Source of the DNA: a virus
Direction: 5' to 3' (one strand)
Length of the DNA: 44,051 bases
Virus record (IMG/VR): IMGVR_UViG_3300047560_000849
Span: 1 to 44,051 of that record
In this document: one piece after another, positions 1 through 44,051 of the stretch
How positions within the stretch are numbered: position 1 is the first letter of the stretch
Layout of the letters: each line of letters begins with the position of its first letter
Translations under genes and position numbers: made by a program
Notes under the pieces: generated by a model
The model's input: only the letters and a program-made list of their open reading frames with translations
Told to the model about the DNA's origin: nothing
The model's database searches: none

Positions 1-60
1 AATCGAACCCGTCTCTGCGACTTGAAAGGCCACTGTTCTTAACCGATAAACTAACAGGAT
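1..60 (-). tRNA. tRNA-Glu(UUC), 3' end cut by window edge
   Basis: Read on the minus strand from 60, there is a 7-nt acceptor strand (ATCCTGT), a D-arm with GTT/AAC stem and GG in the loop, and an anticodon arm GTGGC-CTTTCAA-GTCGC giving anticodon UUC. A T-loop starting TTCGATT follows and then the window ends. The 3' T-stem and acceptor strands lie outside the window, so the acceptor pairing cannot be tested. Confidence 0.75.
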
Positions 61-168
61 ATAAATTCGTTCCCGTGCTACGACTTGTACGCAACGACTG
101 TATGCCCAATCTCGCTATTTGCTCCGGACGGGAGTAGAGCAACGTTGTTTTCTTTCTTGCAAGAAACT
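61..168. other. Unassigned spacer in tRNA cluster, hairpin-rich
   Basis: No convincing cloverleaf or ORF was found. The stretch holds a 6-bp inverted repeat TTGCTC (119-124)/GAGCAA (137-142) and a palindrome TTTCTTGCAAGAAA near 153-166. On the minus strand a GTAGCACG stretch resembles a D-arm 3' side but has no matching T-arm. It may be a decayed tRNA or spacer RNA removed during processing of the polycistronic tRNA transcript. Confidence 0.3.
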
Positions 169-244
169 TGGCACCCCCTGATGGACTCGAACCACCGAAT
201 GTCGGAATCAAAATCCGATGCCTTACCAACTTGGCGAAGGGGGT
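169..244 (-). tRNA. tRNA-Gln(UUG)
   Basis: Complete cloverleaf of 76 nt with encoded CCA. The acceptor ACCCCCT pairs perfectly with AGGGGGT. The D-loop has GG, the anticodon arm is TCGGA-TTTTGAT-TCCGA (anticodon UUG), and the T-arm is GGTGG-TTCGAGT-CCATC. The discriminator base is G, as expected for tRNA-Gln. Confidence 0.92.
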
Positions 245-250
245 ATAAAT

Positions 251-325
251 TGGTATTCCGTATGGGTTTTGATCCCATCTGCGTAGGTTGAAAGCCTACT
301 GACCACACCAGCCGTCCCACGGAAT
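251..325 (-). tRNA. tRNA-Glu(UUC)-like with altered T-loop
   Basis: 75 nt with encoded CCA. The acceptor ATTCCGT/ACGGAAT is perfect. The D-arm has GAC/GTC with GG in the loop, and the anticodon arm GTAGG-CTTTCAA-CCTAC gives anticodon UUC. The T-stem ATGGG/CCCAT is perfect, but the loop reads ATCAAAA, so the near-universal T54 is A. This would break the T54-A58 reverse-Hoogsteen pair. It is a second UUC tRNA beside the one at 1-60. Confidence 0.75.
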
Positions 326-330
326 ATAAA

Positions 331-450
331 CAGGTTCTCTTTTACGTGCTACCACTACACCACAGTGATGACCAACCTCACTGCCGGGATTCGAACCCGG
401 CCCCCCTTTGTTTCAGAAAAGATAAATGATTGCTGAAAAGAACCTAACGG
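331..450 (-). tRNA. Candidate circularly permuted tRNA gene
   Basis: On the minus strand the 3' half of a tRNA comes before its 5' half. The 3' half (about 389-409) has T-arm CCGGG-TTCGAAT-CCCGG followed by acceptor strand CAGTGAG. After about 8 nt comes ATCACTG, then TG and a canonical D-arm (GTG-TAGTGGTAG-CAC). The two acceptor strands pair at 6 of 7 positions; A1-G72 fails. No 5' half lies upstream of the T-arm, and no 3' half follows the D-arm before the next tRNA begins at 325. The outer flanks are complementary (AACCT against AGGTT, AAAAG against CTTTT), as in precursors of permuted tRNAs. The anticodon cannot be fixed, because the joined anticodon loop is not defined by the sequence. 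Confidence 0.45.
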
Positions 451-460
451 TCAAATAAAA

Positions 461-523
461 CAGGATAGAATTTTTACGGTTTTGATTAGAAGTCAAATGT
501 ATAAATGTTGCTGTTACTATCCT
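461..523 (-). tRNA. Candidate T-armless tRNA-Arg(UCU)
   Basis: The sequence has a perfect 7-bp acceptor stem AGGATAG/CTATCCT and a perfect anticodon arm TTTGA-CTTCTAA-TCAAA with U33 and anticodon UCU. Between the acceptor and anticodon arms lie 19 nt with at most a 3-bp D-stem. Between the anticodon arm and the 3' acceptor strand lie only 12 nt, with no T-stem and no TTC motif. CCA is not encoded. Total length is 63 nt. This layout is known from animal mitochondria and would be exceptional in a phage. It could instead be a decayed tRNA. Confidence 0.4.
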
Positions 524-529
524 AAAACT

Positions 530-604
530 TGGTGGGCTAGTTGAGAATTGAACTCACTAAACTATCATGTAAAAATAGTATGAACACCAGTTCATGTCAA
601 GCCT
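530..604 (-). tRNA. tRNA-Val(UAC)-like
   Basis: 75 nt with encoded CCA. The D-arm is ATGA-ACTGGTGT-TCAT. The anticodon arm CTATT-TTTACAT-GATAG gives anticodon UAC. The T-arm is GTGAG-TTCAATT-CTCAA, with 49-65 unpaired. The acceptor AGGCTTG against CTAGCCC pairs at only five of seven positions (1-72 and 6-67 fail). The fold is recognisable but imperfect. Confidence 0.6.
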
Positions 605-636
605 AAAATTTCTGAGCACATTAAGGACTTATACCC

Positions 637-693
637 CACTAGTAACTTTGTCAAGTTACCTAAGCAGACATGATGACCCAACATCTGCTAGTG
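637..693. other. Three-stem structured element, tRNA-like
   Basis: An outer stem CACTAG (637-642)/CTAGTG (688-693) encloses two strong hairpins: GTAACTT-GACA-AAGTTAC (read on minus, about 642-659) and AGCAGA/TCTGCT (663-668/684-689), which contains a GATG-TTGGGT-CATC sub-hairpin resembling a D-arm. No T-loop or CCA is visible. The flanks 605-636 and 694-725 show nothing recognisable. It may be a decayed tRNA or a processing signal in the tRNA transcript. Confidence 0.35.
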
Positions 694-725
694 TTTACTA
701 TCGGTTAATTACTCCGAATATTCTT

Positions 726-800
726 TGGTGGAGACCGAGGGAGTTGAACCCTTCTAGACATGATTCTTGCAAGGAACCACCGTAGCCCGCTACTGCCCCC
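726..800 (-). tRNA. tRNA-Ala(UGC)-like with reduced D-arm
   Basis: 75 nt with encoded CCA. The acceptor GGGGGCA/GGTCTCC has six pairs including two wobbles. The anticodon arm GGTTC-CTTGCAA-GAATC gives anticodon UGC. The T-arm AAGGG-TTCAACT-CCCTC has four pairs. The D region is only about 13 nt (an AGC-GG-GCT mini-hairpin) and the variable region is about 8 nt. The anticodon arm and CCA make the call; the D-arm is unusual. Confidence 0.6.
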
Positions 801-805
801 AAATA

Positions 806-894
806 TGGTGAAGTGTGATAGAATCGAACTACTTGGCCACCACCCTACTTAACAATGCCTACCGGGTTACAGCCGGCAATAGGGAACACACTCC
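806..894 (-). tRNA. tRNA-Tyr(GUA)-like, class II, reduced D-arm
   Basis: 89 nt with encoded CCA. The acceptor GGAGTGT/ACACTTC pairs at all seven positions with one wobble. The anticodon arm GCCGG-CTGTAAC-CCGGT gives anticodon GUA. The variable region of about 27 nt agrees with bacterial class II tRNA-Tyr. The T-arm is AGTAG-TTCGATT-CTATC. The D region is cut to about 8 nt; a GTGGCCAAG stretch typical of a tRNA-Tyr D-loop appears instead in the variable region. Confidence 0.6.
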
Positions 895-919
895 ATTTTA
901 AACTGTTTCTACTACGCAT

Positions 920-927
920 AATAAATA
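920..927 (+). promoter_or_regulatory. Late promoter AATAAATA
   Basis: Matches the T4-type late -10 box. An 18-nt stretch with Shine-Dalgarno AGAGGAA (934-940) follows before the ATG at 946, so this unit has an ordinary leader. Confidence 0.6.
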
Positions 928-945
928 CGTAATAGAGGAAAATAT

Positions 946-1545
946 ATGAACAAATATCTAAAGTATGAAGATTTCCCACCCATACCCGAAGAAATTTTAA
1001 TGACGCCACAACAAATCATTGATGCACCTTACTTTGGTCACAATGAAAAATTCGAAGCATTGCGTCATCCGTTTGCTAAAGCAAATTACTTTAGAAAACA
1101 AGTTAATCCTGAACTCAAAGAATGGTTGTTAAAAACATTCCCATTCAGATTTGCGTCAATGTTTGTTATTTTTAACGCAAGAATGCCGCCCCACAAAGAC
1201 ATTCGCAACATGACATACAATTATATCATAGATGCCGGTGGCGATGATATTGCCACATCAGTCTGGAGCGGAAACATTGTACGAGTTGATGCCAAAGCCG
1301 ATGCTTGGCATAGTATTCGTGCTGATTACGAAGATAAACAAGAAAACGAAGAAGTTGTCTTGTTAGAAAGTATGGTCATTCAACCTAAACGTTGGTGCAG
1401 TCTAAGAACTGACATGCTACACAGTGTAGATGGAACTCAAGTTAGACCACGTATTATTCTGTCAGTAGTTCCTGAATCAGAAGTACCAATACCCAAAGAC
1501 CCAATACTCGCAGAAGATATTAAATCTTGGTTTGAGATTTGGTAA
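946..1545 (+). CDS. 2-oxoglutarate/Fe(II) oxygenase-like protein, copy 1
   Basis: 199 aa. The pattern PPHKD (H83, D85) followed by H159 and R169 in the context MLHSVDG...RPRI fits the His-x-Asp...His...Arg iron and 2-oxoglutarate site of the double-stranded beta-helix oxygenases. Such enzymes hydroxylate proteins, small molecules or nucleic acids; the substrate here is unknown. AGAGGAA lies 6 nt before the ATG. The next gene is a paralog with the same spacing of key residues and begins directly after this stop codon in the same frame. Related oxygenase genes are common in T4-like marine phages. The fold call is moderate and the substrate is not inferable. Confidence 0.65.
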   Translation: MNKYLKYEDFPPIPEEILMTPQQIIDAPYFGHNEKFEALRHPFAKANYFRKQVNPELKEWLLKTFPFRFASMFVIFNARMPPHKDIRNMTYNYIIDAGGDDIATSVWSGNIVRVDAKADAWHSIRADYEDKQENEEVVLLESMVIQPKRWCSLRTDMLHSVDGTQVRPRIILSVVPESEVPIPKDPILAEDIKSWFEIW

Positions 1546-2085
1546 ATGTATATCGGTTATATTGACGCACTTCCTAAGATACCAGAGTATCTATTAGAAG
1601 ATCCTGAAGTCATTGCAGGCAAGCCACAGAATCCAGAATCTAAACACGGACATGCTATGTGGTTTAAAGTCAAACAAGTTCCACAAGAACTACATGATTG
1701 GCTTCAATCAATCTTTCCATTTGAAATTCATTCACAATATCAAGTGATGAATCATCAACTTCCTAAACACAAAGACCCTGATAGGGACATTGCATTAAAC
1801 TATCTACTCACTGCCGGTGGCAATAATGTATCTACTGTTGCGTTTCATCCTCTTTATTCAAGAGAACGTGTGCAAACAATGATAATTGAAGAAAAACGAT
1901 GGCATTTTATAAAAACAAAAATGTTTCATCGTGTGTATGATGTTGATCCTGACAAGTTGCGAATTGCAATCAGTGTCATTCCCAAAGATCAAGAAAAATT
2001 CTTCATTGATTATTTTAAAACGACTGATATTACATCAGACGCTCCCATTAACTGGCAGGGATGCTTGGAGTCGAACCAAGGATAA
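1546..2085 (+). CDS. 2-oxoglutarate/Fe(II) oxygenase-like protein, copy 2
   Basis: 179 aa, a paralog of the gene before it. Shared features are KHKD (H75, D77), NYLLTAGG shortly after, and MFH(128)RV followed by R139 in LRIAISVIP. The ATG follows the upstream TAA with no gap and in the same frame, and there is no clear Shine-Dalgarno site, so it is probably translated by coupling or, less likely, by stop-codon readthrough. The last ten or so codons (2053-2085) lie inside a tRNA-Gln gene on the opposite strand, so the C-terminal tail is partly dictated by tRNA sequence. Substrate unknown. Confidence 0.62.
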   Translation: MYIGYIDALPKIPEYLLEDPEVIAGKPQNPESKHGHAMWFKVKQVPQELHDWLQSIFPFEIHSQYQVMNHQLPKHKDPDRDIALNYLLTAGGNNVSTVAFHPLYSRERVQTMIIEEKRWHFIKTKMFHRVYDVDPDKLRIAISVIPKDQEKFFIDYFKTTDITSDAPINWQGCLESNQG

Positions 2086-2126
2086 CGAGTTCAAAGCCCG
2101 TTGTGTTTCCGTTACACCACACCCCA
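2053..2126 (-). tRNA. tRNA-Gln(UUG), second copy
   Basis: 74 nt with encoded CCA and discriminator G. The acceptor TGGGGTG/CATCCCT leaves 1-72 unpaired. The D-arm is GTG/CAC with GG. The anticodon arm ACGGG-CTTTGAA-CTCGT gives anticodon UUG, and the T-arm is CTTGG-TTCGACT-CCAAG. It stands apart from the main cluster and overlaps the 3' end of the oxygenase gene on the other strand. Confidence 0.88.
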
Positions 2127-2134
2127 ACAAAATT

Positions 2135-2242
2135 GCTATTCATTAATACCTAAGCAGTGCCCGTCAGAAGGGTACCGGAGTGTTCATCTTAGTATATTAA
2201 TGAATAGCATCTTGCGATGCTATGTTAGGGCTATACCCTAAC
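2135..2242. other. Nested hairpin element (structured RNA or switch)
   Basis: A perfect 14-bp inverted repeat (2135-2148 with 2195-2208) is followed by hairpin TAGCATC-TTGC-GATGCTA (2205-2222) and hairpin GTTAGGG-CTATA-CCCTAAC (2224-2242). The long stem and the first short hairpin share TAGC (2205-2208), so they cannot both form fully. No U-run marks a simple terminator. The neighbouring stretch 2243-2348 holds only very short reading frames, for example 21 codons on minus at 2231-2296, which are not annotated as genes. Confidence 0.45.
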
Positions 2243-2348
2243 CTGCTGTTTATACTCTGATGTTATCGCCATCATTTCATCTAGCAGTCCGCCCATTCGA
2301 TACACTTAACGCTGTATTCCGGCTCTCGTTGCCTATTCACGTTTGAGT

Positions 2349-2501
2349 TTACTTTAAAACAAGTTTCTTTGTAAACTCTATTTGATTGAGGTATCGTTGT
2401 ACTTTACTCTCAATCAACTTTTTCCTTTGTTCTTCTGACATTGAATGATTCTTGAACCAATTCGTTTTATCAGAAGAAACCGATTGTAATTGTTCTTTCA
2501 A
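2349..2501 (-). CDS. Possible 50-aa hypothetical protein
   Basis: An open frame from TTG at 2501 to TAA at 2349. The predicted peptide is charged and helical-looking, with a stretch MSEEQRKKLIESKVQRYL. An AAAGGG lies about 12 nt before the TTG. An internal ATG would give 30 aa. It lies beyond the terminator at 2545-2578 and has no obvious promoter, so it may be the remnant of a longer gene. No family recognised. Confidence 0.3.
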   Translation of the reverse strand: MKEQLQSVSSDKTNWFKNHSMSEEQRKKLIESKVQRYLNQIEFTKKLVLK

Positions 2502-2544
2502 TTTCTGTCAAATTCCCTTTGTTGTTTTTTTACTACACAAACAA

Positions 2545-2578
2545 AAACCCCTGAGACTTTTTAGTTTCCCAGGGGTTT
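2545..2578 (-). terminator. Rho-independent terminator (leftward)
   Basis: Inverted repeat AAACCCCT (2545-2552)/AGGGGTTT (2571-2578). Read leftward the stem is followed by TTTTTGTTTG, the expected U-tract. It lies 18 nt after the stop of the small gene at 2596-2766. Confidence 0.75.
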
Positions 2579-2595
2579 CTTAGATTCTGTTGAGA

Positions 2596-2766
2596 TTAGA
2601 TTCTTGGAATCTTTTCTCCTCCTATGAAACTCCCGGGCATTCTCTCATCATTATATGAGCCACGAATACTAGGCGTACCTTGTCCCGCAAAGGCTGACAT
2701 CTGTACTTGTGGTAATGTTGACCACAAGCCTATATGTTTTAGCGTTTGACAGTTTAAGTTTTTCAT
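2596..2766 (-). CDS. Small hypothetical protein, 56 aa
   Basis: ATG at 2766, TAA at 2596. The protein begins MKNLNCQTLKHIGLWSTLP and ends GGEKIPRI, with a Gly/Pro-rich middle containing AGQGTPSIRGSYNDERMPG. A late-promoter box AATAAATA (about 2774-2781) lies 7 nt before the ATG and a strong terminator lies 18 nt after the stop, so it looks like a complete single-gene transcription unit. No family recognised. It is too short for usual ORF cut-offs. The Gly/Ser/Pro composition would suit a small virion-associated protein, but that is a guess. Confidence 0.55.
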   Translation of the reverse strand: MKNLNCQTLKHIGLWSTLPQVQMSAFAGQGTPSIRGSYNDERMPGSFIGGEKIPRI

Positions 2767-2898
2767 AGTATTTTATTTATTCCTGGTTAAAAATTTCTTC
2801 AATTTAATAGTGTTTTTCTTCACTTTTTTCAAAACATGTGCGTATTGTATAGCAACATCGATTATTTAGCAAGCAGTTTTGGGTAAAAACTTTTTTAA
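2767..2898. other. AT-rich spacer with late promoter
   Basis: Apart from the leftward AATAAATA box at about 2774-2781 there is nothing recognisable. Poly-T tracts near 2815-2830 and 2888-2897 follow the stop of the next gene leftward, without a clear hairpin. Confidence 0.4.
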
Positions 2899-3210
2899 TT
2901 ATAAATCAGTAATTTCGTAGCTATATTCTTCTGCCGTGATTCCATGTGGATCCCACATGTTAGCAATCACCCAGTTGATAAAGAATTCTGCTGATTCCTG
3001 ATCTACCCAGCGTCTAATAGATGTTCCTATCGTAGTTGAGTATTGTACAGCATCCGTCTTGTCTGTGATAAACATTTCGGTCATCATGTCAACAAATGCA
3101 TCTGATTCATCAGTTGTGAACCGCATCGGGTCGATACCACCGGGTGCAGTGATAAAATCCGGATCAACACGATTGAGAATCAATGTCGTTTGCTTTGTTA
3201 GTTTAGCCAT
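2899..3210 (-). CDS. Hypothetical phage protein, 103 aa
   Basis: ATG at 3210 preceded by AAAGGAATT as Shine-Dalgarno and by two tandem GATAAATA late boxes (3233-3240 and 3244-3251). The acidic C-terminal half contains FFINWVIANMWDPHG. No signal peptide or membrane segment is visible. No family recognised. It is expressed late and leftward, probably with the small gene at 2596-2766 downstream. Confidence 0.65.
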   Translation of the reverse strand: MAKLTKQTTLILNRVDPDFITAPGGIDPMRFTTDESDAFVDMMTEMFITDKTDAVQYSTTIGTSIRRWVDQESAEFFINWVIANMWDPHGITAEEYSYEITDL

Positions 3211-3232
3211 TTTTGAAATTCCTTTAATAATT

Positions 3233-3251
3233 TATTTATCTAGTATTTATC
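3233..3251 (-). promoter_or_regulatory. Tandem late promoters GATAAATA x2
   Basis: Two GATAAATA boxes on minus at 3233-3240 and 3244-3251, spaced 11 nt apart, before the gene at 2899-3210. They are back to back with the plus-strand late box at 3271. Confidence 0.6.
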
Positions 3252-3270
3252 ACTTCTAGCGGAACTGTGG

Positions 3271-3278
3271 ACTAAATA
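3271..3278 (+). promoter_or_regulatory. Late promoter ACTAAATA, leaderless start
   Basis: The box is followed by TCACG (5 nt) and then ATG at 3284. By the T4 late rule (box at -13 to -6) the A of the ATG is +1, predicting a leaderless mRNA. No Shine-Dalgarno site is present. Confidence 0.6.
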
Positions 3279-3283
3279 TCACG

Positions 3284-3883
3284 ATGAACGTCAAAAGTAT
3301 GCAAGAAACAGTCGGTTCCGACGTGTATACACTAACCCACTACTTTGATACAAACGATTGCTACGACATTGTTAAGCAACGATGTGAGGAATTTTGGAAA
3401 AATGCACCGAAAGATGACAGCGCAGAGAACTATCAGTTCGGTGATGATGCAAAAGCATGGTCGCTAGGACCAATGCTTAAAAACAATGATTTTGCCGGTG
3501 GTTACACTATTTTAAGCGTAAATGATGTTCCTTGGTCGTTTGGTGGTATCAAACATTATACCGATGAAATAGCGTTAATTTTAGGAAGACATTTTTGCTT
3601 TTTCACGTTGAGACCAATGACGATTGGATTGCTAGTTCCATTTCAACTAGAGATTGCTAAAGAGCTAGGATTCAAAAAAGCGTGGATCACAATGATGGGT
3701 TACAATGACAGAATGTATAGAACTTGGCAACTAACGTCTAGTGAATACGATACTAACAGACACAAGAAAAGAGATAATATTTTGTATAAAAACACTGATT
3801 CAGTTGTAGAAAGAGTAAACAATCTCGGGAAACAAATTGTCAACTATACTGAACAATCAGTCATGGAGTGGTCATTAGAATGA
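3284..3883 (+). CDS. GNAT-like acyltransferase candidate
   Basis: 199 aa. The C-terminal half reads TLRPMTIGLLVPFQ, then LEIAKELGFKKAWITMMGYND, which resembles the beta4-alpha3-beta5 region of GNAT N-acetyltransferases, ending in an asparagine often seen there. A clear acetyl-CoA loop was not seen, so this is a fold guess. The start follows a late promoter with no leader. The stop overlaps the start of the radical SAM gene (ATGA at 3880-3883), so the two are one transcription unit and probably act together. Confidence 0.45.
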   Translation: MNVKSMQETVGSDVYTLTHYFDTNDCYDIVKQRCEEFWKNAPKDDSAENYQFGDDAKAWSLGPMLKNNDFAGGYTILSVNDVPWSFGGIKHYTDEIALILGRHFCFFTLRPMTIGLLVPFQLEIAKELGFKKAWITMMGYNDRMYRTWQLTSSEYDTNRHKKRDNILYKNTDSVVERVNNLGKQIVNYTEQSVMEWSLE

Positions 3884-5643
3884 AGTCTGTAAATGTTGCA
3901 TTCTACTCACCATCAATGGATTTTACCAGATCAACTAGAGTAAAAATCACAGACTTGATGGTTAATCCCACACCTTATTACCTGAATGGATATTTTAAAA
4001 AGAACTACCCAGACTATGCTCAATACATAGTTTGGAAGCCTAGTATTCTATACAAACAAACTGATGAAGAACTAGTAGAGTTCATGGTGAGACATGATAT
4101 AGATGTGTTCTGTGCTAGCTTGTACTTGTGGAATGTTGACGCTACCATGAGAACATTGCCTAACATTAAACGTATGTACCGAGAACGTACTGGTAAGTTA
4201 GTTAAGATTGTACTAGGTGGACCAAGTTGCGATGCGTTATACGATGACTGGCAAGAAACATATCCGTTCGTTGACCACTTTGTTGTAGGACAAGGGGAGA
4301 AAGCATGGGCAAATCTTGCGTTAGATTTTTTAGGTGTGTCTCGGTTAGATGGTAGTGCATCAAACATTGTACATTTTGTAAGAGACACGAAGGAAAAATC
4401 ATACAACTATGAATTCATTCGCGGAATACATTACAGTCCATACTTAGAAAGCCAAGACTTAGTTAAAGAACTTATCAACGTATACGAGGAACTTGGGTTC
4501 AAGTTAGCTTGGCCATATGAAACACAACGTGGATGCCCTTATCACTGTACGTTCTGTGATTGGAACGGTGGTCAAAGTAACAAGACACAAAAACGCAAAG
4601 AGATAAACTTTTTAGATGAGATAGATTTCTTTGCTGAAAACAAAATGTATAACCTTCACTTATCAGATGCAAACTTTGGTATGTGGGACGTTGACTTAGA
4701 TATAATGAAACGATTAGTTGAACACAAAGAGAACGGGCATCCGTTTACATTCTTTTCATTCAATATGTCAAAACTTATAAACAAGAACTTCAAAGAAATT
4801 ATGAAGTTGATTGTTAAGCACAACTTCAACGGCGTGTGGGTCAAATTAAGTGTACAAGATATAAACCCAGATGTACTAGAAGCAATCGACAGACCGGGTG
4901 ACTGGAATCAGCTTAAAGAGTTTGGGTTAGATTTGTATAAAGAATTCCATATTACCAAGAACTTAAATAAAATATTTGTTGAGTTGATACTAGGCTTGCC
5001 AGGACAAACGTATGATAGTTGGATTGCAACGTTAGATGAGGTTTACTCTAGTGGTTTTATCCCACGCACATATCCATTTTTGTTATTAAGAAATGCTCCT
5101 GCTACATATGACGTAGCGTATCGTGAAAAGTTTGGCATAAAAGATGGGTTAGCATTTGAAGTGTTAGACACAATACTAGAAGGAAACAATGTACAAGAGA
5201 TTGTGAACGATACTATCAACAATTATAAAATACATCAAATCGTTGAATGCAATACTTTTAGCGAAAGAGATTACGTTAGAATGTCAATGGCTGACCAAAT
5301 GTACAGACGTTTGTGCAGTAGAACTAAATGGAGGGCATATGGCTTTGTTGACGTTAATTGGAAACATCTAAAACCAATCATCACAAAAATGATGCAGACA
5401 GATGATTGGAATTATGTATTAGAACAGCGGTATCACAATTTTAAAACGCATAGAATCAATGCACTAGATTCTAGTGAAGGTAAAATTCTTGTTGATGGTA
5501 ACGATATGTCTAGTATCATTGCTCGTAATTTTCATATCATTGAAGAAAGTTTTAACGAGACAAATATTGACAAAGAAATTGCTGAACAATTTTTATCAGA
5601 GTGGCAAACGTTCTTGCCAACTAAAAATTTCTTAGACAGATAA
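3880..5643 (+). CDS. B12-binding-type radical SAM protein
   Basis: 587 aa from the ATG overlapping the upstream stop; GGAG lies about 10 nt before it, and this start is preferred over one 12 nt upstream. Residues about 70-150 resemble a cobalamin-binding Rossmann domain (VLGGPS at 111-116, VVGQGE at 135-140). RGCPYHCTFCDW supplies the CxxxCxxC [4Fe-4S] motif at C219, C223 and C226, followed by a radical SAM TIM barrel. Such enzymes use SAM, often with B12, for methylations and other radical chemistry. The substrate is unknown. The 3' end overlaps the convergent gene by 12 nt. The class call is firm. Confidence 0.85.
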   Translation: MKSVNVAFYSPSMDFTRSTRVKITDLMVNPTPYYLNGYFKKNYPDYAQYIVWKPSILYKQTDEELVEFMVRHDIDVFCASLYLWNVDATMRTLPNIKRMYRERTGKLVKIVLGGPSCDALYDDWQETYPFVDHFVVGQGEKAWANLALDFLGVSRLDGSASNIVHFVRDTKEKSYNYEFIRGIHYSPYLESQDLVKELINVYEELGFKLAWPYETQRGCPYHCTFCDWNGGQSNKTQKRKEINFLDEIDFFAENKMYNLHLSDANFGMWDVDLDIMKRLVEHKENGHPFTFFSFNMSKLINKNFKEIMKLIVKHNFNGVWVKLSVQDINPDVLEAIDRPGDWNQLKEFGLDLYKEFHITKNLNKIFVELILGLPGQTYDSWIATLDEVYSSGFIPRTYPFLLLRNAPATYDVAYREKFGIKDGLAFEVLDTILEGNNVQEIVNDTINNYKIHQIVECNTFSERDYVRMSMADQMYRRLCSRTKWRAYGFVDVNWKHLKPIITKMMQTDDWNYVLEQRYHNFKTHRINALDSSEGKILVDGNDMSSIIARNFHIIEESFNETNIDKEIAEQFLSEWQTFLPTKNFLDR

Positions 5644-6384
5644 CATCATTTCAGCGCATTCATTGAAGTCAACTAAATCTTCTTGACCATGCGTGTCGAT
5701 GATAAGGTGCAGTCTTGCTTCAGTTCCGTTATTATCTACCCAATGTTTGATTCCACTGTTGAAGAAAAACACAGAACCATCTGCTGGCATGTGATATAAA
5801 TGAGTTTCATCGCCTTTACTGAATCCCATAACTACGTTTTCGTTTGTAATCAAAGGGATATGATAGCGTGTGATATATGATGGATCGTAGTCTACATGCG
5901 GTTTGATTGAGAAGCCAGGGGTTAAGTATGCAAGACGCACACGTGTGATTTTACCCTTGAATTGATTTAGTATATCTTCGAACGGACCAGTGGCGTACTT
6001 GTTTCTTACTCCATAGTTTAGCTCGTCAGCTTCAGGGAGATATCTCGGATCGTTTGGATCAAGACGCTTAGTTCGTTCAAAGATATTCGTGCCATGTAAA
6101 TTAACTTTTCCACTTGCTTTTGATTCATCAAAATCAGTCAAGTATAGTTGCTTGTACTTTTCACCCTCCATGGTAGGGGCTTCGTTTTCAGTAAAAAAGT
6201 TAGTCTTACAAAATTCGTTGCTTACTAGAAATGCCTGATGTTTACTGTTTGCACTGTACTTGATATCATTGTACTTTGTGCTATCCAATAAATCGTTTTG
6301 GCGGCAATGTTCTAAAATCGCATTTACATCGACTTTGATATTGTTTAATTTAGCGACTAAGGGCAATTGTTTTCTGTTTAGCAT
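5632..6384 (-). CDS. Asp/Asn beta-hydroxylase-like 2OG oxygenase
   Basis: 250 aa. The C-terminal half carries KPHVDYD (H163, D165), RYHIPL, and GIKHWVDN (H214) with R224, the iron and 2-oxoglutarate ligands of the aspartyl/asparaginyl beta-hydroxylase family (PF05118 type). FFFNSGIKHWV is typical of this group. The N-terminal 120 residues are unassigned. The ATG stands 5 nt after a TATAAATA box, so it should be a leaderless single-gene unit. The 3' end overlaps the convergent radical SAM gene by 12 nt. The substrate is unknown; proteins or a peptide/glycan product of the same cassette are possible. Confidence 0.72.
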   Translation of the reverse strand: MLNRKQLPLVAKLNNIKVDVNAILEHCRQNDLLDSTKYNDIKYSANSKHQAFLVSNEFCKTNFFTENEAPTMEGEKYKQLYLTDFDESKASGKVNLHGTNIFERTKRLDPNDPRYLPEADELNYGVRNKYATGPFEDILNQFKGKITRVRLAYLTPGFSIKPHVDYDPSYITRYHIPLITNENVVMGFSKGDETHLYHMPADGSVFFFNSGIKHWVDNNGTEARLHLIIDTHGQEDLVDFNECAEMMLSV

Positions 6385-6389
6385 AACTG

Positions 6390-6397
6390 TATTTATA
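6390..6397 (-). promoter_or_regulatory. Late promoter TATAAATA, leaderless start
   Basis: Perfect T4 late box on minus. The spacer CAGTT (5 nt) leads straight into the ATG at 6384. The box overlaps the stop codon of the upstream gene (6393-6395). Confidence 0.65.
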
Positions 6398-6869
6398 GAA
6401 GGATAGGAATTTTGAGATTATTGAACGCTGGATCAAATATGCCAGCAGGGATATCAAGAAAGTCATGGAACTCTAAGTTATCTGTTGTGGTGCGCTGTGT
6501 TACAAACTCAACACCCTGCTCAACGTTGAATGATTTTTTATAAGCAAAATTGGAACTGGCATTTTGTCTAATTTCTTCAATCCCTCTTTCTGTTTCTGCA
6601 TCACGCTTCAGATACAAAAAATAACTATGCTTAACGGTATGTGTGTAGTCGTAAATTGCACAATTCATCACACAATCTTCTAACTTCATAAGACCCTTTA
6701 ATGCGTACATTCTATCAGGCAATGTCTCTTTGATTTCTTCAAAAAACTTACTATCAGGTCTTGTCTTTTTGTTAGTGTACCATTCTTTAACGTACACCCC
6801 GTTCTCCGTGCGCTTGTACACTTGGCATCGCAAATGCAATACCGTTAGGCTTTGAGTGACGCATTGCAT
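6393..6869 (-). CDS. Hypothetical protein, downstream part of a probable frameshifted gene
   Basis: Open frame of 158 codons. The first 15 or so residues look like off-frame translation, while from QVYKRTENGVYVKEW onward it reads like a normal charged protein. The upstream frame (6787-7125) degenerates at the same place. A +1 shift around 6830-6836 (codons ATG CCA AGT) would join the two into one protein of about 240 aa. Either this is a real or sequencing-derived frameshift, or the gene starts at ATG 6869 and overlaps its neighbour by 83 nt. No family recognised. Confidence 0.5.
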   Translation of the reverse strand: MQCVTQSLTVLHLRCQVYKRTENGVYVKEWYTNKKTRPDSKFFEEIKETLPDRMYALKGLMKLEDCVMNCAIYDYTHTVKHSYFLYLKRDAETERGIEEIRQNASSNFAYKKSFNVEQGVEFVTQRTTTDNLEFHDFLDIPAGIFDPAFNNLKIPILL

Positions 6870-7125
6870 CTTTGAATACTTCTTTAACCTGTCCTTTATC
6901 GTATAGGCAATCAGTCATTCTGGCATAGTCTTCAAAGTCTGGAAGCCAAAATGTACAGTAATATATATTATCACTATAGTATCCTTCTGTTACTTCACAG
7001 TTATCACTAAATTCTTTAGTGGTGTCTTTGATTCTATCAAACCAAGTGGGGTCAACATCAACGTGAAAGGGCACGTTAGGGTTAGGTCTAATGTAAATCT
7101 GTGTGCGTTTAATTTTGTGTATCAT
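6787..7125 (-). CDS. Hypothetical protein, upstream part of a probable frameshifted gene
   Basis: 112 codons. The ATG overlaps the upstream stop (ATGA at 7122-7125), so it belongs to the leftward operon. The N-terminus reads MIHKIKRTQIYIRPNPNVPF and the middle is rich in aromatic and acidic residues. After IAFAMPS the frame gives SVQAHGERGVR and stops, whereas the +1 frame continues as a plausible protein (see 6393-6869). No family recognised. The two pieces probably encode one cassette protein. Confidence 0.5.
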   Translation of the reverse strand: MIHKIKRTQIYIRPNPNVPFHVDVDPTWFDRIKDTTKEFSDNCEVTEGYYSDNIYYCTFWLPDFEDYARMTDCLYDKGQVKEVFKDAMRHSKPNGIAFAMPSVQAHGERGVR

Positions 7126-7841
7126 AATAGTTCAGTAATCCATTTCGTTCCTAATTCATGTTCAACTTCAATTCCATCAAACACCATGAATGCATATAAA
7201 TGATCCGTATAATCTATATAGTGTGGATTGCGTGATCCATCAAACATAAATGACATGATTTTACCGTCTTTGGGTAATTTGATAGAGTTGTACTGAATGT
7301 CTAGTTGCTTAATTCTTTTATAGTCAACATAGTATCTAGGTGGAAACAATTCTCGTTGTGAATTGTACCAAAAGCCTGCGGTATCGTCAGACTCTTTATC
7401 AATATAAAGAGGGATAGCAAACGACCATACGTTACAACAATCACCGTTTAATAGACTGTGTAAATGTTTTACGCCTAGTTGTGCTCCAGTTATGTTTGTA
7501 CTAAACGTGATAAAACTTGTTTTAACTCCGGTCGTTCGCTGTGCTACATATTCGTTTACCCACTCAAACTTTTCCTTTAACAAATCATAAACCGTTGTGT
7601 TTTTAAACACTTCATCGAAACTGTCAATACCCGGAACTAGTTCAGAAAAATGTGTTGTGGGATAACTCAAAATGTTTGGTTGTTCACTATTATCCAGCGC
7701 TTGGTGGTTATGTTCTTCAAGTGATTTATTGTTTTTGATAAAGTGTGAACGTGGGGTAAATTCTGTAAATGCTTGAAGTAGTTCAGGTCGTATAGACATG
7801 AAATCTTCGTAATCTAACAAGGTCCTATTAAACTCTTTCAT
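7122..7841 (-). CDS. Hypothetical protein, possible cupin/2OG oxygenase fold
   Basis: 239 aa. Histidines occur in VKHLHSLLNG and again in SRNPHYIDYTDHLYAF, with beta-strand-like stretches between (VWSFAIPLYID, KIMSFMF), which would suit a double-stranded beta-helix. The HxD motif is not clear, so the enzymatic call is weak. ATGA overlaps link it at both ends to the DegT-type gene upstream and the next gene downstream, placing it in the desaturase/aminotransferase operon. Confidence 0.5.
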   Translation of the reverse strand: MKEFNRTLLDYEDFMSIRPELLQAFTEFTPRSHFIKNNKSLEEHNHQALDNSEQPNILSYPTTHFSELVPGIDSFDEVFKNTTVYDLLKEKFEWVNEYVAQRTTGVKTSFITFSTNITGAQLGVKHLHSLLNGDCCNVWSFAIPLYIDKESDDTAGFWYNSQRELFPPRYYVDYKRIKQLDIQYNSIKLPKDGKIMSFMFDGSRNPHYIDYTDHLYAFMVFDGIEVEHELGTKWITELL

Positions 7842-8914
7842 TTTATTAATGCCTTTTTAACTGTGTCTGCTATCATATTTACTTGGTCATCTGATAAGTC
7901 ATATCTGCATGGGATATGTAAAATTCTATTGAAATATGTTTCACTTGTAGCTTTGTAACGACTGGCGCCGGCAAACTCACTAAATGCATCGTTGAAGTAT
8001 ACAGGTCTATGACTAGAATATGATTTCACATTGTTTTCTTCTAACGCTTTACTGATTTCATTCTTATATTCAGTTAGTAATACAAATGTCTGGTGATTGC
8101 CGTTTTCATATAACTCAGCGTCTTGCATCATACCAAATACACTATAGTAATACTTTGCAATTTTTCTAGCTTTTTCAATGTTTTGTTCCAATGAACGCAT
8201 CTTGTTCATAACGATTGCCGCACTTATCGCAGTATTGGATAATTTTAATTCAGGTTCTTCAACGTTGAATGATCCATAACCATATTGTCCGTCTACATTT
8301 GTTAGACCGCAGTAACGTTGTCCCCGAAACCAATTAGAATCGTTGCCCAGTATCATACCGCCTTCTCCAGCAGTCAATGGCTTGCCGTAACTAAAACTAA
8401 TAACAGAAGTGTTTGTTGTGTCTGACACTACACACGAATTGTCCGCACGTTTCATACCAAATGCAGGTGCCGCATCTTCAATGACTATTGCTTCATGTAT
8501 CTTTCTTGTATCTACGTACCTATTATTAATATGACTAGGTATTATCGCACGTACTTTATATAAATCTAGTAAATCATACACACTTGACATATCCATCAAG
8601 CCATACTTGTCTACACGAGAGTATAACGGAATTCCACCTGCTTTGATAATCGCACTTGCAATACCAAAAAATGTTATTGGCGGCATTATTACATATTGAT
8701 TTTGTATGTTGAGTTTCTTTAGTGCAAGATAAATGCCATTAGTGCAACTACTCACAAACACACTGTCACGTCCAGTTTTGTTTTTGAATTTTTCTTCTAA
8801 TGCTTTTATGTGTCTACTGTTGATTCCGCCCAGTGTGTCAGAGGATTCGAATAATCTTCCCGCATTTTGTAAATCTTTCTGTATGTCCCCGATAGAATAG
8901 ATTTGTATTGTCAT
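7838..8914 (-). CDS. DegT/DnrJ/EryC1-family PLP aminotransferase
   Basis: 358 aa, the usual length for this family. VSSCTNGIYLAL (about 54-65) is the PLP phosphate-binding region. IEDAAPAFG holds the ring-nitrogen Asp147, and SFSYGKPLTAGEGGMI has the Schiff-base Lys178 with the family GEGG signature. These enzymes make amino sugars or aminated cyclitols for glycans, antibiotics and surface polysaccharides. It lies second in a leftward operon behind the fatty acid desaturase (ATGA overlaps). A role in building a modified sugar is possible, but no nucleotide-sugar epimerase or dehydratase is in the window. Confidence 0.85.
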   Translation of the reverse strand: MTIQIYSIGDIQKDLQNAGRLFESSDTLGGINSRHIKALEEKFKNKTGRDSVFVSSCTNGIYLALKKLNIQNQYVIMPPITFFGIASAIIKAGGIPLYSRVDKYGLMDMSSVYDLLDLYKVRAIIPSHINNRYVDTRKIHEAIVIEDAAPAFGMKRADNSCVVSDTTNTSVISFSYGKPLTAGEGGMILGNDSNWFRGQRYCGLTNVDGQYGYGSFNVEEPELKLSNTAISAAIVMNKMRSLEQNIEKARKIAKYYYSVFGMMQDAELYENGNHQTFVLLTEYKNEISKALEENNVKSYSSHRPVYFNDAFSEFAGASRYKATSETYFNRILHIPCRYDLSDDQVNMIADTVKKALIK

Positions 8915-9657
8915 TTTTTGCGAATCAAATTAATAATATAGTATCCTATATCAATTTCCCACCAGCGTTCACCGATGTTCGGTCGACTTTGATATCTATG
9001 ATGATTGTTGTGCCAACCTTCTCCCCACATCAATAACCCTAACAACGGATTGTTTGTGCTATTGTCAGGAACATTATATCTACGATATCCCAATAAAGGA
9101 GTGTGACATACGGTGTTAATTAAACTACCTGCATTCCATAATACAACTGCTGGCACAATATATAATGTCATCAATGCCCAAGTTCCACCTAATGCAAACA
9201 TCAACAATGCCCATGCTAGATTAATGTGTAGATAGTACTTGTGAAAGAATTGATGTCCTTTATCACTGATTACAGGGCTTCTGCGAATGTTGATAGGACT
9301 AAACATAGATAAGAATTGTGCCCAAACATATCCGAGAACGACAGGGCTATGTGGGTCGCCTGGTTTATCAGCATTACCATGATGCATACGATGTGCGGCT
9401 GTCCATGTAAGAGAGCTACCAGTCAATCCCAAAGTAGCACAGAAAGTACCAAAATATTCAAAAAACTTATTTGTCTTAAAACTCTTATGTGTTAACAGTC
9501 TATGATATGTGATGCTCATACCAATACCACCAGTAAAGAAATAAACTAGAAACACAAGTAAAAAATCAGTCCACGCTGGTCCTGATAGTAACCACAACAC
9601 AGCTAAGATATGTGCGATTAGTTGAAGTGCAAATAATTTTTTGGCGGTTAGTAGCAT
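8911..9657 (-). CDS. Delta-9-type fatty acid desaturase
   Basis: 248 aa integral membrane di-iron enzyme. The three histidine boxes are HRLLTH (52-57), HRMHH (89-93) and HNNHH (216-220), the pattern of acyl-CoA/acyl-lipid delta-9 desaturases. Hydrophobic stretches near 10-30, 30-50, 140-160 and 160-180 fit the four-helix topology. It would insert a double bond in host acyl chains and change membrane fluidity. ATG 9657 is chosen because a GATAAATA box ends 5 nt before it; a TTG at 9672 would lie upstream of the predicted +1. It is the first gene of the operon that runs to 6393. Confidence 0.9.
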   Translation of the reverse strand: MLLTAKKLFALQLIAHILAVLWLLSGPAWTDFLLVFLVYFFTGGIGMSITYHRLLTHKSFKTNKFFEYFGTFCATLGLTGSSLTWTAAHRMHHGNADKPGDPHSPVVLGYVWAQFLSMFSPINIRRSPVISDKGHQFFHKYYLHINLAWALLMFALGGTWALMTLYIVPAVVLWNAGSLINTVCHTPLLGYRRYNVPDNSTNNPLLGLLMWGEGWHNNHHRYQSRPNIGERWWEIDIGYYIINLIRKK

Positions 9658-9662
9658 AAAAC

Positions 9663-9670
9663 TATTTATC
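9663..9670 (-). promoter_or_regulatory. Late promoter GATAAATA, leaderless start
   Basis: Box on minus, spacer GTTTT (5 nt), then ATG at 9657. It drives the desaturase-aminotransferase operon and is back to back with the plus-strand box at 9687. Confidence 0.6.
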
Positions 9671-9686
9671 AATGGCTCTTTTTGTC

Positions 9687-9694
9687 TATAAATA
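9687..9694 (+). promoter_or_regulatory. Late promoter TATAAATA, leaderless start
   Basis: Perfect late box, spacer CCAC (4 nt), then ATG at 9699. It lies inside the longest open frame, which shows that the upstream ATG at 9672 is probably not used. Confidence 0.6.
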
Positions 9695-9698
9695 CCAC

Positions 9699-10250
9699 AT
9701 GAATTTTGATAGCTTTAGTCACGGACAAATTAAAAGTAAGTTATGGTTATGTGAAGAATTAGAAAAGTACATACCCAAAAATAGTAATGTGAAAATATTA
9801 GGTAGCTGGTACAATATACTTGCGTTTATGTTGCTAACGAGAAATCCAAATAATTACAAGTCAATCGAAGGCATTGATATCAACCCAGATGTACAGAGTA
9901 TTGCAGATAAAATTTGCAATTATTGGATTGCAGAAAATCAATCAGTAACAAACACATTAGGTGACGCAAATAATGTCGAATACAGTGATACCCAAGTTGT
10001 CATTAACTGTAGCCCCGAACACATGGACAACACAGATTGGTACAAAAAAGTCCCCGAAGGGACTGTTGTGTGTATTCAATCAATTAGCATACATGATCCA
10101 TTGTATCCCTGGTTAATCACTACTCCGCATTACGGTGTTGAAGATATGAAAACAAAATATCCCATGAGTGCTATTAATTATAGCGGTCAAATTCGCATTG
10201 ACTATGGCTCATGGGGATATGATCGATATATGCTAATTGGTATTAAATAG
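9699..10250 (+). CDS. Class I SAM methyltransferase-like protein
   Basis: 183 aa from the ATG next to the late promoter. A Rossmann pattern is visible: VKILGSWYNILAF (motif I-like, but with GSW instead of GxGxG), then IEGIDINPDVQSIADK (acidic residue binding the SAM ribose), GDANNVEY, and VVINCSPEHM (motif IV-like). The substrate is unknown. It stands alone on the plus strand, back to back with the desaturase operon and convergent with AhpD (8-nt overlap). It may also be a related Rossmann protein that has lost catalysis, since the glycine loop is poor. Confidence 0.6.
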   Translation: MNFDSFSHGQIKSKLWLCEELEKYIPKNSNVKILGSWYNILAFMLLTRNPNNYKSIEGIDINPDVQSIADKICNYWIAENQSVTNTLGDANNVEYSDTQVVINCSPEHMDNTDWYKKVPEGTVVCIQSISIHDPLYPWLITTPHYGVEDMKTKYPMSAINYSGQIRIDYGSWGYDRYMLIGIK

Positions 10251-10782
10251 CAATTTTACCAATTGCATTAACTACTGCGGCAATGCGACCAATTGCCATC
10301 AATTCTTGCGTAGTCATGCCCTCTTTCTTTAATGTATCATAGTGTGCTTTAACACAGAAATGACATTTACCGATAATACTTGCGGCCAATGAATACATTT
10401 CAAATTTCTTCTTAGATACACCACCATGTGTAGCATACGCATTCATACGTAATCCTGCAGGAAGACCTTTCATGCCCTCATCAGCGGCCATTTCAACGAA
10501 TGGATACCAAACGTTGTTTTGACCCATGAGACTTGCGGCTGTCTTTGCGGCTTCACGTTCTGCCTCTGCTGAAAACAACGGACTGTTGTGTTCAATTTCA
10601 AATGCTAGCCCACCGTTACCTGCGGCTAATGCAGATACATACGCAATTGCATGAGTATCAACTGGATCTAAACCTGAACGATTGATAACTGCATCAATGT
10701 TTAATTTAATATCTTTACTGTGATCTGGGATACTATCTTTTACAGATTGTACCCAGTCACCATTAATTGTGATTGGTTGCAT
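10243..10782 (-). CDS. ahpD: AhpD-like alkylhydroperoxidase
   Basis: 179 aa, carboxymuconolactone decarboxylase/AhpD fold. E128, C140, C143 (CHFC) and H147 have the same mutual spacing as the catalytic Glu-Cys-Cys-His relay of mycobacterial AhpD, which reduces AhpC disulphides and is itself recharged by a lipoyl protein. The start is the ATG that overlaps the AhpC stop (TAATG at 10780-10784), not the frame extension upstream, which runs inside ahpC. An AhpC-AhpD pair is a complete peroxide-reducing unit apart from the electron donor. Very unusual in a T4-like phage. Confidence 0.88.
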   Translation of the reverse strand: MQPITINGDWVQSVKDSIPDHSKDIKLNIDAVINRSGLDPVDTHAIAYVSALAAGNGGLAFEIEHNSPLFSAEAEREAAKTAASLMGQNNVWYPFVEMAADEGMKGLPAGLRMNAYATHGGVSKKKFEMYSLAASIIGKCHFCVKAHYDTLKKEGMTTQELMAIGRIAAVVNAIGKIAI

Positions 10783-11327
10783 TATAGTGTGTCTCCACCT
10801 ATAGGACGTGAGCATGGGCATAGTTCGCCAGTTTGCAATGCGTCTAAGATACGCAATGTTTCGTCTGGTGAACGACCAACATCTAAGTTGTTTACTGTAA
10901 CGTGTTGAATAACGTTATCAGGATCAACAATGAATGTAGCACGTAGTGCGGCACCTGCTGGCTTGTAGAAGATACCTAGTTGTTCTGCTAGACTGTTCTC
11001 GTCACGTGCAACGTCAGCGAATGACCAACTATTTGTTTTCTTTAGGTCTTCGTGTGCATTACGCCATGCTAACTTACAGAATTCGTTATCTGTAGAACCA
11101 ATCAATAATACAGCATCACGGTCAGCAAAGTCTTGGTTCAACTTATCGTATGCTACGATTTCTGTAGGGCAAACGAATGTGAAGTCTTTTGGATAGTATA
11201 CGATAACTTTCCATTGACCTTGGAAGTCTTTATCTGTGATAGTTTGGAATGCGCCTTCTGGTGTCAATGCGCCTGGCTTAACGCCTGTAACTGCAAAACT
11301 TGTGATTTTATCGCCGATTGTTTTCAT
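10782..11327 (-). CDS. ahpC: AhpC-type peroxiredoxin
   Basis: 181 aa, 2-Cys peroxiredoxin that reduces hydroperoxides. The peroxidatic Cys53 lies in DFTFVCPTEI, and the C-terminal ELCPCSRP gives resolving cysteines C170/C172, resembling AhpD-partnered AhpC proteins. The C-terminus ends soon after this motif. A Shine-Dalgarno AAAGGA lies before the ATG, and ahpD follows with a 1-nt overlap. The pair would protect infected cells or phage enzymes such as the di-iron and Fe-S proteins encoded nearby from peroxide; that is inference. Confidence 0.92.
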   Translation of the reverse strand: MKTIGDKITSFAVTGVKPGALTPEGAFQTITDKDFQGQWKVIVYYPKDFTFVCPTEIVAYDKLNQDFADRDAVLLIGSTDNEFCKLAWRNAHEDLKKTNSWSFADVARDENSLAEQLGIFYKPAGAALRATFIVDPDNVIQHVTVNNLDVGRSPDETLRILDALQTGELCPCSRPIGGDTL

Positions 11328-11352
11328 TTTATTTCCTTTGTGTGTTAATGAA

Positions 11353-11718
11353 TTATTTTCTCTGTGCCCTACAATTTGGGCATATCAACTGTAGATTATC
11401 TTCCTTGTTGTTGTAACTGTCACCGTCTTTGTAAATTACATCTAACGGAACTTTGTCACCATTCCAAAACTTTGTATCACATATTTCACATGCGTGACCT
11501 CGGTTTTGAATCAAATACTGTTTAATGTATTCAGGAATTTTAGCCCAGGCTTGTGGCTCTTTGGCTTCTTTCCATTCTTGAACCTTCTCAAACGCTTTGT
11601 TGCGTCTTTGATGTTCTTGCTGACAACTATTATTACAGTATTTGTTAGTGTAGGAGTGACCCTTGATCGGGTTAACCTTTCCACAACTTAAACAAGTAAA
11701 ACAACCTAAATTTGACAT
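11353..11718 (-). CDS. HNH-like zinc protein, degenerate active site
   Basis: 121 aa from ATG 11718, chosen for the AAAGAGGAAT Shine-Dalgarno before it; a TTG 15 nt upstream would include that site. It has N-terminal Cys pairs (CFTC..C), NKYCNNSC, then CEIC and CPNC. The C-terminal LDVIYKDGDSYNNKEDN-LICPNC follows the HNH pattern, but the catalytic first His of the usual HHIDG is replaced (IYKDG). It may bind DNA without cutting, or use another residue. It resembles the protein at 32548-32913. Confidence 0.65.
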   Translation of the reverse strand: MSNLGCFTCLSCGKVNPIKGHSYTNKYCNNSCQQEHQRRNKAFEKVQEWKEAKEPQAWAKIPEYIKQYLIQNRGHACEICDTKFWNGDKVPLDVIYKDGDSYNNKEDNLQLICPNCRAQRK

Positions 11719-11766
11719 ATTCCTCTTTCTCAATATAGAGCACTTCAGTAGAGCACTATATACTTT

Positions 11767-11774
11767 TATTTAGT
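11767..11774 (-). promoter_or_regulatory. Late promoter ACTAAATA
   Basis: Box on minus about 48 nt before the HNH-like ATG. Two direct copies of TAGAGCACT lie between the box and the gene (about 11735-11757). Confidence 0.5.
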
Positions 11775-11791
11775 GGTCTATAGAGACAATT

Positions 11792-11822
11792 ATATACTAC
11801 TATTTTGAAAACAGTAGTATAT
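11792..11822 (-). terminator. Hairpin after the 99-aa gene
   Basis: A 10-bp perfect inverted repeat ATATACTACT (11792-11801)/AGTAGTATAT (11813-11822), just after the stop of the gene at 11831. There is no U-run, so it may be a weak terminator or an RNA-stabilising hairpin. Confidence 0.45.
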
Positions 11823-11830
11823 TGGGTAAA

Positions 11831-12130
11831 TTAGTCGTTTGATGGGGAGAGACCGTTGCTATGCTTATCGGTTGATTTGTCTAAGTCTTGGAACAAACGT
11901 TTTTCTTGTGCTGTTAGTCTATCTTTGTGTGTTACACGTGGATTACCGCACAAATAGCATTTTGGATTTCCGCAATCCATAGCGTGATGTTTAGCTAATC
12001 GATGTTTCTGTTTGATGTTCTGTTGATTGAATGAACCGTGACTTTTTGCAATTTTAACTTGTCTTGCAATTGCTACGTCTGTTTTATGACGGCGGCGACT
12101 GTTAAGGAATTTTGCTTGTTCGTTAGCCAT
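11831..12130 (-). CDS. Conserved-type small zinc-binding protein, 99 aa
   Basis: Basic N-terminal half (SRRRHKTDVAIARQVKIAK), then KHHAMDCGNPKCYLCGNPR with a Cys cluster (C-x4-C-x2-C) and upstream histidines that could bind zinc, and a polar tail. The ATG lies inside the end of iscU (8-nt overlap), so the two are co-translated. No named family. The Cys motif and the fusion-like coupling to iscU suggest a possible metal or Fe-S role, but that is a guess. Confidence 0.6.
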   Translation of the reverse strand: MANEQAKFLNSRRRHKTDVAIARQVKIAKSHGSFNQQNIKQKHRLAKHHAMDCGNPKCYLCGNPRVTHKDRLTAQEKRLFQDLDKSTDKHSNGLSPSND

Positions 12131-12509
12131 TTGTTTTCTTTCTGTAATCTTCTACTGCGGCTTTGATTGCATCTTCTGCAAGGATTGAGCAGTGGATTTT
12201 AACTGGGGGGAGGGCGAGTTCTTCGGCAATGTCTGAGTTTTTGAGGGCATTTGCTTCGTCAATTGTTTTTCCCTTAACCCATTCTGTGACCAAACTGCTT
12301 GAAGCAATTGCCGACCCGCACCCATATGTCTTAAATTTAGCATCTTCTATGATTCCTGTTAAAGGGTTTACTTTGATTTGTAATTTCATTACGTCCCCGC
12401 AAGCAGGGGCTCCAACCATCCCTGTCCCTACATATTCTTCGTCTTTCGCAAAACTCCCAACATTTCTAGGGTTTTCGTAATGGTCAATAACTTTGTCGCT
12501 GTAAGCCAT
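12123..12509 (-). CDS. iscU: IscU iron-sulphur cluster scaffold
   Basis: 128 aa, full length. It closely follows proteobacterial IscU: the N-terminus MAYSDKVIDHYENPRNVGSF differs from the E. coli protein by one residue as I recall it. The cluster ligands C37, D39, C64, H106 and C107 are present, as is the LPPVK motif that HscA recognises. It would accept sulphur from host IscS and build clusters for Fe-S proteins. A TATAAATA box (12528-12535) and AGTAGGAGAC precede the ATG. No other isc gene is in the window, so it must rely on host partners. The close similarity to bacterial IscU suggests recent acquisition or strong constraint. Confidence 0.95.
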   Translation of the reverse strand: MAYSDKVIDHYENPRNVGSFAKDEEYVGTGMVGAPACGDVMKLQIKVNPLTGIIEDAKFKTYGCGSAIASSSLVTEWVKGKTIDEANALKNSDIAEELALPPVKIHCSILAEDAIKAAVEDYRKKTNG

Positions 12510-12527
12510 GAATTAGTCTCCTACTTT

Positions 12528-12535
12528 TATTTATA
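12528..12535 (-). promoter_or_regulatory. Late promoter TATAAATA for iscU
   Basis: Perfect late box, 18 nt before the iscU ATG, with Shine-Dalgarno AGGAGAC in the leader. It overlaps the stop of the upstream gene. Confidence 0.65.
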
Positions 12536-13073
12536 CACCTGTGTCTTTGTTTTCTAAAACAATCCAACCCAATTTAAATAAATCTTGACGTATCTCATCT
12601 GTTACTACAGATTCAGCCACATATGACTGCATCAGTAAATAATGTTCTTTTTGATCTTCTGTCAAATCTTCAAAAATAAATTGTTCCTTTTCATATTCAG
12701 GATCACTTTTGATTCCGCTACAGTACCAATCAATATAATCACCTTCTTCTCTAATATCTGCTACGATGCCCCCAGAGTGCCGCCAACTGCAACTCCAAGT
12801 TTGTTCGGCAAGAATAGGAAAAACATCATTCTTCATAAACTCATTGTTACACATGGCCGCATATAAATGCTGTGCATATGTTAGGTCTTGACATTTTTCA
12901 AAAATATAATCTGATGTACGCAAATCATACTCCATATTATTTTTTTGCCACTCAGGGTCATCTATTCTTTTACGTTCTTCTTCCCGCACTTGATCCCAGA
13001 AATCACCTAAATCAGGTTTTCTTGAACTTAAGAATGTATGTCTAGCTGGACTGGATCTCACTTTGTTTTGCAT
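12531..13073 (-). CDS. Hypothetical phage protein, 180 aa
   Basis: Acidic, soluble protein with no recognised domain. Recognisable stretches are KPDLGDFWDQVREEERKR, CNNEFMKNDVFPILAEQTW, SWRHSGGIVADIREEGDYIDW and, at the C-terminus, RQDLFKLGWIVLENKD. It resembles hypothetical proteins I associate with T4-like environmental phages, but I cannot name a family. The start overlaps the end of the cell wall hydrolase gene by 32 nt, so the two are coupled. Confidence 0.6.
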   Translation of the reverse strand: MQNKVRSSPARHTFLSSRKPDLGDFWDQVREEERKRIDDPEWQKNNMEYDLRTSDYIFEKCQDLTYAQHLYAAMCNNEFMKNDVFPILAEQTWSCSWRHSGGIVADIREEGDYIDWYCSGIKSDPEYEKEQFIFEDLTEDQKEHYLLMQSYVAESVVTDEIRQDLFKLGWIVLENKDTGV

Positions 13074-13629
13074 CTTTGATTTTAGGTTTAGTTATTTTCT
13101 TTCCATAAATTTTTGCATAAAACACATGACTACCGATTACGGCGACCTGTCTGTGCGGCCATACAGGGTTTATATTTATAGAATGAAAGAACAGTGTTGA
13201 GTTAGGAACAACATCTTGATATTTGTTTAACACCAATACATCGTATGCTACTTGTTGTGCTACTCTGTATTTGTAATTGTTTCTATTGGGTTCACCTTTA
13301 CCTTCACATACCCAACTAAACTGACATATTGTTTTATTGTCAACTATAGTTTTTTGATATACAACGTTGCAAGGAGTATTTGCAAATCCATGTTTTACAC
13401 GATTCATTACAACTCGGGCAACTGCGGCTTGACCATTGATAGATTCACTACCTGCTTCGTAAAATATGTTTTTTGCCATACAAGCAAGTTGTGTCGTGTC
13501 TACCTTTGCAAAATTTATTTCAGGAACTGAATTATCCTGTTGAGTTTGTGTTGTTGTAGTGAACAACAAGCTGGATAAAAGTAACAGTCCTACAAAAATC
13601 TTTAATTTTTGATTTAAGATTTCTACCAT
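13042..13629 (-). CDS. SleB-like cell wall hydrolase
   Basis: 195 aa from ATG 13629, preceded by GAGAAAGG as Shine-Dalgarno. Residues 11-25 (IFVGLLLLSSLLFTT) form a signal peptide or signal anchor. The domain begins LACMAKNIFYEAG (catalytic-type Glu58 in YEAG), then QAAVARVVMNRVKHG, CQFSWVCEG and a C-terminal FFHS...VAVIGSHVFY, the pattern of the SleB/Hydrolase_2 family that cleaves peptidoglycan glycan strands. As a phage protein it is a probable endolysin exported by the host Sec system, or a host-wall remodelling enzyme. Confidence 0.82.
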   Translation of the reverse strand: MVEILNQKLKIFVGLLLLSSLLFTTTTQTQQDNSVPEINFAKVDTTQLACMAKNIFYEAGSESINGQAAVARVVMNRVKHGFANTPCNVVYQKTIVDNKTICQFSWVCEGKGEPNRNNYKYRVAQQVAYDVLVLNKYQDVVPNSTLFFHSININPVWPHRQVAVIGSHVFYAKIYGKKITKPKIKDAKQSEIQSS

Positions 13630-13687
13630 TTGTAACCTTTCTCCCGTGCAGTATAGCACAGGGTTAAAAAATAACCAAAAGTTTTGG

Positions 13688-15001
13688 TTAATGTACCCAA
13701 CAATCGCAATTGCAAGCTACAACTTGGTCAATTGCTTCATTAATTGAATACTGTGCAGAAGGCAATACATCACTAGTATATACTGTGCTCAACTGCGGAG
13801 GTACTAAGTTGACGTACGGTGACCCTGCTAAACTTCCTGGCAATGCATCACCGGTTGGAAGTGTTGATCCGTCGTCTAGTACATATTGATCTGTAGTTGG
13901 GTCATAACTACCGATTGCTTTTACTGCAGGGTCTGCAGGATATGCAGGAATAGAACCGTCTACAGTTCCATTAGCAATCCATTCTTTTTCTTTTTCTGGT
14001 GTTAGTGTGTCGCTGATGTTATTATATAAAGGTATACCAGCACTACCCAATCTATCTTGGTTGCGAGACTCACGTAATAATCCGATCATACTTTGACCAG
14101 CTATTAAACTTATATCGCTTATGTTCTCAATGGTTTGAGCAGCCATATGCGGCTGTGTTTCTGGGGCTATTTGAGGTAACGTATCAACAAATCCATATTG
14201 TACTGTTGGGAAAATGTTTAATGTATCATCTCTTGGATCAGGTAATGGGGGCAGTCCCAAGTCACGTGCTTGTTGTTCTAATCCTAATTGTACACCTGTA
14301 GCTTCCCATAAATCAATTAATTCTTGTATGTTTGCATCTGTACCACGTAAATTAAACAAACGTGATATTTCTGCATTTGCTAAATCTATCTGTGCTTGTA
14401 CTGCGGCATCTAACCCTGGTGTTGGGCCTTGTATTGCTGTGTACAAATTGTTATAAATTGTTTGTAGCGTTGGTGTTTGAATCAACTTTATTAATTCTTG
14501 TATGCGTTCCCATGGATAAGGTAAACCAGACATGCAACCAAAGAAATCTGAATATGTATATGTTCCATTTGGCCCGCTCCCCAACGCTACTAATGCTAAC
14601 GCGGCTTGTGTTTCGGATGTATCAACAGGTACGCTTGTGCCACCAACATCCGGTAAATCTTTTGTAGTTTCTAAATTAGCTACTGCTTGTGCAAATTTTT
14701 CAATTGGAACGTTACTAATTTTATTCACTTGTTGCATTGAATAACTAAATGCTCCACATGCTACTGCAATATCTTCAGGCAAAACACCCTGTAAATAAGA
14801 ACCAAAACCGCGTGGAAGAATTTGATAGTTTACATTTAAGCCACCGCCTTCTATACGGTCGGAAGTATCTACAATTAATTTTAAATCTGGTACCGGTGCA
14901 ACTGTTCTTGGTGTCGGACTAGCAGTTCCACTACCTGAACCGCCTTGCCCTAATCCACCTGCAAGATCACTGATTTTTACATCTTCAAAAATATTTGCCA
15001 T
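13688..15001 (-). CDS. Putative baseplate/virion structural protein A
   Basis: 437 aa from the ATG overlapping the upstream stop (TAATG). Low-complexity Gly/Ser/Pro N-terminus after MANIFEDVKISDLAGGLGQG, a large central region with helical stretches around 190-250, and a Cys-rich C-terminal end (VACNCDCWVH). It lies in a coupled set with structural protein B and the PAAR spike, so it is probably virion-associated. It may correspond to the VrlC-like structural proteins of T4-like cyanophages, but I could not verify this. Confidence 0.55.
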   Translation of the reverse strand: MANIFEDVKISDLAGGLGQGGSGSGTASPTPRTVAPVPDLKLIVDTSDRIEGGGLNVNYQILPRGFGSYLQGVLPEDIAVACGAFSYSMQQVNKISNVPIEKFAQAVANLETTKDLPDVGGTSVPVDTSETQAALALVALGSGPNGTYTYSDFFGCMSGLPYPWERIQELIKLIQTPTLQTIYNNLYTAIQGPTPGLDAAVQAQIDLANAEISRLFNLRGTDANIQELIDLWEATGVQLGLEQQARDLGLPPLPDPRDDTLNIFPTVQYGFVDTLPQIAPETQPHMAAQTIENISDISLIAGQSMIGLLRESRNQDRLGSAGIPLYNNISDTLTPEKEKEWIANGTVDGSIPAYPADPAVKAIGSYDPTTDQYVLDDGSTLPTGDALPGSLAGSPYVNLVPPQLSTVYTSDVLPSAQYSINEAIDQVVACNCDCWVH

Positions 15002-16122
15002 TATTGATACCAATTCAAATTAGTAAATGCACCTGGTGTAGACTGTTCACCGATTGAATCAACTAGTGCTGGGCCAAGTAGTATAGGTGTGATTGCGTCA
15101 CCTGTGTATATAGGATAATATGTTTTACTATTAGTTGGACCAGGGTCAGCATTATAAGCTGGAACAGTTAATGATGGGTAACTATTCGGAAACAGTTTCA
15201 TTGGATTTAACAAGTCAGCTAATGTAGTTAATCCCTTTGTCTTGCAGTTCAAGCCTATTAATATTTCTTCTAAGTCTACCCCAGTAATTACCAACATAGC
15301 CGCATACGCTTTTTTCTGTGCTGTACGGGGGATGGGCTTGTTTAAAATCAATGCCTCTGTTTCTAATTGAGTTAGTCCACTAGCTAGTAACGCAAGCACA
15401 AGTGAGTTAGTTAGTGTATTATTTTTCTTACAAGTTTCAATTAAATTACTAGGTAAACCAAACGTTGACATTCTAGCAAGATTAATAGCTCTACCACTAT
15501 TAATCAAATCTTGTCCAAATGCTTGTGTTGCTAAACTAACACCAGTAACATCGGCACTTATCAAGTCATTCATGTTACTATATGTACCATCTAAAAACGA
15601 CAATGAATTTTGCATTGTCATAATATTCTTATTTGAATATTCCACAAATGCTCTTGTAGTTAAAAATGAACCCAAGAAATCAGTATAGTAACCTGTTAGA
15701 TTTAATGTATCATTGTAATTAAATTCGTCATAGGCTTGCCATGCAAATAATCTAACGTATCCATAACTAGCAATTTCATCTGTATAACTACTACCTCCCC
15801 ACCCAGGTGGATTAGTGTTGTCAAATGTAATAGGTCTAGTGTTGCCCAATGCTGGAACAGTTACAGTTCCGATTGAGAATAAATTTTCATAAGTTGTTAA
15901 TGTTATATCACCTGCATCATAGCGAATCCAACCTTCACGTATTGCATCAGTGAGTTTGCTTAGTACTGTGTTAGAAACTAACGAACCATATGTATAGTCA
16001 TCGACGGCAGTACTGGATCCCATATACCCTGCTTTTTTAGCATTGATATAAAAACCTTTGTTTTGTAATATTCCAGCTAGCGTGTTAACGCCTAGAGGAC
16101 TTTGTTTACCGGAATTACTCAT
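15001..16122 (-). CDS. Putative baseplate/virion structural protein B
   Basis: 373 aa from ATG 16122, which overlaps the PAAR stop (ATGA). The N-terminus reads MSNSGKQSPLGVNTLAGIL; the middle is rich in Asn, Thr and Tyr, and LLNPMKLFPNSYPSLTVP lies near the C-terminus. No enzymatic motif. Direct translational coupling to the PAAR spike upstream and protein A downstream suggests these three assemble at or near the tail tip. Confidence 0.58.
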   Translation of the reverse strand: MSNSGKQSPLGVNTLAGILQNKGFYINAKKAGYMGSSTAVDDYTYGSLVSNTVLSKLTDAIREGWIRYDAGDITLTTYENLFSIGTVTVPALGNTRPITFDNTNPPGWGGSSYTDEIASYGYVRLFAWQAYDEFNYNDTLNLTGYYTDFLGSFLTTRAFVEYSNKNIMTMQNSLSFLDGTYSNMNDLISADVTGVSLATQAFGQDLINSGRAINLARMSTFGLPSNLIETCKKNNTLTNSLVLALLASGLTQLETEALILNKPIPRTAQKKAYAAMLVITGVDLEEILIGLNCKTKGLTTLADLLNPMKLFPNSYPSLTVPAYNADPGPTNSKTYYPIYTGDAITPILLGPALVDSIGEQSTPGAFTNLNWYQ

Positions 16123-16400
16123 GGACAAAATACATCTGAACTACCTTCGGCAATTGGGTGTCCGCATGTAGTACTAGATCCTTTTCTAAGTAATGGTTTA
16201 CCCTCAACATAGACAGTAGGACTACCTTCTGTTGTCCTTGATGCACTGTGTGGTGGGTGAGGTTTACCCCATGGTGAATGGGGTGTTATTTGACTGACAT
16301 GTAGACCGGCAGGTTGTCCGTTAATGTATACGGTTTTTGCACCATTCATTATTTTTCCGCCCACTGTGTTGGCGTCGCCTAGTCTACTTGCACCTGCCAT
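16119..16400 (-). CDS. PAAR-domain spike tip protein
   Basis: 93 aa, whole-length PAAR protein. It begins MAGASRLGDANTVGG, has VYINGQPAGLHVS, GKPHPPHS, SPTVYVEGKPLLRKG, and ends STTCGHPIAEGSSDVF. Histidines and the cysteine fit the zinc site that sharpens the membrane-piercing tip, as in T4 gp5.4. It is followed by two probable baseplate proteins with coupled starts. Good confidence from the alternating VY-NG/VEGKP repeats. Confidence 0.85.
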   Translation of the reverse strand: MAGASRLGDANTVGGKIMNGAKTVYINGQPAGLHVSQITPHSPWGKPHPPHSASRTTEGSPTVYVEGKPLLRKGSSTTCGHPIAEGSSDVFCP

Positions 16401-16401
16401 A

Positions 16402-16707
16402 TTACCCCATTACAATTTTTTTATCTGGAATTTTAAGTCCAGTTGTCGCTTCAATATACTTCATCTTAACTGAATCTTCAGTTAAGCCATATAAAGAAAC
16501 ACTAGATGTATTTAGTCTAATTTCACCGTCGGGTTCAGCAGTGAAAATGCTAGGAATTAGTTGCATTCCGTGCTGTCCCGGTGCGATTGAAACAGGGTTT
16601 TCTATTCGAACTGTGTTTCCACCTGATTCAATTACTTTAGCGACCATTTCTTCGCCTGAGTTTAATTTAAATGTATATACTTGATTTGTAGATAGTACTA
16701 ATTGCAT
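16402..16707 (-). CDS. Sm/Hfq-fold-like phage protein
   Basis: 101 aa. YTFKLNSGEEMVAKVIESGGNTV followed by RIENPVSI and later SSVSLYG resembles the strand pattern of Sm-like proteins, with the Sm1 motif (xxLxxGxxxxGxVxxxxxxxxxL). Small Sm-like proteins of this type occur in T4-like environmental phages, with unknown RNA partners. The start abuts the glutaredoxin stop (16707). The call is structural only. Confidence 0.55.
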   Translation of the reverse strand: MQLVLSTNQVYTFKLNSGEEMVAKVIESGGNTVRIENPVSIAPGQHGMQLIPSIFTAEPDGEIRLNTSSVSLYGLTEDSVKMKYIEATTGLKIPDKKIVMG

Positions 16708-16937
16708 TATGCGCTTTCTGTTAATTTTGTTTTGAGTTCGTTGAACCCACCAATCAATTCTCCATCCAAGAAGATTTGTGGTACTGTACGAGCATTTGGT
16801 ACTGCTTCTAATAATTCTTCTTTTGTGTATCCGTCTCCGATTTTCTTTTCTTCAAACTGAATACCTTTACTTGTTAACAATGCCTTTGCTTGGTCGCAAT
16901 AAGGACAGTGATACTTACTCCATACAACTGCTTTCAT
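16707..16937 (-). CDS. grx: Glutaredoxin
   Basis: 76 aa. Active site CPYC at 11-14, cis-proline motif TVPQIF at 51-56, and the GG of LIGGFNE at 63-64. It would donate electrons to the phage ribonucleotide reductase next to it, as T4 thioredoxin/glutaredoxin NrdC does. AAGGAAAAATAAA precedes the ATG. It lies 11 nt after nrdB in the same leftward run. Confidence 0.93.
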   Translation of the reverse strand: MKAVVWSKYHCPYCDQAKALLTSKGIQFEEKKIGDGYTKEELLEAVPNARTVPQIFLDGELIGGFNELKTKLTESA

Positions 16938-16948
16938 TTTATTTTTCC

Positions 16949-18052
16949 TTAAATATTTGGCAACTCATCATAGTCAAGTGCGTCACTCATAACGCCAATG
17001 ACATAATTAGTTGATTCATTTTCTTGTAATGCTGTTTGTTTCTTGCTTGTGTCAGAATGCTTATTGAACCAAGGAATAGGTGTACTCTTTGGTGCTGGGT
17101 TAGTATATTTGATTCCAATATCATGCAATGCATTTTTTGCTGTATAATCAACAAAATCACATAAAATGTTTGCGTTCAATCCAATAACAGGACCGTACTT
17201 AAACAAATACTTTGCCCAATCTTTTTCTTCACGTATCACATCCATATAGATTTGATACACTTCTTGTTCGCATTCAACTTTGACTTTAGCGAAACGAGGA
17301 TCTTCTTTGACTACAGTGTTGATTATCCATGCAGTCCATTCTTTGTGTAACAATTCGTCTTGTAAAATTAAACTAATGACGTTACCATTACCGATGAAGA
17401 TTTTGTTCTCTACCATTGCTAAACTTGTAGCGAATGATACCATAAATCTAAATGCTTCTAAGGCATAACTTGCGTGTAGTGCTAACCAAATCGCTTTGAT
17501 GTGTGAATGGTCAGAAACTGCGTCAAACCCTAATTCTTTTTTACAGTTCATCATGTGCAAGTCATCATAGTATTTGCCAACACTAGAAGCCATAGCTACA
17601 ATTTCTTCAGTGTCGTGAATAGTGTTGAACACATCTTTAGGCACATTATAGATATTACGAATAATGTGGCTATAACTACGACTATGAATGTTTGTTTCAA
17701 AGAACGACCAGTTATACATCAGTGCTTCTAATTCTGGAATAGAACACACTGGTGTAAAGATTTGACTTGGTCCACGACCTTGTAAACTATCAAGTGCTGT
17801 TTGACGCAATAGATTACTAGTGAATATATGACGCACAGTATCGCTTGCATCTTTAAAATCATTAGCATCTTTTGTTAATGAAATCTCTTCTGGAACCCAA
17901 AAGAACCCACGTGCTGTTTGTTCAATCTTGGCTAGTTTATTATACTTGACTTCTTCAAAACGCTGAATAGTAACAGGACCCTCTGGGTCTAGAAACATTT
18001 TGCGTTGTAAATAATCTGTTTTGGTATTTAAGTTATACTGTGCTTTACTCAT
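16949..18052 (-). CDS. nrdB: Class Ia ribonucleotide reductase, beta subunit
   Basis: 367 aa, usual length. The iron ligands are recognisable: DASDTVRH (first acidic ligand region), FFETNIHSRSYSH (Glu-x2-His), AMVENKIF and LQDELLHKEW (Glu-x2-His). YNWSFFE and the Tyr in SVGKYYDD are near the expected radical region, but I did not assign the radical tyrosine firmly. It forms the di-iron tyrosyl radical for NrdA. It is separated from nrdA by an isocitrate lyase gene, which is unusual because nrdA and nrdB are normally adjacent. Confidence 0.93.
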   Translation of the reverse strand: MSKAQYNLNTKTDYLQRKMFLDPEGPVTIQRFEEVKYNKLAKIEQTARGFFWVPEEISLTKDANDFKDASDTVRHIFTSNLLRQTALDSLQGRGPSQIFTPVCSIPELEALMYNWSFFETNIHSRSYSHIIRNIYNVPKDVFNTIHDTEEIVAMASSVGKYYDDLHMMNCKKELGFDAVSDHSHIKAIWLALHASYALEAFRFMVSFATSLAMVENKIFIGNGNVISLILQDELLHKEWTAWIINTVVKEDPRFAKVKVECEQEVYQIYMDVIREEKDWAKYLFKYGPVIGLNANILCDFVDYTAKNALHDIGIKYTNPAPKSTPIPWFNKHSDTSKKQTALQENESTNYVIGVMSDALDYDELPNI

Positions 18053-18055
18053 AAA

Positions 18056-19261
18056 TTAAAATTGGTCGTGTTCTGTAGAAGTTTTGTTTGCAACAGTAGA
18101 TGTGGCACCAACTGCTTCACTAATCAAGTCAAAGTATCCAACACCAACTTCACGCTGATGTTTAACTGTTGTGAAGCCACGTTCTTGTGCGGCAAACTCA
18201 CGTTGTTGCATTTCTGAATAGCCAGCCATACCACGTTCTTTGTATACTTCTGCTAATTCAAATGTAGCTAAGTTTACACTATGAAAGCCCGCAAGTGTAA
18301 TGAATTGGAACTTATAACCCAATTCTCCTAGTTCACGTTGGAATGTTTCACATTCTTCTACTGACAAGAACTTGCGCCAGTTAAAACTTGGAGAGCAGTT
18401 GTAGGCAAGCATTTGATCTGGGAACTGTGCGTGAATGGCGTCTGCAAATTTCTTGGCTTGCTTAATGTCTGGGGTGGAAGTTTCAAACCAAAGCAAATCA
18501 GCAAAAGGAGCATAAGCCAAGCCACGAGCGATACAAGCATCAATGCCATTCCTGAATTTGTAAAATCCTTCTTCTGTGCGTTCATTTATAATAAAATCCT
18601 TATCTAATGGGTCATGGTCTGATGTAATTAATGTTGCGGCTTCTGCATCTGTTCTCGCCATAATAACCGTGTCTACTCCTGCAACATCAGCCGCTAATCG
18701 TGCGGCGTTCAATGTACGAATCATTTGACTTGTTGGTACTAATACTTTGCCACCTAAGTGACCGCATTTCTTTTCACTTGCTAGTTGGTCTTCAAAGTGA
18801 ACACCGGCTGCACCCGCTTCAATCATATGTGTCATTAACTCATATGCGTTCAATGCACCACCGAAGCCTGCTTCTGCATCTGCTACGATAGGCAAGAAAT
18901 AATCTGTTGTTACATTACCTTCACTGTGTTCAATTTGGTCAGCACGACGGAATGCGTTGTTGATGCCTTTCACTACACGAGGAACACTGTCAACAGGATA
19001 TAGACTTTGATCTGGATATGTTGTATTGCTTGTGTTGTTTGCGGCTGCTACTTGCCAGCCACTTAAGTAAATTGCTTTCAACCCTGCTTTAGCGTGTTGT
19101 ACAGCCATTTGACCGTTATATGCACCTAGTGTGTTGATATAGGGTTCGTTAGCTAATAGTTCACGCAATTTGTATGCGCCTCGTTTTGCTAATGTGTGTT
19201 CGATCTGTACACTACCTTGTAGCTTCTGTACCGTTTCTTTTGTATAGTTTCTTTTTTTCAC
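18056..19261 (-). CDS. aceA: Isocitrate lyase
   Basis: 401 aa. It cleaves isocitrate to glyoxylate and succinate, the first step of the glyoxylate shunt. Present are YLSGWQVAA (65-73), the metal site [10 protein letters not shown] (126-135), the catalytic loop KKCGH (164-168, C166), GKVLVPT, and NCSPSFNW (288-295), with a complete C-terminus (STEHDQF). KKCGH rather than KRCGH argues for isocitrate lyase over methylisocitrate lyase. The GTG start at 19261 follows AAGGACACACAC, 10 nt after the nrdA stop; the longer frame from 19315 lies inside nrdA. The N-terminus is about 20 aa shorter than E. coli AceA. No malate synthase is in the window. Confidence 0.95.
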
Positions 19262-19271
19262 GTGTGTGTCC

Positions 19272-21587
19272 TTAAAGTTTACATGCTTCACAATCTTCTT
19301 CCGCATCAAAATCAATTGCTTCTAGCGGAGCTTGTGTTTCTTCTTCTGATTTACTACCTTGCTTATTTATTAAGCTGTAATAAAATGTTTTTAGTCCCCA
19401 CATATGTGATTGCATTAAGTTCTTAGCAATCAACGTTGTAGGCACTTTTCGATTTGGGAAATGTGCAGGATTATAGAAAGTGTTAGTTGAAATAGATTGG
19501 TCTACGTATGCTTGGATAACAGCCGCAGTTTTCAGATATCCATCACAATCAGATTGATCCCACATTAACTGATACTTGTTCTTCAATTTATGATATTCAG
19601 GCACAACTTGAGTGAATGACCCGGCTTTACTTTCTTTTACTGTAATTAAACTCATTGGCATTTCAATACCATTTGTAGAGTTAATCACAACACTACTAGA
19701 TTCAACAGGGGCAACTGCCATTTGCGTTGCATTACGCACACCATAACTTCTCATCTTTGCACGTAAACCTTCCCAGTTTAGTTCTGGTGTAAAGTCTGCT
19801 AACTCATTGACTCCCTTCGCTCTGCGTTCCCAAGGGAAAACACCTTTACCATAATATGTTTGGTCACTGTTTTTACAACGTCCTCTTTCTTCTGCCAATT
19901 CAACAGAAGCCTCAGTTAGATAGTATGCTTGATGTTCCATCCAACTCTTAACTTCAGCTAATGCATCTTTTTCACCGTACTTGAAACTGCGCTTTGCATG
20001 CCAATAAGCCAAGTTAGTGATGCCGATTCCAATAGGGCGAATTTCTTCATTAGACAGTCTACTTTGAATACTTAGAAAATCTTGGTAATCCAAAATGTTA
20101 TTAAGACTGCGATGCAAAATGCGGCAAGCACGGCGCATGTCTTCCGGATTTCTAAAGGCACCCCAGTTGATACTGCCGAGCGTACACAAAGCGATGCGAC
20201 CATCAGCATCATCCAAACGTTTAAAAGGTTTTGTAGGTAGTAAGATTTCACAGCAAAGGTTACTCTGATAAATTGTATGGTATTCGGGGTCAAACGGACC
20301 TTGGTTCATAACGTTGTCTATGAATACCAAATAGATACGACCAGTGTCAGTGCGTTCTTTTAATATGCCGCCTTTGAATACTTCTTCGGCTGACATTGTT
20401 TTCTTTCTTAAACCTTTTTGCTTTTCATACTTGACATACAGTTCTTCAAAAAGCTCAGTGTTTTGATAGAAGGCTTCGTAAAGATCCGGGCACTCATTGG
20501 GGTCAAAGAAAGTGATATTCTCTTTGTTTTTAAATCGTCTCCAAAAGAAACTTGACAGAACCACGCCGTAGTCCATATGACGGACTCGTGTCTCTTCCGT
20601 ACCCTGATTGTTTTTGAGTACAATAAGGTCATCAAACTGGTGATGCCAAATGGGATAAAAAACCGTAGCTGACGCATTGCGAATACCACCTTGTGAACAT
20701 GAACGTAAATCACCAAACCATTTCTTTAAGAATGGGATCATACCTGTGTGCATAATTTCGCCACCTCTGATGGGACTGCCAAGGGGCCTCAAACGACCAA
20801 TCTCTAAACCTATCCCTGCCCGTTTAGAGGCATACTTAGCCATCATCTCACCAGATGCGAAAATACTATCTAAATCATCATCACTACGAATCAATACGCA
20901 AGAGCTAAATTGCTTAGTAGGTGTTCCCAATCCCGCAAGCACAGGTGTTGCGAGTGTGAACAATCCGTCGCTTGCACAGTTGTAGTATTCTTTGATGTAT
21001 CGCATTCTTGCGTTGTTTGGTTCTTCTTTGTGGAAGACAGTTGCAGAAGCGACCATATACCGAATTTGTGGAGTTTCATATATTTCCTTTGTGCTACGAT
21101 TTTTAACTAGATATTTCTCAATCAGTTGTTCGATTGCCGCATAAGAATATTGCTCATCCTTTTCATGCTCAAGCATGTCATTCATCTTGTTCCAATCTTC
21201 TTCACTATACCATTCTAATAGTTCGCTAGTGTACAGACCGGTGGCAACGTTCTTTTTTACAATTTCATAAAGGTGCGGAACCTCATAGTCACCGTATACG
21301 TCTTTACGTAGCATTGAAAGACGCATCTTACCTGCTACATATTGATAATTAGTGTGCCCAACATCTGGATTATGTTCTACGTCAATCAAATCTACAATTG
21401 CTCGTAGTGTGATTTCATCGATTTCTTTAGTAGTGATTCCATCATAAAAATGAAGTTGAGATTTAATCTCAATCATCGATGGACTTACATCTGCTATACC
21501 ACTACATACTTTCGCCACTTGTGCTTGCCATTTCTCTAACATTAACGGCTCTCTTTTACCGTTTCGCTTAATGACGTTTATGTTCAT
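19272..21587 (-). CDS. nrdA: Class Ia ribonucleotide reductase, alpha subunit
   Basis: 771 aa. It reduces ribonucleotides for phage DNA synthesis. The catalytic N-x-C-x-E is seen as SNLCCEI (about 440), the redox partner Cys in ALCTLGSIN, the first-half Cys in [10 protein letters not shown], and the C-terminal redox pair in CEACKL (766-771). The N-terminal 90 residues resemble an ATP-cone ([13 protein letters not shown]). GGTGAAGC precedes the ATG, which overlaps the upstream stop (ATGA). Full length with no visible defect. Confidence 0.95.
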
Positions 21588-22030
21588 GCTTCACCTATTT
21601 GTTGTTTTATTTTTTGTATATTCAAACTACTGATTATTTTAAAGTCTTTTAGATTATTACTTAGCACCGTATCGGGCCAGTAATTAAGTATATATTTTGC
21701 GTTGTCAACCAGGACTAATACAAATTCTTCACTATTATCGTCGGTTGCGATACAAAAGTCAATGTCTGTTACACCCGTTAACAACAATGTATATATCATT
21801 CCCAATCCTCTTGCTACGTTGCAATAGATATTCTCATTTAACAATTCCCAGGGTCCTGGCCAATTGTCAATGTCAAATGGATGAAGATGATGGTTGACTA
21901 GAGGCGCATATTGCCACCATTTATCGATTAATTGACATTTGGTTTCTAAATCTGCGTTTTCTAGGGATTTGCGTAAGTCGTGCCAACTTCTAAGTCTGGC
22001 TTCAAAGTTCAATTGGAATACATTAATCAC
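21584..22030 (-). CDS. Hypothetical phage protein, leaderless GTG start
   Basis: 148 aa. The N-terminal half holds LRSWHDLRKSLENAD, then WWQYAPLVNHHLHPFDIDNWPGPWELL, then YCNVARGLGMIYTLLL. I have a sense that similar proteins occur beside nrd genes in T4-like environmental phages, but no function is known to me. The start codon is GTG, exactly 4 nt after a TAAATA box, with no leader. An ATGA overlap couples it to nrdA, so it heads the nrdA-aceA-nrdB-grx run. Confidence 0.6.
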   Translation of the reverse strand: MINVFQLNFEARLRSWHDLRKSLENADLETKCQLIDKWWQYAPLVNHHLHPFDIDNWPGPWELLNENIYCNVARGLGMIYTLLLTGVTDIDFCIATDDNSEEFVLVLVDNAKYILNYWPDTVLSNNLKDFKIISSLNIQKIKQQIGEA

Positions 22031-22073
22031 AACGTATTTAACAAATCTGTAAAAGACTTGAAAAATACGTTAT
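22031..22073 (-). promoter_or_regulatory. Late promoter GTTAAATA within an inverted repeat
   Basis: The box on minus (22035-22042), spacer CGTT (4 nt), then GTG at 22030. A 9-bp inverted repeat AACGTATTT (22031-22039)/AAATACGTT (22065-22073) includes the promoter box, so the box could be held in a cruciform or the RNA read through from upstream could form a hairpin covering the start. Confidence 0.5.
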
Positions 22074-22085
22074 GAATTATATTGA

Positions 22086-25000
22086 TTAAGCGTATGTACC
22101 GTTTAGTGTATACCACTGAGTAGTAGTTGTTGATATGAAATCTAACTTACCACCTGCTGGTAATGAGTACGATGCGTTTGCGGCTTGAGAGTTAATTACA
22201 CCGTTAGTGCCAGGATATACTAACAGTGCGTTTGCACTAGTATTGACAACTGCCATTCTTAAACCAGCAACTACTGGAAGAATAACACCTGCACCTGAAG
22301 CAACAGTAGAAACTACGTTAAAGTCTTTAGTAATTGCAGTTGCGTTACCTTGAACTGTGCCTGCCGCTGATATACCGGTTGCAACACTGAATACATGGTT
22401 TGTAGTAGCAATTACGTTACCACCAGTAATATTACCAGTAGCAGTAATTAAACCACCTGTAGTTACGTTACCGCCGGTTACGTTACCTGTAACGCTGAAT
22501 GTGCCGTTAGCGTTGTATAATCTTGCTTTGATGTTACCTGTTAAGAAACCACCTGTAGCGAATACGATATCCTTAGTTGTACCAGTGTTACCAGTAGCGA
22601 TGACTAAGTTGCCACCAAAACTTGCATTACCTTGAACGAATAAATAACCATCGCCGGCTGCTGTTACGGTGTAGTTAGCGTCATTAAATGTGTTACCAGT
22701 GAAACCTATATCAGTCCAAGACTGAGTATCGTCACCATTATTACCATATGCAGTAATGTCAGCAGAACCAGTTCCTGTACTGTTAACTACAGCGACTTGA
22801 ACATATGTTAAACCATTATCTTTGAAAATAGCGATTGGGTTAGTAAATGATGTTGATGAGGCGCCATTACCAATGTACAAATCTGTTCCACCAATAATGT
22901 TGCCAGTTGCACTTATAACACCACCTGTGTTGATATTACCACCACCGATATTACCTGTTGCAGTAATTAAACCAGCAGTACCTAAATTACCTACGTTAGC
23001 ATTGCCAGTTGAACTTAATGTTGTTGCAAATACACCAGTAGTATTAACGTTTCCTGCACCTACGTTACCAGTTGCAGTGATTAGACCACTTGTTCCTATG
23101 TTACCGATATTTGCGTTACCAGATACAGATAAAGAAGTTAATGTACCTACTGCGGTCAAACTAGATGTAACAACAGTAGATTTTAACGTTGTTCCTGACA
23201 AGTTTGCGGCGTTTGCTTGTATTACAGTATTAGATGCGGCTGTTAATCTGCCTTGTGCATCTACTGTAAATGACGCAACAACATCAGAGCCACCATATGA
23301 AGCCGCTGATACTGTTGTATTGTTAAGACTGAATACTGTACCACTTAGATTTAGACCAACACCGTTGCTATAAACTTGTGATGTACTGAACAATGCAAAG
23401 TTAATGTTTGTAGTACCAAATGTAATAGTACCGGCTGTATTACATACATAAGCAGTACCAATGTTTACGTTACCACCAGATACAAAGAAATAATCGTTTT
23501 CGCTCAAGTCGCCGGCGCCTGTACCATACGAATCGGTGTCAGTAGAACGAACAATAGTTGTTGAGTTAGCCCAAGTATAAACGCCATTCCATGCGGCATT
23601 TGCTTCGTTCTTAACAAGAATACGAGTTCCAACAGTTTGTACGTTTGCAGTATCAATTAAATTAAAACTACCGGTTGTAACTAAGTTAGCGTTAACCCCG
23701 GCGGTTCCGTTGTTGTATGTAATTGTACCACCCGTTGTAGTAGCCAATGTTGTAGTTGTTGCGGCATTGACTGCGGCGTGATAATATAGACCAGTAGAAA
23801 CTAATCCATCAACATATGCTTTAGTAGCCGCATCGCTGTTGGCACTTGGTGTACCTAAGTTGTTAATGTAGTTTGAATTCATGTTGACGTTTGCGCCAAA
23901 TGAACCTGAACCTGTTGCTACTAATGCAGTAGTACCTATGTTACCAACGTTAGCATTACCTGTTGCACTTAGTGTAGTTGCAAATACACCTGTTGTATTA
24001 ACATTACCTGAGTTTACATTACCAGTAGCAGTAATCAATCCAGCTGTACCAATATTACCAATGTTTGCATTACCTGTTACAGATAAAGCACCACCTGTTA
24101 CTAAGTTACCAGCAGTAACATTTCCAGTCGATGTAATCAATCCAGCTGTACCAATATTACCGATGTTTGCATTACCTGATACACTTAATGATGTTAATGT
24201 ACCAGTGCTTGTGATATTTGGTTGAGCCGCAGTTGTTACTGTGCCTGCTGTGCCAGATGTTGCTACATTCAAGTTGGCAACTTGTGTTGTACTTGTTACA
24301 ACTAACGGAGCAGTACCTATAGACACACTTGATACTAATTGACCAGCAGTTTTTAAATTACCACCCGTGACGTTACCAGTAGCTGTAATCAACCCAGCTG
24401 TACCAATATTACCAATGTTTGCATTACCTGATACAGTTAATAATGCCGCAGTTGCAGTTCCACCGGTGACCAAATTACCACCAGTGATATTACCGGTTGA
24501 TGTAATCAATCCAGCGGTACCGATGTTGCCGATATTAGCATTACCCGTTACACTTAATGCGCCGCCTGTTACTAAGTTACCAGCTGTTACGTTACCGGTT
24601 GCAGTAATTAAACCACCTGTGCTAATATTAGCACCAATAACGTTACCGTTAACACTTAGTACATTTGTTGATTTATTAAATGTGAAGTTTGCTGAACCAC
24701 CGAAACCATCATTGTCATTAAATTGAACTTGTGTGTTTGAACCACCTGCTTGTTGGAAATCAACTGGACTTCCGTTAGCGTAGTAATAATTGTCTGTTTT
24801 GATACCACCAGTAGAAGTGTTACCAGTGACATTTAAATAACCTTGAGTATATATACCCTCTGCACCATCTGTTGTTTCGATTCCAAAGATGTTTGCTTTA
24901 CCTGATGAATTGAATTGTAATGCGGCTGCTTGATTATCAGCTAAATCCCATACAACATTATTTTGTTCAATAGAACCGATACCACCATTCTGTACATAGA

Positions 25001-25766
25001 ATGCATAGTTACCAACGCCAGAACCTGATGCATTACCTAATACACCAATATTATATCCACCTGAGTGTGTATCAATTGCATAACCACGCACACCAACTGC
25101 GGCACCAGTATCAGCACTTGCTGTTACATATGCTTGACCTCTTACACCTGTACCTTGTGTAGTACCAGAAGTCAATGCGCCTGCAACCACACCATTGCCA
25201 ACTGAACCATTAGCAATTACTGATGATGTAGTTACGTTTCCAGTAGCACTGATTAAACCCGTAGTTTTTAAATTACCACCTTGAATATTACCTGTTGCAG
25301 TTATTAGGCCACCTGTACCTAAATTACCTACGTTAGCGTTACCACTTGCACTTAATGTACCTGATATATTTGCACCAGTACCCGTTGTAGTGAAGATATT
25401 TGCATTTCCACCCACACTAATTGTGACGTTTCCACCAACGCCAACAATGTCTACGTTACTTGTACCGTTTGCGATAGATGATACACTGATATCACCTGCA
25501 TTTAATGTTCCTGTTACTGATAAATTTGCTACTGTTAGTGTGCTAGTATTGTTTGCATATACAAAACTTGTTGAACCACCTAAGTTACCAGAATCATTGA
25601 AAACAACTTGAGTGTTAGATGTAGACAAAGTAGGGAATGGAGATACTGCCCCGTTAGCTTGTTTTAATTGTAACTGACTACTTGTGCTATCAACAAAAAG
25701 AGTAGACTTACCACTGGCAGGGGTGGGTATTGAACTAGCAGATTCTTGTTTTAAAATTAATGACAT
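22086..25766 (-). CDS. Giant repeat tail-fibre-like protein 1
   Basis: 1226 aa. An N-terminal segment MSLILKQESASSIPTPASG is followed by many 17-residue repeats of pattern xxxGNxxTxGxxxxTGN, which suits a beta-helical or triple-stranded fibre shaft. A central non-repeat module starts at a NSDAATKAYVD motif and runs through LVKNEANAAWNGVYT and NDYFFV to FALFSTSQVY; the same module occurs in the gene at 27710-30595. The C-terminus is a small module ending FISTTTTQWYTLNGTYA. SD AGGAATAAAAA and a GATAAATA box precede it. It is last of four tandem fibre genes. Probably a receptor-binding fibre or structural decoration. Confidence 0.75.
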   Translation of the reverse strand: MSLILKQESASSIPTPASGKSTLFVDSTSSQLQLKQANGAVSPFPTLSTSNTQVVFNDSGNLGGSTSFVYANNTSTLTVANLSVTGTLNAGDISVSSIANGTSNVDIVGVGGNVTISVGGNANIFTTTGTGANISGTLSASGNANVGNLGTGGLITATGNIQGGNLKTTGLISATGNVTTSSVIANGSVGNGVVAGALTSGTTQGTGVRGQAYVTASADTGAAVGVRGYAIDTHSGGYNIGVLGNASGSGVGNYAFYVQNGGIGSIEQNNVVWDLADNQAAALQFNSSGKANIFGIETTDGAEGIYTQGYLNVTGNTSTGGIKTDNYYYANGSPVDFQQAGGSNTQVQFNDNDGFGGSANFTFNKSTNVLSVNGNVIGANISTGGLITATGNVTAGNLVTGGALSVTGNANIGNIGTAGLITSTGNITGGNLVTGGTATAALLTVSGNANIGNIGTAGLITATGNVTGGNLKTAGQLVSSVSIGTAPLVVTSTTQVANLNVATSGTAGTVTTAAQPNITSTGTLTSLSVSGNANIGNIGTAGLITSTGNVTAGNLVTGGALSVTGNANIGNIGTAGLITATGNVNSGNVNTTGVFATTLSATGNANVGNIGTTALVATGSGSFGANVNMNSNYINNLGTPSANSDAATKAYVDGLVSTGLYYHAAVNAATTTTLATTTGGTITYNNGTAGVNANLVTTGSFNLIDTANVQTVGTRILVKNEANAAWNGVYTWANSTTIVRSTDTDSYGTGAGDLSENDYFFVSGGNVNIGTAYVCNTAGTITFGTTNINFALFSTSQVYSNGVGLNLSGTVFSLNNTTVSAASYGGSDVVASFTVDAQGRLTAASNTVIQANAANLSGTTLKSTVVTSSLTAVGTLTSLSVSGNANIGNIGTSGLITATGNVGAGNVNTTGVFATTLSSTGNANVGNLGTAGLITATGNIGGGNINTGGVISATGNIIGGTDLYIGNGASSTSFTNPIAIFKDNGLTYVQVAVVNSTGTGSADITAYGNNGDDTQSWTDIGFTGNTFNDANYTVTAAGDGYLFVQGNASFGGNLVIATGNTGTTKDIVFATGGFLTGNIKARLYNANGTFSVTGNVTGGNVTTGGLITATGNITGGNVIATTNHVFSVATGISAAGTVQGNATAITKDFNVVSTVASGAGVILPVVAGLRMAVVNTSANALLVYPGTNGVINSQAANASYSLPAGGKLDFISTTTTQWYTLNGTYA

Positions 25767-25785
25767 TTTTTATTCCTATAACTCG

Positions 25786-25793
25786 TATTTATC
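25786..25793 (-). promoter_or_regulatory. Late promoter GATAAATA
   Basis: Box on minus, 19 nt before ATG 25766, with AGGAATA in the leader. Confidence 0.6.
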
Positions 25794-25836
25794 TATATTT
25801 CACATTGGATATTCCATCAACAGAGAGTATCATATT

Positions 25837-27708
25837 TTATGCTCCTCGCACCATGCAGCCATTGAACCAAGTAATAGCCGGATTATTAACTGCGGTAACA
25901 GTTACACTTCCACCAGACCCCTGTTGAACATATATTTCAAAATAGTCAGTGGATCCATTGGCATAGACCAATGAATTAACAGTCATTGCCCAGAAACTAC
26001 TAGCAATTTGAGTTCCACTTTGGTTTGTACCACGTTTGTATTCTGATCCGTTTTTGTAAAGAATAATCATCATTTCACCGGTGCCGCTAGCGCCATCTAA
26101 TCTAACTTCAGCGTTTAATTGATAGTAACCTTCTACTGTGGGAGTGAATCTTGAACTGGCATAGTTGCTGTTGGTATCAAATTCTTCTGTTTGGAACAAA
26201 ACTTTTTGTTGACTACCTGAGGTTATAGTTTGTAATGTCGCATTTGCGTAGGCACTAAATGCCGGTCCGTTGACTGCTTGCTTGCCGCTAACTTGATACT
26301 GACCAGCAATACTTACATTACCTGTGTCTGTTAATGACAATAATGTTCCACTATAAGCACTGTTAATGATTTCGAATGCACCTGTGCTGTTTAGTCGGAA
26401 TGATTTATTTGGGTTGGTTGCACCACCAGAAGTATTTGTAGCTTTCAAAAAGTCTGCGTATCCTGTGCCGCCTTGTGTGTTGGCTGCGCTAATTGTAATA
26501 CCATAACCTGTAGCAGATGCTGGCGTATAAGTAATAGCTACATTCCCATTAGGTATACTTAAATTACCATGTGTAGCATTACCAGTAGAACTCATAATGC
26601 CGGCGGTGATAATATTACCACCAGTGATGTTACCAGTAGCAGTAATCAATCCACCTGTAGTAATGTTACCATGTGTTGCATTGCCAGTAGAACTCATTAT
26701 ACCGGCGGTGATAATATTACCACCAGTAATATTACCTGTAGCTGTTATTAACCCTGCAGTACCAATATTACCTACGTTAGCATTTCCCGTAGCACTTACT
26801 GCACCACCGGTAACTAAGTTACCTGCTGTTACATTCCCGGTTGCTGTTATTAAACCAGCAGTACCTATGTTGCCAATATTAGCATTACCTGATACAGAAA
26901 GAGATGTTAGTGTTCCAGTGCTTGTAATGTTTGGTTGTGCATTTGTATAAATTGTACCTGCTACTAATGCATTGCTAACTTGACCTGATACGTTAGCACC
27001 TGCTACACTATTTGCGGTAGCGGCATAATTTACTTGACCTGATACGTTAGCACCTGCTACACTACTTAACCCACTTCCATCTCCGCTAAAATACGGTGAT
27101 GTTAATAATCCTGTTACGTTATTGAATGTAAATCCCGCATTAGCACCAAACACCCCTGCATCATTGAATTGAACCTGTGTGTTTGCACCACTTGGATTGG
27201 CACTACCGCCACCACCTGTTTGTGCGGTCCAAGTTAGATTACCAGTACCATCTGTTTGTAATACGTATCCATTAGTACCACCGGTAATAATAACATTCGC
27301 TACTGATGCTGTCAATGATGTAACTGGGCTACCAACATCTTCTAACACACCGTCTATCTGAAATGTACCATCTATTGTAATAGGTTGTGAAAACAATCCT
27401 TGATGGTTAGCAGTTACATAATAAGTTTCACCTGCATTGATTACGTACGGCATCGGGGAAGTAATCGATGTATTGCCACCTCCACCACCTGCTGCCCAAC
27501 TTAGATTACCTGCGCCATCGGTAGTTAGCACGTAACCATCAGTACCGCCGGTGATAGTTACATTCGCTACATCACCTAAATCAGTATTACCTGTGACCGT
27601 TAAAGTTGGTGTGCTAACGTTACCATTCTCGTCAATGATAACTACTATATTTCCTGCACCGTCATCGACGGAGAAACCACCAACTGAATTTAACGATTTA
27701 ATTGCCAT
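25837..27708 (-). CDS. Repeat tail-fibre-like protein 2 with C1q/TNF-like tip
   Basis: 623 aa. The N-terminus MAIKSLNSVGGFSVDDGAGN is shared with the next two genes upstream. The middle has the same 17-residue repeats (NANIGNIGTAGLITATGN type). Residues about 490-623 look like a C1q/TNF jelly-roll (GPAFSAYANATLQ, RFTPTVEGYYQLNAEVRL, IILYKNGSEYKRG, FEIYVQQ, TWFNGCMVRG), a trimeric module used as a receptor-binding tip. It begins 1 nt after the previous stop with no Shine-Dalgarno site, so translation is coupled. Confidence 0.75.
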   Translation of the reverse strand: MAIKSLNSVGGFSVDDGAGNIVVIIDENGNVSTPTLTVTGNTDLGDVANVTITGGTDGYVLTTDGAGNLSWAAGGGGGNTSITSPMPYVINAGETYYVTANHQGLFSQPITIDGTFQIDGVLEDVGSPVTSLTASVANVIITGGTNGYVLQTDGTGNLTWTAQTGGGGSANPSGANTQVQFNDAGVFGANAGFTFNNVTGLLTSPYFSGDGSGLSSVAGANVSGQVNYAATANSVAGANVSGQVSNALVAGTIYTNAQPNITSTGTLTSLSVSGNANIGNIGTAGLITATGNVTAGNLVTGGAVSATGNANVGNIGTAGLITATGNITGGNIITAGIMSSTGNATHGNITTGGLITATGNITGGNIITAGIMSSTGNATHGNLSIPNGNVAITYTPASATGYGITISAANTQGGTGYADFLKATNTSGGATNPNKSFRLNSTGAFEIINSAYSGTLLSLTDTGNVSIAGQYQVSGKQAVNGPAFSAYANATLQTITSGSQQKVLFQTEEFDTNSNYASSRFTPTVEGYYQLNAEVRLDGASGTGEMMIILYKNGSEYKRGTNQSGTQIASSFWAMTVNSLVYANGSTDYFEIYVQQGSGGSVTVTAVNNPAITWFNGCMVRGA

Positions 27709-27709
27709 T

Positions 27710-30595
27710 TTAGATTAATCTATATTGTGTTGTCCAAACTGTACTGTTGCTACTTGCAGGTGTTACTTGTAGTCTAATAAATCCACCTGATATATTAACT
27801 GCCAAACTACCAGTATAGCCACCTAATTGAACAGTTCCAAATGTTGCATAATCAACGTTAGCACCATCAGTTACAGCTTGAACTTGAGCAACACTATATT
27901 TTGCTCCAGTAGAATCAATACCTTTAACCAAATATTCTACTCCTGTTACACCAGTAACACTAAAACTTGCAATAGTTTGGTTAGCAGTAATACTTGAAGT
28001 TGTTACAGAAGCCCAAGTTGTTACAGTATTTACTGTGCCATTACCAATGTTTAAATTTGTTGCTACGTTGGCTGCACCGCTAGAGATAAGGTTACCACCA
28101 GTAATATTACCAGTCGCCGTAATCAAACCGCCTGTACTAATATTACCGTGGGTAGCATTGCCTGTTGAACTCATTATACCAGCAGTAATAATATTACCAC
28201 CAGTGATGTTACCTGTAGCAGTAATCAATCCACCTGTAGTTAAGTTACCACCTGTGATATTGCCTGTAGCAGTAATCAATCCACCTGTACCAATATTACC
28301 AATGTTAGCGTTGCCAGATACTGTTAATATTGCCGCGTTCGCAGTTCCACCGGTGACCAAATTACCACCAGTGATATTACCGGTTGCTGTGATTAGACCT
28401 GCTGTTCCGATGTTACCAACGTTAGCATTACCAGTAGCAGATATTACACCACCAGTTACTAAGTTACCACCTGTAATATTGCCTGTTGCTGTAATTAACC
28501 CTGCGGTGCCTAGGTTGCCTACGTTCGCATTACCAGTTGAACTTAATGTTGTAGCAAATACACCTGCAGTGCCTAAGTTACCAACGTTAGCGTTTCCTGT
28601 AACTGTTAATATACCAGCAGTACCAATGTTACCAATGTTTGCGTTGCCTGATACGCTTACACTTGTTAATGTACCAACTGCTGTAATCTGTGTCTGACTT
28701 GCATTTACACTGAATGTAGTACCAGTTAATGTTAAACCAGTACCAGCGTCATAAACTTGTGATGTACTGAATAATGCAAAGTCAATGTTTGTTGTACCAA
28801 ACGTAATTGTTCCTTGAGTTGTACAAACATATGCACTACCTTCATTTACAACACCGCCTGTTACAAAGAAGTAGTCATTTTGGCTCAAGTCAGTTGTACT
28901 AGTTGGACCGTAAGTATCAGTGTCAGTAGAACGAACAATAGCTGTTGTGTTAGCATATGTGTAAACACCATTCCATGCCGCGTTAGCTTCGTTCTTAACA
29001 AGAATACGTGTGCCAACAGTTTGAACGTTTGCACCGTCAATTAAATTGAATGTACCTGTTGTACTAATATATGCACCAATACCATTTGCGGCTCCATTTG
29101 GTGAATTGTATGCTGTTGTACCACCGGTAGCAGTAGCCAATGTACCTGTAGTTGCGGCTAATACTGGTGTGTGATATGAAAGACCTGTTGCAACTAAATC
29201 GTCAACATATTGTTTAGTAGCCGCATCTGATGCAACTTGAGGTGTAGCTAAACTTACAATGTTGAAGCTGTTCATATTTAGGTTTGCACCAAATGAACCT
29301 CCACCTGTTGCTACAAGAGCAGTTGTACCAATGTTACCTACGTTAGCATTACCACCTACACTTAATATACCTGCGGTAAGTAAGTTACCACCTTGAATAT
29401 TACCTGTTGCTGTAATTAATCCACCAGTGCCAATGTTGCCAATGTTAGCATTGCCAGTAACTGATAATGCACCACCAGTTACTAAGTTGCCTGCTGTTAC
29501 GTTACCAGTAGCACTTACAACACCACCGGTATTAATATTGCCACCGCCGATGTTACCAGTTGCGGTAATTAAACCGCCAGTACCAATGTTACCAATATTA
29601 GCATTACCACTGACACTTAATGTTCCAGTGACGTTAGCACCTGTACCGGTAATCACTACAACGTTGGCGTTTCCTACTGCTGAAATATTGACATTGCCGT
29701 TAGCAGATGGAATACTTACATTACTGTTACCATTAACTATACTTGATGTTGATGGAGGGGCTACCCAAGATAATGCACCTGAGCCGTTAGTCTGTAATAG
29801 ATAGTTTGCACTACCACCAGTGATAGTTACGTTACCAACTGCACCTAAGTTACTGACACCAGTAACTGTCAATGTACCTGTATTTGTTAAACCGGTAGTA
29901 TTAATATTGCCACCGCCGATGTTGCCGGTTGCTGTGATTAATCCTGCTGTACCCAAATTACCTACGTTAGCATTACCAGTAGAACTTAATGTTGTTGCGA
30001 ATACACCAGTAGTATTAACGTTACCTACGTTGGCATTACCAGTAGCACTTACCATTCCACCAGTATTAATATTTCCACCACCAATGTTGCCAGTAGCAGT
30101 AATTAATCCTGCAGTACCTAAATTACCTACGTTAGCATTACCGGTTACTGTTATTAAACCACCTGTAACTAAGTTAGCACCTGTGATATTGCCAGTAGCA
30201 GTAATTAAACCTGTGCCTACATTACCAATATTGGCGTTGCCAGTTACACTTAATGTACCGTTAACTACTTCACCTGAGCCAGTTATGACAACAACGTTTG
30301 CGTTACCTGCGCTACTAAATGTAAGGTTAGCACTACTTAATACTTGAATGTTACTAGTGCCATTTTGCAAACTAGAAGTACTAATCGTTACGAAACTGAG
30401 GTTTCCGGCGCCATCAGTCTGAATGACTTGTCCAGAAGAACCGCCAGTAACTCTAACGTTACCGATTGCATTTAAATTTGCTATTCCCGTTGTAGTGATG
30501 TTTGTAGTAGTTACGTCACCGTTTGCTAATATAATATTAGACGGTGTTTCACCTACTGAGAAACCTGCTACTGAATTTAAGGGTTTAATTGCCAT
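27710..30595 (-). CDS. Giant repeat tail-fibre-like protein 3
   Basis: 961 aa. It begins MAIKPLNSVAGFSVGETPS and then runs through the 17-residue repeats, and it has the same central SDAATKQYVD...ALFSTSQVY module as the gene at 22086-25766, with most residues shared. The C-terminal domain (from about 840) ends TVWTTQYRLI and includes VTGVEYLVKGIDSTGAKY. AGGATAAAG and a GATAAATA box precede the ATG. A probable trimeric fibre subunit. Confidence 0.72.
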   Translation of the reverse strand: MAIKPLNSVAGFSVGETPSNIILANGDVTTTNITTTGIANLNAIGNVRVTGGSSGQVIQTDGAGNLSFVTISTSSLQNGTSNIQVLSSANLTFSSAGNANVVVITGSGEVVNGTLSVTGNANIGNVGTGLITATGNITGANLVTGGLITVTGNANVGNLGTAGLITATGNIGGGNINTGGMVSATGNANVGNVNTTGVFATTLSSTGNANVGNLGTAGLITATGNIGGGNINTTGLTNTGTLTVTGVSNLGAVGNVTITGGSANYLLQTNGSGALSWVAPPSTSSIVNGNSNVSIPSANGNVNISAVGNANVVVITGTGANVTGTLSVSGNANIGNIGTGGLITATGNIGGGNINTGGVVSATGNVTAGNLVTGGALSVTGNANIGNIGTGGLITATGNIQGGNLLTAGILSVGGNANVGNIGTTALVATGGGSFGANLNMNSFNIVSLATPQVASDAATKQYVDDLVATGLSYHTPVLAATTGTLATATGGTTAYNSPNGAANGIGAYISTTGTFNLIDGANVQTVGTRILVKNEANAAWNGVYTYANTTAIVRSTDTDTYGPTSTTDLSQNDYFFVTGGVVNEGSAYVCTTQGTITFGTTNIDFALFSTSQVYDAGTGLTLTGTTFSVNASQTQITAVGTLTSVSVSGNANIGNIGTAGILTVTGNANVGNLGTAGVFATTLSSTGNANVGNLGTAGLITATGNITGGNLVTGGVISATGNANVGNIGTAGLITATGNITGGNLVTGGTANAAILTVSGNANIGNIGTGGLITATGNITGGNLTTGGLITATGNITGGNIITAGIMSSTGNATHGNISTGGLITATGNITGGNLISSGAANVATNLNIGNGTVNTVTTWASVTTSSITANQTIASFSVTGVTGVEYLVKGIDSTGAKYSVAQVQAVTDGANVDYATFGTVQLGGYTGSLAVNISGGFIRLQVTPASSNSTVWTTQYRLI

Positions 30596-30614
30596 AACTT
30601 TATCCTATTTCTTA

Positions 30615-30622
30615 TATTTATC
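30615..30622 (-). promoter_or_regulatory. Late promoter GATAAATA
   Basis: Box on minus, 19 nt before ATG 30595, with AGGATAAAG as Shine-Dalgarno. Confidence 0.6.
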
Positions 30623-30630
30623 TAAAACCA

Positions 30631-32448
30631 TTATGGTGCATACTGAGTAATCAGCATTTTATATGTTACTGGATTACTTGTACTAGGTGTCACCATTAAA
30701 ACCATCGATGGAGGAGTTACTAAATCTCCTGGATCGTAATCTATTTCAAAATTACCAACACCACCGTTAACAAAAAGACTTGCATATTCATTGAATGATA
30801 CAGTTGCATCATAGTAAAGTGCGCTAATCTTACATGATTGTCTGCTTGGACCCGCTGGTTCTGTCGCAATAATCTCGAATTCTACTCCTGATATATCACT
30901 AACAGGAACAGAGTATAAAACTTGTTGCGGTGAACTACTTGCAGTTGTTGCAAAATATACTAAGCTAGTAGACCACTTATACACCCCAGATCCAATTTGG
31001 AAGCTGTTTGCAATTAAGTTTCCGCCGACTTGAACTGTATGTGTTACGTTGTTATATGTAAAATATGCATCAGCACCAAAATCACCGTTATTATTATATT
31101 GTACTTGTGTGTTACTACCACCGGCTGTTCCATTGCCACCGCCGCCACCAGCGGTCCAGCTTAAGTTACCTGAACCATCAGTTTGCAATACGTATCCATT
31201 CAGACCGCCGGAAATCTTTAAATTACCTACGTTTCCTAAATTAACACTTGATGCACCCTGGAAGTTCGCAGTAGAGTTACTCTTAATGGAAGGTACTGTT
31301 AATCTACCTGTACCCGTATCATAAACAAATGTGTTGTCACCGCCAAAGTCACCGCCACTATTAAATTGAACAGATTCGTTTGTACCTCCAGGTGAGCCTC
31401 CACCTCCGCCGCCACCTGTTGACCAGTATAAGTTACCAGTGCCATCAGTAGCAAGAACTTGTCCACCTGTACCACCAGTGATGTGAATATTTGATAATGT
31501 ACCTAACGATATGTTTGGACTACCGGCTGAGTTTAAATTACCAGCCACTCTTAATACCGCAGATGTGTTAACAGTCAAGTTGCTGTTAATAATAACTTTA
31601 TTTGAAAAAGTTGCGTTAGGTGCTGTGAGATTTGCACCGAGACTGAGGTTAGAACCCGAGAAATTCCCTGAGATATTGATGTTACCTAAGCTAGTAGTGT
31701 CCCCGTCAATAGCTAATGATTCTAATGTGCCCAATAACGTAATGTTTGCTTGATGTGGTTGTGCCACATAATTAGCAACGTCAGTGGTTAATCCTGAGAC
31801 GTAGTAACCATTACCAATTAGATATTCACCAACGACATTACCAACTGCTGATAAGTTACCGACAGAAGCAATATCGTTTACTTCCAAATCACCTGTAACA
31901 CTTAAATTTCCTGTAATTGTCACTGTATCATCAGGTGAATTACCTGCTGTAATGTTTTCAACAGTTAATGTATTCGTAGACTTGTTATATGTAAATCCAG
32001 CATCACCACCGAATGTTCCTGCATCATTAAACTGAATCTGAGTATTTGCCCCACCAGGTGAGCCATTGCCACCGCCGTTGCCTGTCTGTGCAGTCCATGT
32101 TAGATTGCCCGCGCCATCTGTCTGTAATACGTATCCGTTAGTTCCGCCACCTATCTTAATATTTGCGACATTGCCTAGGCTTAAGTTACTACCGTCCCAT
32201 GTTACATCAGGGATGCCATCAAACTGCCCATCATTGTTAAATTGAATTTGTGTGTTTGAACCACCGGCAGCAGTACTCAGTGGACTACCATTTGACCAAT
32301 AGTAGTTGTTTGAATATACCTTGTTGGCAGATACATTACCGGCTAAATTAAGAAAGTTTGATACTACATTACCGTTTGCGTCAATAACCTCGACGGCAGG
32401 TATACCAACACTGAAGCCACCTAATGTATTAAATAATTCTGATGCCAT
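30631..32448 (-). CDS. Repeat tail-fibre-like protein 4
   Basis: 605 aa. The N-terminus MASELFNTLGGFSVGIPAVE matches the MAIK-type N-terminus of its neighbours, which is probably a common attachment module. The shaft has a longer repeat with GGTNGYVLQTDGAGNLTW and GGSNTQVQFN units. The C-terminal domain (from about 480) shares EFEIIA..PAGPSRQSCKISALYYDAT with no family known to me, and ends TYKMLITQYAP. CAGGAAAC precedes the ATG. It is first of the four fibre genes. Confidence 0.72.
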   Translation of the reverse strand: MASELFNTLGGFSVGIPAVEVIDANGNVVSNFLNLAGNVSANKVYSNNYYWSNGSPLSTAAGGSNTQIQFNNDGQFDGIPDVTWDGSNLSLGNVANIKIGGGTNGYVLQTDGAGNLTWTAQTGNGGGNGSPGGANTQIQFNDAGTFGGDAGFTYNKSTNTLTVENITAGNSPDDTVTITGNLSVTGDLEVNDIASVGNLSAVGNVVGEYLIGNGYYVSGLTTDVANYVAQPHQANITLLGTLESLAIDGDTTSLGNINISGNFSGSNLSLGANLTAPNATFSNKVIINSNLTVNTSAVLRVAGNLNSAGSPNISLGTLSNIHITGGTGGQVLATDGTGNLYWSTGGGGGGGSPGGTNESVQFNSGGDFGGDNTFVYDTGTGRLTVPSIKSNSTANFQGASSVNLGNVGNLKISGGLNGYVLQTDGSGNLSWTAGGGGGNGTAGGSNTQVQYNNNGDFGADAYFTYNNVTHTVQVGGNLIANSFQIGSGVYKWSTSLVYFATTASSSPQQVLYSVPVSDISGVEFEIIATEPAGPSRQSCKISALYYDATVSFNEYASLFVNGGVGNFEIDYDPGDLVTPPSMVLMVTPSTSNPVTYKMLITQYAP

Positions 32449-32478
32449 AAAAAGTTTCCTGGTCTTATTGTTATCATA

Positions 32479-32486
32479 TATTTATC
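32479..32486 (-). promoter_or_regulatory. Late promoter GATAAATA
   Basis: Box on minus about 30 nt before ATG 32448, with CAGGAAAC as Shine-Dalgarno. Confidence 0.55.
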
Positions 32487-32535
32487 TTTACCCGTTAATT
32501 AAATTTGACGAAAAAAGCTCCCGAGAAATCTTTTT

Positions 32536-32543
32536 TCTAAATA
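32536..32543 (+). promoter_or_regulatory. Late promoter TCTAAATA, leaderless start
   Basis: Box on plus, spacer CACT (4 nt), then ATG at 32548. No Shine-Dalgarno site. Confidence 0.55.
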
Positions 32544-32547
32544 CACT

Positions 32548-32913
32548 ATGCTCACACAACAACCAGCAAGACCATTTTGTAAAAATTGTAAAGTTAAATT
32601 GGCTAAGCCCAATGGAATAAGCAAGCATGGCTTTAAGAAGTGGCACAAGTATTGTGTCACCTGTTCTAAAGTTGCATATAATAGTAAATTTGGATTTTTA
32701 CTCAACAAGAAAGACAGTTGTGAGCAATGTGGGTTCGTTCCAGAGGATACGTGCCAATTAGATATTGCTTATAAAGACGGTGATAATAAGAACAAAGATA
32801 AGCGCAATACCAAGACGTTATGTGCTAATTGCAATAGGTTACATCAAAAAAAGTTGAGAGAAAAACGAAAAAAATTATTAGACATAACAGTAGATGCAGA
32901 TGTGCGAATTTAG
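32548..32913 (+). CDS. HNH-like zinc protein, degenerate active site
   Basis: 121 aa. Four Cys pairs (FCKNC, YCVTC, CEQC, LCANC) suggest two zinc sites. The C-terminal half LDIAYKDGDNKNKDKRN...LCANCN follows the HNH pattern, but the usual catalytic His-His is replaced by AY. It shares this LD-x2-YKDGD form with the gene at 11353-11718. It is a single plus-strand gene between two leftward blocks, with a leaderless start. The 3' end overlaps the convergent DUF6165-like gene by 4 nt. Confidence 0.65.
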   Translation: MLTQQPARPFCKNCKVKLAKPNGISKHGFKKWHKYCVTCSKVAYNSKFGFLLNKKDSCEQCGFVPEDTCQLDIAYKDGDNKNKDKRNTKTLCANCNRLHQKKLREKRKKLLDITVDADVRI

Positions 32914-33284
32914 TAACTTTTTTCCTCAATGATAACAGAACCCATTAATACGTTTATTTTCTTTTTAAGTTCTGCTCTATAATCATTTTTTAAGTAGACT
33001 TGTCGAGCCAATTGTATAAACTCATCATCAAATCTTTGTTCTTTTTCATGTTTGCGCTTACTATCTTCAATATCCCACAGGTCCTGATTTACCATTAATA
33101 GTTGTTTATAGTAAACGTTTAGTTCCAACGGAGCTGTTAATTTGTCTGCTATTGCACGTAGTTGAATTAATTCTTTAGTCACGTTCTCTACTTTTAATGG
33201 ATCATTTAACCGAGCAATTTTAATTGTTAAGATTGTTATCTTATCAATTAGTTCACCGACGCTGATTGGAGCCATGATTATCAT
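32910..33284 (-). CDS. DUF6165-like protein
   Basis: 124 aa. MAPISVGELIDKITILTIKIARLNDPLKV, RAIADKL, LWDIEDSKRKHEKE, FDDEFIQLARQVYLKNDYRAELKKKIN and the C-terminal VIIEEKSY match my memory of DUF6165, a helical protein found in bacteria and phages with no known role. ATG 33284 or 33275 is possible; neither has a clear Shine-Dalgarno site. Confidence 0.65.
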   Translation of the reverse strand: MIIMAPISVGELIDKITILTIKIARLNDPLKVENVTKELIQLRAIADKLTAPLELNVYYKQLLMVNQDLWDIEDSKRKHEKEQRFDDEFIQLARQVYLKNDYRAELKKKINVLMGSVIIEEKSY

Positions 33285-33319
33285 AATATTATATATCTTA
33301 AAAATAAGTGCCTAACAAA

Positions 33320-33339
33320 AAGCGCACCGAAGTGCGCTT
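33320..33339 (-). terminator. UUCG-loop terminator (leftward)
   Basis: On minus AAGCGCAC-TTCG-GTGCGCTT followed by a T run: an 8-bp stem with the extra-stable UUCG loop. It lies 27 nt after the stop of the gene at 33366-33929. Confidence 0.85.
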
Positions 33340-33365
33340 AGTGCCTTCCCATCCCGAGGGTAGAA

Positions 33366-33929
33366 TTATAGATCACCCGGCAAACGACCAGATGGGCCTT
33401 TTGAAGTTTCCCATCCTTTGTTTCCATGTTTGCCCATAGCGCCTACCATACCGCTATTTGAGCTCCAGAAGGTATTTGCAAACATTAGTAATAATACGCC
33501 AATAGTCATTAAGATTTCACCTGGTCCGCCGAAGCCTTGCATACCTGTTAATGCTTGACCACCAAAAAATTGTGCTAGGGCGCCGCCTATAATACCGGTG
33601 TGCATTAATTGAATTAATTTACCTTGCCAGTTGCCAGCTAAGCCCTCTGCAACTTGTTCAGGTGATTGTCCTTGTTGGGCTTGAACGATTTTATCAAACC
33701 CCAATGCTTTAGCAACTTTAATAGCGTTTTCTCTGCTAGGAGTATAATCACCACCGGTAACTTGCTTAACTTGTTGTGCGATTTGTTCAGCAGTATCTCC
33801 ACCTAAATATTTCATTAATTTTGGCACTGCTGCCTTAAGTGTGTCTAAGATACCTTCATCAAGTTGAACTTTGGGTTGACTGTTTTCATTGATGATATCT
33901 AAATAGTTTCTAAAAAGCTGTGTACTCAT
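33366..33929 (-). CDS. Putative internal head protein with capsid-targeting N-terminus
   Basis: 187 aa. The N-terminus MSTQLFRNYLDIINEN, a spacer and then QLDEG resembles the capsid-targeting sequences of T4-like internal head proteins, which gp21 cleaves after a Glu. A membrane-like helix lies near 138-153 (ILMTIGVLLLMFANTFW), after a Gly-rich stretch GGALAQFFGGQALTG. Position: directly after gp23 in the same strand with its own late promoter and UUCG terminator. It may be packaged and ejected to interact with the host membrane; that is inference from two features. Confidence 0.6.
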   Translation of the reverse strand: MSTQLFRNYLDIINENSQPKVQLDEGILDTLKAAVPKLMKYLGGDTAEQIAQQVKQVTGGDYTPSRENAIKVAKALGFDKIVQAQQGQSPEQVAEGLAGNWQGKLIQLMHTGIIGGALAQFFGGQALTGMQGFGGPGEILMTIGVLLLMFANTFWSSNSGMVGAMGKHGNKGWETSKGPSGRLPGDL

Positions 33930-33945
33930 ACTAAATCCTTTAATA

Positions 33946-33953
33946 TATTTATC
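33946..33953 (-). promoter_or_regulatory. Late promoter GATAAATA
   Basis: Box on minus 16 nt before ATG 33929, with AAAGGATTTAG in the leader. Confidence 0.6.
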
Positions 33954-33954
33954 A

Positions 33955-33978
33955 AAAAAGGCTCCGAAGAGCCTTTTT
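33955..33978. terminator. UUCG-loop terminator after gp23
   Basis: AAAAAGGCTC-CGAA-GAGCCTTTTT (10-bp stem). Read leftward the loop is TTCG and the stem ends in T's, so it terminates gp23; the promoter box of the next gene overlaps its edge. Confidence 0.85.
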
Positions 33979-34001
33979 GATTTTGTATTTCCAAAATTTG
34001 A

Positions 34002-35198
34002 TTATTGGAATGTCAAGTTTTGAACAGCGATTTCACCAACATAGTCAGCCGCGTTACCGAAGCTAGATGCAGTGTTTGTCAATTCGATGTAACCATAACG
34101 TGTCATAAATGATACGACTGGTTCGAATGTTGAAGGATCTAGAACAACACCAGAACTCATCAATGGAATGTATGGGCAATAGAATGCTGCCGCATCAGTT
34201 TCAGATGAACCCTTGTAACCTACTAATACAGGTGTTGTGTCTGGAGCGTAAGAGTCAACGAAAACTCTCATCGCACCGTTCAATGTACCAACGAACTTAG
34301 TGTTTGTTGGAGCTTCGAATGTACCTTCTGTAGTACGAGCGAAAGCAGAAGTAGTTGCAGATTGCAATACTGTCAATGCCGCGCTAGATACAACAGCCCA
34401 GTTACCAGCACCACGGCGTGTGCGTTGTGCGATCAAGTTAGCAACACGGTTGATTAGAACAGCTAAGGCAGCGTGTTCGTCACCAACGTAAGTAGCTGTA
34501 CCAGATACTGTAGCTTGGTTGTATGTGTACTCAGTTGTAGCTAATGTACGTAGAGACAATAAGATTTCTTGGTCGATTTCAGCAGTAATTTCTTGTGCTA
34601 AAGCGGCCATGATTTCTGCTTCAACGTCAATACCATGTTGGCTTTGAGCGTCTTGAGCCGCTTCAAATGTCCAACGTGCTTGCAACTTACGGCTCTTAGC
34701 TTCAACAGCTTGACGTAAGATTTGTACGCTGATTTGCTTACCACCGTTGCCTTCTAAGGCAGCAGTGTCGTTACCTGTGTAGTAACTTGTTGTGTCGTCA
34801 GCATATGGTGTACGTGAATATGCTTGAGCAATTTTGAATGGGCTCAATGCTTCTTCACCAGCTGTAACGCTAGTTTGTGCCGCGCTATTGTCTGTTAAAG
34901 ACTGTGCGTAGCGTACACGTAATGTGTGAATCTGACCAACTGGACCTGTCATTGGCTGAACGCCTACCAACTCGTTAGCGATAACTGTTGGCATTACACG
35001 ACGGATAACTGGAAGAATAACGCGGTTTAGAGTAGCGATATTACCTGCAGTTGTTGTACCTGCTGAAGATTCCTTCAATAGTGCTTTCTTAGTGTTTTCT
35101 AAGATAACACCCATAGTTGAGCGGCGAGTACCTTTTAAGCCTTCTAGTAGGGCTTCTTTAGTCTCGTCCCAACGGCTTTCTAATAGAACTTGTGACAT
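34002..35198 (-). CDS. 23: Major capsid protein, T4 gp23-like
   Basis: 398 aa. Recognised by RVILPVIRRVMPTVIANELVGVQPMTGPVGQI, ARWTFEAAQDAQSQHGID and the C-terminal AAFYCPYIPLM with TRYGY. The N-terminal about 43 residues should be cut off by the gp21 protease; LLKE|S at 40-44 is a good candidate for the LxE cleavage site. AGGAGAAATATAA precedes the ATG and a UUCG terminator follows. It is shorter than T4 gp23 (521 aa), as usual in cyanophage-type relatives. Confidence 0.95.
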   Translation of the reverse strand: MSQVLLESRWDETKEALLEGLKGTRRSTMGVILENTKKALLKESSAGTTTAGNIATLNRVILPVIRRVMPTVIANELVGVQPMTGPVGQIHTLRVRYAQSLTDNSAAQTSVTAGEEALSPFKIAQAYSRTPYADDTTSYYTGNDTAALEGNGGKQISVQILRQAVEAKSRKLQARWTFEAAQDAQSQHGIDVEAEIMAALAQEITAEIDQEILLSLRTLATTEYTYNQATVSGTATYVGDEHAALAVLINRVANLIAQRTRRGAGNWAVVSSAALTVLQSATTSAFARTTEGTFEAPTNTKFVGTLNGAMRVFVDSYAPDTTPVLVGYKGSSETDAAAFYCPYIPLMSSGVVLDPSTFEPVVSFMTRYGYIELTNTASSFGNAADYVGEIAVQNLTFQ

Positions 35199-35229
35199 TT
35201 ATATTTCTCCTATTTTATGTCTTTTAATT

Positions 35230-36339
35230 TTAAAGCCCTGCCAGACGCTTGATTTCGATGACGTTATTACGGTCTTCGCTATCAACTTCTTGTGGTTTGG
35301 CAGATTTATCACCAGTAGCTTCGCTAATCATCTTTGATTCAGCTAGATTTTGTTTTGCAACAGTTTTCTTTTCTGAACCAGTGTTTAGCACTGCTGGTAG
35401 ATACTTATCGAAAGCAGACTGCAATTTTGCAGTTTGTACGCTTTCTAGTAGGCTCTTCATTGTGGCTGCTTTTTCTTCGTTCAATGGTGCTAGTAAATCT
35501 CCTAGAACCTTTTCACGTTGATTGCTTTCCTTAATGATGCGAACCTCACGATCCTTACTTTCAACTAATTTCTTAGTTTCATTAATCTGTGCGATAGATT
35601 CAGCTAGTTGCTGGTCTTTTTCTTCTAACGCTTGCATTAGTTTGCGTGTTTCAGCCTTGTCATTTAGGTGAGTAACTGAGAACTCGCTTGCAAAACTTTC
35701 AAAGATACGGCGACCAAAATTGTTCTCACGAGCAACTTTAATGTCTTCCTTCAACTGGCTCATTTCGCCCTTTAGATGTTTAGTTACAATTGTATTCAAA
35801 CGAGATGCAGATTCAGCCACAAAACGTGACTTCAATGCTTCTAGTTGTTTACGACCTTCAGCAACTAACTTAACCTTAGCTTCAACAACAGCTTGCTTGT
35901 CTGTAGCGAATTCTTTGATTTCGCGGGCAAGAGCATGAACAATGAATTGTTCTAGCTTTTGTTGATTTTCTAATTGAATTTTACGCTCTGAACGCAATTC
36001 TTTGATTTCTTCAGCTAGTTTAGTAACCATGAAATCATTGAACTTTGTTGCAGATTCACGCAATTTTTGTTGCGCTTTTACGCGGTCTTCGTTCATTGCT
36101 TGACGTTCGTTCTGAAATTCTTCAATCTCAGTAGTTAAACCGTCTGTAACCATTTTATCAAGGGCTTCAACCATCACGCTTCTGTCATGTTCATAACGTT
36201 GTGCGAACTCCTCACGTAGTTCAGCACGTACTTGTTCTTTAGCCTCATTCAATTTGGCTTCCCATGCTTCATTTAACTGAGCACCGATATCCTCATTGAT
36301 AAGACCACTTTCAAGTAATGGTTTGATAGCATCAAACAT
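35230..36339 (-). CDS. 22: Prohead scaffold protein, T4 gp22-like
   Basis: 369 aa. Highly charged and coiled-coil throughout (for example AELREEFAQRYEHDRS, LAEEIKELRSERK), with an N-terminal FDAIKPLLESGLINEDIG typical of gp22. It forms the internal scaffold that is degraded by gp21 during head maturation. AAGGGGAATAAGC precedes the ATG. Between gp21 and gp23, as in T4. Confidence 0.9.
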   Translation of the reverse strand: MFDAIKPLLESGLINEDIGAQLNEAWEAKLNEAKEQVRAELREEFAQRYEHDRSVMVEALDKMVTDGLTTEIEEFQNERQAMNEDRVKAQQKLRESATKFNDFMVTKLAEEIKELRSERKIQLENQQKLEQFIVHALAREIKEFATDKQAVVEAKVKLVAEGRKQLEALKSRFVAESASRLNTIVTKHLKGEMSQLKEDIKVARENNFGRRIFESFASEFSVTHLNDKAETRKLMQALEEKDQQLAESIAQINETKKLVESKDREVRIIKESNQREKVLGDLLAPLNEEKAATMKSLLESVQTAKLQSAFDKYLPAVLNTGSEKKTVAKQNLAESKMISEATGDKSAKPQEVDSEDRNNVIEIKRLAGL

Positions 36340-36350
36340 GCTTATTCCCC

Positions 36351-36986
36351 TTATTTAATTTTGAGGTCCTTGATGAGGCGCATTACTTCCTCTTTCAAGT
36401 ACTTCTCTACTTTCTTGTCGCCCTGTGCTTCTTTTGCAATATCCAACAACTTATGACCATGACGCATGTTCATCACGCCTTCATAAATTGCTTTAGGATA
36501 TGCATTAGGTGCACTTGGTTGAGCAACAATATCCACGGTGACTATTTCAAAGTCACTGACACGGCCGTCATAGTCGTTCACGTTACCGCTACCACGACTA
36601 GATACGCCAAGTTTGACACCACTCTCCAACATTGTAGACACTAACTGTCCCATTGGAGTTGGTAAAATCTTTAATTTGCCGAAGCCATTAGCGCCGTCCA
36701 TCCACATTTGAGTAATCATATGTGACACACGGTCTAAATTAATCTTTAAATCATCTGGGTGATCTACTTCGCCTAAGACTGAATAGCCACCTGTAATTTG
36801 TTCGTTGAGAGCATTAACAGCAGTTTCAATTTCAGAAACAGGGTAAATACGCTCATTGGCGTTTTTTACCCCACCCTGAATGAAGATACCCTTCATATAA
36901 AGGGACTTCTTACTACCTTCACCTTCACTTTCGACAACCATAGAGGCTCTGTCGAAAGTTAGATGCTCTTTGAGATACAAAGCCAT
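36351..36986 (-). CDS. 21: Prohead protease, T4 gp21-like
   Basis: 211 aa. LGEVDHP (71-77, H76) and KLGVSSRGSG (125-134, Ser129/Ser130) fit the catalytic His and Ser regions of T4-type prohead proteases; DFEIVTVDIVAQPSAPNA is a family signature. It cleaves scaffold, core and capsid proteins after LxE/IxE-type sites. GAGAGAAA precedes the ATG. Lies between the core protein gene and gp22, as in T4. Confidence 0.93.
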   Translation of the reverse strand: MALYLKEHLTFDRASMVVESEGEGSKKSLYMKGIFIQGGVKNANERIYPVSEIETAVNALNEQITGGYSVLGEVDHPDDLKINLDRVSHMITQMWMDGANGFGKLKILPTPMGQLVSTMLESGVKLGVSSRGSGNVNDYDGRVSDFEIVTVDIVAQPSAPNAYPKAIYEGVMNMRHGHKLLDIAKEAQGDKKVEKYLKEEVMRLIKDLKIK

Positions 36987-37004
36987 TTTCTCTCAGATTC
37001 TTTC

Positions 37005-37844
37005 TTAGATACGCTTCTTAGCTGTACGCTTGCCTTCAACAACTGACTTGTTGTTTACGCCGCTAGCTTGTGCTGTAACTGGCTTTGGTGCAGACTCGCC
37101 TTTGTCTTTGAAGTTGTCCTTACCAGGAGCATTCTTCCAGTTTGATGCGTCTTTAACTTGTGTCTCACCCTTTGAACCGTAGTTACTTGGACCCTTTGGA
37201 CCTGTTGGAACTGTTTCAGCTTGACCAGAGAATTTTACTGGCTTGCTGTCCATTCCAGCTTGACCGCTGTTTTGTAGGCTTGGGCTCTTTGGTTGTGCAC
37301 CATCGTCACCGCCGATTTTAGAACCATATAGACCTGGAACGTTCTTTAGATTAACGTTTTCCATCATAGCTTCTTCATCGCCGAAATCTTCTTCACCTTC
37401 TTCATCGCCGAAATCTTCTTCACCTTCTTCATCGCCGAAATCTTCTTCGCCGCCGAAATCTTCTTCACCATCTTCGTCAGACATGATTTCTTCGAATTCA
37501 GCCATTAGTTGGTCTAACTTGTCTTCCAAGTCAGTAACACGGTCTTCAATTTCTTCTGCGCCTTCTTCACCTTCGCCGTCACCTGGTACATCGATGATTT
37601 CTTCGCTGTCATCATCAAAGTCGATTTCTTCATCGCCTTCAACGACACCTGATTCTTCAGCACTGATTTCATCCATCATATCGCCAACTTGGCCACCTGG
37701 ATTCATACCTTCTTCATCCATCATGATGGACTCATAAATCTCACGTGATTTTTCTACCACGATATCGTGAAATAGTGCTTGTGCTTGTTCTTCGTTCTCA
37801 TTGATGATTAAATCAATAAGTTGTTCAAATTTTTTGTTATCCAT
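37005..37844 (-). CDS. Acidic prohead core protein (gp67/gp68-like)
   Basis: 279 aa from ATG 37844, preceded by AGGAGACAAACA; the longer frame from 37910 has no Shine-Dalgarno site. The N-terminus MDNKKFEQLIDLIINENEEQ and IVVEKSREIYESIM resemble T4-like prohead core proteins. The centre is very acidic, with three or four EEDFGDEEG repeats at 37370-37470. The C-terminal third is Lys/Pro/Ser-rich and ends GKRTAKKRI. Position between portal and gp21 is that of T4 genes 67/68. It is probably part of the core cut by gp21. Confidence 0.7.
   Translation of the reverse strand: MDNKKFEQLIDLIINENEEQAQALFHDIVVEKSREIYESIMMDEEGMNPGGQVGDMMDEISAEESGVVEGDEEIDFDDDSEEIIDVPGDGEGEEGAEEIEDRVTDLEDKLDQLMAEFEEIMSDEDGEEDFGGEEDFGDEEGEEDFGDEEGEEDFGDEEAMMENVNLKNVPGLYGSKIGGDDGAQPKSPSLQNSGQAGMDSKPVKFSGQAETVPTGPKGPSNYGSKGETQVKDASNWKNAPGKDNFKDKGESAPKPVTAQASGVNNKSVVEGKRTAKKRI
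37370..37470. repeat. 27-nt tandem repeat inside core protein gene
   Basis: The unit (plus strand) contains TTCATCGCCGAAATCTTC and recurs three times in tandem with a degenerate fourth copy. It encodes the EEDFGDEEG repeat. Being a multiple of three, gain or loss of units keeps the frame. Confidence 0.8.
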
Positions 37845-37879
37845 TGTTTGTCTCCTGAATGTAAATGGCTTTGTAGAAT

Positions 37880-37887
37880 TATTTAGT
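37880..37887 (-). promoter_or_regulatory. Late promoter ACTAAATA
   Basis: Box on minus about 35 nt before ATG 37844, with AGGAGAC in the leader. Confidence 0.55.
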
Positions 37888-37950
37888 GAGTAGTCACCAA
37901 ATATGCTCAATAAGAGCGTATTTTTTGCGTTTTTGTTAAAACTTCAGAGA

Positions 37951-38178
37951 TTACATCGCAGGTTGATCTGCGGCTGCTGTTTGACCGTACTGTTCGTGTA
38001 CTTTTTTGAGATATTTTTGCTTTTCGTAATTACGAACGTCAAGCATTTTACGTAATTTACGAATTTGACGTAATGTTAATTTTGTTTTGCGGCTTTCTTT
38101 CCACTTAGGCTTGCTGTTATCAGATTCAATATCTTGATAACCTTGTATAGGCGCATCGAACATTTCCATTAGTTTCAT
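37951..38178 (-). CDS. Small basic head protein, leaderless start
   Basis: 75 aa. Begins MKLMEMFDAPIQGYQD and has a basic helical core (KLTLRQIRKLRKMLDVRNYEKQKYL). It lies where T4 has its small prohead core gene 67. The N-terminal MEMFD-type start resembles capsid-targeting leaders. The ATG is 5 nt after a GATAAATA box, so the mRNA should be leaderless. Confidence 0.6.
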   Translation of the reverse strand: MKLMEMFDAPIQGYQDIESDNSKPKWKESRKTKLTLRQIRKLRKMLDVRNYEKQKYLKKVHEQYGQTAAADQPAM

Positions 38179-38183
38179 AATAG

Positions 38184-38191
38184 TATTTATC
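38184..38191 (-). promoter_or_regulatory. Late promoter GATAAATA, leaderless start
   Basis: Box on minus, spacer CTATT (5 nt), then ATG at 38178. Confidence 0.6.
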
Positions 38192-38197
38192 TTTTGG

Positions 38198-39997
38198 TTA
38201 CATTCCTACGCCTGCTGGTGCTGGCATTCCGCCTGCTTGAGCACCATTACCACCTACGACTGGGCCAGCAACGCCGCCTTCTGCGCCTGCAGCCATTTCA
38301 TCACCTGTTGGCTGAGCTTCAATGTCGTCCATTGTTTGCATATCTGTTTCAATGTCACCAGCAGAGACACCGACGCTACGCAAATCACTACCTGCAGGTT
38401 CAAGGTCTTGATCTTTGTTATGTTCTTCACGCCATAATTGTTCGTTCTTCGTGATTTCTTCTTCAGTTAATCCCAAGAAGCGTTCCATAGCGAAACGTTT
38501 ACTAATATAAGGGAACGCTTCCATTGAAGTAAATGTACCAACTCGTGCGTTATCTAATTCACTTTGACGATATGCGGCAAAGTTTTGTGGGGGGTTGAAT
38601 TCTAAAGTGAAAAGACCTGAATCAATATTGAAACCTCTCCAACGCAAGAATAACTTAAATTCTTCGTCTAGTTTCTGGCTCATGTATTTCTGTAAACGCT
38701 TGCAATATTCATTGAATCTAAATTCTTGAATCATCGCTGTCCCAACACGGCCATCAGTTAATGGTGTTGTATTGTCATCAGGGCCAGTTGGTAAGTATGA
38801 GCTAGGAACTCTTAAACCACGTGCCAATCTGTTGTTGAAGTATTTCAAGTCATCAATTTCACCTAAGTTTTGACCACCGGGTAATACTTCAACACTTGAA
38901 CCACGACCATCAGCAGTAACCGGGAAGAAATAATCTTCGTTCATTGATAACGGGTTGTATGTTGCATCAACAATAGCTTGGCCACCTTGGACGCTTGGAA
39001 TACGTCTTTGGTGAATTTCATTCTTAATGCGCTCAACGAATGCCATAGCCATATGACTTGGCATGTTACCAACGTCAATCTTAAACATTCTACGCTCAGG
39101 GGCACGTTGTACACGATAGATAAGAACAGCATCTTCAAGCAATTCTTTTTGCTTATAAACTTTAAAGATGTTTTCCAAGATTGATTGACCGAACGGCCAG
39201 AATCTATCCATACCTTCAGTCAAACTCAAATGAACAATGTGTTTTGCATCTACTGCGCTCTCACTTTGGCCCAATGTGAATCGTGATCCAGTCGTATTAT
39301 ACGGCATGCTTGGCACTGTATAACCGTTTGTGTTTGCTCCGCCACCTGTACCACCTAAACCAGTAGCAGGATTAGCCGCAAAGTCTGTGTTTGTTTTTTG
39401 TGCTACAGTTAAATTCTGTAAATTAATGTTAATGTCTTTGATAACATACTGTTCAGGCTTTTTACCTTCACTCTCGTTGACAATAACTTTAATGACTTTA
39501 ACCATGTCGATCCAATATAACTTGAAGTTTTCTGGATCTCTGACGAATACTTGATCGCCATATTTTACGGTATTACGGAATATTTTGAACACTCTAGTGT
39601 CAAATTCATTTAACTTACACCACTGAATTAATTGAGTTTTTAACAATTCTACTTCATGTGGAGTAGGATCTTCTGAGAATTGTAGACTAAACGGTGTGTT
39701 GTTTTGTTCGTTTTTCTGAGTACTGAATTCAGCGATAATATCTAAACATGCGTTGATTTCAGCATCAACGTCCATCATTTCATATTGGTTATAACGTTCT
39801 AATCTGTTTGGGTGACCTGTATAGACTTCAGGTAATCTACTCATGTAGTTTTTATAACCCATCTCAGCGTTGTTCCAACCACCTGTAGATGAGCCATTCA
39901 TACCAGGGCTTCCATTCCATGCACCACTGTTGCTATTTGCACCAGAGATTGGACTTGAAAAACCTGCTTTGTTCGTAAAACGTTTCTTGTATGTCAT
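38198..39997 (-). CDS. 20: Portal protein, T4 gp20-like
   Basis: 599 aa. Recognised by YMSRLPEVYTGHPNRLERYNQYEMMD, DVDAEINACLDIIAEFSTQ, RNTVKYGDQVFVRDP, LSLTEGMDRFWPFGQSILE, YRVQRAPERRMFKIDVGN and LGEIDDLKYFNNRLARGLRVP. It forms the dodecameric portal at the head vertex. The C-terminal 60 residues are Gly/Ala/Met-rich. An ACTAAATA box lies 18 nt before the ATG. Confidence 0.95.
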   Translation of the reverse strand: MTYKKRFTNKAGFSSPISGANSNSGAWNGSPGMNGSSTGGWNNAEMGYKNYMSRLPEVYTGHPNRLERYNQYEMMDVDAEINACLDIIAEFSTQKNEQNNTPFSLQFSEDPTPHEVELLKTQLIQWCKLNEFDTRVFKIFRNTVKYGDQVFVRDPENFKLYWIDMVKVIKVIVNESEGKKPEQYVIKDININLQNLTVAQKTNTDFAANPATGLGGTGGGANTNGYTVPSMPYNTTGSRFTLGQSESAVDAKHIVHLSLTEGMDRFWPFGQSILENIFKVYKQKELLEDAVLIYRVQRAPERRMFKIDVGNMPSHMAMAFVERIKNEIHQRRIPSVQGGQAIVDATYNPLSMNEDYFFPVTADGRGSSVEVLPGGQNLGEIDDLKYFNNRLARGLRVPSSYLPTGPDDNTTPLTDGRVGTAMIQEFRFNEYCKRLQKYMSQKLDEEFKLFLRWRGFNIDSGLFTLEFNPPQNFAAYRQSELDNARVGTFTSMEAFPYISKRFAMERFLGLTEEEITKNEQLWREEHNKDQDLEPAGSDLRSVGVSAGDIETDMQTMDDIEAQPTGDEMAAGAEGGVAGPVVGGNGAQAGGMPAPAGVGM

Positions 39998-40015
39998 ATA
40001 ATTTATACCGTCAAG

Positions 40016-40023
40016 TATTTAGT
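40016..40023 (-). promoter_or_regulatory. Late promoter ACTAAATA for gp20
   Basis: Box on minus, 18 nt before the portal ATG at 39997; it ends 1 nt before the stop of the upstream gene. Confidence 0.6.
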
Positions 40024-40024
40024 G

Positions 40025-42916
40025 TTAAACACGAGAAACTTTTAATAACTGGTCAGAGATATCATTACCCTCACCCAACTTATCAATCATCTCATCCATT
40101 TTTGTATTGAATGTGTCTAGTAACTGAGCCATCATTTCAGCAACCATTTCACTATTAGAATTAGATGAACTTGATGATTGGTCTTTGACTAAATCTGTTA
40201 ACGGAGATTTCTTTCCGTCAGAAGAAGTGTCATCCATTAAACTCTTAGATGGATCGGGTAAAGGAACAATAGCTTCACGACCATGCAGTTCTACGTTATA
40301 ACCTGAAGTCGGCCCATCAAAAATACCACCATCATACGCTTTTAGCTGTGCATGAAAATGCCCAGCTGTTGCCTTTGCTGTTGCATTATTATATTCATCG
40401 ATTGCCATATCTGCGCCCAACTCCTTGAGCATGGCTACAATTGAAGCACCTTCTTCTTTTGTAGGTTTCTTACCAACTGTAAAGTCAAATGCCAATCCTT
40501 CTGTGTGTTTACTGCTTGGGGATTTTTCTTGATGCCACTGATCGTTAAAGCCAGTAAACTGAACAAAGTTGGGAACTTGAGCCTGAACTTGTTTAGCTAA
40601 CTCAATCATTCTAGGATCAAGTGATGCACCTTTAGCCTGAACATCACCCCTTTTAAGTTTTAACCCAGCATCAGCTAGTTGATCCTGTGATGTTTGAGTT
40701 TTACCTGGCATATCAACACGGCGAGAGTCGGCTGATGATCTTCCACCACCTTCAGTTGACACGGTAGCTGACTTTGCGACCGGTCCGGCTGGTGCGGCTG
40801 GTGCAGTCGCAGGTCTCGTTTCTGCAACTGCGGCTGGAGCACCAGCACCCAATGTTTGTTGTTGTGTTTTTAGTTTTTTGTCTTTTTCTAGTAATTCTAC
40901 CTTTTGTTTTTCTAAGTCTTGAATTCTACGCTCACGTGCCTCAGCAGACATTGCAAATTTAGCATTTTTAATATTCAGTACTGCTTTATCTGCTACTTCT
41001 TTTGCATCTTGTTCTGCTTTACGTGCGTCAGTTAATTGTTTCTTTAATATTGACTTTTTGGTTTCGTCTTCTTCTTTTGAATACAATTCACGGATTTTTT
41101 CAGTTTCTTGTGCTTTTGCAATATACGCATCTTCAGTGAGTTTTTTCTCTTTTATTAATCCTTCTTTGTACGCCTCAGGCTCTTGCATTGCCTTTTTAGT
41201 TAATTCAATTTTTTTCGTTGTTTCTTCTAATGCTTGAGTATTGTCTTTGAGTTTTGCGGCAACTTCTTCAGGAGTGTCAAACATATCAGTGAAGTCTGGT
41301 CCCCCTAACCATTTAGCAAAGTGTGCAATACCTTTTGCTAACGCACCCATTACTTTCATTAATGATGTAAATGCACTAGTTACAGGACCATTCAATATAC
41401 CAACGATTGCATCAGCACCCAATCGTGCTCTACGTTCTGCTGTTTCTTGTGCATTTCGAGCAGCCTTTGCATCATCGCTAATTTCACCTCTTAATGCGGC
41501 TTCACGCTTTGCTTTCTCCTCATCCATCATTTTTTTGATTTCGTCAGGAGTTTTACCACGCATCTTAGCTTCTAACTCAACCATTTCTTTACTATAAGCA
41601 AATGATTTACCTATATCTTTTTGTTGAATGATTGCTTCACCAACATTTTCACGTGTTTTCTTTGTAGCGTCAGCCATGAACTTAGCTAGTTCATATGGTT
41701 CTTTCTTACCTTCTTTAACGTTCTTAATGAATTCTAAGATGCCGGGAGTACCTGCGGCAAACCCTGCACTCAATTCATTGAAGTTACCTGTGGCAAGCAT
41801 ACTATTGAAACCTGCCATCTCGTCACCAGACATGCCCAATGCTACAGCCATGTCTTGCAACTTCATTGTGTTTTCACGTTCTGTTTTTACACGATCGGCT
41901 TCAGCATCCATGCCTTTGGAACGTAGCATAGCTTCTTTGTCTTGCATGGTAGCAAGTCTAGTGCTTATAGCTAAGTCGGCTCGTGCAACTTCTTGTTTCT
42001 TTTTGATTTCTTCAACTTCCATACCAGTAAAGGCTGAAAGTTCTAATAAGTTATTTGTATATTCTAAACTAGCTCTACGTAGTGATCCGTCTTGTAGAGA
42101 ACGTTTATCAATCTCTTGACCAGAGCGAACTTGTAATTTAATGTAGTCTGCTTGGTTTTTATTCAGTGCTACTTGAGACACACCTAAGTTTCTATAACCC
42201 TCAAGTAACTTTTCATCCATTTCGGTTAGTTTACCGAATGCTTTAGTACCTTCTGTCGCACTTAAACCTAATGCAGTGATATCAGGTCCAAGTGTTTTTA
42301 CAATGTTAGTCCATTCTTCTAATTGACCTGATGCATACCCCGCACGTTGACCCAATGATAATATTTCTTTAGTGGTAATTCCACCGGTAACACCCATCTG
42401 TGCAAGTGAATCACTTGCCTTGAGCATATTTTCATTTTGTTTAAAAACTTGAGTGGCTAAGAATCCGAATACTTTTATTAAGCCACCGATAGCCATTCCA
42501 AGGGGACCGAATGCTTTACCAACACTCCACGCCGCATCACCTGCAGAATCTAATGCACCACTATACTTGGTCATGCCGCCGCCTGCAGTTAATAAACCAC
42601 TAGTAAGTTTACCTAGACCTTCTGCGGCTTGATTGCCAGCAACTCTTAAATTTTGTATTGCTTTTTCATATTCTCGACTAGCTTTGGTTTCTGCTTCAGT
42701 TGCGGCTGTTGCTTCTTTTTGTGATTTTAAGTAATCATCAACTAATTTTTTTCCGTCTTTTTGTGAAACAGTTGCACCCTTGTTTACAGCAATCTGTTCA
42801 TTCATTGCCGCAGTCATCAGAACCATAGCAGGAACCATGGAATTGACAGTATCAGACATTTTCTGCATCTGTTCGTTTAACTGTCTTTGGATTTCTGGAT
42901 CTAAATTATCTGCCAT
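40025..42916 (-). CDS. Tape-measure-like protein with M15-type peptidase domain
   Basis: 963 aa. The N-terminal half is helical, with hydrophobic Gly/Ala-rich stretches (about 110-165, LTSGLLTAGGG and GPLGMAIGGLIKVFGFLATQVF), then long coiled coil to about 700. Residues about 800-875 hold SSKHTEGLAFDFTVG and AGHFHAQL, the HxxxxxxD...HxH zinc site of M15/VanY-type D-Ala-D-Ala peptidases. The C-terminal YNVELHGREAIVPLPDP is a common tape-measure ending. It probably sets tail length or is a tail-associated wall-degrading protein. Its place between gp20 and gp26 differs from T4, where gp29 lies elsewhere. Confidence 0.7.
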   Translation of the reverse strand: MADNLDPEIQRQLNEQMQKMSDTVNSMVPAMVLMTAAMNEQIAVNKGATVSQKDGKKLVDDYLKSQKEATAATEAETKASREYEKAIQNLRVAGNQAAEGLGKLTSGLLTAGGGMTKYSGALDSAGDAAWSVGKAFGPLGMAIGGLIKVFGFLATQVFKQNENMLKASDSLAQMGVTGGITTKEILSLGQRAGYASGQLEEWTNIVKTLGPDITALGLSATEGTKAFGKLTEMDEKLLEGYRNLGVSQVALNKNQADYIKLQVRSGQEIDKRSLQDGSLRRASLEYTNNLLELSAFTGMEVEEIKKKQEVARADLAISTRLATMQDKEAMLRSKGMDAEADRVKTERENTMKLQDMAVALGMSGDEMAGFNSMLATGNFNELSAGFAAGTPGILEFIKNVKEGKKEPYELAKFMADATKKTRENVGEAIIQQKDIGKSFAYSKEMVELEAKMRGKTPDEIKKMMDEEKAKREAALRGEISDDAKAARNAQETAERRARLGADAIVGILNGPVTSAFTSLMKVMGALAKGIAHFAKWLGGPDFTDMFDTPEEVAAKLKDNTQALEETTKKIELTKKAMQEPEAYKEGLIKEKKLTEDAYIAKAQETEKIRELYSKEEDETKKSILKKQLTDARKAEQDAKEVADKAVLNIKNAKFAMSAEARERRIQDLEKQKVELLEKDKKLKTQQQTLGAGAPAAVAETRPATAPAAPAGPVAKSATVSTEGGGRSSADSRRVDMPGKTQTSQDQLADAGLKLKRGDVQAKGASLDPRMIELAKQVQAQVPNFVQFTGFNDQWHQEKSPSSKHTEGLAFDFTVGKKPTKEEGASIVAMLKELGADMAIDEYNNATAKATAGHFHAQLKAYDGGIFDGPTSGYNVELHGREAIVPLPDPSKSLMDDTSSDGKKSPLTDLVKDQSSSSSNSNSEMVAEMMAQLLDTFNTKMDEMIDKLGEGNDISDQLLKVSRV

Positions 42917-42928
42917 GTTTTTTTGCCC

Positions 42929-42936
42929 ACTAAATA
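42929..42936 (+). promoter_or_regulatory. Late promoter ACTAAATA for gp26-like gene
   Basis: Box on plus. The predicted +1 is about 42942 and the chosen ATG is 42990. It faces the minus-strand box at 42946-42953. Confidence 0.6.
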
Positions 42937-42945
42937 TCGATAATG

Positions 42946-42953
42946 TATTTAGT
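42946..42953 (-). promoter_or_regulatory. Late promoter ACTAAATA for tape-measure-like gene
   Basis: Box on minus, 29 nt before ATG 42916, with a predicted +1 near 42940. It faces the plus-strand box 9 nt away. Confidence 0.6.
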
Positions 42954-42989
42954 ATTGGCTAAATGTCAATATTTCGAAACGGAGAACAC

Positions 42990-43820
42990 ATGCAAGCAAA
43001 TAACAACCCTTTACGTCAATATTTTCGTAGACCTTCAATTTATTTGAAGTTACCCAGCGGTGGCAACTTTTATAAACCAGGGGCAGTGGACTTACCTGAA
43101 AATGGGGAAATCCCAATCTTCCCCATGACTGCGATTGATGACATTACTGCAAAGACACCTGACGCACTTTTTAATGGTCAGGCAGTAGTTGATATTATCA
43201 AAAGCTGTGCTCCGAATATCAAAGACCCTTGGCAAATCAATAGTATTGATTTGGATGCTGTTTTAGTGGCAATTAGATCCGCATCTAACAGTGATGGTCT
43301 ATCTATCAGTTCAACTTGCCCTGAATGTTTAGAAGAATCTGAATTTGAAGTAAGTTTAGGTGGTTTGCTAGCCGGGATTAAAAAACCAGAATATCAACAA
43401 GGTTTAACTGTTTCCGATCTAACTATCTTCTTCAAACCACTAACATTCAAAGAAGTGAATGAAGTTAGCCTAGCACAATTTAATATGCAACGTGCATTCA
43501 ATGTAATTGAATCAATACAAGATATGGAAGAAAAGACTAAAAAAGGTAGAGAAGCGTTGGCGATGATTACTGACGCTACTATGAAAACAATTGCAAAAAC
43601 AATCAGTCACATTGATTCCCCTACTGGAACAGTGAATGATTTGAATTTTATCTTGGATTTCCTACAAAATTGTGACAAGCAAACATATGATATCATCAAA
43701 GATTATAATGCAAAATTGCGTGAACAGTCAGAAATTAAACCATTAAACATTACATGCCCTAAGTGTAACCACAAATATAATCAAGCATTCACATTGAATG
43801 TGACAGATTTTTTCGGTTAA
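42990..43820 (+). CDS. 26: Baseplate hub subunit, T4 gp26-like
   Basis: 276 aa from ATG 42990, chosen for CGGAG 7 nt before it; the ATG at 42963 has no Shine-Dalgarno site. The pattern YLKLPSGGNFYKPG, then DITAKTPDALFNGQAVVDIIKSCAPNI, two Cys pairs (CPEC at about 112, CPKC near the C-terminus) and FKPLTFKEVNE fits the gp26 family of T4-like phages. It is a baseplate hub component. A gp51-like gene follows, as in cyanophages. Confidence 0.8.
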   Translation: MQANNNPLRQYFRRPSIYLKLPSGGNFYKPGAVDLPENGEIPIFPMTAIDDITAKTPDALFNGQAVVDIIKSCAPNIKDPWQINSIDLDAVLVAIRSASNSDGLSISSTCPECLEESEFEVSLGGLLAGIKKPEYQQGLTVSDLTIFFKPLTFKEVNEVSLAQFNMQRAFNVIESIQDMEEKTKKGREALAMITDATMKTIAKTISHIDSPTGTVNDLNFILDFLQNCDKQTYDIIKDYNAKLREQSEIKPLNITCPKCNHKYNQAFTLNVTDFFG

Positions 43821-43821
43821 G

Positions 43822-43856
43822 GCTTCTTACACTTGACCCCGAGCGGGTTAAGAAGC
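43822..43856 (+). promoter_or_regulatory. Hairpin between gp26-like and gp51-like genes
   Basis: Inverted repeat GCTTCTTA (43822-43829)/TAAGAAGC (43849-43856), starting 2 nt after the gp26-like stop and ending 12 nt before the ATG of the next gene. It could limit or couple translation. Confidence 0.45.
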
Positions 43857-43867
43857 TGATTGATGGG

Positions 43868-44044
43868 ATGGAAAAAGAAGTAAATGAAATCAGGAAAGGG
43901 GCAATAACTCTTTCTTGGTATATGCGGGGAGGAGTCTCATATGAAGACGTCCTTAATATGTCCTCAGAGGAAAGAAACGAAATCAATAAACTAGTCGAAT
44001 CTAATCTAGAGGTAACAAAGAAATCACAATTGCCGTTCTTCTAA
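43868..44044 (+). CDS. 51: Baseplate hub assembly protein, T4 gp51-like
   Basis: 58 aa from ATG 43868 to TAA 44044. RKGAITLSWYMRGGVSYEDV, NMSSEERNEINKLVESN and the C-terminal KKSQLPFF resemble the short gp51-like proteins that follow gp26 in cyanophages. An in-frame open stretch reaches back to the gp26 stop, so a start further upstream at a rare codon is possible. It is below usual length cut-offs but its sequence is convincing. Confidence 0.7.
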   Translation: MEKEVNEIRKGAITLSWYMRGGVSYEDVLNMSSEERNEINKLVESNLEVTKKSQLPFF

Positions 44045-44051
44045 TAATCGG

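Follow-up and report, generated by a model that had tools for sequence, protein, structure and literature searches.

Phage auxiliary genes are usually interpreted singly; a desaturase, for example, is taken to change membrane fluidity. In the consulted passages of a study of pelagimyophages (PMC7029224), the Asp/Asn hydroxylase is described as a core gene, radical SAM cassettes are reported, and fabF, a stearoyl-CoA desaturase and a 2OG oxygenase are recorded from freshwater members. The hypervariable islands of these phages are tied there to host recognition and avoidance of coinfection. The same passages do not describe an operon of a DegT-type aminotransferase with the two genes that we call u239 and u252, and nowhere state that the genes form one pathway. 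The Pelagibacter phage Mosig EXVC030M carries one strand-coherent block (Mosig_00072-00081; MT647606) in which a desaturase gene adjoins an AspH-type gene, and which further holds an aminotransferase, a peroxiredoxin, a GNAT protein, a methylase and a second AspH.

We analyzed a cassette with related enzymes in IMGVR_UViG_3300047560_000849, a large T4-like virus that infects aquatic bacteria. The window was the whole 44,051-nucleotide stretch of that record.

Gene content of the cassette

A first-pass annotation had proposed four transcription units (3284-5643, 9657-6393, 6384-5632 and 9699-10250) whose genes overlap by ATGA. The units are present at these coordinates, and every in-unit junction, when checked, was ATGA: GNAT-like/radical SAM (3880-3883), desaturase/DegT (8911-8914), DegT/u239 (7838-7841) and u239/u252 (7122-7125). 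The labels desaturase, AspH, DegT and radical SAM are backed by family models (PF00487, PF05118, PF01041 and PF04055). Among the eight proteins of the cassette, two have no family (u239 and u252) and two carried labels that we found to be unsupported (GNAT-like and methyltransferase-like).

The SCD-type membrane desaturase (8911..9657, minus strand) matched PF00487 with an E value of 2e-15 and 57.6 bits (cut-off 29.7). Its HRLLTH, HRMHH and HNNHH motifs and the fourth site, N181..H185, are intact, as expected by sequence of an SCD-type acyl desaturase, and it could be aligned with SCD1 (4ymk) across 235 residues. The AspH-type Fe(II)/2-oxoglutarate oxygenase (5632..6384, minus strand) matched PF05118 with 45.9 bits (cut-off 22.6). 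H163, D165, H214 and R224 are invariant in the alignment, supplying the HxD..H triad and 2OG-binding Arg of the Asp_Arg_Hydrox type. Its closest solved structure is the caprazamycin beta-hydroxylase Cpz10 (PMC9814697), with which the H-x-D..H and Arg residues align, although the match (E 3e-5) covers only about 90 residues and the phage protein has an additional N-terminal half. Assignment as the lipid A hydroxylase LpxO was rejected (NF033391, 15.2 bits where 500 are needed).

The DegT/DnrJ/EryC1-type PLP aminotransferase (7838..8914, minus strand; PF01041, 135.8 bits) conserves the active-site Lys in SFSYGK and has the VIEDAA motif; it was rejected as a PseC sugar aminotransferase (TIGR03588, 108 bits versus 423.5 required). 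The 239-residue u239 protein (7122..7841, minus strand) is found only in the phage clade and gave no significant match in Pfam, NCBIfam, PHROGs or PDB searches. The two open reading frames that follow (7125-6787 and 6869-6393) had been read as separate unknowns. They are one broken 252-codon-type gene, u252 (6393..7125, minus strand), frameshifted by an 8-nt deletion defined by alignment with contigs L002, L010 and L188; the gene is unbroken in these three and in L005. Predicted structures of u239 and u252 reached mean pLDDT values of 35 and 46, too low for a usable fold, and profile comparison found no kinship of either with AspH.

The radical SAM protein (3880..5643, plus strand; PF04055, E 6e-13) has an intact CxxxCxxC motif that is invariant in the alignment, and it falls in the cobalamin radical SAM class as a B12-binding enzyme of the KedN5/TokK-like C-methyltransferase type. 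The radical SAM part of its original B12-type label is supported by the family model; the B12 domain scored marginally under the cut-off (PF02310, 31.0 versus 32.1). Its top PDB matches are the cobalamin radical SAM C-methyltransferases of the TokK/CysS/KedN5 group (TokK 7kdx, E 1e-28), with which it has the B12 domain, the radical SAM domain and CxxxCxxC in common; at 113.8 bits against NF033712 (E 6e-33), where 700 are required, it is KedN5-like but not a member.

The 199-residue protein encoded upstream (3284..3883, plus strand) is an orphan to the clade, with homologues only in L002 and L010. The name GNAT-like could not be upheld, since the protein matched nothing in Pfam or NCBIfam and nothing significant in PHROGs; PDB searches with it and with u252 gave nothing significant. 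Nor did the methyltransferase-like protein of 183 residues (MT; 9699..10250, plus strand), which is kept in L002, L005, L037 and L106, match any Pfam or NCBIfam family. Only its distant relative in Mosig touches Methyltransf_11 (E 0.04).

Two 2OG-oxygenase-like genes (946..1545 and 1546..2085, both plus strand) are associated with the cassette and are not part of its core. The product of the first has an HxD..H..R pattern by eye, matched no family in Pfam or NCBIfam, and is homologous to a 171-residue protein whose gene abuts AspH in L005. There is no thioesterase, NRPS, PKS or transporter gene in the cassette of this incomplete phage genome.

Late-promoter-like boxes

An nnTAAATA box precedes the ATG of all four units, in keeping with the common leaderless promoter form that had been claimed for them. 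The boxes are ACTAAATA (3271..3278, plus strand), 5 nt upstream of the GNAT-like start at 3284; TATAAATA (6390..6397, minus strand), 5 nt upstream of the AspH start at 6384; GATAAATA (9663..9670, minus strand), 5 nt upstream of the desaturase start at 9657; and a second TATAAATA (9687..9694, plus strand), divergent from the desaturase and 4 nt upstream of the MT start at 9699. At this spacing of 4-5 nt, the expected T4-type start falls on the AUG, and by sequence the boxes have the form of T4-type late promoters (TATAAATA at -10 spacing from the start). The four sites at such spacing in 7.1 kb compare with a mean of 0.57 in dinucleotide shuffles, of which only 4 in 1000 reached four sites.

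The orthologues in L002, L010 and L037 keep both box and spacing, and those in L005 mostly do. The GNAT-like box is GATAAATA in L002 and TACAAATA in L010 with unchanged spacing; the AspH box TATAAATA is kept in L002, L005 and L010; the MT box is kept in L002, L005 and L037; and the desaturase box is kept in L002 and L010, with a 16-nt leader instead in L005. The form is not a mark of the cassette, however, because it is phage-wide: elsewhere in the window it precedes 38178 and 32548, and other large aquatic phages are enriched for it (L012, L013 and L015; 7-8 observed, 1.1-1.3 expected). Co-regulation of the units by late-type promoters is plausible from these patterns.

Recurrence in phages

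We found the gene set in six distinct contigs of the phage clade (the window; L002; L005; L010, which equals L011; L106; and L188), where it stays together across at least three rearrangements. L037 has a diverged version that comprises MT, desaturase, AspH and DegT. The proposal of a single system therefore survived a search for conserved co-occurrence, with the set kept in six contigs and the core pair co-located in bacteria (below). The desaturase end of L106 lies at the contig end; this contig was considered as an empty site without the desaturase operon and rejected, because a 75% identical desaturase start at the contig end indicates rearrangement.

Conserved co-occurrence and the conserved motif favor the idea of one co-regulated late system, but the set is divisible. 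L005 has a different radical SAM at the radical SAM position, and L010 lacks the MT gene and differs in its alleles (52% identity for DegT and u239; 79-85% for desaturase, u252 and AspH). The unit with the radical SAM gene can be separated from the rest, and in phages it usually occurs without a desaturase or AspH. We dropped the KedN5-type radical SAM as a cassette marker after finding 47 phage clusters that have it, almost all of which lack the cassette.

The core pair is also linked in unrelated phages, well outside the clade. Of 10 distinct phage desaturase loci, 8 have an AspH-type gene no more than 6 kb away, compared to 2 of 48 radical SAM loci (Fisher P 1e-6), a count biased upward because the AspH profile was partly trained on desaturase loci. 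Desaturase matches in Acinetobacter phage records were set aside as not comparable (254-kb contigs with bacterial genes).

Desaturase and AspH genes in Bdellovibrionota

Bdellovibrionota is a phylum rich in predators, and our bacterial survey covered 369 of its genomes. When genomes were found by AspH alone, PF00487 was present within 12 kb in 8 of 11 (expected 0.45, P 8e-10). A search by desaturase only gave seven strong genomes, five of which were AspH genomes with both genes on the same contig (P 2e-7). Desaturase genes have been exchanged repeatedly between Bdellovibrionota and phages.

The bacterial clusters hold TauD, aminotransferases, radical SAMs and acyl desaturases, and they look biosynthetic by gene content. 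Radical SAM relatives are co-located in three of them, and related radical SAM clusters contain HMGL, LeuC/LeuD-type aconitases, an aminotransferase and a carbamoyltransferase. The clade's u239, u252 and GNAT-like protein were not found in the bacterial clusters examined. By eye, most clusters also encode a protein of 130-195 residues with a twin-arginine-like N terminus.

Possible functions of the cassette

We favor, with a probability of roughly 45%, a phage-borne biosynthetic or decorating cassette under T4-type late promoters, with a core of desaturase and AspH common to Bdellovibrionota chromosomal clusters. These enzymes are found together both in phages and in bacterial chromosomes, and so they probably act on one product. 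DegT and two orphan proteins would be additions to this core, as would a methylating unit that can be separated from it (radical SAM, GNAT-like protein and MT). Late in infection, the pathway would yield a small molecule or glycolipid that is aminated, hydroxylated and unsaturated. DegT may aminate a keto-sugar, a cyclitol or a comparable precursor, the soluble AspH may hydroxylate an amino-acyl or acyl part, and the desaturase, in the membrane, may create a double bond in an attached acyl chain. With host cobalamin and Fe-S clusters from phage IscU, the radical SAM enzyme could C-methylate an unactivated carbon; the Fe-S supply is supported by the IscU-radical SAM-IscA operon present in related phages. 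The GNAT-like protein and MT might finish the product. A ketoacyl synthase gene between the two desaturase genes of L038/L039 points to acyl chemistry.

A role in remodelling the cell surface is possible but doubtful. The cassette might modify LPS, capsule or an envelope glycolipid with an amino sugar, acyl chain and methyl groups, blocking superinfection or changing adsorption. The models that come nearest to DegT are those of sugar aminotransferases, PseC among them; L005 has an apparent NDP-heptose gene set near the cassette (names by eye), the co-swapped alleles of L010 resemble antigen-style diversification, and the pelagimyophage islands with their link to host recognition and coinfection avoidance fit such a role. 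The cassette, however, has no glycosyltransferase or sugar-nucleotide gene, and its bacterial counterparts resemble metabolite clusters more than O-antigen loci. Tail-fibre genes adjoin the Mosig cluster, and in L027 a tail-fibre-like gene overlaps that for the desaturase. This adjacency is compatible with remodelling and also with modification of a phage structural protein by the 2OG oxygenases, radical SAM and partners, for which the small, possibly Tat-exported bacterial protein would be a parallel. Human AspH is a protein hydroxylase, but protein substrates suit neither an acyl desaturase of the membrane nor a DegT-type aminotransferase, and the phage cassette showed no such small protein, making this role very improbable.

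It is also unlikely that the desaturase merely increases lipid unsaturation during infection and that the remaining genes are unrelated auxiliary genes of a hypervariable region. The catalytic residues are intact, and phage desaturases of Lake Baikal viruses were interpreted in this way (PMC7678222), yet the desaturase-AspH linkage is far above chance in phages and bacteria, and the gene set withstands rearrangement.

The biosynthetic or decorating reading can be taken a step further, more tentatively: the cassette and its counterparts in Mosig, L027, L037 and L038/L039 could be phage versions of an undescribed, repeatedly exchanged family of Bdellovibrionota biosynthetic clusters, through which phages in late infection would make a lipid or a specialised metabolite. 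That aquatic phages carry small biosynthetic pathways is a testable claim, and the Bdellovibrionota clusters are a possible cultivable source for finding the product.

Comparison with known systems

The close parts of the cassette are already known as phage auxiliary genes. The earlier statement that no known phage system has this composition must be qualified, since similar families are reported for pelagimyophages (PMC7029224) and the same families cluster in Mosig; it holds for the assembly itself, which, with its bacterial counterpart, had no description in the literature searched (subscription papers lay mostly outside the search). Mosig differs in having an aminotransferase of another family in its block, together with TauD and an FMN reductase; its record has no KedN5-type B12 radical SAM, and its proteins are only 28-33% identical to those of the cassette. 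The Bdellovibrionota clusters (L041, L054-L057, L093, L094 and L101-L104) differ by extra desaturases, Tat-like small proteins and membrane proteins, but resemble the cassette in AspH, B12 radical SAMs, aminotransferases and TauD, and several of them hold the cassette's own desaturase clade (support 100/99).

The cassette and its proteins

The window is a 44,051-base fragment of the genome of a large T4-like phage, whose portal protein is approximately 50% identical to those of jumbo T4-like phages, e.g. PA5oct and Atu_ph07. The four transcription units proposed in the first-pass annotation were found at 3284-5643, 9657-6393, 6384-5632 and 9699-10250, and the ATGA overlaps inside units were seen at 3880-3883, 8911-8914, 7838-7841 and 7122-7125. 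The ORFs at 7125-6787 and 6869-6393, previously read as separate genes, are one gene, u252, split by an 8-nt deletion. Alignment with related phage contigs L002, L010 and L188 placed the deletion at 6787-6869; u252 is unbroken in these contigs and in L005. The deletion could be a true mutation or an assembly error.

The desaturase (9657-8911) is SCD-like, with every histidine box present. AspH (6384-5632), an Fe(II)/2-oxoglutarate (2OG) oxygenase, retains the HxD motif, second histidine and arginine; among solved structures it is closest to Cpz10, whose triad comprises H115, D117 and H160 (PMC9814697). DegT (8914-7838) is a true PF01041 member with the lysine present. The radical SAM protein (3880-5643) is closest to TokK, CysS and KedN5, which are cobalamin-dependent C-methyltransferases, and scores under the KedN5 cut-off. 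Searches did not support the labels GNAT-like (3284-3883) and methyltransferase-like (MT, 9699-10250), and gave no relatives of known family for u239 (7841-7122) or u252.

Predicted leaderless promoters

All four units have an nnTAAATA box, set 4 or 5 nt ahead of their ATG. With T4 late promoter geometry, transcription at this spacing would begin at the AUG. There are four such sites in the 7.1-kb cassette versus 0.57 expected, and 4 of 1000 shuffles had as many. The arrangement is kept before AspH in 4/4 contigs, before MT in 3/3 and in phage contig L037, before the GNAT-like gene in 3/3 (TACAAATA in L010), and before the desaturase in 3/4 and L037, the exception being a 16-nt leader containing GGAAGGA in L005. 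For other late genes of the window, the upstream box lies at a distance of 12-22 nt, and the leader is rich in purines in several. The leaderless form is not private to the cassette. It is also found before 38178 and 32548, and further large aquatic phages are enriched in it, indicating a phage-wide promoter class.

Conservation in related phages

The gene set recurs in related phages. Gene order is identical in L002, with the desaturase, DegT, u239 and AspH at 84-89% identity. L005 retains MT and the five-gene desaturase-DegT-u239-u252-AspH operon, with a different radical SAM and a 2OG-like protein replacing the GNAT-like/radical SAM unit. L010, counted as one case with L011 (99.98% identity), retains the operon, lacks MT and has the radical SAM and GNAT-like order swapped. 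Its DegT and u239 are both only ~52% identical, compared to 79-85% for the desaturase, u252 and AspH, so this pair varies jointly. L188 retains DegT-u239-u252-AspH and the end of a radical SAM gene; its desaturase (48% identical) lies a short distance off. The start of a desaturase adjoins radical SAM and MT genes in L106, and in L037 MT, desaturase, AspH and DegT form a single strand-coherent run.

An AspH-type gene was within 6 kb in 8 of 10 distinct phage desaturase loci, located by desaturase alone; for radical-SAM loci the figure was 2 of 48 (Fisher P 1e-6). The phage desaturase count is biased, as the AspH profile was trained partly on the counted loci. Desaturase, aminotransferase and AspH occur together in Mosig (Pelagibacter phage EXVC030M) and L027. 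L038 and L039 continue after desaturase-AspH with genes for a DUF932 protein, a ketoacyl synthase and another desaturase.

The desaturase-AspH pair in Bdellovibrionota

The core pair also recurs in Bdellovibrionota, the bacterial phylum surveyed. Scanning a genome collection with AspH matched a single contig, L041, which belongs to a Bdellovibrionaceae MAG. Its AspH (51% identical) is flanked by two desaturases, and the surroundings appear ordinary-chromosomal by eye. Among 369 Bdellovibrionota genomes, 11 had AspH, 8 of them with a PF00487 gene within 12 kb (0.45 expected). An independent search of the same genomes for cassette-type desaturases gave seven strong cases, five of which were AspH genomes with both genes on the same contig. 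In the desaturase tree, seven of these Bdellovibrionota genomes group with L037, L038/L039 and the window clade in one clade with strong support (100/99), and the tree as a whole implies a minimum of seven transitions between bacteria and phages.

Neighbourhoods of the bacterial pair contain TauD oxygenases, aminotransferases and cobalamin radical SAMs, as well as proteins of 130-195 aa that begin with a twin-arginine-like stretch. Proteins of this kind recur across the bacterial clusters (L041:4690-5142, L093:3685-4083, L095:4345-4791, L096:3543-3992, L102:1238-1636, L103:7178-7768 and L104:13389-13826); three of them were scanned, with no significant family match. The bacterial L058/L101 cluster is like that of Mosig (TauD 59% and AspH 50% identical). 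The L095, L096 and L097 clusters, which look like amino-acid-type natural product clusters, have two KedN5-like radical SAMs, an HMGL-like enzyme, a LeuC/LeuD-type aconitase pair and an aminotransferase, with an additional carbamoyltransferase in L096.

The radical SAM unit and neighbouring genes

The case for a single joint set is limited by the radical SAM genes. Cassette-type cobalamin radical SAM genes are frequent in phages (at least 415 loci), and nearly all of the 47 clusters among the best 79 loci lack the cassette. The radical SAM unit is therefore a separate module recruited by the cassette. Among contigs of a large phage sister group (L106-L184), a KedN5-type cobalamin radical SAM gene is the middle member of an IscU-radical SAM-IscA operon: it overlaps IscU by ~8 nt, and an IscA-like gene follows after ~6 nt. 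Each of these two neighbours abuts it in 32 contigs. This arrangement suggests that the window IscU (12123-12509) supplies Fe-S clusters.

Near IscU, AhpC peroxiredoxin overlaps an AhpD-like carboxymuconolactone decarboxylase (CMD) protein (10243-11327); this region is a phage redox/Fe-S block. In L005, AhpC and the CMD gene are separated by the insertion of an apparent NDP-heptose set (4489-7039; by eye, nucleotidyltransferase, PfkB kinase, cupin, HAD and epimerase). Elsewhere in the window are a putative isocitrate lyase (18056-19315) between nrdA and nrdB, with an 85% identical copy in L106, and four long tail-fibre-like proteins (22086-32448) with numerous TGNANIGNIGTAGLITATGN-type repeats.

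Proposed function and relation to known phage genes

Because these genes are kept together despite changed order, they likely work together. The cassette most likely encodes a late-expressed pathway that modifies one product, a small molecule or glycolipid; the enzyme families suggest that amination, hydroxylation, desaturation and methylation would act on that single product. The nearest alternative, remodelling of the surface by the cassette, would overlap with such a pathway were its product an envelope lipid.

In the literature searched, we found no account of this conserved gene set, of its connection with Bdellovibrionota clusters or of the repeated exchange. Its individual components are already known as phage auxiliary genes: an Asp/Asn hydroxylase is described in pelagimyophages, with fabF, stearoyl-CoA desaturase and 2OG oxygenase in their freshwater members (PMC7029224), and Baikal phages carry a desaturase gene (PMC7678222).

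Follow-up and report, generated by a model that had tools for sequence, protein, structure and literature searches.

The stretch of DNA analysed here (the window) is a 44,051-bp fragment, recorded in IMG/VR, of a freshwater-type phage. On its minus strand, a gene for a probable AceA-type isocitrate lyase (ICL) lies within the ribonucleotide reductase genes, in the order nrdA, ICL, nrdB and glutaredoxin (Table 1). The ICL reading frame opens with a GTG codon at 19259-19261 and runs without internal stops. As the first-pass annotation had described, it stands between nrdA and nrdB with its own Shine-Dalgarno sequence, separated from the upstream nrdA by a gap of 10 nt; its stop codon is followed by the start of nrdB after 3 nt. 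The protein encoded directly upstream of nrdA has no match in Pfam or PHROGs.

Table 1 Features of the ICL locus and of the remainder of the window, with the basis of each assignment
Feature	Coordinates	Strand	Basis
ICL gene (AceA-type), 401 aa, GTG start	18056..19261	-	NF011645, PF00463, 20 ligand/catalytic positions
Shine-Dalgarno sequence AAGGA of the ICL gene	19269..19273	-	Sequence; overlaps nrdA stop codon, 7 nt to GTG
nrdA, class Ia ribonucleotide reductase large subunit, 771 aa	19272..21587	-	PF02867 377.6 bits, phrog_84 889 bits
nrdB, ribonucleotide reductase small subunit, 367 aa	16949..18052	-	PF00268 139.9 bits, phrog_86 376 bits
Glutaredoxin, 76 aa, same gene run as nrdA-ICL-nrdB	16707..16937	-	PF00462 55.4 bits
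148-aa protein directly upstream of nrdA	21584..22030	-	Position kept in relatives
IscU-type Fe-S scaffold	12123..12509	-	TIGR01999 221.4 bits (cut-off 192.4)
Fatty acid desaturase	8911..9672	-	PF00487 57.7 bits
Major capsid protein gp23, jumbo T4-like type	34002..35198	-	PF07068 332.6 bits
Head maturation protease gp21	36351..36986	-	phrog_207 212.7 bits
Portal protein gp20	38198..39997	-	phrog_213 358.3 bits

By sequence comparison, the protein belongs to the AceA-type isocitrate lyases and is predicted to cleave isocitrate. It scores 685.8 bits against the NCBIfam equivalog NF011645 over residues 3-401 (cut-off 562), 544.5 bits against TIGR01346 (cut-off 275.9) and 347.5 bits against Pfam PF00463 (cut-off 26), and among solved structures it is matched best by bacterial isocitrate lyases, aligned over residues 4-401. 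The 15-residue catalytic loop and the NCSPSFNW motif pointed out in the first-pass annotation are intact, and all 20 positions compared, taken from the KKCGH loop, SGW, the Mg-binding Asp, Arg, NCSPS and the Thr ligands, are identical to those of E. coli AceA. The first ~22 residues of bacterial ICLs are missing, a loss shared with the ICL of phage C48C1. An AlphaFold model of moderate confidence (pLDDT 73) matches the same solved ICLs, which supports the fold only. No PHROGs family matching the ICL was found.

The AceA-type identity was thus upheld by the PF00463 search, by the equivalog cut-off and by a tree of phage ICLs, bacterial AceA and E. coli PrpB that separates ICL from PrpB. Some other enzyme of the ICL/PEP mutase superfamily, such as methylisocitrate lyase, is a highly improbable alternative and was rejected as the main identity of the protein. 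The protein does match the PrpB model TIGR02317, but at 118.1 bits, a weak match of the kind expected within the superfamily and well short of the 354.4-bit cut-off, whereas the ICL equivalog cut-off is passed. Likewise, the match to solved PrpB spans only ~180 residues, compared to the full-length, high-scoring match to solved ICLs, and E. coli PrpB stays outside in the tree as a long outgroup branch while the window ICL groups with AceA. Some ICLs, for example those of mycobacteria, possess both isocitrate and methylisocitrate lyase activities, so a side activity on methylisocitrate is possible.

The description of the source as a T4-like phage stands as far as T4 relatedness is concerned, with gp23, gp21, gp20 and a T4 baseplate gene present in the window, but it is too broad, since gp23 narrows the assignment to the jumbo T4-like lineage. 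The nearest isolate capsids are those of the jumbo T4-like phages Vibrio phage 2.275.O, PA5oct and PBECO4 (64-67% identical), in which, unlike in the window, no ICL was found by tblastn. The gp23 proteins of large IMG/VR contigs are 76-97% identical to that of the window; the values for ICL-bearing contigs of 260, 374 and 338 kb are 93%, 80% and 78%, respectively, and 97% is reached by a contig whose nrd gap is without ICL. These identities make a jumbo phage the most likely source of the window. As to the host, the window IscU reaches 88% identity to its Burkholderiales counterparts versus at most 53% in the few Alphaproteobacteria compared, a weak lead toward Burkholderiales as the host order.

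Searching viral contigs with the window protein yielded 192 confirmed viral relatives, the best 80 of which are 89-96% identical to it; a second search, which used a phage alignment headed by the C48C1 protein, confirmed at least 455 viral ICLs. All phage ICLs in the tree form one clade (SH-aLRT 98) with two subclades (100 each), clade A containing the window ICL and clade B that of phage C48C1. Among 80 clade A loci, ICL lies between nrdA and nrdB in 42 IMG/VR contigs and between nrdB and glutaredoxin in 11 loci, and in both arrangements it is always codirectional with the nrd genes. It directly follows nrdA in 29 of the 80 loci and is directly followed by nrdB, as in the window, in six. In a further setting, at another site, ICL stands beside a fatty acid desaturase (20/80). 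Clade B ICL does not adjoin nrd. The junctions on either side of the window ICL, which the first-pass annotation had proposed to verify, are real: the same nrdA-ICL and ICL-nrdB junctions occur in dozens of contigs from other metagenomes. The gene also sits among phage genes in several independent genomes, namely the window, the 42 nrdA-ICL-nrdB contigs and the complete phage C48C1. An assembly chimera of phage nrd genes and a bacterial aceA, for which no supporting point was found, can be dismissed in view of these shared junctions, of the lack of any bacterial ICL above 67% identity among the matches listed and of the GC3 of ICL (0.31), which matches that of nrdB, gp23 and the portal gene.

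In these jumbo T4-like phages, the nrdA-nrdB gap is an insertion hot spot. In many of the loci whose NrdA is most similar to that of the window (88-90% identical), nrdA and nrdB meet at an empty junction of ~12 nt, and only 4 of the 76 closest NrdA loci in which nrdB is also visible (intact nrdAB) contain ICL, so ICL is optional.

Across the nrd loci of these phages, the gap holds class II aldolase-like genes, IscU/IscA, an alternative oxidase (AOX), ICL or many ORFs without an assigned function, or is reduced to 0-13 nt. An example is locus L320 (NrdA 2394-4703, NrdB 8123-9220), with window-like nrd genes and an AOX in the gap; others are found among L249-L328. A class II aldolase/adducin-type protein (PF00596, ~211-217 aa) recurs beside phage nrd genes (for example, L056:1557-2192) and scores far below every NCBIfam cut-off. 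In locus L031, nrdA is seemingly split (3697-5076 and 5947-6876) by an insert of ~870 bp, perhaps an intron or a homing gene, in which a 235-aa ORF is found.

The ICL gene bears the marks of being kept by purifying selection. Every one of the 158 viral ICLs compared has the same residue as E. coli AceA at each of the 20 active-site positions. For the minority of pairs in which dS is not saturated, the median dN/dS amounts to 0.057 (clade A) and 0.061 (clade B). Together, these two observations make it very likely that the enzyme is active in most of these phages. They also contradict the idea that ICL is a neutral passenger carried by recombination at the nrd hot spot: the hot spot takes many genes, and ICL is both patchy and mobile, as a passenger would be, but neither the selection signs nor the tight spacing of 10-12 nt and the ribosome-binding site of its own that recur in many lineages would be expected of one, which leaves this reading very improbable.

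In the tree, the phage ICL clade falls among Alphaproteobacteria with moderate support (93 or less). A pattern-based scan of 84,980 species genomes gave, among the matches listed, no bacterial ICL more than 67% identical to a phage ICL; this distance, and the clade that phage ICLs form on their own, led to the rejection of a recent capture from the host. Within the phages, the histories of ICL and nrd differ. The NrdB tree splits the ICL carriers into two groups with a support of 100, a split that is rejected by the ICL tree (p-AU 1.3e-5, at least 6 changes), and the window ICL clusters with ICLs from phages whose nrd genes are of the other type. This conflict indicates that ICL moves between phages and has done so repeatedly into the nrd hot spot. 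Taken together, the trees and identities portray ICL as an old phage gene family that is exchanged between jumbo T4-like lineages as a single-gene cassette, rather than a recent host pick-up.

The observation that no malate synthase is visible holds for the annotation of the window and extends to its relatives: none of 43 ICL-bearing virus records, among them the complete circular C48C1, and none of 8 controls gave a match to malate synthase (PF01274), whereas control bacterial genomes did. Aconitase and serine hydroxymethyltransferase (SHMT) are both absent from 19 ICL-bearing records. A phage-encoded completion of the shunt (aceBA) was therefore rejected, with neither malate synthase (43 records) nor aconitase (19 records) available, and so was a phage-encoded glycine route, with SHMT absent from the 19 records. 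Among 60 sampled Burkholderiales genomes, malate synthase is present in 39 and a full ICL in 34. The desaturase and the Fe-S scaffold of the window are both real, the former matching PF00487 and the latter an IscU above the model cut-off. However, their proposed part in a broader metabolic takeover is weakened because IscU/IscA genes adjoin nrd just as commonly in relatives that have no ICL, and because only 2 of the closest 80 homologues of the ICL-adjoining desaturase have ICL in the flank examined. A functional set of desaturase, Fe-S scaffold and ICL was consequently not upheld as specific.

The statement that ICL had not been reported in T4-like phages did not survive a literature search, and a phage ICL in a T4-like genome is not new. 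Viral aceAB was listed in Pacific Ocean viromes in 2013 (Hurwitz, PMC4053976), an aceBA operon was reported in 2017 from a 179-kb genome with T4-like structural genes (Nishimura, PMC5332604), and viral ICLs were listed as auxiliary metabolic genes under the Ross Ice Shelf in 2023 (PMC10721903) and in the Qiangyong proglacial lake in 2026 (PMC12783922). Like the window gene, the Pacific genes are viral aceA for which a role in the glyoxylate shunt is proposed, but they are reported at the gene-family level from photic marine samples, without the genome context shown for the window (PMC4053976). TARA_ERS478052_N000008 (PMC5332604) also has a viral ICL in a genome with T4-like structural homologues; compared by description only, its ICL is paired with malate synthase, whereas the window ICL stands alone in nrdA/nrdB. 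In the excerpts concerned, neither gene order nor mobility is described for the Ross Ice Shelf and Qiangyong ICLs (PMC10721903; PMC12783922), and the Qiangyong excerpt lists aceA and nrdA together as genes traced by the authors to phyla other than that of the host (PMC12783922). Moraphages (PMC12619734) were considered as a possible match and set aside, with glyoxylate, desaturase and ribonucleotide reductase unmentioned there.

A further relative is phage C48C1 (OQ984149, Kyanoviridae in NCBI), a complete, circular T4-like genome. Its ICL, annotated as hypothetical, is 63% identical to that of the window and belongs to the sister subclade, and like other ICL-bearing relatives the phage is without malate synthase. 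Unlike the window, C48C1 is a standard-sized T4-like phage with a capsid nearest to those of Methylophilales and Pelagibacter myophages, has its ICL ~27 kb from nrdAB and carries an AOX. Nothing useful on C48C1 was found in the literature. The nrd-ICL cassette as a recurrent arrangement, the movement of ICL from one jumbo phage to another, a monophyletic ICL family free of malate synthase and the AOX companion seem to be undescribed in the open-licence literature.

The reading we prefer, with a probability of roughly 0.6, is that a phage-made ICL, produced together with ribonucleotide reductase, draws host isocitrate into the glyoxylate bypass, the gene being a member of the old mobile phage family and lodged in the nrd hot spot; in this account we infer enzyme activity, the timing of expression, the change in flux and the host. 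The nrdA/nrdB/glutaredoxin hot spot is presumably expressed when nucleotide demand is high, and ICL would be made along with the phage ribonucleotide reductase. The enzyme would then cleave host isocitrate to succinate and glyoxylate in competition with isocitrate dehydrogenase, such that carbon would bypass both CO2-releasing steps of the TCA cycle. Succinate would feed succinate dehydrogenase and respiration as well as C4 precursors, and glyoxylate would pass mainly to the host malate synthase, with some possibly going to glycine. In a host without malate synthase, the bypass could not close. The account fits the response of HP1 virocells, in which host aceA and aceB are up ~3-fold, as the most induced TCA-linked genes, with a phage glutaredoxin expressed simultaneously (PMC7082346).

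A rather unlikely alternative takes glyoxylate as the product of use, from which host transaminases would supply glycine and thereby one-carbon units toward purine and dTMP synthesis; this would make ICL in effect a nucleotide-supply gene and would explain its place in the nrd cluster. The repeated codirectional placement with nrdA, nrdB and glutaredoxin speaks for it, as does the lack of malate synthase in the 43 records, but the 19 records searched for SHMT offer no phage enzyme for such a route. Furthermore, the nrd location by itself says little, because the same gap accepts unrelated genes (class II aldolase, IscU/IscA, AOX), and neither the fifth of clade A ICLs that adjoin a desaturase nor clade B, which is not beside nrd, would share the proposed link.

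Less probable still, and doubtful for the window, is a role in respiration, in which succinate would drive succinate dehydrogenase and a terminal oxidase would burn the quinol, with phage AOX as the sink in clade B. Of 81 clade B loci, 17 have an AOX gene (PF01786) no more than 2.5 kb from ICL; AOX occurs anywhere in 8 of 14 large clade B records, C48C1 included, and one AOX occupies the nrdA-nrdB gap of a phage with nrd genes like those of the window (L320). However, none of the 16 ICL records of clade A contains AOX, nothing respiratory was seen in the window, and ICL occurs in the flank examined of only 8 of the 80 closest AOX loci (best 80 of 428). The two genes therefore recur together but not exclusively, and an obligatory AOX-ICL pair was not upheld on the same count.

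AOX genes are widespread in viral contigs, with 428 confirmed by one scan (for example, L139:8551-9192 and L351-L430); that of C48C1 (L083), at 26249-26818, is annotated as hypothetical. The open-licence literature yielded no paper describing such a phage AOX. A 112-aa, probably membrane-located protein without a Pfam match (TM112; L139:7308-7646) is encoded close to ICL at 23 of the 81 clade B loci and close to AOX at 26 of 80 AOX loci (best 80 of 428).

Beyond the preferred bypass reading, we tentatively consider that T4-related phages may have domesticated ICL as an ancient, phage-only, single-gene mobile cassette free of malate synthase, which would enter the ribonucleotide reductase cluster in jumbo phages and settle beside AOX in pelagimyophage-like relatives. 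If this were true, isocitrate use in infected cells would be rewired in a manner unlike the textbook glyoxylate cycle, with ICL tied directly either into dNTP synthesis or into a respiratory outlet built by the phage. The absence of malate synthase separates running the glyoxylate cycle from making succinate and glyoxylate, and AOX in the sister clade provides a concrete respiratory hypothesis. Phage ICLs, so far single entries in gene lists, become a defined family of at least several hundred viral copies, intact and strongly selected, with a recurrent genomic address and movement between lineages that can be traced. Which central-carbon step limits phage replication becomes testable, because the insertion has been repeated naturally and the empty sites in close relatives serve as controls.

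Elsewhere in the window, a 591-aa B12-binding radical SAM protein (3868-5643, plus strand) shows weak similarity to C-methyltransferases of the KedN5 type, at 113.8 bits against a cut-off of 700, and an AhpD-like member of the carboxymuconolactone decarboxylase family (10243-10821, minus strand) scores 113 bits against TIGR00777, below the 192-bit cut-off. Four tRNA genes (Gln, Glu, Ala and Gln) lie on the minus strand at 169-2126, near one end of the contig.
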